The position numbers were made by a program, and so were the translations under genes. The notes below the pieces were generated by a model. It had not been told where the DNA came from, ran no database searches, and was given only the letters and a program-made list of their open reading frames with translations. Below, in pieces: positions 1-64,000 of a DNA stretch of 64,000 nt. Every line of letters begins with the position of its first letter. Position 1 is the first letter of the stretch. The DNA comes from Liolophura sinensis (lineage: Eukaryota; Mollusca; Polyplacophora; Chitonida; Chitonidae), in the NCBI RefSeq assembly GCF_032854445.1, contig NC_088302.1, forward strand, positions 26,377,080-26,441,079, in the 5' to 3' direction.

Positions 1-489
1 ACAGCGGTTTTCATTAACTTTGAGTTAACATTGAGTGAAAACTTTGACATATGCCAATCACAAGCTTCAAAGAAATACCTAAAAAGTCTGAAATTCCTAA
101 CGCCACTTGCTACAGTATATACTCGTGAATTAACCAAGTACAGGTTTATGATTTACCAAAACAACCTCGTGAATTTACAATGTACAGGTCGCGTCGTCTT
201 GAATTTCAGATATATCAACAGGTGTTAAACGTGTTAAATCTTACAAGACACGATGATGAGATATCGGACCTGAAAAAACCCAAGAAAATTTTCACCTATG
301 CTGCATCGCACCCACATAATAATAAACAACTTGCATGGTAGTTTATAATGAAAAGCTGCCCAAACTCAAGTTTTGGTACCAGTATAAAAATGTTTCACTG
401 AATCTTTGTTCCATTTTCTGATACGAATTTATACCTACCACAATGTAGACCTTCTAGGGATAAAGATTTATCAGGAAGCATTCTAACAA
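1..489. other. Intergenic DNA, nothing recognised
   Basis: AT-rich sequence. The short open frames here have no recognisable domain, and I see no repeat or RNA gene. Confidence 0.5.
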
Positions 490-504
490 TTGTTCCATTT
501 TTTT

Positions 505-650
505 TCATTCACTGTGCAGTGTGAGATACCATCCAAAGGCCTAAGTTATCTGGCCAGACTGATAGACAGGATAAAAACTTACCTGGATACGGCAGGGATA
601 TCACTCTTACTGATTATTCACGTAACAATGAAGAAAGAAGTAAGTGAGTG
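505..650 (+). other. Possible internal exon of an unknown gene
   Basis: A pyrimidine tract ending in CTGTGCAG precedes an open stretch that begins CEIPSKGLSYLARLIDRIKT and ends near MKKE before GTAAGTGAG. The composition looks protein-like. However, the apparent donor falls where a SINE tail (GTGAGTGCTTGGGG) begins, so it may be accidental. No family is recognised and no partner exon was found. This could be a chance open frame. Confidence 0.2.
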
Positions 651-742
651 CTTGGGGTTTAACGTGCTACTTAACCATTTTTCAGTCATATGACGACGAA
701 GGAGTCTTTAGAGTGCATGTAATGTGCCTCCTTGTTATCTAG
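643..742 (-). repeat. SINE family A, 3' fragment
   Basis: Reverse-orientation tail of the same SINE that is complete at 55365-55723. It contains the conserved blocks GGGGTTTAACG and TTTTTCAGTCATATGACGAC and then the CATGTAATGTGCCTCCTTGT block. The tRNA-like head is missing. Confidence 0.75.
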
Positions 743-1034
743 TATGAAGGAAGGAAGGTGAACTGTTTCTGAGATGAAATTTAAGTATTGTAACAGCAGG
801 GCTGCCTTTTACATAGCCGTACATAACGAGGCACCAGGTGCCCAGCCATCTCTCATCTACATGCAGGTTTTAAATAAATAGTAAATATATTTGTAACATT
901 TTATCAATAAATAACAGCTGTGATGTAAAAATCAACACAGAGTTCATTGTGACATTGAGTTATGAAATGTATGTAGGACCTCAAAGGCCTATATACTTAG
1001 CAGTAAAATGTATCATCATAATACTGTTTTGTAC

Positions 1035-1248
1035 CTCACATGGCCTCTCACCAATGCTGTCGCTGTGAGTTCAAGTCCAGCTCATGCTGGCTTCCTCTCC
1101 GGCCGTACGTGGGAAGGTTTCGCAACAACTTGCGGATGGTCGTGGTATTACCCCGGGCTCTGCCTGGTTTCCTCCCACTATAATGCTGGCCGCTGTCGTA
1201 TAAGTGAAATGCGTAAAATACCAATAAAAAATATAATAAATATACCTC
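1035..1248 (+). repeat. SINE family B, 5'-truncated
   Basis: tRNA-derived SINE. The B-box-like GAGTTCAAGTCCAGC is followed by the body block CTCATGCTGGCTTCCTCTCC, the CCCGGGCTCTGCC block and GTCGTATAAGTGAAAT. The end is degenerate (AATACCAATAAAAAATATAA). The A-box half is missing. Confidence 0.8.
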
Positions 1249-1496
1249 ACATGTTATGGAATCTAGACTGGGGGCTGTTTTAGATTATTTTGGGTACACA
1301 TTTTTACCTGAGCCCGCCAGTTAAACATATGTTTGTATAATTTGAGAAGATACCGGTTGTTAATTTAAACACATTGTGTTCATTGCTTTATTTGTGATAC
1401 ATTTGTAGAGTTCAACATCGCAAACAGTATCCTGTTTAGAAAGCTAAATCATGCCTATTGTTTGAATGCTGAAGTGGTAGCAACCAAGGTCGGAGA

Positions 1497-2575
1497 CAGA
1501 CAGCGTGTGTAGAGACAGACAGTTTGTAATCTACATTCATTCAGTGTAGAGAAAGATAGCGTGTAATTTACATCCATTCAATGAAGACAGACGGCATGTA
1601 ATCTGCATTCATTCAGTGTAGAGACAGACGGCGTGTAATCTGCATTCATTCAGTGTAGAATGAATGATTATGGCTTAACACCACATCGGCAATATTTCAG
1701 CCATATCGTGGCGACATTCAGTGTAGAGACAGACGGCGTGAAATCTACAATCATTCAATGAAGACAGACGGCGTGTATTCTGCATTCATTCAGTGTAGAG
1801 ACAGACGGCGTGTAATCTACATTCATTCAGTGTAGAGACAGACGGCGTGTAATCTTCATTCATTCAGTTTACAGACAGACGGCGTGTAATCTACATTCAT
1901 TCAGTGTAGAGACAGACGGCGTGAAATCTACAACCATTCAATGAAGACAGACGGCGTGTAATCTACATTCATTCAGTTTACAGACAGACGGCGTGTAATC
2001 TACATTCATTCAGTTTACAGACAGACGGCGTGTAATCAATATCCATTCAGTGTAGAGAAAGACGGTGTGTAATTTAGATCCCTTCAATGAAGACAGAAGG
2101 CGTGTAATCTACATTCATGCAGTGTAGAGACAGACGGCGTATTATCTACGCCCATTCAGCCTAGAGACAGACGGCGTGTTATCTACACCCATTCAGTGTA
2201 GAGACAGACGGCTTGTGATCTACACCCATTCAGTGTAGAGACAGACGGCTTGTGAGCGACATCCATTCAGTGTAGAGACAGACGACGTGTAATCTACATT
2301 CATGCAGTGTAGAGACAGAGGGCGTATTTTCTACGCCCATTCCGCCTAGAGACAGACGGCGTGTAATCTACACCCATTCAGTGTAGAGACAGACGGCTTG
2401 TGATCTACACCCATTCAGTGTAGAGACAGACGACGTGTGATCTACACCCATTCAATGTAAAGACGGCGTGTAATGTACATCCATCCAGTGTAGAGACAGA
2501 CGGTTTGTAATCTACATTCATGCAGTGAAGAGACATACGGCGTGTGATATACACCCATTCAGTGTCGAGACAGGC
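1497..2575. repeat. Tandem array, 37-bp unit, about 29 copies
   Basis: Units contain TGTAGAGACAGACGGCGTGT followed by an AATCTACATTCATTCAG-type segment. GACGGCG recurs at 1804 and 1841, which fixes the period at 37. Some units lack the GTGTAGA half and read CAATGAAGACAGACGG, showing subfamily variants. One SINE-tail fragment interrupts the array. There is no coding potential. Confidence 0.9.
1660..1716 (-). repeat. SINE family C tail inside the 37-bp array
   Basis: A 56-bp insert carries GGCAATATTTCAGCCATATC. Read on the - strand this is the same 3' domain found in SINE families A and B, ending in an ATTC-rich tail. Both sides read ATTCAGTGTAGA, which is either a target-site duplication or simply the array phase. 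Confidence 0.6.
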
Positions 2576-3084
2576 ATTTTGTTATCAGGAGTCCGGATAT
2601 TTTCCTATGGATATTTCCACTTTGAGTTATGAATACATTATTTTTTATTCTGATGTGATGTAGTTTACTGCAGTTTAACGCTGTATACCATACATAACAT
2701 TTTTGCAAAAAAAAAACAACATAAACTACAAGGCACTTTGGCAAGACCACCGTATATGTAAGCGATGGTAAAAATACAAATTGATGTGCTACCATCTAAT
2801 GCAGTGGCTGTTCGCGTGCAACGTCTGCTCAACACTCTTGATTCCATCTCTTCGGTCTCTACATATTCAAGATTTCCTTGGTGCTCTGTTATATTTCGGC
2901 TGGTATCATCTTGGAACAGGGCTGTAGATACCAAGGAATGCATGGTCCTTTCTTTTTATAATGACGGATAATTGTGGCCAACAAGTTTGGAATTATCAAA
3001 TGTTCCAACTCTCGCACAGCTAGGTTGTTGGTACGGTCCTCTCCAGCAGTTGTTGTTTCGTGGATATTCCATATTCTGGAAAAC

Positions 3085-3235
3085 GTGCTGGTCGTCTTCC
3101 GAATATCACTGGCCATCTTCCGAATATCCGAATATCACTGGCCATCTTCCGAATATCACTTTTCGTCGTAGCACTGGTCGCCTTCCGAATATCACTGGTC
3201 ATCGTATCAATGGTCGTTTTCTCAATACCACTGGA
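3085..3235. repeat. 21-bp tandem repeat in the transposase remnant
   Basis: The unit TTCCGAATATCACTGGCCATC occurs about six times with drift (TTTTCGTCGTAGCACTGGTC, ATCACTGGTCATCG). Twenty-one is a multiple of three, so the - strand frame shows repeated SDIRK-like peptides. The repeat lies between two recognisable transposase pieces. Confidence 0.7.
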
Positions 3236-3365
3236 TATCATCCTCCATCTGAGAGGGTTGAATGCGTCGAAATGCACTCGATACATAAGAAGCATCAAAG
3301 TTGATCATTCCTTCTTCGACATCCCTCGGAGCCAGGGGCCTCGATCTTAGAACTTATTTTGGGGT

Positions 3366-3472
3366 AGCATGAGCTGGACTAGAAAGCACGGCGACCGCAT
3401 TGGTGAGAGGTTATTACACTGCGCTAACCAACTGAGCCACGGAGGACCCCCACGGAGGCCCCCGGGAGGTCT
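3366..3472 (-). repeat. SINE family B head fragment
   Basis: Reverse-orientation tRNA-like head. The A-box GGCTCAGTTGGTTAGCGC and the CTCTCACCAATGCGGTCGCC block end at GCATGAGCTGG. It sits inside the decayed transposase, and the terminal GGAGG/CCCCC segment is duplicated. Confidence 0.7.
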
Positions 3473-4101
3473 TTGTGGAATCAGCCCCAGAAAGGCTAAG
3501 GCAGCGAAAAGTCTGACATCTTCTTCACTTCCGTATCTGTTTACCAATCTAATGTCGTGTGCAATGTATCTTTCTCCATGTACTCTGGGACAGATGTAAA
3601 AAGCTGTATTGGACTATCACGTGGGCGCACAAGATGGAGTGTGTCGCTTTAATAATGGCCTGCTCAAAATTTGTTACCACTGGCGATGGGTCTGGGCTGA
3701 AGCCAAGGTGCTCACATCTGTCAAGAATAGCCTGCGGCATCTGTTCATAGCACTCCCGAGTTTTATGCGAAAATATTGTATACAAACAGGATACAGTATT
3801 GTCACCTAAGGGAGATCTGATGACGTAGACCAGTTTGAACACGTTGGGGAATGTTGCAAAAATTCCTTCCATAACCCATTTCTAACAGCTGGCAAGATGT
3901 AAACAGCGCGTAATATACATTTGGAAATCTTTAAATGCTTGTCAATGTCAAACTTTAGATATTGAACTACAATATTGTATTATATGTTCTATCTATAAAT
4001 TTAGCCAGAATGTGAAATCAGCGTGTTTCATTTCCGATTTGTCTCCGCTTTTTCTAAATTATGTTAATTTTGTCAACACAGGGTGTCTCAAACCAGAAAT
4101 A

Positions 4102-4437
4102 CCGGCCCCGATGGCACAGTTGATAGAGCGTCCGCTGCGGGAGCGGGAGATCCAGGGTCAATCCTGAGTCGGGTCACACCCGAAGACTTTAAACGAAGAA
4201 GTTGTAGCTTCCTCGATTGGCGTTCAACATAAAGGGAAACGCAACGACTGGTTGACCCGTATCAGTATAAGGATTCGGGTGGGACGGCTTACTCAGTGAA
4301 GCAGAACTAGATGAAAGAGAGGCGGAAATCCGTCCCGCAACAAGGAGACACATTACATGCTCTCTGAGGACGCCTTCGTCGTCATATGACTGAAGAATTG
4401 TTAAGTACGACGTTAATCCCCAAGCACTCCCTCACTA
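4102..4437 (+). repeat. SINE family A, near full length
   Basis: The tRNA-like head CCGATGGCACAGTTGATAGA has an A-box, and the GGGTCAATCCTG segment is B-box-like. The body includes CGACTGGTTGACCCGTATCA. The 3' domain reads CATATGACTGAAGAATTG, then GTACGACGTTAATCCCC and CACTCC. The order matches the complete copy at 55365-55723. Confidence 0.88.
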
Positions 4438-5799
4438 AAATCAGAAATTTTGTTAGAAGCTCAGACGAGATGATACTCGATTCAGGTTGTACAGAGCGAG
4501 GAATATTACACTTGCATGAACAAAAAACAACAACAAAAAACATATGTACCTGATCTGTCGATAATCACAGGCTGCTAAAGATAGTGTACTTTACTGTACA
4601 TAACCTGAGGGATATAGATATTAGTGAACGTCATGAGGTACTGAAAAAAATATGGTTATAATTCTCTTAGATATAAAAATGTAAATTTATGGAACCATTT
4701 TCCAAATAGTATGAAAATGGGTTGCCATAACATATCAGGTAAACACAAATTGAAGCCGAACATTTAATGGTACGGCTGCAGATGTAGGCTACACAGTGAG
4801 TATCTACTTTAAAAACATACAATAGCATGTCTATACATAACCTTTGCAAGTACAGTCTACATACTTGTAGAACGCATGAAGTTTATCTACAATGATAATA
4901 TTTCTTAAAATTTCCATTATGGATTCCTCCGCTCTTACTGGTCGTAGCATAATTACAAACCCGTGACGGGGTATAGACAATGATTAAGTGGTCGACGGCT
5001 CCCCTGTGGCTGTTGGCTTGCATGTTCTGTCCCTTTGTTGACAGAGTGTGTTCAAACAATATGGTGTGCATACCTGTAGATCATATATGAGAAGCTTGTC
5101 AACATTTCATCGCACGGCATTTCGCTCACATAATAAGTTTTCCTTTTCTTCTGAGATTATTTCTAGTGCTATAAAAATATAGCTTACCGGTATTAAAGTG
5201 GTTGAAAAGTTAATTGGCCGTATATAGTATACTCTTATACATATTTAAAAACCTTATATACCGGTAATCCATAACAAAGATGATAAACGTTCATGGATAA
5301 GCTTTGACTATGACAACAATTTGGATTTCTGACCGAACATTTACCATGCACTGCTGCCCAATGTACGCTATATAAATGAAATTTATTGACTTTTTTATTT
5401 TTTGGCTTGGTGAATTAATCTAATAAAAAAAATCAGATCAAATAAACAAATGAAAGTTTACCAGCATATAGAAGTTCTTCAGCTGGACTTTCGCATTGTG
5501 ATTTGGCACATGTAGGCCTATAATCTCCTTTCTATTATATCAAATCCTTTGGGTAGGCCTAAACAAAAGACGTTTGTTGCTTCTGAACAGCTTTAGTTTT
5601 GGATATATTTTATGCTTTATGCCTAGGAAAAGCAGGCTTTGTGTGGCTATATTTAAAATGGATCTGTTAATTATCGTCTTAATTGGTAAAGGTCCATACA
5701 CAGGCAGAACAATAGGTAATAAAGAGGATTGGCTGCCCGTGATAAAGGAAAAAAAAATTGTCCCAAAACCGCGTAATTTCCGTTATAATACACAACAGT
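4438..5799. other. Intergenic DNA, nothing recognised
   Basis: AT-rich sequence with short open frames only and no recognisable domains. There are a few TACATG-type palindromes. Confidence 0.5.
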
Positions 5800-5994
5800 A
5801 AATTTAACTTAGAAAAAAAAATAATAAAACACCTTCTTAATTTTCTACATTCTGTTATATTCCAACTGCAGTTTCAAACTTCATGTTATTTTCAAGGAAT
5901 GTCCACAGAGGTCTTTATATAGGATATGTGTTACCAGCAACTAAGCAAAATGTTACGTACATGTCAAAACAGGCGGTGGTTTAGTTACATGGCA
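5800..5994 (+). repeat. Penelope terminal repeat, left arm
   Basis: Pairs in inverted orientation with 7759-7963. It begins AATTTAACTTAGAAAAAAA and ends GTTTAGTTACATGGCA. The arms differ by several substitutions and a 10-12-bp indel (after TTATTTTCAAG), so the copy is not recent. Confidence 0.8.
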
Positions 5995-6348
5995 TAATAC
6001 ATGGATAAATTGTTGCTGGGAACAAGGTCGTACATGTATAAAGTTGTTAAGTAGCGAACAACAGAAAAATCAGTACCTAAGAGTGTCTATCCCCAGGGCG
6101 ACTAGTGACGATGCGTCTTTGTTAGCACCGAACGGACGGCCCTGCGGATAATCTGTGACATAACATTTGTACATATACAATGAGTAATATATATTCAGTG
6201 AGTAATAAAAAATACACTGGTCTGACAAAATTAATCAACATAAATTATACAAAACATGAGGTATATCATGATATTATGAGATACGATATTAGGGCCGATG
6301 ACTACCATTGAGACATGGGTTGTATTTATTTATGAAGAAAGTTTCTTT

Positions 6349-6748
6349 TTACATCTTAGGTTGCCTGACTTTATAAAATGGAAAGACTTTAAACGAGAGA
6401 GTCAGAGACAATGCGCATGAGCGTATGTGCTTACTGACTGGAAGATGACAATATTCTTCGTTGTTGATATCTTGTCGATGCAGCGTCAATCTGGAGCGGA
6501 GGTCTGAGGTCTGGCCACTATATTGTTTGCCACATCCCATGCAAACAAGTGCATATACAACATTTTTTTATAGTGCAGCACATGTAAAATTTTACATTAA
6601 ACAAAGAATTTTCTCTCTCAAACTGAAAGCTTGATCCTTCTAACATGTGTATGCATGCTCCACATCTATTGCATTTATTGCATTTAGAAACCGATGGAGT
6701 CACAGATTTTTCTGAAAAGTGAGCGCGAGTTAACATTTTTTGAGGCAT
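6349..6748 (-). pseudogene. Penelope GIY-YIG endonuclease segment, frameshifted
   Basis: The - strand reads a zinc-ribbon-like CNKCNRCGACIHMLEGSSF, then KNVVYALVCMGCGKQYSGQT and LRSRLTLHRQDI, matching the linker plus nuclease layout of Penelope-like elements. The linker and nuclease are in different frames. The shift lies in an A-run (ACTATAAAAAAATGTTG), where one A too many separates CCTIK from NVVYA. The usual YIG/YVG triplet is YSG here. Confidence 0.7.
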
Positions 6749-6888
6749 GGAGCCTGTCGTTTGCTATTAATGACCTTAGATTTGGCTAGAATATCTTTCA
6801 TCCTGTTACTGTTTTTTTAGAATTGATAAGGTATTCACAATGATTGGGAAGATGTTAATATTAGCATTATGTATTGAAACAAATGGAA

Positions 6889-7239
6889 TTATCTTCTCGT
6901 CAGGTTTTTTTTTTGTGAGGGTTGTCTCCGTTCAGTCAATGAATGACTCTGAAGGGTCCTGATTCCTTCGTCAATTAATCCTTCCGGATAACCCCTGTTG
7001 CGTAGAAATGATTTAAGTTCTATTAATCTCTCATCTTGTTTCGATTTTACGGTTACTATTGTACAGATTCTTCTGGCAAGAGAATATGGGATATTTTCCT
7101 GAGCATTCGGGTGATTCGAATTAAAATGAAGAAAGAGTTTAGTGTCCGTGGGTTTTCGATAAATATCAGTTGATATAGAAGTCCCCTCTTTCAAGACAAG
7201 TATGTCTAAAAAGGGTATTGATTTAGAGTTTACTTCCAT
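6889..7239 (-). pseudogene. Penelope reverse transcriptase, C-terminal segment
   Basis: Frame with IPFLDILVLKEGTSISTDIY, RKPTDTKLFLHFNSNHPNAQ, NIPYSLARRICTI and RLIELKSFLRNRGYPEGLID. The FLD...YRKPTDT...HP...SL..R.RRIC...F..RGYP spacing is characteristic of the Penelope RT palm/thumb. It is separated from the upstream RT piece (7441-7674) by a disrupted region at 7240-7440. Confidence 0.75.
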
Positions 7240-7440
7240 TGTGAAGGATATTTGGGGATGAAGGTTATTGAAGCTATCAAAGAGAAGATCAATCGGCCCA
7301 GCTTCCTTTGGCTAGAAAGTAAAACAATCATCCGGGTATCTTTTCCACTGGCTTTTAAATTCTGTTGCAAAATCATGCCTAAACATGGTTTCTATTTTTT
7401 TGTAAAGAGATGTTTCTAAATAGCTCATTACTAATGTTGC

Positions 7441-7674
7441 TTAAACGGGTGCCATCTTTGTTCCCATCGCTGCCCCAAGAATTTGTACATAATGACAATC
7501 GTTAAAACAGAAGGAGTTTTTGCTTAAGATAAATTTTATACAATCTGTTAGTAATTCGTTTCTGAAGCGTTTGTCCAGTGATTCTGGATGTTGATTTAAC
7601 CAATACTGTATTGCTTCTATTCCTAGCTCGAGCGGAATGTTGCTATATACACCGTTCACATCAAAAGTTGTCAT
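7441..7674 (-). pseudogene. Penelope reverse transcriptase, central palm segment
   Basis: Contains TFDVNGVYSNIPLELGIEAI and, later, YVQILGAAMGTKMAPV. These correspond to the first catalytic Asp motif and the GxxMGTxxAP motif of Penelope-like RTs. The expected FxDD catalytic pair lies in the disrupted stretch 7240-7440 and is not readable in one frame. The N-terminal RT region is missing before 7674. Confidence 0.75.
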
Positions 7675-7758
7675 TTCGACATCATGGTCTTCATCCTGCG
7701 GTAACTAATTTAGGAAGTCGATATCATCTCTGACGTTACTTTTTACATGAGCAATAAA

Positions 7759-7963
7759 TGCCATGTAACTAAATCACTGCCTGTTTTGACATGGACGTGA
7801 CATGTGCCTTAGTTACTGGTAACACATGTCCTATATAAAGACCTCTGTGGACATCCGTATTCATATTTCTTGAAAATAACATGAAGTTTGAAACTGCAGT
7901 TGGACTATAACAGAATGTAGAAAGTTAAGAAGGCGTTTTATTATTTTTTTCCTATGTAAATTC
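7759..7963 (-). repeat. Penelope terminal repeat, right arm
   Basis: Inverted partner of 5800-5994. Its outer end lies about 145 bp upstream of the ALDH7A1 start codon, so it forms part of that gene's proximal upstream region. Confidence 0.8.
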
Positions 7964-8108
7964 TCCTAACCAGGGGATCTCTCTCTATTTCTTCAAATAT
8001 ATATATTTGACTTTGTCGATGGGCATTATCCCCCCTTGATTCTAAAAATAGCTGGCCACAGTCTTGCTGAAGTGGGTCAACTTCAATGCGCCGTGTTGCA
8101 GTTGGGTC
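7964..8108 (+). promoter_or_regulatory. ALDH7A1 5' region / leader
   Basis: About 145 bp separate the Penelope element from the ATG. The stretch contains an AAATATATATATTTG AT-rich segment and then GGCCACAGTCTTGCTGAAG. The frame is open back to TTG at 8064, but there is no upstream in-frame ATG. I cannot place the transcription start. Either a short leader or a spliced leader is possible. Confidence 0.35.
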
Positions 8109-8303
8109 ATGGCCGGAGTTTTACGAGGGATATCAACTGCTCTGTATAAACTGATCAGCAGACCACCACTTACAGTTTATCGTCTGAGGTCTAGCATGGC
8201 TGGATATCTGATCGACGAACCGAAATACGCCTGGCTGAAGGAGTTGGGTTTATCGTCGCAGAATGCTGGTGTGTTTGACGGAACATGGCATGGCGCGGGA
8301 GAA
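8109..8303 (+). CDS. ALDH7A1: ALDH7A1 exon 1 (65 codons)
   Basis: Starts at ATG 8109 ([16 protein letters not shown]...), an Arg/Ser/Leu-rich, acid-free leader typical of mitochondrial import. A second in-frame ATG at 8196 (Met30, [19 protein letters not shown]) is in the position of the human internal start that gives the cytosolic form. Ends ...HGAGE before GTAAGA, phase 0. The frame stays open to 8420, which is intron read-through. Confidence 0.93.
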
Positions 8304-11300
8304 GTAAGACAGAGTTTACTTTTAGTTGACGGTTTCCGTCATGTGTTTGACTGTCTGAGTGATAACAGAGACCATTGTGTAAATTATGAGTGTGAGCATT
8401 TCTCAGATGAATATGACTGAGATAAGCTGCTATGCCTCGGCTTGTTATTAGTTTCGTGTACACGTCTCAGTGAGGCGACATTTACAAGAGGTCAAGGACG
8501 AGTGAGGGTGATGAAGGTGTGCGCTGCTAGCTTTTTACTGATTGGTCAAAATCGTATTGTTGTACATCAAGACATCTATTGATTTGTTACCGTACCCTGT
8601 TATAATGTAGCTTATAGGGTACCTCTATGCGTCTATGTTTATATAGAAACATAAACTGTTAACGTATAACCCCATAGAGCTATCCTGGCCGTACATGGGA
8701 AGATCTGCAGTTACCTGTGGATGGTTGGGGGTTTCCCTTATGCCGGTCGCCGTCGTATAAGTTAAATATTCTTCAGTACGGCGTAAAACACCAATCAAAT
8801 AAATAAATAAATACAGCTACACTGTAGGATATATAATGCAATTTTAAATTTTGTCCTGAATTTTAAATCTTTCAGATGAATCTTATTGAATTTCTGCTAG
8901 TATTTTAGAATACCCCAAATAATAAACATTCGCAAAATGTCAGCCTTGCATGTCCATGAATTGTCATTTGAAATCGGTAATAAAGCTCCTTTTAAACTTC
9001 AGAATCTTTATAACACGATAAATACCGATAGTAAAGATACATGTACGAGTCTGATATTTACTGAAATGCAGTAATTGTGGTAAATACAGAAAATTCAATT
9101 CGATTAGACTTAAGTAAATATTGAATTTTGCCAAAAGTCTGGGGAATAGACCTTTCCGAACTGTCAATCAAGAACATCCAATAATGGAGTTTCGAGTTGG
9201 AACTCTTGGCAAAAACAGTTCTACTGTGTCATTTGACTTGTGAAAATAGTTAGGCAACTTTTGTTGACATTTATTTACTGATCACCTGTCTCCCCCTTTT
9301 CCAGAGGCACAAAGGGCACTTCTTTCTTTTAGGAACTTCTTAAGTTCATAAACATTCAGATTCTCAGTTTTCTCCATAATTCGTCTGCTCTAAATCACTT
9401 TTATGACACTTTTTTTTAGATCGACATGTTTTAGTGAAAATGATCAAAAGTAATTGCCTAACACTCTTGACAGGTCACATGATACAGTTGGACTTTCTAC
9501 CTTCATCGATAAAAGAGTTTGAACTCGGAACTCCCCTATTGACCAATCATAAGCAGTATTGTTGCAAATAGGTCAACTGGGTGTCCCAGACATTAGTTAC
9601 AAATGTTCAGTCTTTCTGACGTTGCGGTTGCTTTCACAGGAAATCAAATGAAATGCAACATTGTCACGAGAAGGGGTGGTGGGACATTGGCTGTGTTGGA
9701 TCCATCCATAGTCTCTAATGATAACATATATCAAGAGTTCATGGACATCAAAATGTTAACTACCCTCTCAGAAATACTGAGTTTTTTTCCAAGGTCGTTT
9801 TGAGTTTAACACCAAACATAAACGTAGCTCTCTTGGGGATTCTTTGATAACGTACATGTATAGGTTTAAAACAAGAATTTTCAGTTTTGATCTATTACAG
9901 CAGGTATTATGGTGTAGTGAAGTCTAAATTTGTCACCGTCATTATACCAGTCCATGACTGAATTAATTTAATTCACAAAAAAATAAACAGTTGACTGCCC
10001 AGTCTATAGCTTGACTTTACTATTCGTATGTCTATTACAATTATTTTACATGTACATTACACTTGACGGCTACATGTGTGTACACAGGTTGTCTGTAACT
10101 CGTTTACTAGTAGTGTACATGAATTATTAGGATGATCGGCATATAGCTGGTCATAATATATTCAGTTTTTCTTTAGCTTATAGCATACTTTTGAATTTTG
10201 TAAACTCCTTACTCAGTATTTTGAATACTGTTAAACAGTAGTTGAGGTTGACGTCTATAAACCCCTGTATGTGTATGTGTTGTTCCAGCATGATTATAGC
10301 TATTAGAGTTGTTTGAATCAATCATTTTCCAAGCCCATGAATTTATTAGCTGGACCCAAATGCTAAAAATATGAAAATACATATACTTGTGTATTTCAAT
10401 GGATTTTCAGCTGCAAGTGGTCCAACCATTACTGCACATTAAAGCGACAAAGGGCAGTTTACATAGACATGCATGTAAGACTCTGCTATCATCATGTATC
10501 ATGTTAGACTCTGCTATCATCATGTATCATGCTAAAACATGCAGGTACCTGTATATAGCACACTGATTCTCAGATAAATACTCACTTGGGTCATGTGGAT
10601 TTCCTTTGCAAATTCCTGTTTATGGTCACAACAATATCTTATAGGCCTATGCGACACAGAATAGTGTGTTCAAAATTTAAGGTTTACCATTTTCTTGTAT
10701 TGAATCCTACTTCTGTCCATCAGCTGATGGTTAAGGAACACACATATCACCAGAGTTTGCATTATTGTTGTTTCACCTAAACGTTTTCAGTACTATTATT
10801 AATGACTCTTTTGCTGACTGTTTTTATTGGCTATTCCTTTTGCATTCTTCGAAACTATATCACTCATGTGAAGATTTACAGCTGGCAAAGTCAACCCTTT
10901 ACACTCAGATTGTGCACAATTTTAATAACAATATGGTCTTGTTTGGCCTGTAAAATGGACAGACTGATGGCATTGTTATTAGTTTTGCAGTGATATCATA
11001 GTTACTCAGAGCCAATCATCAGCATACTCTTAAGTCACTTGACTAGAAAACTGGAGGTGAAAACAAAGCAAATTTAACCCAGGTGAAATAGGCACTGAAG
11101 AAGATTTTGGCATAAAAAATGAAAAATAGCTTTTCGGTAAGGAATTATTTCTGAAATGTTAATCGGGATGTACATGTATATCTAGCCTTAAGATAGAATA
11201 GTTTTAATGTCCTGTAGTACTCTAAACTTAACCATCGGCAATACTCAGCGTTTCACCCATTTAACTCCATGTCATTTATCACCTCCAGCTCCTCGCGAGA

Positions 11301-14300
11301 ACCCGGATGCTCTAAGGGTCAAGTGTTCATTTCCCAGCTCATCATAATCATGTCATAATAATAAAAACAGCACTATGCCACAATATGAACAGATACATGG
11401 TGACTCTATGAATGTCTGAAGGTTCTGCTTTGCACCTGTGCAGCCTCAGGGTTTTTCAAATTTTAATCTTCGTGTATGAAAGTTTATTTTAAAGTTTGTT
11501 GTTGGTTGTGAAGTAATTGTTCTGTACATTTACTTGTGCTTCATGTGTTTATTCAGGTGGTGACATCCATCTGCCCTACAAATAACAAACCCATTGCGCA
11601 AGTCACTCAGGTAAGCAATAGAAAACTCATCACACTTGTCATGTGCAGCTTCGTCTCTTGGCAAATGCAGTACTGTTAAAATGAGTATTGATGGGAGTAC
11701 CTAGAGTATTGACATTGATGATCATAGTGCCTAGAGTATTAATTGATGTTGATGATTATAGTGCCTAAAGTATTAAATGATGTTGATGATCTTAGTGCCT
11801 AGAGTATTAATTGACGTTGATGATAATAGTCTCTAGAGTATTAATTGACATTGATGATAATAGTGCCTAGAGTATAGACATGAATGATTGAACATATAGG
11901 TCTGCCAGCAACCTTCGGATGATCGTGGGTTTCCCCCGGGCTCTGCCCAGTTTCCACCCACCATAATGCTGGCTGCCGTTGTATAAGTGAAATATTCTTG
12001 AGTACGGCGTAAAACATCAATCAAATAAATAAATAAATAAATAGAACATATAGTCCTAGAAGTATCAATAGAACGAATGAATGAACAAAAAAACTTAAGA
12101 CGGCTTATTGGCATGTATCAATAGATATAATGATCATAATACTTGATATGCCGGAGTTGTGGCCTAGTCATTTGTCTACCTGTTGGTAAAACTCACAAAG
12201 TGTGGGATCAAACCAGATCTGGTTATGGAATTTTTTGAACTCGCCCCTGCTAACAACATTCATGGATTGTTGATGACCACCGGTCTTCCACAAATGGATG
12301 TATTGGGTGCATACGTGTTCAGGGACATGTATCTGTACATCACGTGGGAAAGTTCATCACTGACATGCCAAAGGTTCAACATGTCCAATCTGTACGTCAC
12401 ATGTGGGAAAGTTCATCACTAATATGCCAAAGGTTCAACATGTCCATTCTGTACATCACATGTGGGAAAGTTCATCACTGACATGCCAAAGGTTCAACAT
12501 GTCCATTCTGTATGTCACATGTGGGAAAGTTCATCACTAATATGCCAAAGGTTCAACATGTACAGTCTGTACGTCATATGTGGGAAAGTTCATCACTAAT
12601 ATGCCAAAGGTTCAACATGTACAGTCTGTACGTCATATGTGGGAAAGTTCATCACTAATATGCCAAAGGTTCAACATGTCCATTCTGTACATCACATGTG
12701 GGAAAGTTCATCACTGACATGCCAAAGGTTCAACATGTCCATTCTGTATGTCACATGTGGGAAAGTTCATCACTAATATGCCAAAGGTTCAACATGTCCA
12801 GTCTGTACGTCACATGTGGGAAAGTTCATCACTAATATGCCAAAGGTTCAACATGTACAGTCTGTACGTCACATGTGGGAAAGTTCATCACTAATATGCC
12901 AAAGGTTCAACATGTACAGTCTGTACGTCACATGTGGGAAAGTTCATCACTAATATGTCAAAGGTTCAACATGTCCATTCTGTACATCACGTGGGAAAGT
13001 TCATCACTAATATGCCAAAGGTTCAACATGTACAGTCTGTACGTCACATGTGGGAAAGTTCATCACTAATATGCCAAAGGTTCAACATGTCCAAACTGAA
13101 CATCACATGTGGGAAAGTTCATCACTAATATGTCCAATGGTTTACTCCAGGCACTCCCTATCCTTCACTCATTTAAATGGACCACCATTGATATGTAAAT
13201 GTAAAATTACTTATTATGATATTAAATGAATGAATTAATGTTTAACGTGGCTTAAAGTTACATTAACAATATTTCAGCGAAATCATGATGAAGTATGGCG
13301 TTGAATTAGTCATGTAAGTAAATAGCAGCTGGTTAGGTGCAGTAGTTTCCTGGTTTTGTCTGTGTTCCACCACAGTCCACCCATAAACCTAACTACCATC
13401 AGAAAAAAGAAATATTCCTGACAAGGTTTGGAAAATCGCATTGAATCAGGTGATAAATAAATCAATGATCATATGTGTACTGTGAGTATGAATAGTTCAG
13501 TTTAAGTCTGCTGTTAACACCAATTTTATGCTGGGTGTCATATCATATGCATAATTTTCTGTTTTATTACTTTACCATTAAATCAGATTTCTGTTTTCAG
13601 GGAAGTCCTGCAGATTATGAGAAAGCAATCACAGCCAGCAAGCAAGCTTGGGAGGTCTGGTCGGATGTATGTACATGTCATTGTGCTCTTAATACCCCTG
13701 ATACATCAGTCAACCAATAGACACGTGTCACAGTTTACAGTACACATACATGTATAATCTTGTCAAGTGTAATATGATAGTAATTTCGCCAGAGAAAATG
13801 ACTAGGGTGAATTGAACTATGCAGTTGGTCAGTAATGTCGTATTGGCTATGTGCAACAGATTGATTGTAGGCTATGTTGATTGTGGTTACCACGAAAACA
13901 TATGACTTTGTGACAAGGATATTATGTTGCCGTTGTAGTGACAAAAAACTAATACACGTACAACAATCACTTTGTGGAATATTTATTTATTTGTTTGATT
14001 GGTGTTTTACGCCATACTCAAGAATATTTCACTTATACGACGGCGGCCAGCATTATGGTGGGTGGAAACCGGGCACAGCCCGGGGGAAACCCATGACCAT
14101 CCGCAGGTTGCTGACAGACCTTCCCACTTACAGCCGGAGATGAAGCCAGCATGAGCTGGATTTGAACTCATAGCGACAGCGTTGGTGAGAGGCTCCTGGG
14201 TCATTACGCTGCGCTTGCGCGCTAACCGACTGAACCACGGAGGCCCCCTTTGTGGAATAAAACCTCGGAATGAATGGTTATAGCTAAGTGCAACATTGGC

Positions 14301-17300
14301 AATATTTCAGCCACTTTTCGTATACAGCATCTTGTCATTTGATCTGTTAGACATACATGTGTGCATGCAGCTGATGACTGTTTGCTCACTATCACACTGT
14401 CGTCGAAACTCTGGTTTTAGTGTCCATGTTGGCGTCTTTTGTGTTCTAGGAGACCAGCAATAACCAGAAAGATTCCTGACAGATGGAATATAGAATTTGA
14501 TATATACACAAACGGTGTGCATTTATATTTTATGGTATTAATGTAACATGTTACATTGATTTATATTTGCCATATCCTGATAGTGTAATGTGTAAATGCC
14601 CTGAACTGACCTGTGGCACTTAAGTGATCTTTGATCAAACTTATTTGCAGGTGCCAGCTCCAAAGAGGGGAGAAATTGTTCGTCAGATTGGTCATGCTCT
14701 CAGAGAGAAGCGCCTCCTTCTGGGAAAACTGGTTTGTCTGGTTTAGTTATAGATGTCGTGCTTGTATTTATTTGTTTATTTGATTGGTTTTTGTATGCCG
14801 TACTCAAGAGTATTTCATTTATATGACGGAGGCCAGTATTATTGTGGGAGGAAACCAGGAGGTTGCTGGTAGACCTTCCCACATATGACTGGTAGACCTT
14901 ACCACATGTGACTAGTAGACCTTTCCGCATGTGACTGGTAGACCTTCCCACATATGACTGGTAGACCTTCCCACATATGACTAGTAGACCTTTCCGCATG
15001 TGACTGGTAGACCTTCCCACATGTCACTGGTAGACTTTCCCACATGTCACTGGTAGACCTTCCAACATATGACTGGTAGACCTTCTAACACATGACTGGT
15101 AGACCTTCTCACACATGACTGGTAGACCTTCCCACATGTGACTGGTAGACCTTCCCACATGTGACTGGTAGACCTTCCCACATGTCACTGGTAGACCTTC
15201 CCACATATGACTGGTAGACCTTCCCACATGTCACTGGTGGACCTTCTCGCATGTGACTGGTAGACTTTCCGCATGTGACTGGTAGACCTTCTCGCACATG
15301 ACTGGTAGACCTTCTCACACATGACTGGTAGACCTTCCCACATGTGACTTGTAGACCTTCCCACATGTGACTGGTAGACCTTCCCACATATGACTGGTAG
15401 ACCTTCGCACATGTCACTGGTGGACTTTCCCGCATATGACTGGTAGACTTTCCGCATGTGACTGGTAGACCTTCCTGCATGTGACTGGTAGACCATCCTG
15501 CATATGACTGGTAGACCTTCCCACATGTCACTGGTAGACCTTCCCACATGTCACTGGTAGACCTTACCACATGTGACTGGTAGACCTTCCCACATGTGAC
15601 TTGTAGACCTTCCCACATATGACTGGTAGACCTTCCTGCATATAAGTGGTAGACCTTCCCACATATGACTGGTAGACCTGTGATTGGTAGACCTTCCCAC
15701 ATATGACTGGTAGACCTTCCCACATGTGACTGGAGAGAAAGCCAGCATGAGCTGGACTTAAAACTCACAGAAGTCACATTGATGAGGGGCTCCTGAGTCA
15801 TTGCGTTACGTTGGCACACCATCCACTTGCCCATGAAGGCATCTTGTACTTTTTGCAGGGCTAGAGTGTCACAGCTCAAGATGCCAATTCAAACCTGACA
15901 TTGGAGAGAATTTGTGGATTCCATGGCAATCATTGTAGCCCTTGGCAACAATAATTAGTTGGTGATGCTGATGTGGCCATATTTGCTTGAATATCACTGA
16001 GCAAGTTTGTATGTCCCACCTGAGAAAGTTTTTCAGGATGTTGCCAAGCAACTTGATCAGACCACTGAGCACGTTTGTATGTCAAATCTGAGAAAGTTTG
16101 TCAGGATGTTGCCAAGCAACTTGATCAGATCACTGAGCATGTTTGTATGTCCCACCTGAGAAAGTTTGTCAGGATGTTGCCAAGCAACTTGATCAGACCA
16201 ATGAGCATGTTTGTATGTCACACCTGAGAAAGTTTGTCACAATCTTGCCAAGCAACTTGATCAGACCACTGAGCATGTTTGTATGTTACACCTGAGAAAG
16301 TTTGTCACTATCTTGCCAAGCAACTTGATCAGACCACCGAGCACGTTTGTATGTCACACCTGAGAAAGTTTGTCATTATGTTGCTAGGCAACTTGATCAG
16401 TAGTTTACACAGAGAATTCTGGCTTTCTCTACCCAAAAGTGAAAAATTCTTGAGTATGACGTTAAAGATCAATAAAGTAAATGGACAAGTTGAATGTGGC
16501 AATGTACATTTGTTCTGTTAAGACAGACAATTATCCATTTTTATGGTCAGTTGAGAGGGCACAAACTGTTGGTCTGAATAACACATCTACATCTTAATGT
16601 AATTTGGTGTTCAGTAGGTGTTTGAAAAAGCTACATGTAAATCTAAATTTTTGTTGTAGGGCAGATTGATATTCGAAAGGTCATTTGTTGATTATAAGGC
16701 TTGGTTTATAAGGTTTTATAGCATATATGTAGATCATTATGGAAATGGACGGAGATGAATATTTGGAGGTGAAAATGGCCTGTATTGTAAACAGTTACAA
16801 GTATGCATGTGGTTGATTCTATGCTAGATGTAAGGTTGAGCATGTAAGGCGATATAGTGCTTCCTTCTATTTGTGCATTTCTAAGTGCTTACTGTACATG
16901 ATTTCAGGAATCTCTGGAGATGGGGAAAATTTTACCTGAAGGGGAAGGGGAGGTGCAGGAGTTCATTGATGTGGCAGACTTTGCTGTGGGTCTCTCCAGG
17001 ATGTTTGCAGGACATGTGTTCCCATCAGAGCGTAAGCACATCTCAGCATTAATGGAACTTTTAGGCTTCTCCACTGAACAGATGTGTTTATATGTGTTGA
17101 AACTTAAACATTTTCTGTAGAACCAAAAGAATAGTTTCTGTACATTAAGTGGTGAACATGACATGTATATGTACATTTCACCTAACTGTTCGCCAAGCCA
17201 AGTTTTTGTATTTTTGTAAAGTTTGTAGTCAGGTTAACATTTTCATTTTTAACATGACTGTGGTTGAGCCCAGTTTATTTTCAGCACTCAGTCGGCAGTG

Positions 17301-20300
17301 GTATTTTCTATTTAATATGTATTGATTTGGGTGCTTTGAAGGGTCACTAAGCTTTCCATTGATGGTTACCTTGCACCTTCTGAGTCGTATTAGGTCCAGG
17401 CAGTGTCTTATTTCGTGTAGACTAATGCTCTAATTCCAGGCCATATCTTACTCTAATGTTTTTGGTTCAGGCCATGTCTTACTCTAATGCTTTAGGCTTA
17501 AGTCATGTCTCACTCTAATGTTTCAGGTCTAGTCCATGTCTTACTCCAGTGTTTTAGGTCCAGGCCATGTTTTACTCTAATGTTTCAGGTCTAGTCCATG
17601 TCTTACTCCAGTGTTTTAGGTCCAGGCCATGTTTTACTCTAATGTTATAGATCCAGGCAGTGTCTTACTAGATTAATGTGTAAGGTCCAGTTCATGTCTT
17701 ACTCCAATGTTTTAGGTCCAGGCAGTGTCTTACTAGATCTATGTGTAAGGTCCAGTCCATGTCTTACTCTAATGTTTTAGTTCCAGTATATGTCTTACTC
17801 TAATGTTTTATGTCCAGGCCATGTCTTACTCTAACGTTTTAGGTCCAGGCCATGTCTTACTCTAATGTTTAGGTCCAGGCCATGTCTTACTCTAATGTTT
17901 TAGGTCCAGGCAATGTCTTACTCTAATGTTTTAGGTCCAGGAAGTGTCTTACTAGATTTATGTGTAAGGTCAATCCATGTCTTACTCTAATGTTTTAGTT
18001 CCAGTATATGTCTTACTCTAATGTTTTATGTCCAGGCCATGTCTTACTCTAATGTTTTAGGTCCAGGCCATGTTTTACTCTAATGTTTTAGGTCCAGGCC
18101 ATGTCTCAGTGTAATGTTTTAGGTCCAGCCCATGTCTTACTCTAATGTTTTAGGTCCAGTCCATGTCTTACTCTAATGTTTTATATCCAGGCCATGTCTC
18201 ACTCTAATGTTTCAGGTCTAGTCCATGTCTTACTCCAATGTTTTAGGTCCAGGCCATGTTTTACTCTAATGTTATAGATCCAGGCAGTGTCTTACTAGAT
18301 TTATGTGTAAGGTCCAGTCCATGTCTCACTCTAATGTTTTAGTTCCAGTATATGTCTTACTCTAATGTTTTAGGTCCAGGTCATGTCTTACTCCGATGTT
18401 TTAGGTCCAGGCCATGTCTTACTCCAATGTTTTAGGTCCAGTCCATGTCTTACTCCAATGCTTTAGTTCCAGTATATGTCTCACTCTAATGTTTTATGTC
18501 CAGCCCATGTCTTACTCTAATGTTTTAGGTCCAGTCCATGTCTTACTCTAATGTTTTAGGTCCAGGCCATGTCTTACTCTAATGTTTTAGGTCCAGCCCA
18601 TGTCTAATGCTAATGTTTTAGGCTTAGGTCATGTCTCACTGTAATGTTTTAGGTCCAGTCCATGTCTCACTCTAATGTTTTAGGTTCAGGCCATGTCTCA
18701 CTCTAATGCTTTAGGCTTAGGTCATGTCTCACTCTAATGTTTTAGGTCCAGGCAATGTCTTACCCTAATGTTTTAGGTTCAGGCCATGTCTCACTCTAAT
18801 GCTTTAGGCTTAGGTCATGTCTCACTCTAATGTTTTAGGTCCAGGCAATGTCTTACCCTAATGTTTTAGGTTCAGGCCATGTCTTACTCTAATGCTTTAG
18901 GCTTAGGTCATGTCTCACTCTAATGTTTTAGGTCCAGGCAATGTCTTACCCTAATGTTTTTGGTTCAGGCAATGTCTTACTCCAATGTTTTAGGTTCAGG
19001 CCATGTCTCACTCTAATGTTTTAGGCTTAGGTCATGTCTCACTCTAATGTTTTAGGTCCAGGCCATGGCTCACTCTGTTTTAGGTCCACGCCATGTCTTT
19101 CTGTAATATTTTAGGTCCTGACCATGTTTTATGCCAATGTTTTAGATCCAGATCCAGGCCATGTCCTACTCTAATGTTTTAGGTCCAGGTCATGTTCTGA
19201 TGGAAATGTGGAACCCCTTAGGCGTTGTGGGAGTCATCACTGCCTTTAACTTCCCAGTGGCTGTGTATGGTTGGAACACCAGTCTGGCTCTTGTCACTGG
19301 CAATGTTGTTTTATGGTAAGACAATTCTCATTTTGCCAGGACCCCCCATTATGATTATGATTCTTTCTGCTGCCTTGTTTGGCATTCAGCACTGAAAGGT
19401 TAGAGATAGGAAACCAGACTTTTGGCCCAGTGTCAGTATCAGTTGACTCGGGTGTCATGTCTGGTGTCTTCAGCTTTATGCTTGAGTTGTGACAACATTT
19501 AGGGGGCATGGATTCACCCTGCCACAAGAAGACATGGAATACACAAGTTTACACATCCAATGACTCCACGTTGTCATATGACGGAAAAACCGTTAAAGGA
19601 AACGACCTTTAAAAATCAAAGTAAGCATCACTTAATAGATCACTTAAAACTATGCCTAAATATACTTTTTTTTAGATTTTTGTGAAGACAATTAAAGGCA
19701 TTCAAACGTTTTGGTGGGTTTCATGGACCATACTATCAGAGTTTAGGAACTCTGACGTCACAGGTAATGTTTCCAACTCTAGTCACAACACTGACTGTTG
19801 TAATAACTCTTTTTACATATGAGTAAAACACTGAAATAATGTTCTCAAAATTCCTTCCTTCGGATGAACACGAGGAAAAAAAGGGTGATGTGATCTCAGA
19901 GTTCCTAGATACCGTCAATATGGATCATACATCCTACCTTAGTATTCATATATTTGAATGCCTTTCAACACTCTTTAAAGAAGTCTAGAGAAATAAATAA
20001 AAGTATTTTTGGGCATAGTTTTCAGTTGTCTATGTGATGAACCTTACTTCATATTTCAACTTTCTTTTACTTTGTGACATAAAAACCCAGGCATACATGT
20101 ACATACATATGGATTAGAGGCAAGACATGTATTAAAATAAATCACTATTAAGGCGCATGTTGACTTCACAACTTGAAGTTTATTCTGAACTAATTATTCA
20201 CTGATGCCTTCACTGAAGTCTGTTGAAACCTTTGGTTTAAATAGCCTGTTGTAACTCAGTCAAGTTAAACAGTTTGATTGGCAGCGAGTCCATTATAACT

Positions 20301-23300
20301 ACTCACAAGAGAAAACTAACATTATACAAAATTCAAATTTTAAAATATAAGATCTCCACAATACATTTTTACAAACATCAGTAACAGTCATTAAAAATCA
20401 AGAGTTATATGTACTTGTATACTAGTATCAGAAATTATGTTTTGAATTCTATTCTATTAGAAGCTGTTAAAAGTAGAGCTGATCAGTCATGAACCAAGTC
20501 TCATGCAAGCCAATGTTATATGTATATATAATGTTTTTTCACTCGTGCTAGTGCAAGATCATCTTCATTCCTCAAAAAGATACAAGAGGAAATAGTTTCC
20601 ATCAAGCTCAAGGTTTCCATTAAGCTCATGGTTTCCATAAGATCATGGTTTTCATGCTGTCAGATAAACATCTATATGTCTGTGCTTGTTTGTTCAGGAA
20701 AGGAGCCCCTACAACTCCACTGACCAGTATTGCTGTTACAAAGTAAGTGTTTAACTGCCATTTTTCTTTTCATCGAGGTCAGTATTTTTTTTTGGCAAGG
20801 TCAGCAATTTCTGTTATCAAGGTCAGTATTTTTTCGTCAAGGTCAGTCTTTTTTTTTTCATCAAGGTCAGTATTTTTTTTCATCAAGGTCAGTATTTTTT
20901 GTTTCGTGGTTTGTGTTTGACTTAATAAGAAGTTGTATCCTACTTTAAAGATGATTATTCTTGAGTATTTATTTATTTATTTGATTGATGCTTTACGCCG
21001 TACTTAAGAATATTTCACTTATATGACGGCGGCCAGCATTATGGTGTGAGGAATCCAGGCAGAGCCCGGGGGAAACCCACGACCATCTGCAGGTTGCTGA
21101 CGGACCTTCCCATTTATGGCAGGAGTATTCTTGAGTAAGGCGTAAAACACCAATCAAATAAATAGATAAATAAAGATGGAACTTAAATCATGGGGTCATT
21201 TTACGTACAATCGTATTTGGCAATGGAGGTCAGGAGATTTGTCGAGTATCCGGCAAGGGGCCATGGATTTGTTCCAAGCATTCATATTTTCTTCATCCTT
21301 AAAGCCAACGGTCGTCATGTACTCTGTAAAGATAGTAACTGCTTTGAAATTGCATGAAATTTAAAAAAGTGTGAACAAACGTTCTATAGGTACATTCCTC
21401 ATTAAGCCATTAATATGAAGCTGACAACATCATACGCAGTGGCAGAAAAAAAGCATGTTTTGCAAGAAGGGCATGGACTGAGTGGGACTTCCGCCATGTG
21501 GGGAATATTTATGGTCTCCTGTTACTGTGACCTGTCATTTGACGCATGCTGTTGAAGACATACAAAATTCAGTTTCAAGGACAGTGCCAGGTCACCTGGA
21601 CACTAATTGAAAGATGTGATATGAACAATAATTTCTTTTTTTTTTTTTATTAAAAATTAGTTTCTATTTGCCCTGGAGCAGAAAAAAAATTACAGTAGAT
21701 GCATGTAAATGTAAGAAAATAAAATATGCAGTTTCTTTGTTGAATTAACACGTAAAAAGGAATGTTTGAGTACTGTATGAACATGTCCTTCTTTTAAACA
21801 CTTGTGTTCAGCTGTGCGTGTTCATGCCGTTACGGTGTATACCTGCCCTTCAGCTACACATCTGTTGACAAGCTACCTGCATCTGCATTGGGTTTAAACA
21901 TCATACCCAAAATTTCTGGCTAACGGATTAACAGTGATTGAGGCTATAGCTGCTTGGGGCAGTTATGTGTAGGATTCAGGCTCTCTGCTCTCTGTCCATT
22001 ACCTACATGTATGTCCTTGTAGGTGTGGAGAGGTGTGTTGTATGTGTATTACACTATTTGCTGTGTAGATGTACCTTCCATGTTATACAATCACAAAGGC
22101 AACTGATGGATCTTCCTAGTGACGGTGTAAAATCTTTATTGACACCATGAGTAGATTTAAAATAATGTCATTATTGTATTTGTTGTACCCTGTTTATTCT
22201 AAAATTCGTGACACCTGGACAACGGATCATTTTAGCCAATATATATGTAATTCTAGCAAGAATATTGAGTTCCTTTTTTTCTCACATGGTTAAACCATGG
22301 GATGAACAACATACTCATATCTTTACTTTTCCAAAAGGCTGGAAAAGAAACGTAGTATTCTACTTTCAACACTAGTAATATTTGTCCCACATTTTACAAA
22401 AATTAGAGTATGAAAGTAAAGGCTGCACAAAAAATACCTTTCCCATAGATGCTTGGGGAAAAACTAAACCATGTTGGCCTTTACAGTTACAGTACATGTA
22501 TTTCAGATACTTGCAATGTATGTGTTAATGTGTGTGTGTGTGTGTGTATATATATGTATTCTGATGTGCAGAAAAAAACATAGGAAACTTTCCTGAATTT
22601 CTACATCATTGTATTCCAACTGCAGTTTTGAACTTTCGTTCTCAGTAGTATCCCAGTGCAAACATTGTATGCAAGACCTACTTATAGCTGCAAATGCTGC
22701 TCTTTTCAGAATTGTCTCTTCTGTGATGGAAGCTAACGACATGCCTAGGGCTACCTGCTCGCTGGTGTGTGGAGGGGCTGATATAGGGTAAGTTGTCAGC
22801 TTGTCATTTTCATATAAACGTGAAAAAAGTGGGAAGCCTTACTCCTTTACTTCATGACAGACCTGTGTTTGTGTGCCACCTGTAACTTCTTTGTTCAAAG
22901 CAAGTGTTCTTTCTAAACGGCTGTAATTTAACAAAGTGTTCTCACTCAATGAATTTAATACAAATGTTAGATATTTAATAGAATTTTTCATGTATATGCC
23001 TTATTCAAAATGTCAGGAAGTTTACATGTAGAAATCAAGAAGTATTTTTTCCCACCTGTATCTTAGATCAGAATTCCTTATTATTTAATATTTCTGTATA
23101 TTTATGTATTTATTTGATTGGTGTTTTATTCAGTACTCGAGAACATTTCACTTATATGTCTGGCAACCCGTACTGTGGTGAGAAGAAATAGGCAGAGCCT
23201 CATGACCATCTGCAGGTTGCTGGCAGATCTTCTCATGTACGACCGGAGAGGAAACCAGCATGAACTCACAGAGGCCGCATCAGTGAGAGGCTACTGGGTC

Positions 23301-26300
23301 ATTGCATGGCTCAGGCTAGCTAACCACCTCGGTCACAGAGGCCTCTTTAACGCCATTGCAGATGTTCATTATGATCTTATTTTGTTGAAATAACTTTGAT
23401 GATATATTTTCATGCTTTTTTATCTCAGGAATCTGATGGCCAATGACACTCGAGTGGACTTATTGTCCTTCACAGGAAGTACTGCAGTAAGCTGACCCGT
23501 TTGTCTTCTCATAGTAAAACCTTACTTCGTTCTGACTCCTGACAAGTGCACCAGTGTTATTCAGGAATTATCTCTCTGACGTAATCCATATCGTGATAAT
23601 GTGTACATGTTTATGAGTAATTACATATCCATATCATTCAACCGAAAAAGGCACACGCCAGATTATTACTTGTTGTGCCAGTCGCACGTGGAAAGGTCTG
23701 CTAGCAACCTCTAGATGGTCATGGGTTTCCACGGGTAGAGCCAGCCTCCTCGGTTTCGTGCTAACATAACGATCGTCACTGTCATACATGTATAGGGGAC
23801 ATATCCATAAAGCCCTCGTGAAATAAATAAATAAGGAAATATTTGTTATGGTTTACTCGCTCAAATAGAGAACCTCCATCCATAAACGTGACATCTGTGG
23901 TGTGAGTGGACGGGAAAATTTTTAACTATGGCATAAAACCACCAACACCAATCCAACACGTGTGTAGATATGTGCATGTACATTTACCTACAATGCCTCT
24001 ATGACATCAATCACTCACTCATCAATCGAACAAAAACATATTACGTAATACCTATATGATGTGACACTAGTGAAAATTAGAGTTTTTTTTCTTTCAAATG
24101 TCATATAAGATGTGGGAGCTGTGTGACTTAGAGCATCCTAATAATCTATGTTGTTAGGTTGGTCACAAGGTCTCCTTAGCAGTTCAGGACCGGTTTGGTA
24201 AGTGAATTTATATGCAGTGTAAACGAGTGTAACAAATCACCAACATGACATAAAACAGCAGTGAGATATTAAAGTAAAATAAATACTTGCATCCTCCATT
24301 ATTGTAGTTCTTTCTGGGCATAATGTGAACTACATGTGTTCAGTTGCTCAATTTCATCTTGCTGCCTGCATATGTATATCTATGTTTTTTGTTTTTGTTT
24401 CTTCAGGCAAGTTTTTACTTGAATTGGGTGGAAATAATGCCATAATAGGTAAGTGTATTTTGTGTTTTTTTTCAGCAGATTTTAAATATGTTTTTTCTTT
24501 TTTTGATAGCTGGTAGGTTAGATCTGAAATGTGGTAAATGACCTAAAGTTTTGCAAATGACTTACTGTTGTTTACATTCTCACGATCTGTTGAAATGTGG
24601 AGACTGTTATCTTTGACTCTGGCTGTGTGCTAAGGTGAACTACTACATCACGTTGTAGATGGTTGGTACATTGTAAATGGGAAGAAATCCTCCTAAGGCT
24701 GAACTGAAAGGTTTAAACTTAAGTTATTAAACAGTAAAGAAATACAAAAATGGTGCATTGTTCTGTGTTTTTATTATGTTTGAAAACAAAAATGTTAATA
24801 GTGTTAATTATTTTTTGCAGTGAATGATGATGCAGATCTTGACATGGTGGTTCAGTCAGCAGTATTTGCTTGTGCAGGAACTGCTGGTCAGCGATGTACC
24901 ACCACACGTAGACTGGTAAGTCACAGGTCATCTGTTATCCAGATATAGACATGGTGATTCAGTCAGCAATGTACCACGACACGTAGACTGGTAAGTCACA
25001 GGTCATCTGTTATCCAGATATAGACATGGTGATTCAGTCAGCAACGTACCACGACACGTAGACTGGTAAGTCACAGGTCATCTGTTATCCAGATATAGAC
25101 ATGGTGATTCAGTCAGCGATGTACCACGACACGTAGACTGGTAAGTCACAGGTCATCTGTTATCCAGGTATAGACATGGTGTTTAAGTCAGCGATGTACC
25201 ACCACATGTAGACGGGCAAGTCACAGGTCATCTGTTATCCAGATATAGACATGGTGATTCAGTCAGCGATGTACCACGACACGTAAACTGGTAAGTCACA
25301 GGTCATCTGTTATCCAGGTATAGACATGGTGTTTAAGTCAGCGATGTACCACGACATGTAGACTGGTAAGTCACAGGTCATCTGCTATACCCAGATCTAG
25401 ACATGCTGGCTCAGTCAACAGTGCAGCACGACACGTAGACTGGTAAGTCACAGGTGATCAGCTGTACCCAGATCTAGACATGCTGGTTCAGTCAACAGTG
25501 CAGCACCACACTTAGACTGGTAAGTCACAGGTCATATGCTGTACCCAGATCCAGACATGCTGGTTCAGTCAACAGTGCAGCACCACACTTATACTGGTAA
25601 GTCACAGGTCATCTACTCTACCCAGATTTAGACATGCTGGTTCAGTCAACAGTGCAGCACCACACTTAGACTGGTAAGTCACAGGTAATCTGTTATACCC
25701 AGATCTAGACATGCTGGTCAAGTCAACAGTGCAGCACCACAGTAAGACTGGTAAGTCACAGGTCATCTGTTATACCCAGATCTAGACATGCTGGTTCAGT
25801 CAACAGTGCAGCACCACACTTAAACTGGTAAGTCACAGGTCATCTGTTATACCCAGATCTAGACATGCTGGTTCATTCAACAGTGCAGCACCACACTAAG
25901 ACTGGTAAGTCACAGGTTATCTGTTATACCCAGATCTAGACATGCTGGTTCATTCAACAGTGCAGCATCACACTTAGACTGGTAAGTCACAGGCGATCTG
26001 CTACTCAGGTTGTCCGTTTTCCTCCCACCGTCGTATAAATGAAATATCCACGCATAAACCTGTAAGTCACAGGTCATCTGTCACCGAGATATAGACATGC
26101 TGGCTCACTCAGCGGTGTACTACAAACCGTGGACTGGTAGGTCACAGGTCATCTTATACTGTGTGTATTGATGGTGGATTAAGTCAACCCAGTGAGAACT
26201 TCACAATCTTATCTTAATGGCTTTGCATCTTTGCATCTTTGTAAAGTTTACCTTACATATTTCAGATCCTGCATGAAAAGGTACATGATGAAGTTCTGGC

Positions 26301-28759
26301 GAGGCTGAAGAAGGCATACAAGAAAATCCGCATTGGTGATCCACTGGAAGGTTTGAACATTACACTTGTACATGTTTGAAGATACAAATGGGCATTGGCA
26401 CTGTCTTAACCCTCTCTATATTGGGAATGGCTTATTATACAAAGCAATATTCTTGATGCAGCAAGTCAACTTGTGACCAATGAGGTTGCCAGCAGACTCA
26501 AATCCAGTTCTTAAGTATGGCACGATCACCTTGAGCCGTGCCCCTCTGTAAACGCTATCTTGGACTAAAGGGTACACCTGAGTTCTCATGGTGTAGGTAA
26601 TGCAACTTCAACCAGTTCATGGCCACATATTCTCCATTTTCAGTGTTGGTTTCAGTCTTGAAAATTCAAATTTGAAACAATTTTTATGTAAATAACTTTT
26701 AATCTGGGTAAAATTTTTTCAGACATCATGAACTTACTTTAAGGACTTATTGTGTCTACTTAATACAGTTTGAATACTCATGTATTTGGTTTTCAGAGGG
26801 CACATTGTATGGACCGATGCACAGTAAACAAGGAGTGGAACTTTACAAGAAGGCAGTAGCCGATGCCAAGGCCCAGGGAGGGACAGTGGAATATGGGGGA
26901 CAGGTAGGAAGGGTTATAATAAGCCTGATGAGACTCTCAGCTGTTGGTTTTGAAGGGAAAGAAAGAAGTAAGCATCAGTAGAAAGACCATTAAAATCTGT
27001 GAAGGTAAAATACCATTACTTACATATTTTAAGGATATGTTTTCACCTAAATACAATCAAGTTTTTGGATTGTTATGCACCATATTAGCAATGTAGGCTG
27101 CCAATAATGCACTTCAACTTTTTTCCGCTCTGTTGTTAAGAGGTCTGAATCAAATTCTTGCGAAGTTTACTTGTGTAATGTGTATTTGCATGGGAAGAAG
27201 AGATTTTCACATTAAATGTCCCTGTTAGGGCCAGCGAAAAGTTCTTTTAACATTACAGGCAACATTAGTTATCATGGAAGCGCCCATTGTTTCTGATACA
27301 GCGTAGTGTTGACAAAACCTGTGATAGCCAGTACTCACTATATACATGTAGGAAGTTCTTACTCTGAGTTACCATATTGAATGACTGAATACAAAAACAT
27401 ATGCAGTGTACATGTATAATAAGGGTGGCCTATATGCATATGCAGCTGAATGTCCACTCATTTAAGTCCACTATCAGTGACTCTGCACAAGTCTTCAGTA
27501 GAATTAGTAGACATACATGTAGTCATGCTCGCCTGTATCCTGTGCACTGGATGGACACAGCTGTCCAGTCATCCACACAAATCTTGCACTGATCATTCCG
27601 AATTGAGTTGTCTCCCTTGAAGCCATCTGGCCAGGCAGATTAATACTCGCCTGTAAGTACTGTCCTTGTGTAAAAAAGACCTCGGCCAAGTGAGGCTAGC
27701 CAACATTCACTGCATCATGAGTGATGTAACAAGAAAGAAGTACATGCATCCTGAATGAAATCCTTGCTTCAAGTTCTCAAATGTTTACTTAGTCATGTGA
27801 ATTTGTTAATGTGTGTTGTATTAATAGAAATCTGTTTTTCAGTTTAAAGGTAAAATTCTGGCAGTCTTGTAAAATTCCTGGGATCCCAGCCCTCCTACAT
27901 TGCTTGTAATTTTCTACATTTATATGCATGTATAATCCCATTATTATCATGCAGACTGAGCAGTACACTGACCTGATAACAAGTTTGTTGCACAGTTTTG
28001 TCTTTGTGTCTTCCACTTTTCTGATAATTTGCACATGTGATATACACTAAATGAGCATAAATTTCGTCCATGACTAATTTGTCCATTTTTCCTGATTCTG
28101 AGAGTTCTGTTGATTTGAGAAAGGTGTTTTGAGGTTTGCTTGGAACATGGGATGATATTATACTGGAAAGTTTTAGGTTTCAGCTAAAAAAAAATGACAT
28201 GTGTTTGCCTCTAAAAATGCATATTTGTGTACGAAATTTGAGGTCATTTAGGGTATGCTTATATCAGTCTTTGTCTTTGTGTCTTTGACATTTCTGATGA
28301 TTTGCTCATGTGATATATGCTTATATCACAGTCTTTGTGTCTTTGACATTTCTGATGATTTGCACATGTGATATATGCTTACATGCTTATAACACAGTTT
28401 TGTCTTTATGTCTCAAACAGGTGATAGATGGCCCTGGCAACTTTGTGGAGCCCACAATAGTCTCTGGATTAAAGCATGATGCAGAAATTGTTCACCGTGA
28501 AACATTTGCCCCTATTGTTTATGTTCTCAAGTGTAAGGTAAGTGAAGCAGTTTTATTTGTACATGTGCATGCATAGAGTCATTCCAATCCGAGAAGAGTG
28601 ATGTGAATAAATGACTTCTTCACATGATATGTTTTACATATATATATATATTTTTTTTTTTTGATTGGTGTTTTACGCCGTACTCAAGAATATTTCACTT
28701 ATACCACGGCGGTCATTATGGTGAGTGGAAACCGGGCAGAGCATTTATATATATATAAA

Positions 28760-28829
<70 letters not shown>

Positions 28830-31800
28830 TATCTATACACACATGTGTACATGTATCTAGATATACCATTCGCCTATAACCTTGGTTCTGTTGATTGGAA
28901 ATGACCTGCCATTTAACGTAGAAGCCACAAAAACTGTGTATTTCTGTTGTAGTGTGTCTTAGCATCCATGTTCACAGTTATGCTTCGATGGCTGTAAATA
29001 CTGTCGTCCCTGTCCAATCAATGGTGATCATGAGTGATAGCATGAAACTGACCAATCGGTGCAGACGATGTGGTTTGTTTTACATCGTCTGTGGCTTACA
29101 GAATTAACCATTTTTTTGCCTTTCTAACTTGTTTCTAAATAACAAATATCGGCGTCACTGCAAAATTCATTAGGGATGCCAAAAGTTTATGGGAAGATGG
29201 CATCTCACCGGACAGCGTTTAAAATTAATTAAATCTGATGGTATAATTTTTTTTTTCTGTGAATGTGTTACAACTCAAGATATTAAATGTTGATCATTTG
29301 TCTTTCCCACATACAGTGTTTTTTTTTTCTGTTTTCTTTTCTAAAATACAGTAAAATTATTGAAACACCGTGTTCAAACCAAGGTGCTTTCTCTGACATC
29401 TGCAATGACTGGGTCCACACTACTTTCATCTTTGAAGCCGCCACTACAAAACTGAAACATAAAATCCAGCGTCAGTTGAATGCATAAGTCAACCTCAATG
29501 GTGCTTAGATTTATTTCCATTTGTTTCAAAAATGAGAATGAATCTAGATGGACATCAATCCTATTTTAATTTTGTAAACATTTAATAGGGTCAGAATCCC
29601 CCCAGAGGCTACAACCTGAACCAGGAATACCGTGGGGGTGCAACTGCAGCTAGGCTATTTAAACAGGGTTGCTGAAGTTCCTTGTAAATGATATAGTAGG
29701 CCAGCTGTATCAAGAATTCAAGCTGTGGAAGAAATATTCTTCCAGTATGTTCCGCTTCGGGACCGGTAGATCCAGGATCAATCTTTGATTGAGTCACGCC
29801 TAAGACTTTAAAAGAGGAAGTTGTAACTTCCTCGCTTGGCATTCAGCACAAAGGGGATAGTGCAACGACTGGTTGACCCGTATCAGTATAATGGCTTGGG
29901 CGGGGTGGCTTACTTGCTTTCGGTAAGTCATCTCAGTGAAGCAGCACTAGATAAAAGAGCGGTGGAAATCCATCCTGCTACAAGGAGGCACATTACATGT
30001 ACATGCACCCTAAGGATTCCTTCGTCGTCATATGACTAAAAAATTGTTGAGTACGACGTTAAACCCCAAGCACTCACTCACTCACTCCATTATGTTCATT
30101 TTCTGAGAAAATTATATTTATCAGTCGCCACCGAAGTCTGCAACTTTTATCTGCCAAAGTCTGCTTTAACTGTTACAATGTTTCCTTTGTTCTAGAGCTT
30201 TGAAGAGGGAATACAGTATAACAATGAGGTGAAGCAAGGTTTGAGCAGCAGTCTCTTCACCAGAGACCTCAGCCAAGTCTTCAGATGGTTGGGGTAAGTT
30301 TTCCTCTTGTCTGGTCTTCCAGTAACATAACCCAGTACTTCATACTGCACTGGTCTGTCTGCCGCACATCATGTTCATCGTGTTTCTAACTACTAAATTG
30401 CTAATGGTTACTTTGTGCACTTTATATGAACTCTAGACAACCAAGGCGTCAACAGAAATATGTAACATAAATCTGCACGATCGACAAAAAGCATTCTTGA
30501 TAATCCAAAATGACATTTTTAGGTGTATACATGTATTTAGATAAACCATTCAGCTAATAATTCCTGAAGGCACGTATTTTATATATTTACTCTAGCTTGA
30601 TCTGATTGTTGTTTTACAAAAATATTGTCAGCAGAAACCGAGCTGAAGTATTGATGAACATAATATGCAATCCTAACAAAACTTGTTACATGTGATTTGG
30701 ATCTTGAATATGCTGCATGTTGTATAGATCTGCACATGTTGTTGTAGTCACAAAGGCTCGGACTGCGGAGTTGTTAACGTAAACATCCCAACCAGCGGTG
30801 CTGAAATTGGGGGAGCGTTTGGTAAGTTTGTTTATACTCTCCTGCGATCTGGTAAGTTTGTTTATACTCTCCTGCGATCTGGTAAGTTTGTTTATACTCT
30901 CCTGCGATCTGGTAAGTTTGTTTATACTCTCCTGCGATCTGGTAAGTTTGTTTATACTCTCCTGCGATCTGGTAATTTTGTTTATACTCTCCTGCGATCT
31001 AGTAATTTTGTTTATACTCTCCTGTGATCTGGATTAAAACCATTATTCCAAGAAAACCTTGATGTTATTTCACGGAAGGATACTGCATTATTATTGTACA
31101 TGTACCTCATGTTTCTCTTCCCAACACTAGAATAAAAACACCTAACATGGGATTTGGCAGTTCATGATGTCTGATGTTGCACCCATTGACATTGTTTCAG
31201 TATGAAAAATCATGCAATAATCACATATATATTTGGTCATGACATGAGTTGTCCCCCCTTGTTTTTTTCTTGTCAAGTGCGTCGTCTTTCTCAGTATGTC
31301 TGTTCAGTCAGGTATATAAAGCATAAAGGATATCGGCATGTTGCCACATCAGTGAACTATGTATCAATCAGCATAATAAAACCAGTATTGCACGTTGCAG
31401 GGGAAAAATGGAGTACGCTGGCTCTTGACAGTTGGCATGCCTGATAACTGGAGCTGTACATCAACAATGTCAAGTTGATTCACCATGTTGTCTTGGACGT
31501 GTTATTTCTCTTTTAATTCTATTTAATTTTGTCCATTGGCTTTTATATCGTAGATTTATTTGATTCTTGGTACTTGTGCGTAGCTTGTGCCTGGACAGGT
31601 ATTAAATCAGTGATCATGATCATACAGTACCAGTTCAAACGTAACCAACCAGCAGTTAGTCAACCAAACAGTAATTCACAGTCAGTATAGTATACATGTA
31701 TATCTGAAGATTGTAATACATTCTATAAATGCAAATTTTGTCTACATGTATATACTGTTTGGCAAGGTTAATTTAGTTGAGTTTTTCTCTTGGTGACCAG

Positions 31801-32955
31801 GTGGTGAGAAGCACACGGGGGGAGGTCGTGAGTCTGGCAGCGACGCGTGGAAACAGTACATGAGGCGATCAACCTGGTGAGGCTACTGATGTCAGTCAGG
31901 CTATATGCGGAATGCTAGTGTGGAAAGCATTCAGTAAATTTAAAGAAATATTAACTCAAAACTTAACTTTCCTTTCAATCTGGCAAAATTCCATGGTGGC
32001 ATCTATTTAAAATAATGTTAAAAAGACAAAAATCTCAAATGAAGCAAGTTTTTTCATTCCAGAACCACATGACTATCGAAGACACATTTGATTTTCTAAA
32101 GCTATAGAACATTGGTCAGCCGCTCCAGATGTTTCTGAGTTAGAACTAATTCTTTCTGCCATCGAGTGGGTTAGAATGTCATATTCTCACCAAAACTAAA
32201 TACCATCAGTTACTGTTCCTGGAACAAATTTTCGGTCCTGTTTGAATAATTTGTCTCGGGTGAGAAGTTTTTTTCATGGATGACAATTGCGTCTTGGTAT
32301 AATATATGTGTTTTTTTTAGGAGATTTCACAATCTGAGCTAAAATTTCTGTTTATTTTTTTTTTTGACTGAAAAATAATTGCTTTGCAGGTAAATGTAAA
32401 TGTCTTTATTTAAAATGAGCCAACATTTCGTGTTTTGAATTTATTTCTGTTCTGGCTGTATTTAAATCTCGATCACATGTGATTTGTAGACAACCTGTCA
32501 CAATCCACCAAATCCGAAGGAAGCTGTTTTTATAATCTGATGTAACAGATCATGAAGATTGCAGCGTGGGTTATGATTGCTGGTCTCATGTGACAAATCA
32601 TTTAGAAAATTCTCCCCACATGAACCAGACTGTCATTAGCTTTAATTCCTGATTCCACATCTTGCTTGTACTGCTCAATTTTGGGTCTTTTGTTTCCAAT
32701 TTATTTCTAGAAGAACTGGCATGGCTGACCAGATTAGTAAGATAAATCCAAATCCTGTAAGCATGCCAAAGAGTTAAAGAATAAGAGCAGCAAACAAGGC
32801 GATTTTTTTTTTGCTATCTTTTCCAGACTCGTGAGATGTAATTATCCAACTGTCGTTAATAGTTATTGATCCATTCAAAATAACTTTCTTCAATTTTCAG
32901 TACCATCAATTACAGCAAGGACCTACCCTTGGCTCAGGGTATCAAGTTTGAATGA
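8109..32955 (+). CDS. ALDH7A1: ALDH7A1 (antiquitin), 19 coding exons, 540 aa
   Basis: Alpha-aminoadipic semialdehyde dehydrogenase. It oxidises alpha-aminoadipic semialdehyde to alpha-aminoadipate with NAD+ in lysine breakdown, and also acts on betaine aldehyde and lipid aldehydes. Joined exons: 8109-8303, 11557-11610, 13601-13666, 14651-14731, 16908-17031, 19183-19315, 20698-20742, 22710-22787, 23429-23486, 24158-24197, 24407-24448, 24821-24915, 26266-26350, 26797-26903, 28421-28537, 30196-30293, 30748-30821, 31801-31876, 32901-32955. They sum to 1623 nt (540 aa plus TGA; human 539), with all phases compatible and all introns GT..AG. Residues 1-29 resemble a mitochondrial presequence. NAD-domain motifs are ITAFNFP (Asn196) and FTGST (273-277). 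Glu297 is in LLELGGNNA and Cys331 in GQRCTT; the C-terminal [19 protein letters not shown] is intact. Introns 5, 12 and 17 carry minisatellites made from splice sites. Confidence 0.96.
8690..8815 (+). repeat. SINE family B, 5'-truncated
   Basis: Contains CCGTACATGGGAAGATCTGC and GCCGTCGTATAAGTTAAATA, then TCAGTACGGCGTAAAACACC and an AATAAATAAATA tail. Confidence 0.8.
9177..9543. mobile_element. Foldback/MITE-like element with ~85-bp inverted ends
   Basis: The left arm (9177-9262) has GGAGTTTCGAGTTGGAACTC, then CATTTGACTTGTGAAAATAG and TTAGGCAACTTTT. The right arm (9448-9543), reversed, reads GGAGTTCCGAGTTCAAACTC, CATGTGACCTGTCAAGAGTG and TTAGGCAATTACTTTT. There is no coding capacity. Arms diverge at many positions, so it is old. 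Target duplication is unclear. Confidence 0.7.
11557..11610 (+). CDS. ALDH7A1: ALDH7A1 exon 2 (18 codons)
   Basis: Acceptor TTATTCAG, donor GTAAGC. Encodes [18 protein letters not shown], aligning to the human segment beginning VITTYCPANNEPIA. Phase 0 on both sides. Confidence 0.93.
11695..11880. repeat. ~33-bp tandem repeat, about 5-6 copies
   Basis: Units contain GTGCCTAGAGTATTAATTGA followed by a TGTTGATGATNATA-like segment. In intron 2, 85 bp after exon 2. It shares no exon sequence. Confidence 0.8.
11899..12043 (+). repeat. SINE family B, 5'-truncated
   Basis: Starts GGTCTGCCAGCAACC. Carries CCCCCGGGCTCTGCCCAG, ATAATGCTGGCTGCCG and TTCTTGAGTACGGCGTAAAA, with an (AAAT)n tail. Confidence 0.85.
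12325..13138. repeat. 59-bp minisatellite, about 14 copies (intron 2)
   Basis: The unit contains ATGTGGGAAAGTTCATCACT, AATATGCCAAAGGTTCAACA and TGTCCATTCTGTACNTCAC. ATGTGGGAAA at 12401 and 12460 fixes the period. Copies are nearly identical apart from alternating CCATT/CAGTC/ACAGT variants, suggesting recent expansion. The open frames across it are a by-product of the repeat. Confidence 0.92.
13228..13300 (-). repeat. SINE family C tail, degenerate
   Basis: GAATGAATTAATGTTTAACG and ACAATATTTCAGCGAAATCA resemble the reverse complement of the shared SINE 3' domain. Low similarity. Confidence 0.4.
13601..13666 (+). CDS. ALDH7A1: ALDH7A1 exon 3 (22 codons)
   Basis: Acceptor TCTGTTTTCAG, donor GTATGT. 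Encodes [20 protein letters not shown] plus SD. Phase 0. Matches the ADYEETVKKAREAWKIWAD region of the human enzyme. Confidence 0.93.
13982..14247 (-). repeat. SINE family B, full length with TSD
   Basis: Complete reverse-orientation copy: head GGCCTCCGTGGTTCAGTCGG (A-box), B-box GAGTTCAAATCCAGC, body, and a 3' end with AATATTCTTGAGTATGGCGT and CACCAATCAAACAAATAAAT. Flanked by a 12-bp duplication CTTTGTGGAATA (13970-13981 and 14248-14259), the mark of LINE-mediated insertion. Confidence 0.93.
14265..14320 (-). repeat. SINE family C tail
   Basis: GGAATGAATGGTTATAGCTA and GGCAATATTTCAGCCACTTT. Same short repeat as at 1660-1716. Confidence 0.5.
14651..14731 (+). CDS. ALDH7A1: ALDH7A1 exon 4 (27 codons)
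   Basis: Acceptor TTATTTGCAG. Encodes [20 protein letters not shown] then RLLLGKL. The donor GTTTGT is weaker than the others in this gene. Phase 0. Confidence 0.92.
14766..15840 (-). repeat. SINE family B split by an internal minisatellite
   Basis: The 3' part (14766-14866) has TATTTGATTGGTTTTTGTAT and GAGGCCAGTATTATTGTGGG. The 5' part (15733-15840) has GCCAGCATGAGCTGGACTTA and the tRNA-like head. Between them lies the 23-bp array, at the exact place where normal copies have a single GGTTGCTGGCAGACCTTCCC. Confidence 0.85.
14867..15732. repeat. 23-bp minisatellite grown inside a SINE, about 37 copies
   Basis: The unit is GACTGGTAGACCTTCCCACA plus TGT/TAT. GACCTT at 14941 and 14964 fixes 23 bp. 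The unit equals an internal SINE segment (CTGGCAGACCTTCCCACNTACGACTGG). Since 23 is not a multiple of three and the unit has no - strand stop, a 256-codon - strand frame (15879-15109) with a 23-residue period runs through it. I regard that frame as an artefact. Confidence 0.92.
15995..16405. repeat. 68-bp tandem repeat, about 6 copies (intron 4)
   Basis: The unit includes GAGCATGTTTGTATGTCACA, CCTGAGAAAGTTTGTCA and TTGCCAAGCAACTTGATCAG. GCAAGTTT 16001, GCACGTTT 16069 and GCATGTTT 16137 fix the period. It shares no exon sequence. Confidence 0.88.
16908..17031 (+). CDS. ALDH7A1: ALDH7A1 exon 5 (41 codons + 1 nt)
   Basis: Acceptor ATGATTTCAG, donor GTAAGC. Encodes [40 protein letters not shown] and E, then C of the split Arg codon. 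Matches the human VSLEMGKIL...VGLSRM...LPSER segment. Confidence 0.95.
17395..19182. repeat. 31-bp minisatellite of exon 6 acceptor copies, about 57 units
   Basis: The unit is TTTTAGGTCCAGGCCATGTC then TTACTCTAATG (GTTTTAGG at 18552 and 18583 shows 31 bp). The array runs directly into the real acceptor (CTCTAATGTTTTAG at 19169-19182) and exon 6, which starts GTCCAGGTCATGTTCT. Each unit thus repeats the acceptor AG plus about the first 16 bases of exon 6, and the CTAAT block resembles a branch-point sequence. Subvariants (TTAGGCTTAGGTCATG, TATAGATCCAGGCAGTG) form higher-order blocks. Confidence 0.92.
19183..19315 (+). CDS. ALDH7A1: ALDH7A1 exon 6 (133 nt)
   Basis: I chose the acceptor TGTTTTAG before GTCCAGG because it restores [14 protein letters not shown] across the split Arg codon, the form conserved in the family. 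A later AG six bases downstream would lose PG. Encodes the NAD-binding and oxyanion segment [19 protein letters not shown]. Donor GTAAGA. Confidence 0.93.
19400..19592 (+). repeat. SINE family D, 5'-truncated
   Basis: Contains GGTGTCATGTCTGGTGTCTT, GGGGGCATGGATTCACCCTG and CCACAAGAAGACA, matching 60410-60540. The 3' end GTTGTCATATGACGGAAAAA plus CCGTTAA resembles the family A 3' domain. Confidence 0.6.
19614..20058. mobile_element. Foldback/MITE-like element, long palindrome (intron 6)
   Basis: The left arm AAAGTAAGCATCAC...AAAACTATGCCTAAATATAC...AAAGGCATTCAAACG pairs with the right arm, reversed: GAAGTAAGGTTCATCAC...AAAACTATGCCCAAAAATAC...AAAGGCATTCAAATA. An inner pair TAGGAACTCTGACGTCAC / TAGGAACTCTGAGATCAC extends the symmetry toward the centre, so most of the ~445 bp can fold back. 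Confidence 0.75.
20698..20742 (+). CDS. ALDH7A1: ALDH7A1 exon 7 (45 nt)
   Basis: Acceptor TTGTTCAG, donor GTAAGT. Completes Trp218 and encodes [14 protein letters not shown] plus two bases of Lys. KGAPTT is the conserved NAD cofactor segment. Confidence 0.93.
20765..20910. repeat. 22-bp T-rich tandem repeat, about 6 copies (intron 7)
   Basis: The unit TCAAGGTCAGTATTTTTTTT starts about 20 bp after the exon 7 donor but does not include the splice site. T-run length varies between copies. Confidence 0.8.
20968..21125 (-). repeat. SINE family B nested in an older SINE B tail
   Basis: A 5'-truncated reverse copy flanked by TATTCTTGAGTA (20956-20967 and 21126-21137). The target is itself the tail of a + strand SINE B, which resumes at 21126 (TATTCTTGAGTAAGGCGT, then AAACACCAATCAAATAAATA, to 21174). 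The result is a tail-to-tail palindrome. Confidence 0.85.
21126..21174 (+). repeat. SINE family B tail, the target of the nested insertion
   Basis: Only the last ~50 bp of the element remain. The piece left of the insertion (TGATTATTCTTGAGTA) completes it. Confidence 0.75.
22528..22556. repeat. (TG)n(TA)n microsatellite
   Basis: TGTGTG run passing into TATATATG in intron 7. Confidence 0.8.
22710..22787 (+). CDS. ALDH7A1: ALDH7A1 exon 8 (78 nt)
   Basis: Acceptor GCTCTTTTCAG, donor GTAAGT. Completes Lys and encodes [20 protein letters not shown] then GGADI plus GG of Gly259. Matches the human LPGAICSLTCGGADIG region. Confidence 0.93.
23103..23345 (-). repeat. SINE family B, full length but diverged
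   Basis: TATTTATTTGATTGGTGTTT, TCTGCAGGTTGCTGGCAGAT and a head with GAGGCCTCTGTGACCGAGG. Many substitutions and deletions mark an old copy. Confidence 0.75.
23429..23486 (+). CDS. ALDH7A1: ALDH7A1 exon 9 (58 nt)
   Basis: Acceptor TTATCTCAG, donor GTAAGC. Encodes [24 protein letters not shown] is the conserved NAD-site motif. Phase 0 at the end. Confidence 0.93.
23675..23836 (+). repeat. SINE family B, degenerate
   Basis: GTGGAAAGGTCTGCTAGCAACC, GATGGTCATGGGTTTCC and the ending GTGAAATAAATAAATAAGG. Weak match through the middle. Confidence 0.5.
24158..24197 (+). CDS. ALDH7A1: ALDH7A1 exon 10 (40 nt)
   Basis: Acceptor ATGTTGTTAG, donor GTAAGT. Encodes [13 protein letters not shown] plus G of Gly292, matching human VGKQVGLMVQERFG. 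Confidence 0.92.
24407..24448 (+). CDS. ALDH7A1: ALDH7A1 exon 11 (42 nt, catalytic Glu)
   Basis: Acceptor TTTCTTCAG, donor GTAAGT. Encodes [13 protein letters not shown]. Glu297 is the general base in LELGG. Confidence 0.94.
24821..24915 (+). CDS. ALDH7A1: ALDH7A1 exon 12 (95 nt, catalytic Cys)
   Basis: Acceptor TTTTTTGCAG, donor GTAAGT. Encodes [20 protein letters not shown] then [12 protein letters not shown], with nucleophile Cys331. Its 3' half is the source of the tandem array that follows in intron 12. Confidence 0.96.
24916..26160. repeat. 75-77-bp minisatellite of exon 12 end plus donor, ~16 copies
   Basis: Each unit has TAGACATGGTGATTCAGTCA, GCGATGTACCACGACACGTA, GACTGGTAAGTCACAGGTCA and TCTGTTATCCAGA. 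The first parts are exon 12 sequence lacking the stretch between two TCAGC repeats; the last part is intron. GTAAGT donors recur at 24991, 25066, 25141, 25291, 25366, 25443, 25520, 25597, 25674, 25751, 25828, 25905 and 25982, and diverged copies at 26062 and 26137. The copy at 25216 has GCAAGT. From 25380 on a second subfamily (CATGCTGGTTCAGTCAACAG) takes over. Confidence 0.93.
26266..26350 (+). CDS. ALDH7A1: ALDH7A1 exon 13 (85 nt)
   Basis: Acceptor CATATTTCAG. The donor GTTTGA is weak. Encodes [20 protein letters not shown] then IRIGDPLE plus G. Matches human [20 protein letters not shown]. Confidence 0.92.
26797..26903 (+). CDS. ALDH7A1: ALDH7A1 exon 14 (107 nt)
   Basis: Acceptor TTGGTTTTCAG, donor GTAGGA. 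Completes Glu and encodes [20 protein letters not shown] then [15 protein letters not shown]. Matches human LYGPLHTKQAV...GGTVVYGGK. Confidence 0.94.
26904..28420. other. ALDH7A1 intron 14
   Basis: No SINE recognised. Short open frames have no domain. Near its end are three to four copies of a TTTGTGTCTTTGACATTTCT segment (about 28000-28050, 28264-28320, 28327-28385), the last partly overlapping the exon 15 acceptor. Confidence 0.6.
28421..28537 (+). CDS. ALDH7A1: ALDH7A1 exon 15 (39 codons)
   Basis: Acceptor TGTCTCAAACAG, donor GTAAGT. Encodes [39 protein letters not shown]. HxETFAPI is the conserved ALDH motif. Confidence 0.95.
28649..28742 (-). repeat. SINE family B, 5'-truncated, abutting (TA)n
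   Basis: TTGATTGGTGTTTTACGCCG, TACTCAAGAATATTTCACTT and a shortened body ending GGAAACCGGGCAGAGCA. Confidence 0.85.
28743..28826. repeat. (TA)n microsatellite
   Basis: About 75 bp of near-pure AT repeat after a TTTATATATATATAAATGC hairpin, directly at the broken end of a SINE. Confidence 0.9.
29749..30088 (+). repeat. SINE family A, lacking A-box
   Basis: Starts GTTCCGCTTCGGGACCGGTA. Carries the B-box-like GGATCAATCTTTGA, CGACTGGTTGACCCGTATCA, TCGTCATATGACTAAAAAAT and GTACGACGTTAAACCCC, then (ACTC)n. Confidence 0.9.
30196..30293 (+). CDS. ALDH7A1: ALDH7A1 exon 16 (98 nt)
   Basis: Acceptor TTTGTTCTAG, donor GTAAGT. Encodes [20 protein letters not shown] then [12 protein letters not shown] plus GG. 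Matches human [20 protein letters not shown]. Confidence 0.95.
30748..30821 (+). CDS. ALDH7A1: ALDH7A1 exon 17 (74 nt)
   Basis: Acceptor TGTTGTTGTAG, donor GTAAGT. Encodes [20 protein letters not shown] then GGAF plus G. Ends phase 1 at the first of a series of tandem donors. Confidence 0.95.
30822..31035. repeat. 30-bp tandem repeat of the exon 17 donor, 7 copies
   Basis: The unit is GTAAGTTTGTTTATACTCTC then CTGCGATCTG. Donors occur at 30822 (real), 30852, 30882, 30912 and 30942, and as GTAATT at 30972 and 31002. The first copies look identical to each other. Read in the ALDH7A1 frame, each unit is [10 protein letters not shown] with no stop until TGA in the seventh. Confidence 0.94.
31801..31876 (+). 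CDS. ALDH7A1: ALDH7A1 exon 18 (76 nt)
   Basis: Acceptor TTGGTGACCAG, donor GTGAGG. Encodes [20 protein letters not shown] then RRST plus TG of Cys. This is the substrate-site and C-terminal signature of antiquitins. Confidence 0.95.
31877..32900. other. ALDH7A1 intron 18
   Basis: AT-rich sequence. No repeat, RNA or open frame recognised. Confidence 0.6.
32901..32955 (+). CDS. ALDH7A1: ALDH7A1 exon 19, C-terminus
   Basis: Acceptor TTCAATTTTCAG. Completes Cys and encodes [17 protein letters not shown] then TGA. Human ends [17 protein letters not shown]. Confidence 0.96.
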
Positions 32956-33870
32956 GGAGGATCTAATCTGCCAGTGCTATCAAGGTTGTCATGGGAACAC
33001 CTGTTTGATGACTGCAGGTGGTATTCAAGCACATTACCATAATTCTGTGGAAGAAATGTTTTGTCTCCATACCTTGGGTATGCTGGACAGTGCCATATTT
33101 TTATTTGTATTCAAGTAGTCCTGTATGTACAATGGCATGAATCAGCATTTTGCCAGTGCTTGTCTCAACTGCTTGTCTTTAGACTGTATTTTTATGCCGA
33201 GTTATTTGCCAAACTGCAAGCAGTATATCATTTTAAAGATAAATTTATTTCCTTCTTAACATTAAATCACAAATGTGATTAAATATTACTTAAAGTAATG
33301 GCAGATAACATTTTCAGTTGTTAAAAATGTGCCATGGTATTGTGTTTGTGGAGCTGATAATATGTATATTATTTCCTGGTGGTTAAGGTGTGTTCAGTGG
33401 TAAGAATGCACATGTGTGGTTAGTACCCAGCCTTTCTGTCTGCAGACATGATAGATTGGTTTTGCATTTATTCATTGTATGTACTTCTACGAGAAAATCT
33501 CTGTACTTTTCACAGTATACAGTGAGATAACGTGCAGGTGCCAGGGCACATTGTATACTGCGGCTGTTTGTTTTTGTTTTTTTTTTGTTCAACTTTACAC
33601 AAAATTTTTGAAACCAAATTTATCCATTCTTGCTATTTTATTTTAAAGAAATCTAGTGATGATTGACAAACATAGTTTGTAAATGCTGCTTTTTTTTCAT
33701 AATTAAATATTGTGTGAAACTTTCTTGTAAGATATCCATCAGTAGAATATGTACATGCAAGTGTACAGGAAGAGGCTGAGTGCCTTTTGCCTGCTGTCTC
33801 ATTTCTACTTTAGTAGTACAATACGAAACATGCCAGATTACCATACATGTATTTCAACAATAAAATAATC
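32956..33870 (+). other. ALDH7A1 3' UTR (inferred)
   Basis: No coding signal. An AATAAA polyadenylation signal at 33859-33864 (CAACAATAAAATAATC) is the most plausible end, giving a leader-to-tail UTR of about 0.9 kb. Other signals further on cannot be excluded. Confidence 0.5.
33859..33864 (+). terminator. Candidate polyadenylation signal of ALDH7A1
   Basis: AATAAA about 900 bp after the stop codon, followed by T/G-rich sequence (CTGTTTTGGTAATGTTTTC). Confidence 0.45.
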
Positions 33871-34631
33871 TGTTTTGGTAATGTTTTCATGATGTTCATA
33901 GCATCAAATCATGTTTGTATGAAGTATTTAGAATGGAATTCACAAACATGTGATCAGTGTTATACAAATACATTTGTGTACATGTAATTTTACCAGTGGT
34001 ACACCAGCTCTTTTGTCAAATCATCAAACGTATTTTTAAGTTTGTGCAAAAGCAATGTTACTCAAGGCCGTTGTTGAGGATTTAAACGCTGGTCGATGTG
34101 TGGGCTTTAACTCTGGAGAATAACATAATGGTGATGAAAAATTTTAAAAAACAGTATTCAGGGAATTACCTTTCATGGCATCAATAACAGAAATTAGCTG
34201 TACATGTACACTCACTTTTGTACTGTGACAATTTTTGCAGTCCTCTATTTTGGAGATATGTGTATTTTTGGAAGCTTTTATATGCTAACTGTACATGTAT
34301 GTGCACATTTGTCTACATACATCTAGACCTGCGCATAAATGGCATGCATCGTCTGTCTCTGCCTGAGTTGGCTTGAACTGGATCAAGGGTTGAAATTCCA
34401 TGCTATGTCAGGCCGTATGAGCAAGGCTTAAACTGCCTCATGTCTATGCTGAGACATAAGCTGGTTTCTCAAGTTGTTGATGTACTACCTACATACAGGT
34501 TTATGCAAGTCAGTCAGTTGTGATTTCTATGTTCATACACTGTCATCTATCATCTGTACACAGAATGATGAGTGAAAACAGTCCTAATGCCAAAGCTGAC
34601 TGCCTTGAAAACAAGACCTGTAATTGCACCT
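33871..34631. other. Intergenic, nothing recognised
   Basis: AT-rich sequence with several TACATGTA palindromes. No gene or repeat family is visible. Confidence 0.5.
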
Positions 34632-34642
34632 TAAAACACTTT

Positions 34643-34906
34643 TTATTTATTTGATTGGTGTTTTACGCCATACTCAAGAATATTTCACTTATACGACGGC
34701 AGCCAACATTATGGTGGGTGGAAACCGGGCACAGCCCGGGGGAAACCCACAACCATCTGCAGGTTGCTGCCAGACCTACCCACTTACGGCTGGAGAGGAA
34801 GCCAGCATGAGCTGGACTTGAACTCACAGCGACCGCATTGGTGAGAGGCTTCTGGGTCATTACGCTGTGCTAGCACGCTAACTGACTGAGCCACGGAGCC
34901 CCCCCC
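34643..34906 (-). repeat. SINE family B, full length with TSD
   Basis: Complete reverse copy. The head GGCTCCGTGGCTCAGTCAGT has an A-box and GAGTTCAAGTCCAGC is the B-box. Flanked by TAAAACACTTT at 34632-34642 and 34907-34917. Confidence 0.93.
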
Positions 34907-34917
34907 TAAAACACTTT

Positions 34918-35837
34918 ATAAGAAAATGAAGTATTAAATGGAAATCATGTACATGTACAGCAGTCAGCATTTTTTGTTTATCTGTTGTCTTAAGTTTCTC
35001 CTGTAAATCCAGCCGTAGACTGATGGAATGCAACAAACTGCTATACTATATATTGCCGATTCATTAACAGGTCTGCTTTCGTGCTAAGATCAGTCCTGAG
35101 AACGTAAAATGGAGAATCTTGCAAGGTTAGGCCTACAGTGACATGCACATCTGGTACTGGTACTTCTCCATATTTTGGCACTCCTTCAAAGGGATGTCGG
35201 AAGCTCTGATTGGCTTGGTGTCTGTACTGCAAGTAGGTCATGTAGGTGAGGCAGCATGCAGGTCGATACACACATGTACACGTACATAAGTGTTGTGACT
35301 GGTCTATTTCAAGACTTCTGCAGACCCCCAAGAGCTACTCAAATTAATGTGAAAAACATTCAACCCTCTCATAGCAAATGTTCCAACAAGCAGTATCTAA
35401 TGACTGAATAATGAAGCGGAAATCAGTTTACATGAAGACAGGCCTGTTGGCTTAATCTTGTTTTAAGTCCACTTGCCCTAATGTGTCTCCTATTACATAA
35501 TTACGTGTGTCGGCCTGCTTTGGCAAGGTGTGATTGCATCCATCAACTTGTATCTGTATGTGGTACACTCTAAGGCAATACCATATTGTCTCAGACTGGC
35601 TTAAAAAGATACTTTTCTTTCAAAAAATTTTATTATATCTTATTACCTGTTGAATTCAACCTAAAATCAGTGTCTCCTTGTACATGAAGTGTGCATATTA
35701 GAGGCATTTCAACACTGCACATACCGTTACTATGCAGGGGCCTAGTACATGCTACCTCAATGAAGCATCCTGCTGAAGATGAATAATGACATCTAGCTCA
35801 CTGCTAGACTGAACACAGATTGGCTCATTGTTTCGAT
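34918..35837. other. Intergenic, nothing recognised
   Basis: Short frames only. A 96-codon - strand frame at 35331-35041 shows no known domain. Confidence 0.5.
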
Positions 35838-36052
35838 GTTTATTATTTATTTAGTTGATAGGTGTTACATTTATTTCACTTTGTATGATGACAGCCAGCA
35901 CTATGGGGAAAGGAAACCGGATTGGGGAAACCCGTGACAATCCGCAGATTGCTAGAGGACCTTGGAACGTAAGGATCGGAGGGGAAGCCAGAAACGGATT
36001 GAACTTGTGGGTCATCATGTTACACTAACCACCAGGAAACGGAGGCCTCCCT
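35838..36052 (-). repeat. SINE family B, diverged
   Basis: TTATTTAGTTGATAGGTGTT, CAGCCAGCACTATGGGGAAA and GGAAACGGAGGCCTCCC. Many changes relative to full copies. Confidence 0.7.
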
Positions 36053-37348
36053 TGGAATTTATCATGTCATTGCATAGTATGTTAATCTGATCAACGAACA
36101 GAGGAAATCAAGCTACTGCATGTCTGTGCCTGCAGAGAAGCAAGCTCTGATCTTCACCAGGTTGCCATATACTTCCAATAATTACAGGCCCTCTGTGCAG
36201 GCGCAGTCACTCACTCATTGGTCAATAATCTGCTGTGGTGACAGTACATTTACACAGAATCAGATGAGCACTACCCAAAAGCATCATTAAAAGTAAATGC
36301 TGTTAATTTCTATGGTGAGGTTGACACACTTTACCAATTGGTGTGTGCATGGCAGAAAATAAAAACAACAGAAGCCGGAAGGATTCTACAGACTGAAAGA
36401 TATTTATTATGTAAGATTTTACAGAGGGGCAAACTTCTTAAAGCAGTTAACTTGTCTTCAATGACATTTCTGTTCGAGTGTACGACAGCTGAGTTAATTT
36501 AATATAATCATTAAAGGGTCCAGTACAGGTAAAACTTAGAAAGTTATGAATTTAACTTGAAGGTATACCGTGAAAACAGGTGAGCATTTTCACACAAAGA
36601 GATTGTGAGGCTAAGGTTGGTTTAGTTGGTACCTCCAGGTGTACTGTACAATATTTGTATCCCCACATTTTCCATACATACTTAACTACCCCATGGCGAA
36701 CTAATTAAGGTGACAAAAGCACTGACTTCAATAAAAAATAAAGTACTGCTGCAAGTCAAGTCAACCATGTGATTTTCAGAATAATTGCTCAAGGCCTCTT
36801 ATTAATTATGGAGCACCCAGCTCAGTAGGCCTACACGCCTGTGCACATGTAGGTTCAAGCACATCCTGAAGACCACATATTTTTTTTAAACCATATGCCC
36901 AGTTACATTTAAATATAAGCACATCAATCTTGAAATTCCGAAATTAGACCATTCAGCTAACCGGCATGTGGCTTAGCCCACGATTAGGCTAGTGTTAGAC
37001 CTTATACCCATTTGCACCCAATAGTGTAGGAAATTTACCATCCAGCTAATTTTCCTTTTTTCATGTTTAAATTTATTCTTCAACCTACTGAATCTTCCCA
37101 TCCCATCCTTAGTAATTTCTAACCTCATCTGAAGTACTGAACCATCTGGACACCGGTTAGCTATTACTAGAACAGTATTCCTGCTCCTAAACTTGCCATC
37201 ATCTGCATGTTTAGAAACAGTCAATGAATATAATTAGCTGATCAGCTTTCTTACTCAAATTAATAATCAGTTTCGCCAATACATGTAAACGTATCAGGCA
37301 AAACAAGGAAGCTACAAGTGAAAGTAATGAAGTCGAAGTATCTAATGT
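36053..37348. other. Intergenic, nothing recognised
   Basis: AT-rich sequence. On the - strand an AATAAATATCTTTCAGTC near 36390-36408 could be a polyadenylation signal for a leftward transcript, but no - strand coding exon is nearby. Confidence 0.4.
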
Positions 37349-37486
37349 GAAAGGTTTCAAAAGCTTTTGGTTCACGTGCCAGAATCATTATGAAGTGACT
37401 AACCACTTCATTTCAAAAACATAATATTTTTTTTTAAAAAGTGGTTAGTCACGGCATGTGGATCGAAAGCTTGTGAAACATTTTAA
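37349..37486. repeat. Imperfect palindrome, foldback of ~130 bp
   Basis: The left arm GTTTCAAAAGCTTTTGGTTC, ACGTGCC ... GTGACTAACCACTT pairs with the right arm AAGTGGTTAGTCACGGCATG, TGGATCGAAAGCTTGTGAAAC. The left arm has a 14-base insertion. The loop is an AT-rich stretch. Confidence 0.75.
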
Positions 37487-38740
37487 ATTTACGTGGTGAT
37501 GTCTTGACTTTACTATTTATTACTACTGAACCCACGTAAAACTATGAGTCTTAACTAGTAAATAACCTACATTTAGTTTAAATCCAATTTTAGTTCTAAC
37601 ATATATGCTAGAGAGTTTACAATCACTAACAATTATTCCGTCGCATTTTTTCTCTTAAACTTAAAATGTAGTCTTGTCTGACACACAGGGCATACATCCG
37701 TCTTGATATAGTAATATTATTCTTTAAGTGTGTGCAACATTTACCCTGAGCTGAATAGATGCATAATAGTGCTGAATGTTCCCATTCCACAGTACCCCAT
37801 TCAAAGAATACTCTGCCCCCACCCCCACCCACCCCCCAAGCACCCACCCAGGGTCCTCTTGACTGTTTCACTTACTGTAATTCACTTACAGAAGACAGGT
37901 AGAAATGCCCTGGAAAAAACAGTGTAGGCTTAAAAAAAAAGATTTTCAAATTACTGATGAACTTTCAAACACATACTGCTTATTAGTGGAAGACATAGTT
38001 GCTCCATGGGCATTGCTGATCACCCCAAAAGCAGTGAGGAGGGGAAACGAAAAATTCTCTCTCCAAAGACAAGTTTGAACCCCAACCCATGTCTCCTAAC
38101 AAGTGAAAGAAAGGTGTCAAACTCAACAGCAAAGACCCCCTTCCCCGAATGCACATCACCTGCAGACATTACAGGAGCCTATGCATATACAACCATTGGA
38201 TTTTAGTAACAAGTAAATACTACGTTTTTCTGACCAGCGTAGGCCTACATGTACATAAGCATAAGGTTGTGATAAACATGCTGCCAGTACCAGTCCATAC
38301 TTCATGCTCGAAAATATGCTACATGTCTACAAGGCGGGAAATATATATTTGCTGTAATAGGAGTTTATACAGAATTTATGTCTCCGTTTGCAGCAGAAAA
38401 TGATGCCATATATCTAGCAGACAGCTAGCCAATACAGAATGAAGGTTTATACATGTAGTACCAAAACAAAACACATCATCTGACAAAGTCCTTGTGACAG
38501 TCATAATGTAGTAAGTTTTTAGTTGATGACGGTTCAAGGCTGAGCTGATAAAACAAAAAATGATTCAGATAGTAGCACCAGTCGGATAAAATTATAGAAT
38601 TAAGCTGGTCAGTCAAAAGAAACGCTCAGCTTTTGGCATACAGAATAATGAACCTCCGCTGATACTTGTATATAGGCCTACAAAATGAATCTAAGCCGAC
38701 AACACAGCCACAGCTCATGACACAATAAAGCTTAGAATGA
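37487..38740. other. Intergenic, nothing recognised
   Basis: Contains a C-rich tract near 37815 (ACCCCCACCCACCCCCC) and otherwise AT-rich single-copy-looking sequence. Confidence 0.5.
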
Positions 38741-38749
38741 AAATGACAT

Positions 38750-39118
38750 CAGCATAAAACTCAGCTGATACACAATGAAACTCAGCTGATGATGCAAGGA
38801 CTCTAACAGGATGACACCATAAAACTCAGCAGACAGATAATGAAACTCAGCTGATGATGCAATGACTCTAACAGGATGACACCATAAAACTCAGCAGACA
38901 GATAATGAAACTCAGCTGATGATGCAATGACTCTAACAGGATGACACCATAAAACTCAGCAGACAGATAATGAAACTCAGCTGATGATACAAAGATTAGC
39001 TTACACGTAACTGAACATATAATGAAGCTCAGCTGATGGCACCATAATGAAGCTCAGCTGATGGCACCATAATGAAGCTTAGCTGATGGTACCATAATGA
39101 AGCTCAGTTGATGACAAA
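38750..39118. repeat. 65-bp and ~24-bp tandem repeats
   Basis: Three-plus copies of a 65-bp unit with GAAACTCAGCTGATGATGCA, TGACTCTAACAGGATGACAC and CATAAAACTCAGCAGACAG, followed by four copies of a unit with GCACCATAATGAAGCTCAGC. Both share AGCTCAGCTGATG, so the second looks derived from the first. Confidence 0.85.
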
Positions 39119-40080
39119 ATGGAAGATGCCTTGTGACCAATGGGGTCAAGGGAGAGTTAACTCCAGTCAGAAGTCCTAGCTGACTGGGACAGCTAGATAT
39201 AGACAAGTACATATACACTGTATGCGTATACAAGCAAGCAATAAAGCCAACATCAATTAAACCCCTAAACACACTAGTACCAAAAACATACAAAAGAAGG
39301 AAATGATTTAGAGGGTTGCATGGATACAGACCAACATAATGTACAGTGGTTTGTTCTTGAATGTGTACATGATTTAGCAGCATTAGAATTTATCTTGAGA
39401 AGATCAATCATTTTCATAGAAATCAGAGGTGGGACATTAAGCAGATCCCCACGTACATACGCACATGCCTGTACATATATCATGTACGTACATATATATT
39501 GTGTATGAACAAACACAATGGTAAAAACAATAAAATGACAACGGCTACATGCACAACTTTGTTACTGATGATAGTATGGTACTTAATCATTACTTAATTC
39601 AGCTGTAAGTCTGAATAATACCTACATGTATTTGACATGGAAAAGACACCTTTTCATATAATTTCTACACCACCTCCCCAACCTCTCAATAGAACTAAAA
39701 TGAATTGGTAACTGAAAACATGTTGAATCTGAAGTTCATGTGCATATTTAGTATTTACTTGATAGCCATCATAATAAGTATATATAGCCTTTAAATACAT
39801 GTAATTACAGCTCATAACATGCACTTTGCACCCTTATCTTGTACAAATAATGCAGAAATAATGTGTGTGCTCCAGCTCCTGACATTATTCAGGATACCTG
39901 CACTTGCGCACTTCATTATGAAAATGAAAAGAATATACATGTAAGCTTACATAAGCAAAATGCGTTAAACTTTCTACCACACCAAACCGTTCATTTTAAC
40001 TGACGAAGACATCAAAAATAAAAACTATTCCCAATAATATCCAACTCCGCAGTTAATGCTCAACTTTGTATTAACAAAAC
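39119..40080. other. Intergenic, nothing recognised
   Basis: AT-rich sequence with frequent TACATGTA/ACGTACAT palindromes. No gene. Confidence 0.5.
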
Positions 40081-40089
40081 TTGAATGGC

Positions 40090-40243
40090 ATGATTTATTT
40101 ATTTATTTATTTGATTGGTGTTTTACGCCGTACTCAAGAATATTTCACTTATGCGACGGTGGCCAGCATTATGGTGGGAGGAAACCGGGCAGAGCTCGGA
40201 GGAAACCCAAGACCATCTGCAGGTTGCTGGCAGACCTTCCCAT
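40090..40243 (-). repeat. SINE family B, 5'-truncated with short TSD
   Basis: A (TTTA)n end, TTGATTGGTGTTTTACGCCG and GCAGGTTGCTGGCAGACC. TTGAATGGC flanks it at 40081-40089 and 40244-40252, showing that truncation occurred at insertion. Confidence 0.88.
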
Positions 40244-40252
40244 GTTGAATGG

Positions 40253-41767
40253 CTTGAGCTTAACATCTTATGTGACCAAACAGAAGTGGTTTTAGTCACT
40301 GTGGGATAGGGATACTACTTTAATTCTCAGAATTGAATCTGCTCTACTATCTACTGTACTTAACTCACTGAACAATGACTAGTGATTGCACAACTGCCCA
40401 CAGGATCACGAAGCTGTGTTTAGACTTAGTTCAGACTTAATCTTAACTTTAAAATGGTTTACTCCTTTAAAACAGTTGTTTCCCTCAGGTGTTTTTGTCT
40501 TCTATACTTAGAGCTGTATTGGACTTTCACAACAAAATTGAAAACTAATGTCTCAAAGTTTCAAAATATGCTCAGAAATTTTACTTAAGTTACGACTAGC
40601 CAGACTTAAATCTAAGACAGCTTCCTGATCCTGGGGCCTGAAACCATGCACACACATGCACACACACATGTGTGCACACACACACACACACATATACACA
40701 CACGTATACTTGATGTACATCAGTCTACTAAAACACACACAACAAAATGTGATGACATGCGTGATCATCATAAACCTCCGAAATTAACATTATTGTAGAC
40801 TAGCTAAGAAAAACGTGGTTATGCCTTAAAAAGTATACAGTATGAACACGCAATGTTAACATTTGTTTTGTAAAATGATCATGTACAAGCAGACTGGCCC
40901 ACAATAATACATGTATGCTGACATCTATGCATGCAGTGCTACATCACTCGGAAACCGTGATGATGACACCACACTGATGCACAACCAAGTCAGCGTATAC
41001 TGACACTGGGTCGACCAGTACTCACTATGATTTTTTGACTTATTTTACTGCCATTACTCCTTTACATGCCGGCCCCCAGCAAACCACTAACATTTGACTG
41101 GCTGTACTGGCATATAGTTTCACGTGTGACATTTATAAAGTCATATGTTGTTGGTCAAGGCAAACCTCACAAGACCATGCACACATTTACAAGCACCATC
41201 CAATGCGTATTGTCGCAGTAGACGACCTTAGAACAATGAAATATTGATAATTCCCTGTTTGAAATTTTGACTGAACCCATGCATGCTTGGTATGACATAG
41301 CAACTGGAAGTCAACACCTAACCACCAATGTTAGCAACCCCCCCCCCCCCCGCCCCCATTCCCCAGTTGTCACCTTAACAGAATGTACAGGGTACATGTA
41401 GCATAAAATATAGAAGCTACATATAGCATAATAAAAGAAGCTACATGTAGCATAATATACAGAAGCTACATGTAGCACAGAGAGTAGATATATGATCCTG
41501 ATAATAGTGTACGTGGTCACAGTTTATCTTTCTTCTTCAGATGACTGTCAGCATCTATCAGGTGCAAACACAACTAAGGTTATATTTGGACATACACATG
41601 TAAAAACATGTATGTATACAGTCATACATGGCTTTAACCATCATGTGTATACATGTACATTATGCTAATTTTGAAGTATTAGCCTTAATGGCTTGAATAT
41701 CCCTGAGGAATTGAGCAAAAAACCAGCAGATGCCCAGAAACGTGTGTAAATTTGGCAAAGTACATAC
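40253..41767. other. Intergenic with simple repeats
   Basis: Holds a CA-rich stretch (about 40650-40740), a C12-type tract at 41339-41352 and three copies of a 28-bp GAAGCTACATGTAGCATAAT repeat (about 41395-41480). No gene recognised. Confidence 0.6.
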
Positions 41768-41940
41768 ATAGGGTGGGAGGAAACCAGGCAGTGCCTGAGG
41801 GAACCCATGACCATTTGCAGGTTGGTGACAGACCTTCCCACGAATGTTCGCAAAGGAAGCCAGCATGAGCTGGACTTGAACTCACAGCGAGCGCATTGGT
41901 GGGAGGCTGCTGGGTCACTGCACAGCGCTGGTGTACTAAC
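41768..41940 (-). repeat. SINE family B, lacking 3' tail
   Basis: GGTGGGAGGAAACCAGGCAG, GCCAGCATGAGCTGGACTTG and a tRNA-like head without the T-rich end. The 3' domain is absent, unusual for a retrotransposed copy, so a later deletion is likely. Confidence 0.78.
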
Positions 41941-42815
41941 CACCGCTTTATCTCAGTATAGTGATCAAAACAATTCATTAACTCTCAGTCTAATTCAATC
42001 AGAGATAGTGTGCTAATTACCGGTATACTACAGTAAAGCTTATCATCGAAACTGCATGAACGGTATCAACATACGATCCAAGCACACTTCAAGCAAGGGT
42101 ATGTGACTATATAGATCAAGCAAATTAACTGTAAATGATTCAAAAGCACCCACTGACCCATATACCCATTGATAGTACCTTTACAGTTTAGCCGTGACAA
42201 GCAGCTCTTTAAGTCTGTTGGTCTCCATCCATCAAACTTTTCAACATCTTATACAAGGGCTATCAGCTTAAAGAAGGGTGTGAAAGTCTGGGGGCCTAAA
42301 CTCTTATTTGTGGGATTTGACAGCTACTGTACATTTGTGATTGTTTATCTGTGAGCAAAAAAAAAAGCTGACACAAACGTATACCATATTCAACTTGTTA
42401 TCTGCACGTCAGTAGATGCTAAACACAATATGTATCTACAGTGAATTGAATGAGAGTTTTACCCTGCGGGACTACAACATTACTAAGCTACGATGACCGG
42501 TCCATTATCCATTTGTCAGATTAAACAATAAAGCAGACAACAATATCCCTGAATAAAACAAAGCTGACATGTAAATACATGTACATATGGTTTCAGACAG
42601 TCCTGCGAAGTAAACAATTAGAACTGCTTTGCTGATCCCATTGGTCTTTCGTGACCACACCTTTTGAAACTTTTTTACTTGGAAGGTCACGTACAAGTAC
42701 ATGTAAGATTATATGTTAAAATCAATTTGGCAGATAATTAAAATTTATATGACGACTGTTCAGTATGCCCACACATACATGTACAAATACTATTTATTTC
42801 AATATATATATATAT
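41941..42815. other. Intergenic, nothing recognised
   Basis: AT-rich sequence. A few TACATGTA palindromes. Confidence 0.5.
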
Positions 42816-42819
42816 AAAA

Positions 42820-43000
42820 TACATACATGTACAAGTAGACTCTTAGATCCATGCTGATTTATACTCATCTATAATATAACTAGACTCCCAGATCCATGCT
42901 GATTTATACTCATGTACATGTACAAGTAAACTCCCATATCCATGCTGATTCATACCCATGTACATGTACAAGTAGACTCTCAGATCCATGCTGATTTATG
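42820..43000. repeat. Tandem repeat around TACATGTACAAGTAGACTC, ~4 copies
   Basis: Units contain TACATGTACAAGTAGACTCN and AGATCCATGCTGATTTATAC with variable spacing. One unit has lost the first part. Confidence 0.75.
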
Positions 43001-43109
43001 CTACATCAATCAGATTTAATATCCACATCACATCATCTATGCATAACCTGGATTTATGCATACATTAATGTACGTCTTAACTGGGATTTTGATAGACAGA
43101 GCTTTCACC

Positions 43110-43545
43110 ATAATTTATACACATTCATACAGATCTGTAGAGTCACCCTGCTTAATACACATTCACACAGATCTGCAGAGCCACCTGATTTATACACATT
43201 CACACAGATCTGCAGAGCCACCCTGATTTATACATATTCACACAGATCTATAGACCCAACCTGATTTACACACATTCACACAGATCTGCAGAGCCACCCT
43301 AATTTATACACATTCACACAGATCTGCAGAGCCACCTTGATTTATACATTCACAAAGATCTGCAGAGCCACCCTGATTTATACACATTAACACAAATCAG
43401 TAGAGTTACCACAATTTATGCACATTCACACAGATCTGTAGAGTCACCATGATTTATACACATTCACACAGATCTATAGGGTCACCCTGATTTATACACA
43501 TTCACAAAGATATGTAAAGACACAATGATTTATACACACGTACAG
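43110..43545. repeat. 38-bp tandem repeat, about 11 copies
   Basis: The unit is CACATTCACACAGATCTGCA then GAGCCACCCTGATTTATA. CACATTCACA at 43271 and 43309 gives the period. Confidence 0.9.
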
Positions 43546-44750
43546 TAAATCCCCATATTCATATTTGGAGCATGTTCACAGTGCATGTTCACAGTACATG
43601 TTCATATGCAGAACCACCATGATTAAGGCCTGTGGCTCATACATCTACATGTACATACTTACAGGAATACAACCTTAATCTTACTGTATGTGTTTTCGCA
43701 TATTATCTGGTTAAATGACCTTAAAGAAAATATACCTGCGAGTCATTTTAATGCTGATTATAACAATTACACGTATCAACATGATCATCTCACCAGTCTT
43801 GCTTTAGGAACAAAATGCCACACGTACATTAAGCCTCATTTAATCTTTCAAATGCAATTTAGAAAATAAAAGTACATGTAGGCCTATATAAATAAGCCTA
43901 TTATCTGAAACTCTTAAAATCTTAGCAGAAGTACACACTGTACATGTATTATTTCACATCACACACACCATTACAGTGAACTACATGTAGTTTCTAACAG
44001 CACTTTCGCACAAAGAAATCAATTTAAAAACTCACAATTACATCTCCTGACCCTGATTTTCAAGATTAATGAATATCTCCTGGACTGTGGGTTAATGTTA
44101 TGAACAGTAGTTAAAATGCATGGTTACCCAGATGCTGTAATCTCAGATAACACTCATGGTTACAACCCACAGTTAGGATGTACAAAGGAAGTACCTAATG
44201 AGTGTATATGTACTTGTTCGTCAGAAACTCATTTCAGTGAAATAATGGACGGCACCTCCACATACATATGCTTTTCTTGTCCAGCACAATATACAGAATA
44301 AAAAAATACACTATAACCTGGTGATCAGTGATGCACAACACTGGCATTCATGAAGATGACATCAGGAAGTCCTCTGAAAAAGACACCCAGTGAATTTATA
44401 CTGGTGTAGGTCAGAAGCGATGCCATTCTCATAAATTCAGAATGAACAGCTTTTTGACACTGGTGATGGTGAAGTTGCATAAATGTAAGTAAAATTCTAA
44501 AGAGCTTCCATCACTTATCCCTTTGGATAAATACATCTAAAGCAAGTCAAATATGTCTACAGTAATGGCTTATAGCTGATAAAACCATAAAAGATGAATG
44601 GTAGATACCGCTAACTAAATTGATCAGGCTGCTCTTCCTGTATGTACGTGTAATAATGTAGTCCATGAATGGGTGTGATCGTTCAACATTTGCCACCTAC
44701 ACGTCAGTTGTAAGCTGTGTAAAAACACAACTCTCTCTGCTATTATGATG
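43546..44750. other. Intergenic, nothing recognised
   Basis: AT-rich sequence, many TACATGTA sites, no gene seen. Confidence 0.5.
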
Positions 44751-44754
44751 AACT

Positions 44755-45170
44755 GCTTGAGAACTACTTGTACATGTAACTCCAGCTGAGAACTACGTGT
44801 ACATGTAACCCCAGCTGAGAACTACGCGTACATGTAATTCCAGCTGAGAACTACATGTACATGTAATTCCAGCTGAGAACTACGTGTACATGTAACTCCA
44901 GCTGAGAACTACGTGTACATACAACTACAGCTGAGAACTACGTGTACATGTAACTCCCGCTGAGAACTACATGTACACGTAACCCCCGCTGAGAACTACG
45001 TGTACATGTAACTCCCGCTGAGAACTACATGTGCATGAACCTCCTGCTGAGATCTATGTGTACATGTAACTCCTGCTGAGAACTACATAAACATGTAACT
45101 CCCGCTGAGAACTATATGTACATGTAACTCCTGCTGAGAACTACAAGTAAGTCTCCTGCAGTGAACTACA
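44755..45170. repeat. 29-bp tandem repeat, about 14 copies
   Basis: The unit is GAGAACTACGTGTACATGTA then ACTCCAGCT (GAGAAC at 44759, 44788 and 44817). Every unit carries the palindrome GTACATGTAC or a one-base variant. Confidence 0.9.
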
Positions 45171-48100
45171 TATAACTATGGAAATCGTGACATTTTTAGA
45201 GAGTAAAGAACATAGGAGTACTTGTTTTAGGTGGACAATTTAGTTCCCCATAGTACACCTAGTTCTATATCAGATACACGTGTACATCTATACAGAACAT
45301 AGTACATTTATCACAACCACAAAAAGACATTTTGTTTAAGACATGCTCGCAAATCATTTCTCTTCATAAAGTGCATGACAAAGGCACATCCTTAGACGAC
45401 AGTTGAAATACCTCCTTATTCACAATGAATGACATGAATAATGACAAACACACCCACTGATAAGCAAATTTACCGTATCTGTCACTCAAGTACTCATCAG
45501 CTTGCTCCACAGAAAGAACACGTATGCACTCAGCTGCTGGTAATTATTGGCCACATTGGATTATCCTATGAAATGTTACAGATATGGGCAGTAAACATTC
45601 CGGCACATCTCACACTGGAGAAGTAACCTCAGGTGTATTTACATGTAGCATGTCAGATCAGTTCCTCGACAGACTGCCCAGCCAATACTAGGAATGACTG
45701 TCTGAAGACTGGGGGCTCCGGCCTGTGAGCCTCTGGGGAGTATTTTCCTCTCTACGACTGCTGTGATATCCTTTGCATGACCAGAAGCGGAAGGGATTAA
45801 TCCCTGAGTACACTTGTCCCTAAGAGCAATCCTATAGCTGAGAATGGTCATTTGGGAATCATTCTCTGTTATGTTGTCCTGAATAAACCATTCATTCTTT
45901 GTCAAGTTAGTCAATGGAAGTAATTCTGTGGTATACCATAATCAATTGAGAATCATACTCTGTTAATATCCAGAAATTTCCTAAAGTTAAAATGAGACAC
46001 AAAACTCCGTAAAACTGGCTCTCACAAAGCTCCACAGGAATCCGCATGGAAAGATACAAATCTTGTCCTTTCCGAATCACAGTATCCAATGCTGATAAGA
46101 CACGCACAAATTTCTGGAAGCATTTGAATTCACAACATACCATGGTCTTCTGCTTGGTTGTGCACTTTAACAATGTTTTTCTGCACACAAGCCTGTCCAG
46201 GCTGCATCACTGACTTGTAAAGTGTACAGTCCCACAGCAGTAGTCATGCGTTTGGTCAAGTTTTACCCCTATCTGCAGCACTAGCATGAAAGCATGCCTC
46301 CAGGAAACAATATTTTGAACCACACTTTGGTACATTTACATGCACTTACCACTCCTAGCACTTTCCTTACAGCAAAAATATTTTTGTCCACGTCATTTTT
46401 TTTTTTTTCATCCCAAAGTTTCTGCCTCAATCACTATGTATGAAAAACCAAGCATACATAAGCGCACAAAAAACTTATTAAATACATTCCTCCAGTTATT
46501 TTCTTCTTTTTCTTTTGAGATTCCTTCAAGCACTTTGTTTACTTTCAATCTGGTATGGCACAGCGGGATAATTTCTGTCCAATATCATGAAATGGCAGCC
46601 CTATGGTTCACAATGTACAAGTCATTATCCCACATCCTTATCTTTGTCCAAGGGGAATAGCCTTGTGTTCACATTAATGCTGCTCAACTGAACGTTAGTA
46701 GTTTGGTGTGAAAACATGTCACCCCAGAGGTACAACAGGTTCTAAATGTACAGATTTCAACCATCCTCATCATTTCTTTGATGCAATAGATTTGTCCTGC
46801 AGCCTTTGTTAAGATGGCATAGTCCCGATTGATTGTGTATCAAAGAGCTCCAAAATGTCTTGGGGATTTTTAAAATCAATCTTTTGGCACCTTGAAAACT
46901 CGGTCAACAATCACGGATCTTATGAATCTTTTCTGCTATCACACAAGCACATAAATTGATAAATCACTATTCCAGATTCAGCATTTCCTTAAGACGTCCT
47001 CAAATACATCCCCTGAAGATTTCAACACCAAAGTGTACAAGACGTTGTACACCAGTGCCTCAAACCGCTGATATTACATGACTCTGGTCTCTTCACGCTG
47101 GTACACACAGAAAAATGATGTGCTTCTGGCGGATGTGTACCCATACAGATGAAGTATCAATCTACCAGGCCAGGTTAAGGAAGTGTGACACATACTAGAA
47201 GTGTCTGTTGAGCACTATAGTCTGATTTATCACATATTACAAGAGGAAAAGTTTTCAGCACAGGTGTGTCCTTTGTCTGCGCTAGTTTGACATCTGTACA
47301 GTGAAGGATTTAATACATTCTAGCACATGTTGTACCACTAGCTTATAATCTGACACCTAGACATCCACTTTGAGCCAGGTATCTGGACCCTGACAAATTC
47401 TGAACCTACATTTACATATTTTCACAATGGTACACGCATTACAGATGGAGTGTGGCAGATTTGTCTAGTAGCTGTACCGTTAATCACAGAAGACAATGGT
47501 ATAAAATCTAGTCTTTATGATGTATAACATGAGTGACCATTTGTAACAGTCAAGTTGGTAGGACTAGCTTAATACTGTCAAAAATACATAAAATCTTGTA
47601 ACATACATTACATATTTACAAAGTTCTGAGATTATAAAACTACAATTCTTGAAAAAAAATATAAACAATCATAAAATGGGGAGAAAAAAAAAGAAAAAGA
47701 ACCACACATGTGCTTCATGAATCAATATACAGTAATGGTTACCTTCAAATCTAATCGAGATCTCATGATGTCAGATTTGGTCATTCACACACAATAAAAA
47801 TAGTCCAGCTGACCTAATACTTTCACCTGCACAACATTGATGAACCAGCCAAATACATAATACATGCGTAAGATAATAAATAGTGGTCACGTGATAAGAC
47901 CTCTACGGTGTATCTCCTGTCAAACTGAGCAGATTACCCATACACTTTCAACGTACTGCTAACACGAATGGACTATCATACTCTACAAACACTTTCCAGC
48001 CACTTAAAATCTTAGAAATGATAGCTGTTATGTAATTTCAAACATGCATGTCTGTACTTTCACACATTCATTCTTTGTAAGCACTTGTTCTATGATACTT

Positions 48101-49076
48101 TGGTCAATATTTAGGTTTAAAACTCATGAGAGAGAGAAAACATAAATACTCTGACCCAGGCCTGTAGTAATACCTGAACATTTATGTGCCAATTCTCAAT
48201 ACAATATTAAAGGAGAATGATGAATTGCAAAGGCACCTGGCCCTTGTAAACTTTACAACACAAACGTGGCTTCTCATGCTCTCTCTTAACATCTTACAAA
48301 CACGACAACAAAATTCTTAAATGATAGTTACTCTGGAACATCAATATGAACAATGTATGTCCCGGTGATTTAGGTTTACCGGGAGTTACAGTGCAATAGT
48401 AATTATAATACCATGTCTTTAACACCCGAAAAAAAACAAAATGTATATCCCTGTATACATGCTCATATTTGTATGCATCAAAGCAGTTTTTGCAAAACAA
48501 CAGATTAGTATAACTAGGCAAATAACAAGATTACAACTGAGATCATCAAGATTTCATTTGTTCAGACTGAACGAGACAAAGATATGTCACAGTTAAAACT
48601 ATTTACACTGTACATAAGGCTGTATCATCTTTAAAGGCAAATAAGTGTGGAAGCAAAAATTAACATTGCAGACATAATAAAAGAATCATATTTGGTTACA
48701 AGATATGAAAGGTAAGCTGAAAGAATAATATGCTCAAACAGAAAAAAAAACATACTTCAAAGTTTGTTCTTTTTTTTTTCTAATTACTGTACTGATTAAA
48801 CAAAATGTTTTAAAAATATATACACTAGAATGGAGCAAGTCTCCACATAATGCCACAAAATGAATACAAACAAATTTACATATACACTTTACATGCTTTA
48901 CATGTACACGGGGCCTTCCATGACTGGAAAAAGTTCCACACGATGCACTGTGGTTAAAAAAACAATGGTCTGATAACTACAATGCTGTAAACAAACGTAC
49001 AAGTACATGAGAGGATCAGGGCCCTTAAAGGCCACAGACTGAGATGAGATATGCTATGTTATACATCACCTATGTG
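45171..49076. other. EDC3 downstream region, nothing recognised
   Basis: No domain-bearing frame. The - strand frame at 46188-45907 (93 codons, with KFVRVLSALDTVIRKGQDLY) looks protein-like but has no partner and no known family. Part of this stretch should be EDC3 3' UTR; I could not fix its polyadenylation site. Confidence 0.4.
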
Positions 49077-49411
49077 TCAGGCCTTTACAGCGTGTAGTGG
49101 AATGACAAACTTGTGGCCAAATGGGGACATGTACTTGATGCCCAGGTCAGTGAAGACCTTCTTTGGTAGACTGAGATCAGACAGGTAGACCTGCCCACAG
49201 GACGGAGGCAGATTGAGGGGCAAGCCCAGTCCCAGGCTCCACTTACTCTGAAAGGCTGTGCCGTCAGGGGGAGGGTCGATGGCCAGCACTGGCACCCTCA
49301 TGCTTGGTACCCAGTCAGCCAGAAGTCTGTACCAGGCCTCTTCCTTCACACCAGGGTTATCCTGGCCATCTATGGCTGTGATAATCATATCAACTGTACC
49401 GTTGGGTAAAT
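49077..49411 (-). CDS. EDC3: EDC3 exon 6, C-terminus (335 nt)
   Basis: Acceptor TTCCTTTTCAG. Encodes LPNGTVDMIITAIDGQDNPG, RVPVLAIDPPPDG, QSKWSLGLGLPLNLPPSCGQ, YMSPFGHKFVIPLHAVKA, then TGA. Human ends SPFGCKFVIPLHSA. Confidence 0.96.
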
Positions 49412-52400
49412 CTGAAAAGGAACACATCAATAAATGTGGGACTCCCTGGATTGAAGTATGCACAGCTGAAACATACACATGCACATGTGTTCTGTAGTGT
49501 TCATAGACAAAGTGAGAATAATGACTACATGGAAAATGCCCTCAAGATACATTTACAGTAAGCAATATGACATTTACATGTATGTTGTGACAGTCCTCAT
49601 ACTTCATTTGTACATTACAATACATGTTGAATTCATGTAGCTAATTTCAATTCTTAGCATGTAACGCATATTATACTTAAATGTACATGTATTAAGTATA
49701 TATATATTTAGCTGCTCTCCTGTATACACACATTTGTCAATGGCAGTTTTGCCCTTGATGAACTTTGAGTTTTATGATCATAGATTAAATAATAGGTTTA
49801 TTGTCGTATTTATTAGGTTTTATTGATGCGTCGAAACTGGTGTCTTGCTAGCTGTTTGTTGTCCTGCAATGTGCACACAAGCTATCCAGGCTGAATGGCC
49901 CAGTTACATGTATCACCTGATCACCTTATATCATTTTCTCTTTCTAAAAGATAAGAGAAGGAAGTAAAAGTATCGAAGAAGACCCCAAATGATCACAAAA
50001 CCCATGTCAAGGCATATCGAAGTAATGACATCTGAATGAAGTTGAGCAGCACATTTTACTTGTACATAAAGTGAAAGGTCCTGGTGCAAACTTTCTTCAA
50101 CCTATATATGTATCTCAATCGTATAGATCTAAATTTATAATTTGCCAGTCTGACCGCAGACGGCTTCATACTGTAACATAAGAGTCAGCATGTACCAAGG
50201 TCGTCACTCACCAAAAATCACAACCAAACACAAGTTAACAAATAAATAACATACAGTTGAATACATGCATGATTTGGTTTCCTCTTTAACACACTGCATA
50301 GACATCCGTATATACATGTAGATAATTTACCCTTAATATCAGAGGTTTTCTTGTTGCCTGTGAGTTCATACAGACGGAGTTCCTGCTCCAAGGCTGTATT
50401 ATGCTCACTAGGTTGGCCTGGGACAAATACAGTGGTATGGACATTGTGGTTGGCCAACTGTCTAGCACAGTTCACTCCCTGGGCACCTTGGCCATGGCAA
50501 CCACACAGAACCACAACCACAGGGCGCTGGTGGTTGTTTTGAGGTGACATTCTGCCGACAGAAACATCATTGCATGTACTATGGAACTGTGATCAGACAC
50601 TAGCACCTATCCTTTTATGAGAATTTTTTTTTAGTGCTAGTGCAGCACTACCTGCAGGAGGTAAAGGAAGACTGGTTTACATCACAGGAATAATGGCTGA
50701 ACAGAGAAATCCATTTATCATCAACAAACCAGGCACAAATTAAGCAAATTAAAAGACACTGCTTTCATAATTAAACAAGCTTTTAATTATTACATTACAT
50801 TACATGTAAAAGATTCTAACACGCCCCTTATCTATAGCACTGCAGATAGTTGTACACGGATATGAGCAAGAGGTACCTGTGACATCCACCTAGCAATTGT
50901 AGGACCATTTCACTGGCTGACCGCCCCACCATCTCCAATAACCGTGGTTCATTCAAACCTGCCAGTTCAGCTGCAGACAGCAACTGTTTGCGCATGCTGT
51001 GAGATATACTAGGAACCCTCAACCCTGAATCTACAATCATAAAGCAAAATTATGCACCAATAATATCTTATTTATTTATTTCATTGGTGTTTTATGCCGT
51101 ACTCAAGATTATTTAACTTATACGACAGTGACCAGCATAATGGTGTGTTGAAACCGGGCACAGCCCAGTGGAAACCCATGACCATCTGCACGTTGCACGT
51201 CCGGGGAGGAAGCCAGCAGGAGCTGGACTTGAATGCACAGCAACTGGATTGGTCACCAGTAATACATGGCATGTACAGAATGAGTTGAAGTGCTACATGT
51301 TGATATGTGAAGACAAAATACACATTTTTTCTTCTTGAGGAAGACACATACTGTGTTTGACCTAAGGCATAGCTCTTTTCAAGTGACAAATTTTGCTTGA
51401 CTCTGAAGTACAGGACAATGCATCACTGATCAGAGAGTCAGACCTTGTGCGGCACATCAGACATGTCAGAGAAAGTGCCCCTTAGCCACATCTGATCAAG
51501 GCTTCTTTTGAAAATGCTCATATGGTATTGTTTCTAGGGTTTTTACATGACTAACTCATTACCAGGAACACAAGAATGTACTATGGTGATCTTTTCACAG
51601 CATGTTTTGGTAGTTATTTCTGCACTGTTAGTAACACTTCCAAAAACAAGAATTGGCATTCAGTGCCAATAAGCCTTTACACCACAACACAGGTCAAATG
51701 ACACACTTGTAACTCAGCACTTTACCTGTAACATAGCACTTTGCATCTGAGCTTGGAACCTTTATCTGTGAAAGAACCACTGGTTCTGACTGCAGCACAT
51801 TTTCGTCACACCTGTACTTGGCTGGTCTTTTTTCTCCATTACCAGCAAAGATCACAGTGCCGTTTCCTGAACTCTCAATTTCCTCAAATACTGCTTTCTT
51901 ATCAAACAAGGCCAAATTCTTTTCAAAGTCAAAATCATCCAGGTAGGATTCAGTTGGAGCACTAAAACAATCCTCCTTTGGGGTCGACCTCTTCTTGAAG
52001 TCTATTTTTCTTGGGGTGCTTGATTTCTTCTTCACTTCAGAAGCTACATGTATAAAAAAGATAAAGAACACATGTATAAACATTTATAAACATTTAAATG
52101 AACATGGTACAACTGTGCACAATAAGCATGACACATGGCTCTAATTGGCTCATTCAACCTACAAGATTTATAGCTGATCAGTTCCTGACCAATACGGTTA
52201 AACCCAGCTCTCTTGTTCAAGTGCGGCTCTATGTCAGGACGTATGTTAAGTGCCAATGAGTGAATGATGGGCTTTGGTTTTATTACTCTTGGCATTCAGT
52301 TATCTTCCTTCATTAATCTGACTGTTGCGGTTTAAGAAAGAAAATCTTGAGTCAACTGTTACACGTCATTCAAATATATCAATGTATGATTCAATAGATT

Positions 52401-53298
52401 ATGATAAGTAAACATAACATACGATTACCTGAATTCCTCCTTGGCCTGTGGCATTCATCGTTTACAGGTGTGTGTCGCTGATTTCGGTTTCCATTATTCC
52501 CATTGGTTAGTCCGTTGGTGTACCCTGAGTGGTTGAAGTTATTATCTGGTTTGTGCTTCACTGGTGATAACCTGTAGTTCGTACTGTTGACATGGTTGAT
52601 GGGGCTCCGTCCATTATAAGATCGGTTGTTATTATCCTTTGCCTGGTGCAGGTGAGAGTTCTTGGGTGACGCAGCTCCAACTGTTACTGGCTCCTCAACA
52701 TAAAGCTCTTTAGTCAGCTTGGATGGTGTAGCCTGCTTGGTCGGAATCCTAGCAGCGTCGCTAGGAGACATGAGAATCTTCAGGTATCTGATGTCCCTCG
52801 CGCTGCAAATATATAAACGTATATGTAAATTACTTCGGCTTTGTTTCGAGCTTACAAACATGTATATGAGAGTCAATGTCTCCTGACATTACAAGTAGAG
52901 TGGACTGAATAATGGTTTAGAAACAGCCAATGCTTTAATACATGTACAGGTTTATCATGTACTACAGTTCTACACTATCTCAGTCTGCCCGGCTTAATAA
53001 TCATGTCAGCTCTAATATTCTACACGATCCAGATGGAATTTAATCAACCTTAAACTTACCAGTACTTAATACATGAATTTAATTTTTCATTCGATTCTCT
53101 TTGATATGGTTTGACAGGGCAAATGGACAGCTACCTTAGGGTCAGCTCCTTCACTTCACATTTGAGTCCATTCCTGAAAGCGCTTGACAGTGTCAGGGTC
53201 TGTGCTGTATCATCCACAGTCTTCACCTGCCCCTGGTACGTCCCTAAAGCATCCCCACAGTCCACAGAGATGACACTCCCTACCCAGCTAGCACTCAT
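49077..53298 (-). CDS. EDC3: EDC3, enhancer of mRNA decapping 3, 6 coding exons, 521 aa
   Basis: A P-body scaffold that binds DCP2 and the helicase DDX6/Me31B and promotes mRNA decapping. Joined exons (descending): 53298-53135, 52802-52429, 52043-51726, 51030-50877, 50551-50331, 49411-49077. They sum to 1566 nt (521 aa; human 508), all GT..AG with phases 2,1,1,2,1. Residues 1-66 are the LSm domain (SASWVGSVISVDCGDALGTY). Residues 67-179 are a low-complexity Asn/Ser/Pro-rich linker. The FDF motif is FDFEKNLALFDKKAVFEEI (217-235). The YjeF_N-like domain follows to the C-terminus (HQRPVVVVLCGCHGQGAQGV; WSLGLGLPLNLP; SPFGHKFVIPLHAV). It converges with ALDH7A1 across 15 kb of non-coding DNA. Confidence 0.96.
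50331..50551 (-). CDS. EDC3: EDC3 exon 5 (221 nt)
   Basis: Acceptor TTTCTGTCGGCAG, donor GTAAAT. Encodes MSPQNNHQRPVVVVLCGCHG, QGAQGVNCARQLANHNVHTT, VFVPGQPSEHNTALEQELRL, YELTGNKKTSDIK. GxHGxGAQG is the Rossmann-like glycine loop of the YjeF_N fold. Confidence 0.95.
50877..51030 (-). CDS. EDC3: EDC3 exon 4 (154 nt)
   Basis: Acceptor TATGATTGTAG, donor GTACCT. Encodes DSGLRVPSISHSMRKQLLSA, AELAGLNEPRLLEMVGRSAS, EMVLQLLGGCH. Matches human DSGLVVPSIS...LEM....MALTLLGG. Confidence 0.95.
51070..51256 (-). repeat. SINE family B in EDC3 intron 3
   Basis: TATTTATTTCATTGGTGTTT, TATGCCGTACTCAAGATTAT and GGAAGCCAGCAGGAGCTGGA; no tRNA head beyond GGATTGGTCA. Sense relative to EDC3. Confidence 0.82.
51726..52043 (-). 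CDS. EDC3: EDC3 exon 3 (318 nt, FDF motif)
   Basis: Acceptor TACATGTAG, donor GTAAAG. Basic stretch VKKKSSTPRKIDFKKRSTPK, then SYLDDFDFEKNLALFDKKAV and FEEI (DDX6-binding FDF), then KRPAKYRCDENVLQSEPVVL entering the YjeF_N domain. Confidence 0.95.
52429..52802 (-). CDS. EDC3: EDC3 exon 2 (374 nt)
   Basis: Acceptor ATATTTGCAG, donor GTAATC. Completes the LSm fold with ARDIRYLKIL, then a polar linker rich in Asn, Ser and Pro (YNGRSPINHVNSTNYRLSPV; NGLTNGNNGNRNQRHTPVND), as expected for the disordered region of EDC3. Confidence 0.93.
53135..53298 (-). CDS. EDC3: EDC3 exon 1 coding (164 nt)
   Basis: ATG at 53298. Encodes MSASWVGSVISVDCGDALGT then YQGQVKTVDDTAQTLTLSSA and FRNGLKCEVKELTL. Donor GTAGCT. 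Just upstream TTTTGATGTACAG resembles an acceptor two bases before the ATG, so a non-coding first exon is likely. Confidence 0.95.
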
Positions 53299-54560
53299 CT
53301 CTGTACATCAAAACAATTTACCTCTTTAGTTTACACCTTATAAACAGATATCACAGGTAACTTTTATCCATAAATATGCATTTCACATGATCAAAAGACA
53401 TGACAGCATTTCTTCAAAATTCTCAACTTACACGTATTAGCCTTTTTGTATAAAACTCCAACAGTATTAACTTCTGTCATGTCTGGGCTGATCATCACAA
53501 TTTGCTAGGCTGGCAGCCTGAAATACTTGTAACAATAACTGTAATGTGTGTGATTCTCAGTTTGTAATATCATGTACATGTACATGATGTAAGAGGCCAG
53601 CTTGAGTTCATATCGGTAGTGATAATTCCTTTAATCAATGAAGGATGATAAAGTACAAACAAAAATATTCAATTATGACAGTACACGTAGGTACCTCAAA
53701 AAAAAAAAAAAAAAGAACCATGCTGTAGCCATTATCAACCACCTTGCAGACTTAAGAAACTTTATTTCACACAAAAAACAAGGAAAGCCAATTAATCGAA
53801 TATGTATGTGCTGACCTACAAGATGAGATACTGTGAGATATTGTAATCATTAGAGCCATTACTGTTTTCCACCAGTTTTTCACTTCCCCTCTTCAACGCA
53901 TGATTCTTCCAAAGATCAAGCCCAACATATTCTAGACATGATCTCTATTAGAGCAGCTGTTCAAAATGGATTCGAAAAACTAAGAGCCAATCCAGCTCTG
54001 ATATTTGATTCAAAGTTCTAAATTCACTCTGAAATTCCACATCTTCATACCGGCATGTTTCAATCTTGTTTACCATCCACAGAGAATACACATTTGGACT
54101 ACATTTTGGAAGCACTAAGTCTTATTTGCACAGCCACTTTGGTTGTGTTCACACGGCAAGTCAAACACTGGCTGCCAGAAGTGAGATGAAGAACAATCCT
54201 GATTAAAGATCTGTTGCTTAGATTTTGGATTTGAGTGTACCTAAATCCAATTCACTGGAGAAAATCAGCTTGCCGTCTTAAAACACCTGCGCTCCTTTAA
54301 ACCAAATGCATCTGTTGAACACATGGTGTCGACTTTGCTGTGGACCTGCCACAGCAGCGGGCAGTGCTTGAGGACCTAAAATCCAACTCAGCAATCGGCT
54401 ATTCTCAATCAAGCTCGCATCCAAAGTAAAAAGCTTTCAGCCATTTAGAAACAGAGAGGTACAAGTATATGAAATCAAAGATTAGAAATTATGCAGATGA
54501 AACAATCCCTAAAAGCAGCACCAGAACAGAAGGCCATGAGTCCAGAGAACAGAGCTTGGA
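53299..54560. other. EDC3 upstream region / 5' intron (inferred)
   Basis: No coding signal. Includes an A16-type run near 53698-53715 and otherwise AT-rich DNA. Confidence 0.45.
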
Positions 54561-54652
54561 CAATGTGGAATCACATGGAGGTCAGTGTGGAATCACATGG
54601 AGGTCAGTGTGGAATCACATGGAGGTCAGTGTGGAATCACATGGAGGTCAAT
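54561..54652. repeat. 22-bp tandem repeat, 4 copies
   Basis: The unit is GTGGAATCACATGGAGGTCA plus GT, copies nearly perfect, so recent. Confidence 0.9.
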
Positions 54653-55351
54653 GCAGATCAGTGGAGGACGTCGTGGAGATGATTACTTCAACCAAACAGG
54701 TTACATCAGCATTGAAAGGTTAGCCTACTTTTTACAAAAATGTGATAAAACCCGCTAACATACCACCATCTAAATTCTTTTTCACACATAAGCAGGATAA
54801 TTTGTCCAACCAAAGTATTGCTCCAACCTAAATTTCATCATATCACAATATAGTACCCCCGTACATTCTATATCCAGTCCCCAGCCAGTAGCATCTACCT
54901 CCAGTCAACAACCTTTAATTAAGCAATCCCAATTATTTTCCGTTAGTCTTTCCGTTAGTTTAATGGAACAGTTCTTCGGAAAAGTGACCCCTGAGCAGTG
55001 CCCTCATATGCCAAAGATACCACTACACTTGTGAATTCCTCCCTGTATAACGTGAAAATTTTTTAATTCTTCTGTTTGTAATTGCAATTTTCATGGTATG
55101 TGTTAAGTGCAATAAGAGCTTTTAAAGTTCCCCTTCATCCAGCATACTTAAATGCTTAGTAGGAAGCAAGAGAAAGCTCCATTTTTTAGTACCGTTAATT
55201 AGTAAATCTAATCATCTAATACCAAACTCGAAAAAAAAAAAATGTTTTCTAGAAGTTTTTGTGACGTAACAGGTCTTTAGCCAAGTCATGCAATTTGGAC
55301 TTTATAAATATTGCTGCAATTGTTTCCTTCACAACAAAGGAAAAAATGTCA
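54653..55351. other. Nothing recognised
   Basis: AT-rich sequence. No gene, RNA or repeat family identified. Confidence 0.5.
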
Positions 55352-55364
55352 TGGCCCAATAGAG

Positions 55365-55723
55365 TGAGTGAGTGAGTGTTTGGGGTTTAACGTCGTACTC
55401 AACAATTTTTCAGTCATATGACGACGAAGGAATCCTTTGGGTGCATGTACATGTAATGTGCCTCCTTGTTGCAGGACGGATTTCCACTGCTCTTTTATTT
55501 AGTGCTGCTTCACTGAGACGGCTTACCGAAGGCAAGTAAGCCGCCCCGCCCGAGCCATTATACTGATATGGGTCAACCAGTCGTTGCACTATCCCCTTCA
55601 TGCTGAAAGTGAGGAAGTTACAACTTCCTCTTTTAAAGTCTTAGGTGTGACTCGATCAAGGATTGATCCTGGATCTACCGGTCCCGAAGCGGACGCTCTA
55701 CCAACTGTGCTATCCGGGCCGGT
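55365..55723 (-). repeat. SINE family A, full length with 13-bp TSD
   Basis: Reverse-orientation reference copy. The head GATAGCACAGTTGGTAGAGC contains a perfect A-box, and GATCAATCC is a perfect B-box. The 3' domain CATATGACTGAAAAATTGTT, GTACGACGTTAAACCCC and the (ACTC)n tail follow. TGGCCCAATAGAG flanks it at 55352-55364 and 55724-55736. Confidence 0.95.
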
Positions 55724-55736
55724 TGGCCCAATAGAG

Positions 55737-56878
55737 AATGCATGTGTATCCTTTCTTGTTTACAAAATGTTTATCCATCTGCAACAGTTACTTTTAGATG
55801 TAAATTCTGTCTTTTCTAATTGGATTTGTTTGACCCAATCCCTGTGGACCCTCCTGACATTAGTGATCCTATCCATATTGATATATGTAACTATGTTGCT
55901 GTTGCATAATTTCCTGTTTCTTATGTTCCTCACTCTCTAAAGAGTTCCAACCATTCTATTTTAAAACATTGATTTTGGAGTAAGTTCATTAAAAAAATTT
56001 TTTTGCGATTATATACAATAACATTCGACTAAAAGGCTATTACTATATGTTCCAGACTCTTGTTTTACAACTGGGTCAATGATTAGTAATGACTACAATG
56101 CTCATTTCTGGCATTAAAAATTGGATTTGAATTGATGCTGAATTGACAAAATTACTTTCTTATTTACGCGAACATTTCGGCTCTAATCTGGTGTTGTGAT
56201 ACTGATGTGTGATGTTTCCAGTCAAAGAAGCATTGTGTGTGCTCCATGTATGACTGACAGTCATTACCTTACTTCAAGAAGTACAATAAAAAAATCAGTG
56301 AACATCCTTACTGTTAGCCTCGAGATTCAAAGAGCACATCCTTTGTCACATGGAATACGCTGGAAAAGGATTTCCTGCATTTTTGGCCAGCCTCATTCAG
56401 GGGAGCATAAATGAGTGACATAAGCAATTATGTGATAGCTACACTTAAATACTAATTTAGTCTTCACTACAGCCCACACAGCTATTCACTTTTATATGTA
56501 TATCTGTTGGGGTAATGTAGGACCGAGCAGCTAAGTGTTTGTGTAAGTCAATCCTTCCAATAACTTAAACTGCAAAAGGCTGACACAACATGGTGGACTT
56601 GAGATGGAATTAACTACAATACATTATATACAATACATTATATACAACATATTATATACAATACATTATACACAATACATTACACACACAAAAGAACTAT
56701 GGGTTTCAGCCAGTCCATTACTCTTTAATCTTCCACAGCTGTTTATATTTCAACGCCATGTTGAGCACGGAGTACATCGACATTTATCAGGAATTTCTTC
56801 TCAGCTTAACGAGAGCAAATGAAATCTACACAGATTTTATGATCACTGCACACAGACATTATCTGTTTACATACTTAC
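55737..56878. other. Inferred EDC3 5' intron, simple repeats only
   Basis: Contains ~5 copies of a 13-15-bp ATACAATACATTAT repeat at 56622-56690. Otherwise nothing recognised. Confidence 0.45.
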
Positions 56879-57065
56879 CGCCAATGGTAAATCAGTGAAT
56901 CAAAGGGTAAGAAGGAATGAGCGAGGCGAAAAAAGGATACAAGTTACATGAACAACAACAATGACTTCCATCGAATATGGTGGGTCGCTTACACCAATAG
57001 GAAATGCTATTGTGTAAATCACAAACATCGATTTGGGATTTCAGACGTTGGACTTTCCTGAAACT
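56879..57065 (-). other. EDC3: Possible non-coding first exon of EDC3
   Basis: On the - strand a strong donor, CGGTAAGTATG (GT at 56878-56877), follows a locally less AT-rich segment with CCAAT-like sites (ACACCAATAGG on +). Together with the acceptor-like ACAG next to the EDC3 ATG, this suggests a ~3.6-kb 5' UTR intron. Inference only. Confidence 0.25.
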
Positions 57066-57566
57066 ACCTCGTTGTTTGTCGAAACAGTTCAGTAATAGTA
57101 TACATGGAACACACTCAACTCGTTAACTCTGAATTTATCAATGTTTTATATGTATTAAGTGGTTGACCTTCACCTTATGTCAAGTTGACCCAACAGCAAA
57201 CTTGTTGATTTGAAAACCGGGTCAGTCAACAGAGCCTTTCACAAGTTGCAGCATACGGTTCTAATTACATCTCCAGAATCATTAACCCACGTAGGGCTAC
57301 GTTGATTTTTTTCTGAGTAGTTACTGTTCTCTATGTATTTTACATATTCCGATGCAAACATTGATTTCGCACATCCGGGTACTTTACTCGACATCACCTT
57401 GCAGACGACGAGGTAAAAGATGAATTGGAAGTGAATATTTTGAAAATTAGGACTAATGATAGCCGAAAGTTACAATATGTTAGTCAACATCACAGTCTTC
57501 ACAGGTCATGTGAATTGTGAACGACAATAAATTGTGCCGTAGTTTTGGGCTTGTAGTGCCATAAAG

Positions 57567-57735
57567 CCGGGCACCGACCGTAAGTAGGAAGGTCTGACAA
57601 CAACCTGCAGATAGTCGTGGGTTGCCCCCCGGGCTCTGCCCAGTTTCCTCCCACCCTAATGCTGGCCGTTATTGTATAAGTGAAATATTCTTGAGTATGG
57701 TTTAATTAAAACACCAATCAAATAAATAAAAAAAT
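57567..57735 (+). repeat. SINE family B, 5'-truncated
   Basis: CCGGGCTCTGCCCAGTTTCC, CTAATGCTGGCCGTTATTGT, AAATATTCTTGAGTATGGTT and CACCAATCAAATAAATAAA. Confidence 0.85.
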
Positions 57736-60300
57736 GAAGCAGGGGTTTGTTGGAACGCCTCCAACATAATCATGTATGGGCCATTAAGAAGTAAAGGTAT
57801 GAAACGACTTTCAACTGGCACCATACATTGCCTCTTCAAATTAAGAAATAATAAAGCCTTCAGTCTCCACTTTTCCAACTGTTTCTCCACCTGGGGTTAT
57901 CGTGGTTAACATATCTGCTTGAATCCACCATCAGATTAAGAACTTCCCCCTATAGGTCATTTCTTGCTGCATGTGGAATATGCACTGTATCATTTCCTAC
58001 GTGACGCTTTCTTAATCCACAATCCCTAGCCGAGTTGATCCCATGTTTGTTGGATGAAAATGGGCTAAGGAGCTAGTTCTGCTGAAATCAGTCATGTTTA
58101 CACCGCAACAATTTGAACAGGTCGCCATGTTACGTATTATAGAATGGCTGTGGAATTCAAAAAAAATTCAGATATCTGCCGTCAGCTGTAGGCCCCTATG
58201 GGAACTCTTGTTGTTGTTCCCTATGGGAAAAGTCTAATCGTCTCAGTGAAGCACCATAGACACTCAAATACATGTGCAGTTTAAGGACATCTTCATTTGA
58301 GATTTCTTTACTCTTTGTACCTCAAATTCCCACAATGTCTTCATTGATCGAATTTCATCACTAATATTGTTTTCGTGTGTAATAAAAGTGGTCACAGCTA
58401 CAATAACCTCAAATTGAGGAAACAAAGCCTTCTTTGGTTCCAATGCATACAAGGATTACTATTCATGGCATTTTGCCTTGTTCATTGATTTGCGTGAATG
58501 TCTCATTGGTAACTACTAACATATCTGTGAAATTCGGGTGAACCACAATGACATATCCACAGTGTATATATATATATATATATATAATAGGTATTCCATT
58601 GGGCATAACTTGTGCCCCTTTTTGGCTGACCTACATAATGTAGCTATATACTCGTTCTTGTGTGAATATAACTGAAATTAATAAAGAGTAACCGTCACCA
58701 GTCCTGAATCTTTATTTCTCATTCACTAAACTGTATATAGGTGAACTCCTATTTTTAAACAATCCTTACAGTACAACAAAAGCTGTGAAAGATATATATC
58801 CCCTTTTACTGGATTTAAGGAAACTACAGACTCTGCAGGTGGTACATGTTGTCTGGAGCTGTATTTGTACAAAGACCAAAACTGCCTTTGCTGACTTTCT
58901 GATAAAATGAGTATTTTGATATTTGGTAAATTATCCTTACTTGGATATAACAATATACTGAAGGGCCCAACATATAGCATGTACATATATCACCTTGTAG
59001 CATTTGTTAGATCCTGTGTGTTGTGTGACGATTTCAGTCAACGTCACAAGTTATTAAGTACTGCAAAAGCAGGTTTCTAGTTTATTTCATCAAATGTCTT
59101 CACTCTAAGTTTCTTACAGTTTACAATGAATACAATAAGTATAATTCTCTGGAAGTAAATATGGACAAAGCATCTAGAATCTCTGACATGACATACTATC
59201 AAGGTACACAATTTGGATATTCATACTGATTTCATTCAGTTGTCTAGAATATTACTCACATTTTTCCAATGTCATTCAAAACTGTCGATTGCTTTTCTTT
59301 GCACGATTCCATCTAAATTTCATACTTGGTATGCTTTCTTAGTTCTTTGGTGGTTTGTATTGAACATAGTTTTGGGAATTGGACTTGCAATTATTGACTT
59401 CACTATGATAGATAGATTCTATTCTATGGAGACTTTGCAACATGATGGCTGCTTACAGATAAAATTCTGTGCAAGACAAACAAAAATATTCTACAACATG
59501 TAAAAGTCCACTTCGTACCAGACATGCACACAATGCTAGAGATGACAAAGCTTTGCTGGTCGTGGACCACAAATGTTTGATACTAGCAATAACAGGAGCT
59601 GATTTTGGCCCAACAAAAGTGAGACATGCCCTTGGTTATGGGTAGCAGGCTGACAAAATGTCAGGTAAGAATCCCTAGTCTTTCGGGAAGGCCGGACCAC
59701 TGTTAGATGTTGTATCATTTATAACATATGTCTAGTTCATTAGGCTATATTTATGTCTACGTGAACATGTAAGATATCTTCATTGTGTCGTACATCCAAA
59801 TTGAAGCCCTTGCATGCCTCATCCTCCTTTGCTCATGCTCTGGCAGATCTTTACAACTTTCCATTTATCATTTGGAGTGTTGTGCCAGAGTTTTGCTGCC
59901 TCTAGCACTTCTGATGTGTCTCCAATGATGGTACAGACCTGCATAAATATGCATGCAACAATTTGGGGGGCCCAACCTTCATTCCTTTTTGGCTTGTTGG
60001 TCTTGAAGATCATATCCCTGCGTTATCCAAATATGTGTTATGACTGCTGGGTGAATGTAAACAGTGGCGCCTCCCATACATGTAAGTGTGGAGTGTTCCT
60101 GTTGGGCTGCTTCTCTGCCACCTTAACATAATTCATTTTGAAACCTACAACAGCTGTAATTTTTTTCCAACCCAGATGTGAACTACTTGCCTAAAGACTG
60201 CTCCACCTGTGTGCAAAAAAACTCACTCTAAATTCAGTTTAGTAAAAATTTTAAACGAGAGCAAATGCTGTGTAGGTACAAAAGTCCTGTGTCGTTGTTT
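57736..60300. other. Unassigned DNA, possibly decayed transposon
   Basis: Short hydrophobic or Cys-containing frames (for example 59213-59503 and 59819-60013) have no recognisable domain. A (TA)n tract lies at 58565-58586. I cannot name an element. Confidence 0.35.
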
Positions 60301-60309
60301 ACATGTATA

Positions 60310-60555
60310 TGAGACACAGTCACCATTACTGGTTAGAGTGTCTGCCTCAAAGTTGCTAGGCAAAAAGCACTTTGAGGTTTAATAGAGCAAGGAAACATGA
60401 CAGTTTGGCCGGGTGTCAATATAATGTGGCTGGGTGGAGTGTCATTGTCTGGTGTCTTTGAGTTGATAGTTCAGTGGTGGCAGCAGTTTGACGGCATGGA
60501 ATCGCCCTGCCACAAGAAGACACTGTGCATCTACACATACCTAAAAATTCCTTAA
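60310..60555 (+). repeat. SINE family D with tRNA-like head
   Basis: ACTGGTTAGAGTGTCTGCCT resembles an A-box head. The body has GTGTCATTGTCTGGTGTCTT, GACGGCATGGAATCGCCCTG and CCACAAGAAGACACT, matching 19400-19592. Confidence 0.6.
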
Positions 60556-61269
60556 TACACAAGCAGTTTTACTCCGAAAAACGAAAGCTTCAGTATTTCA
60601 GCATTTTATTGTTTATTTTATTTATCGGGGGTGATATGAAATGGGCAGCAATGATATATTTATAGGTCTAAATGATGTAGGCTTAACATATCTAAATACA
60701 CATTCAATCTTACCTTTGCACACTTCTTAAAAGAGACAAGATAACAGAGGATCCATGATTTCCATGCCATGCAACCACATGCTGGAAACCAGCAATAGCC
60801 GCTTCCCTATGTTTGCAAAAAAGGGGGAGTACCTTGCTAAACAATGTTTCTCAAGGATAAGAAAGCTCCTTAACCAACCAGTTGAAGTTGCTTATTAGTG
60901 GCCAATCTGACCAAGACTAGTTTCTTTACAAAACACAACACACCCTATTCCACTGCAATTCAAAAGCTCTGATCATTTATAAGTTTTCTTGTCCTGCATG
61001 TTCATCTGAATATATGTATGGGTAAACCTAACAGATGCCTTATTGTGAGAATAAAAAAAGACACAAATGCTTCTAGACACACTACAACATGTAATCGTAT
61101 TTCCCAATTACATTGAATTTCAGTATCTCAACAGCTTTATCTGCCAGATAATCTCAACAGTACTAATCGACCAAGCCTTTGTGATATTATTCTAAGCAAC
61201 ACAAGTGTTGTAGGTCAATTCTATCACTGGTCCAACATTTTGTTTATGTTAGGTGTGACCTGAACCACA

Positions 61270-61600
61270 GGTTGAAGGCAGCTTGTCATATGCTGCGGCT
61301 GTTCATTGGAACAGTCTGCCTGCCTCTGTGCCATCTGCCTCCTCAGTTAAATTGTTTAAAAGTTTGCATCAAAAGTGCCAGAAAGTGCCAAACAAGTGTT
61401 GTATCTCTGTGTATAACTTTGAACTGATTAATGCTTGGGTTTTTTTTTTTTTTTTTTTTTTTACAGTAACCTGTGTGATTCCCAAGTGGATGTGTGAGTG
61501 AATGGAGTACCTCAGGGGAAGATCAATACTGTCATATTGACTGAGTTTGTTACCCTCTGAAAATAAATATATGATTATCATTATCTAAAGATTATTTGTG
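61270..61600 (+). pseudogene. LINE 3' end remnant
   Basis: The frame at 61283 reads SYAAAVHWNSLPASVPSASS then VKLFKSLHQK. The WNSLP...(A)SS...FK pattern is the usual C-terminal tail of non-LTR retrotransposon ORF2 proteins. It is followed by a T22 run and then a 3'-UTR-like segment with AAATAAATA. Only the last ~35 codons remain. Confidence 0.45.
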
Positions 61601-61654
61601 ACCTGTATTCTTATTTAATCCATATATGTATATATGCCATATTTTATCATTACT

Positions 61655-63343
61655 ATCTGTCCTTGTGGCCATCCACTTCTCCGGAATGTTATTACTAACT
61701 CTGTCAGGCCATCCACTTCTCCGGATTGTCATTATTGCCTATCTTAGGGGCCATCCACTTCTCCAGAATGTTATTTAATTGCCTATCTGTGGGACCATCC
61801 ACTTCTCCAGAATGTCATTTAATTGCCTATCTGTGGGACCATCCACTTCTCCAGAATGTCATTTAATTGCCTATCTGTGAGACCATCCACTTCTCCAGAA
61901 TGTCATTTAATTACCTGTCTGTGGGGCCATCCACTTCTCCAGAATGTCATTAATTACCTATCTGTGGGGCCATCCACTTCTCCAGAATGTCATTTAATTG
62001 CCTCTCTGTGGAGCCATCCACTTGTCCAGAATGTCATTTAATTGCCTGTCTGTGGGGCCATCCACTTCTCCAGAATGTCATTTAATTGCCCCTCTGCGAG
62101 ACCATTCACTCCTCCAGAATGTCATTTAATTGACTGTCTGTGAGACCATCCACTTCTCCAGAATGTCATTTAATTGCCTATCTGTGGGACCATCCACTTC
62201 TCCAGAATGTCATTTAATTGCCTATCTGTGAGACCATCCACTTCTCCAGAATGTCATTTAATTACCTGTCTGTGGGGCCATCAACTTCTCCAGAATGTCA
62301 TTTAATTGACTGTCTGTGGAGCCATCCACTTGTCCAGAATGTCATTTAATTGCCTATCTGTGGGACCATCCACTTCTCCAGAATGTCATTTAATTACCTA
62401 TCTGTGGGGCCATCCACTTCCCCAGAATGTCATTTAATTGCCTGTCTGTGGGGCAATCCACTTCTCCGGATTGTCATTATTGCCTATCTTAGGGACCATC
62501 CACTTCTCCAGAATGTCATTTAATTGCCTATCTGTGAGACCATCCACTTCTCCAGAATGTCATTTAATTGCCTATCTGTGAGACCATCCACTTCTCCAGA
62601 ATGTCATTAATTACCTGTCTGTGAGGCCATCCACTTGTCCAGAATGTTATTTAATTGCCTATCTGTGGGACCATCCACTTCTCCAGAATGTCATTTAATT
62701 GACTGTCTGTGGGGCAATCCACTTCTCCGGATTGTCATTATTGCCTATCTTAGGGACCATCCACTTCTCCAGAATGTCATTTAATTGCCTATCTGTGAAA
62801 CCATCCACTTCTCCAGAATGTCATGTAATTGCCTATCTGTGAGACCATCCACTTCTCCAGAATGTCATTTAATTACCTGTCTGTGGGGCCATCCACTTCT
62901 CCAGAATGTCATTTAATTACCTGTCTGTGGGGCCATCCACTTCTCCAGAATGTCATTTAATTGCCTCTCTGTGGAGCAATCCACTTGTCCAGAATTTCAT
63001 TTAATTGCCTGTCTGTGGGGCCATCCACTTCTCCAGAATGTCATTTAATTGCCTGTCTGTGGAGCCATCCACTTGTCCAGAATGTCATTTAATTGCCGAT
63101 CTGTGGGGCCATCCACTTGTCCAGAATATCATTTAATTGCCTCTCTGTGAGACTATTCACTCCTCCAGAATGTCATTTAATTGCCTATCTGTGGGACCAT
63201 CCACTTCTCCAGAATGTCATTTAATTGCCTATCTGTGAGACCATCCACTTCTCCAGAATGTCATTAATTACCTGTCTGTGGGGCCATCCACTTGCCCAGA
63301 ATGTCATTTAATTGCCTCTCTGTGGGGCCATCCACTTGTCCAG
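61655..63343. repeat. 44-bp satellite array, about 38 copies
   Basis: The unit is CCATCCACTTCTCCAGAATG, TCATTTAATTGCCTATCTGT, GGGA. Variants alternate TCTCC/TGTCC and GGGA/GAGA/GGGG. A longer-range pattern recurs (the GGATTGTCATTATTGCCTAT variant at about 61720, 62465 and 62730), so higher-order blocks are likely. Confidence 0.93.
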
Positions 63344-63597
63344 AATGTCATTGTGGGGCCATCCACTTGTCCAGATTGTCATTGTGGGGCCATCCACTTG
63401 TCTGGAATGTCATTGTGGGGCCATCCACTTGTCCAGAATGTCATTGTGGGGCCATCCACTTGTCCAGATTGTCATTGTGGGGCCATCCACTTGTCTGGAA
63501 TGTCACTGTGGGGCCATCCACTTGTCTGGAATGTCATTGTGGGGCCATCCACTTGTCTGGAATGTCATTGTGGGGCCATCCACTTGTCCAGAATGAT
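63344..63597. repeat. 31-bp derivative of the 44-bp satellite, 8-9 copies
   Basis: The unit CCATCCACTTGTCCAGAATG then TCATTGTGGGG lacks 13 bases of the 44-bp unit (around TAATTGCCTATCTG). Copies are nearly identical. The overlapping open frames here (all three + frames) arise because 31 is not a multiple of three and the unit lacks stops. Confidence 0.92.
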
Positions 63598-64000
63598 CTC
63601 TCAGCCATCGTTTGCGTAGCCTTGGCCGACTGTCACCCGACCGTAGACCCATGATTATCAAATGTTTAATGGCATCGAATAAGTTATGTGTTGACAAATA
63701 TATGTATTTGTGTGTGATGTGTGTCAGCCTGTGTGCTTGCATACAACAAAAGACGCTTTAAAACGTATATAATGAGAATGTATATGTAATCAGTCATATC
63801 GGTATATCACACAAGGCCTACATTTTAAAAAATTCAAATATTGGTATTGTTGGGGATGTCTTGAACCATGCCTGCACATACATGTAATTTAAAGGTCCAC
63901 AAGAGATACTGTACATGTTTGGTGTGAAACATCAGTCTGGATCAGTAGACCTGATGGGCCAGACTTGGCAACCTGAAGACAGCATTCTGGTGGGTGACAG
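63598..64000. other. Nothing recognised
   Basis: AT-rich sequence after the satellite; no gene or repeat family seen. Confidence 0.5.

Follow-up and report, generated by a model that had tools for sequence, protein, structure and literature searches.

The window analysed here, a 64,000-nt stretch of the Liolophura sinensis genome, holds the whole of ALDH7A1 (antiquitin), which is complete with 19 exons and an intact frame. The predicted protein matched the antiquitin chain 2jg7_A over query residues 32–538. We found that the exon 6 acceptor most likely lies before 19183 and not before 19189, because the 19189 version misses two residues of 2jg7_A, seen as an alignment gap; with exon 6 starting at 19183 (TTTTAG, six bases upstream of 19189) both are regained in SER-PGH. 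Introns 4 and 13 carry the unusual donors GTTTGT (14732) and GTTTGA (26351). Ten tandem arrays were found within the gene when overlapping TRF rows were merged and one TA run was excluded, and three of the ten touch a splice junction, in introns with a good match to the acceptor or donor consensus. Another array, at 20760, begins 18 nt past the exon 7 donor and was left uncounted as a near miss. The features are as follows.

8109 to 32955, plus strand: gene for ALDH7A1 (antiquitin) in 19 exons, its 540-codon frame open when exon 6 is taken from 19183
14866 to 15733, no strand assigned: comparison array in intron 4 of ALDH7A1, off the junctions, 23-nt unit, inside a dispersed segment that we take by eye to be SINE-like
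17395 to 19196, plus strand: array 1, at the acceptor of intron 5, 31-nt unit, about 57 copies
24841 to 26157, plus strand: array 2, at the intron 12 donor, about 77 nt per unit, with its end near 26157 placed by eye in worn copies
30820 to 31034, plus strand: array 3, at the donor of intron 17, 30-nt unit reading TG, exon end, GTAAGTTTG..., seven copies

Elsewhere in the window the SINE-like sequence recurs, for example near 14000 and 21000, and its letters gave no match in open-licence papers. A dispersed repeat at 28038–28264 has at least 40 or so further places in the genome at 75–85% identity, and coding score picked out the exons of a likely gene on the minus strand (49199–53300), presumably EDC3-like from its N-terminal sequence.

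The three junction arrays were then compared in structure. In array 1 (TRF, 17435–19195, 31 nt, 56.4 copies) the unit comprises a pyrimidine stretch, AG and 14 nt from the start of exon 6; the array reaches 14 nt into that exon, 11 of them identical to the best-matching copy, and its last copy bears the frame-keeping acceptor of exon 6 from 19183. The unit of array 2 (TRF, 24900–26008, 77 nt, 14.6 copies) is made of two exon 12 blocks joined by a 32-nt deletion, with the donor and the opening bases of intron 12 behind them; exon 12 itself (24821–24915) counts as the first copy. This array repeats the last 29 nt of the exon, with 26 identical, together with a second block of 20 nt from 24841, with 19 identical, and the deletion lies between a GTCAGC hexamer at 24855 and another at 24887. 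Array 3 (TRF, 30820–31032, 30 nt, 7.1 copies, 97% matches) abuts the donor of exon 17 (30748–30821) and shares just 2 nt with it; its copies have a mean column identity of 98%, and for that reason it looks young. The splice dinucleotide is intact in 50 of 57, 15 of 16 and 7 of 7 copies of arrays 1, 2 and 3, respectively. Each array borders one end of its intron (5, 12 or 17), the opposite end being ordinary sequence. When the units were compared no relation was seen, indicating separate origins. The sequence-only reading had described three independent arrays seeded on splice junctions of this gene. TRF bore out the arrays, with corrected boundaries, and their independence stood; seeding on junction sequence appears clear for two of the three, arrays 1 and 2, in which exon sequence forms part of the unit, and array 3 merely abuts its donor.

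We wanted to see how common such arrays are in other genes. The source genome (609 Mb), in which eight haemocyanin beta-sandwich domains occur in a row, a molluscan type of gene, was sampled by Pfam family and not by random choice, the families being aldehyde dehydrogenases, chaperonins and myosin heads. Eighteen stretches of CCT, HSP60 and ALDH genes and eight stretches making up four myosin gene regions gave 22 further gene stretches with 330 junctions and 165 introns; L003 and L004 are parts of the same gene, and L015, with one exon, contributes no junction. Exons were called with a small Viterbi gene finder, its codon use trained on the source genome, and curated by hand, so some array-free exon boundaries are approximate. 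Arrays were called by TRF, and junction cases were judged by eye from the sequence, unblinded. CCT gamma and CCT epsilon are identified by PDB matches that cross the joints without inserts; the other names given here are putative assignments from Pfam families.

With ALDH7A1 excluded, 11 junction arrays were found at the 330 junctions (3.3%), or in 11 of the 165 introns, about one in fifteen. Nine sit at donors, in CCT epsilon (L002), CCT zeta-like (L006), CCT gamma (L007, two), the ALDH genes L011 and L017, and myosins M1 (one) and M3 (two), and two at acceptors, in CCT gamma (L007) and myosin M2. In 10 of these arrays the unit has 9–115 nt in common with the exon, and in the remaining one, at the L007 acceptor, 1 nt. 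One myosin array, at 13749–14401 of the joined loci L038 and L039 (contig C3), has a 124-nt unit in about five copies at 98%, which repeats 115 nt of exon with the donor, so that nearly the whole exon stands in tandem. The L017 array has two copies only, the second donor already lost, and is an early stage. Near misses were left out of the count: arrays 13 nt past a donor in L007, about 33 nt past a donor in L014, and 32 and 17 nt past donors in myosin M4, and arrays that stop about 50 nt short of an acceptor in L008 and lie 27 nt ahead of one in M2. Also excluded was an array in L012, presumably an ALDH9A1-like gene, where a 79-nt unit in three copies (gene-strand 9058–9294, contig C11) starts on the final codons and the stop codon and extends into the 3′ UTR.

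A second sample, independent of gene choice, was taken from the donor motif. The first 100 of 411 CAGGTAAGT pairs in the genome, all on contig C1, correspond to 15 arrays, of which six begin where a likely coding exon ends (L022, L024, L026, L027, L029 and L033), with an exon share of 9–31 nt. The L022 exon is similar to a HEAT repeat in a Mot1-like helicase chain, its coding score of 7.7 being barely above the 95th percentile of antisense controls (7.3); L026 resembles a family-31 glucosidase and L033 an EGF domain. L027 gave no Pfam or PDB match and by its look we take it to be deoxyribose-phosphate aldolase, and L024 and L029, which had no Pfam match, are likely exons by coding score alone. 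As for the other nine, the upstream sequence was too short in L019, L025 and L031, a likely exon lies nearby but off the array in L021, and five showed no exon in the fetched stretch.

What use of a wrong site would do was read from the copies. All 28 upstream acceptor copies with exact TTTTAG followed by GT in array 1, and all 13 later GGTAAGT donor copies in array 2, would lead to a premature stop, suggesting that such transcripts would probably be destroyed. The five later GGTAA donors of array 3 would each lengthen the reading frame by a multiple of 10 codons, with no shift and no stop, within a stretch strongly conserved with 2jg7_A. For ALDH7A1, CCT gamma and CCT epsilon, the exon-proximal sites gave proteins whose alignments cross the joints free of inserts. 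In nine pooled arrays, three motif-selected arrays being excluded, the splice dinucleotide was intact in 124 of 146 copies against 120.0 expected. Splice dinucleotides in the copies are thus neither purged nor kept, being preserved overall to roughly the same degree as other columns; GT was kept in 14 of 25 copies of the CCT zeta-like array, below the expected 19.4.

The trio had been thought too unlikely for chance placement, and tests on ALDH7A1 alone gave mixed results. When each array was treated as a single intron insertion point, a null that ignores array length, finding at least three of the ten within 6, 10 and 20 bp of a junction had P values of 0.0003, 0.0012 and 0.0075, which favours the seeding claim. 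The simpler gene-only nulls point both ways. Array edges lay near a junction in two (≤6 bp), two (≤10 bp) and four (≤20 bp) cases (P=0.050, 0.114 and 0.018), and the ten arrays placed at random gave a mean of 3.8 junction overlaps against 3 seen. With random founder units, 0.72 junction hits were expected and 3 seen (P=0.037, uncorrected and post hoc), or 2 seen without array 3 (P=0.163).

The wider sample was compared with a founder model, in which units of the observed sizes were dropped at random on array-collapsed gene sequence. This replaced a test by repeat coverage because coverage counts expansion, not founding. Local direct repeat lies over 20.9% of intron positions across the 18 loci, and in ALDH7A1 the share is 26.6%. 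In the abandoned test direct repeat lay over 7 of 283 junctions in the 18 loci, two of the seven in a false L013 exon that reads as SINE sequence and was dropped; a founder estimate with unmerged arrays and uncollapsed length gave 5.01 expected for 248 junctions. The model predicted 6.42 (TRF score ≥80) or 7.08 (≥50) junction arrays at the 330 junctions, against 11 seen (P=0.062 or 0.104). Including ALDH7A1, 14 were seen against 7.14–7.80 expected (P=0.015–0.029), and dropping cases with less than 5 nt of exon left 10 in the sample against 6.42–7.08 (P=0.116–0.178). The donor to acceptor ratio was 9:2 in the sample (P=0.065) and 11:3 with ALDH7A1 (P=0.057). If each of a gene's 36 junctions carried an array at the sampled rate of 3.3%, three or more junction arrays would occur in it with P=0.12. 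With 11 like cases at 330 junctions and 6.4–7.1 expected, the claim that the trio is too improbable for chance is not supported, and random founding with tolerance by splicing suffices for it. A modest excess over random and the donor lean (11 of 14) remain beside it, and random founding alone predicts no donor lean.

Our preferred reading, to which we give a probability of roughly 0.78, is that the arrays are minisatellites of the type called mirages in amphioxus, arising from random tandem duplication at joints and tolerated by splicing. A short segment would have been duplicated in tandem at a random place, and three times this would have included or touched an exon–intron joint of ALDH7A1; slippage or unequal exchange would then have multiplied the copies into the intron. 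Splicing would pick the exon-proximal copy (first donor, last acceptor), the other copies would leave with the intron, and wrong-site transcripts would decay. ALDH7A1 would stay usable because the exon-proximal copy keeps the frame and the rest would be spliced out. Tolerance by splicing had been offered earlier as one cause, and it agrees with the frame kept by the exon-proximal sites and with a rate near the random-founder expectation.

The other cause offered earlier was a splice- or transcription-linked mechanism. Under it, something at 5′ splice sites, such as R-loops or transcription-time breaks, would promote tandem duplication, and junctions, chiefly donors, would found more arrays. 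The mild excess of the 14 arrays, their 11:3 lean to donors and the 411 CAGGTAAGT pairs against 226 for the reversed motif speak for it, and yet the excess is not significant without ALDH7A1, and GGTAAGT triples, at 1773, go the opposite way and fall below the 2536 of the reversed control; in both genome counts a long array is counted many times over. The donor lean may instead reflect selection, spare upstream acceptors being perhaps worse than spare downstream donors. Furthermore, founders also fell on a stop codon (L012) and in a SINE-like segment (14866–15733), indicating placement anywhere, and a splice-linked process predicts neither. Such a mechanism is not needed, as random founders suffice, and we regard it as unlikely. 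Equally doubtful is its stronger form, in which splice donors are true hot spots of array founding, about 1.5–2 fold over random, that leave thousands of duplicated splice sites as a source of in-frame repeats, new exons and new introns.

That the arrays are retained for the benefit of having spare splice sites, whether as tunable decoys or to supply in-frame variants, would fit the in-frame, stop-free donors of array 3. However, these would insert into a strongly conserved stretch, wrong sites in arrays 1 and 2 would lead to premature stops in every copy considered, and splice dinucleotides are overall no better preserved than other columns, making this explanation very improbable. Less probable still, and hardly credible to us, is that the arrays are older than the introns. 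PMC4974935, with a model in PMC3087553, describes how tandem duplication over an intron–exon boundary can yield an intron, and in that respect the present arrays are alike. The duplicated segments of such a gain would stand at both intron ends, whereas introns 5, 12 and 17 are bordered at one end with the other ordinary; the copies of array 3 are 98% identical; and where the described duplication made a new intron, no new intron or exon was seen here.

A human minisatellite, in what we take to be gene 6-16/IFI6, also repeats a splice donor, and array 3 would likewise be in frame. Several donors are reportedly used in the human case, as claimed by the title of the study, whereas those of array 3 are known here from sequence alone.

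The closest parallel is in amphioxus. The passages of PMC3087553 and PMC3902484 on mirages describe minisatellite-like tandem duplications that span an exon–intron boundary at either intron end, with splice signals in many copies, in Adh3, the globins BflGb6 and BflGb9, TnC and PGBD5, the last added by PMC3902484, which cites Adh and TnC. A class of this kind had thus been described, contrary to the sequence-only reading. The units of array 1 (14 exon nt) and array 2 (29+20 exon nt) likewise span the boundary, array 3 is a borderline mirage because only 2 nt of exon are shared, and copies of all three carry splice signals. Unit sizes are 150–160 bp in the amphioxus globins and 10–72 bp in Adh3, as given in those passages, and 30–124 nt here. 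Splicing of the amphioxus genes was, according to the same passages, checked by RT-PCR, whereas the mollusc arrays were read from the genomic DNA of one assembly. Mirages are further characterised by undisturbed regular splicing and by array lengths that vary among individuals; in the present gene the exon-proximal sites keep the frame. Unlike mirages, described so far from cephalochordates, the present arrays lie in a mollusc, where many unrelated genes carry them, a difference of lineage and not of structure. Among molluscs, PMC6905558, a paper on abalone, describes an ordinary 27-bp intron minisatellite; no molluscan mirage-like case was recognised in the open-licence literature, and earlier molluscan reports may exist. 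As far as our literature search goes, mirages outside lancelets and their rate are new here.

Collectively, these data suggest that mirages are seemingly no lancelet peculiarity. If the sampled rate, from genes chosen by family, is typical, the genome would contain thousands of junction arrays. Two questions would then be open to test: by what means the spliceosome selects one site among many that are nearly identical, and with what frequency new exons and introns arise from tandem duplication.
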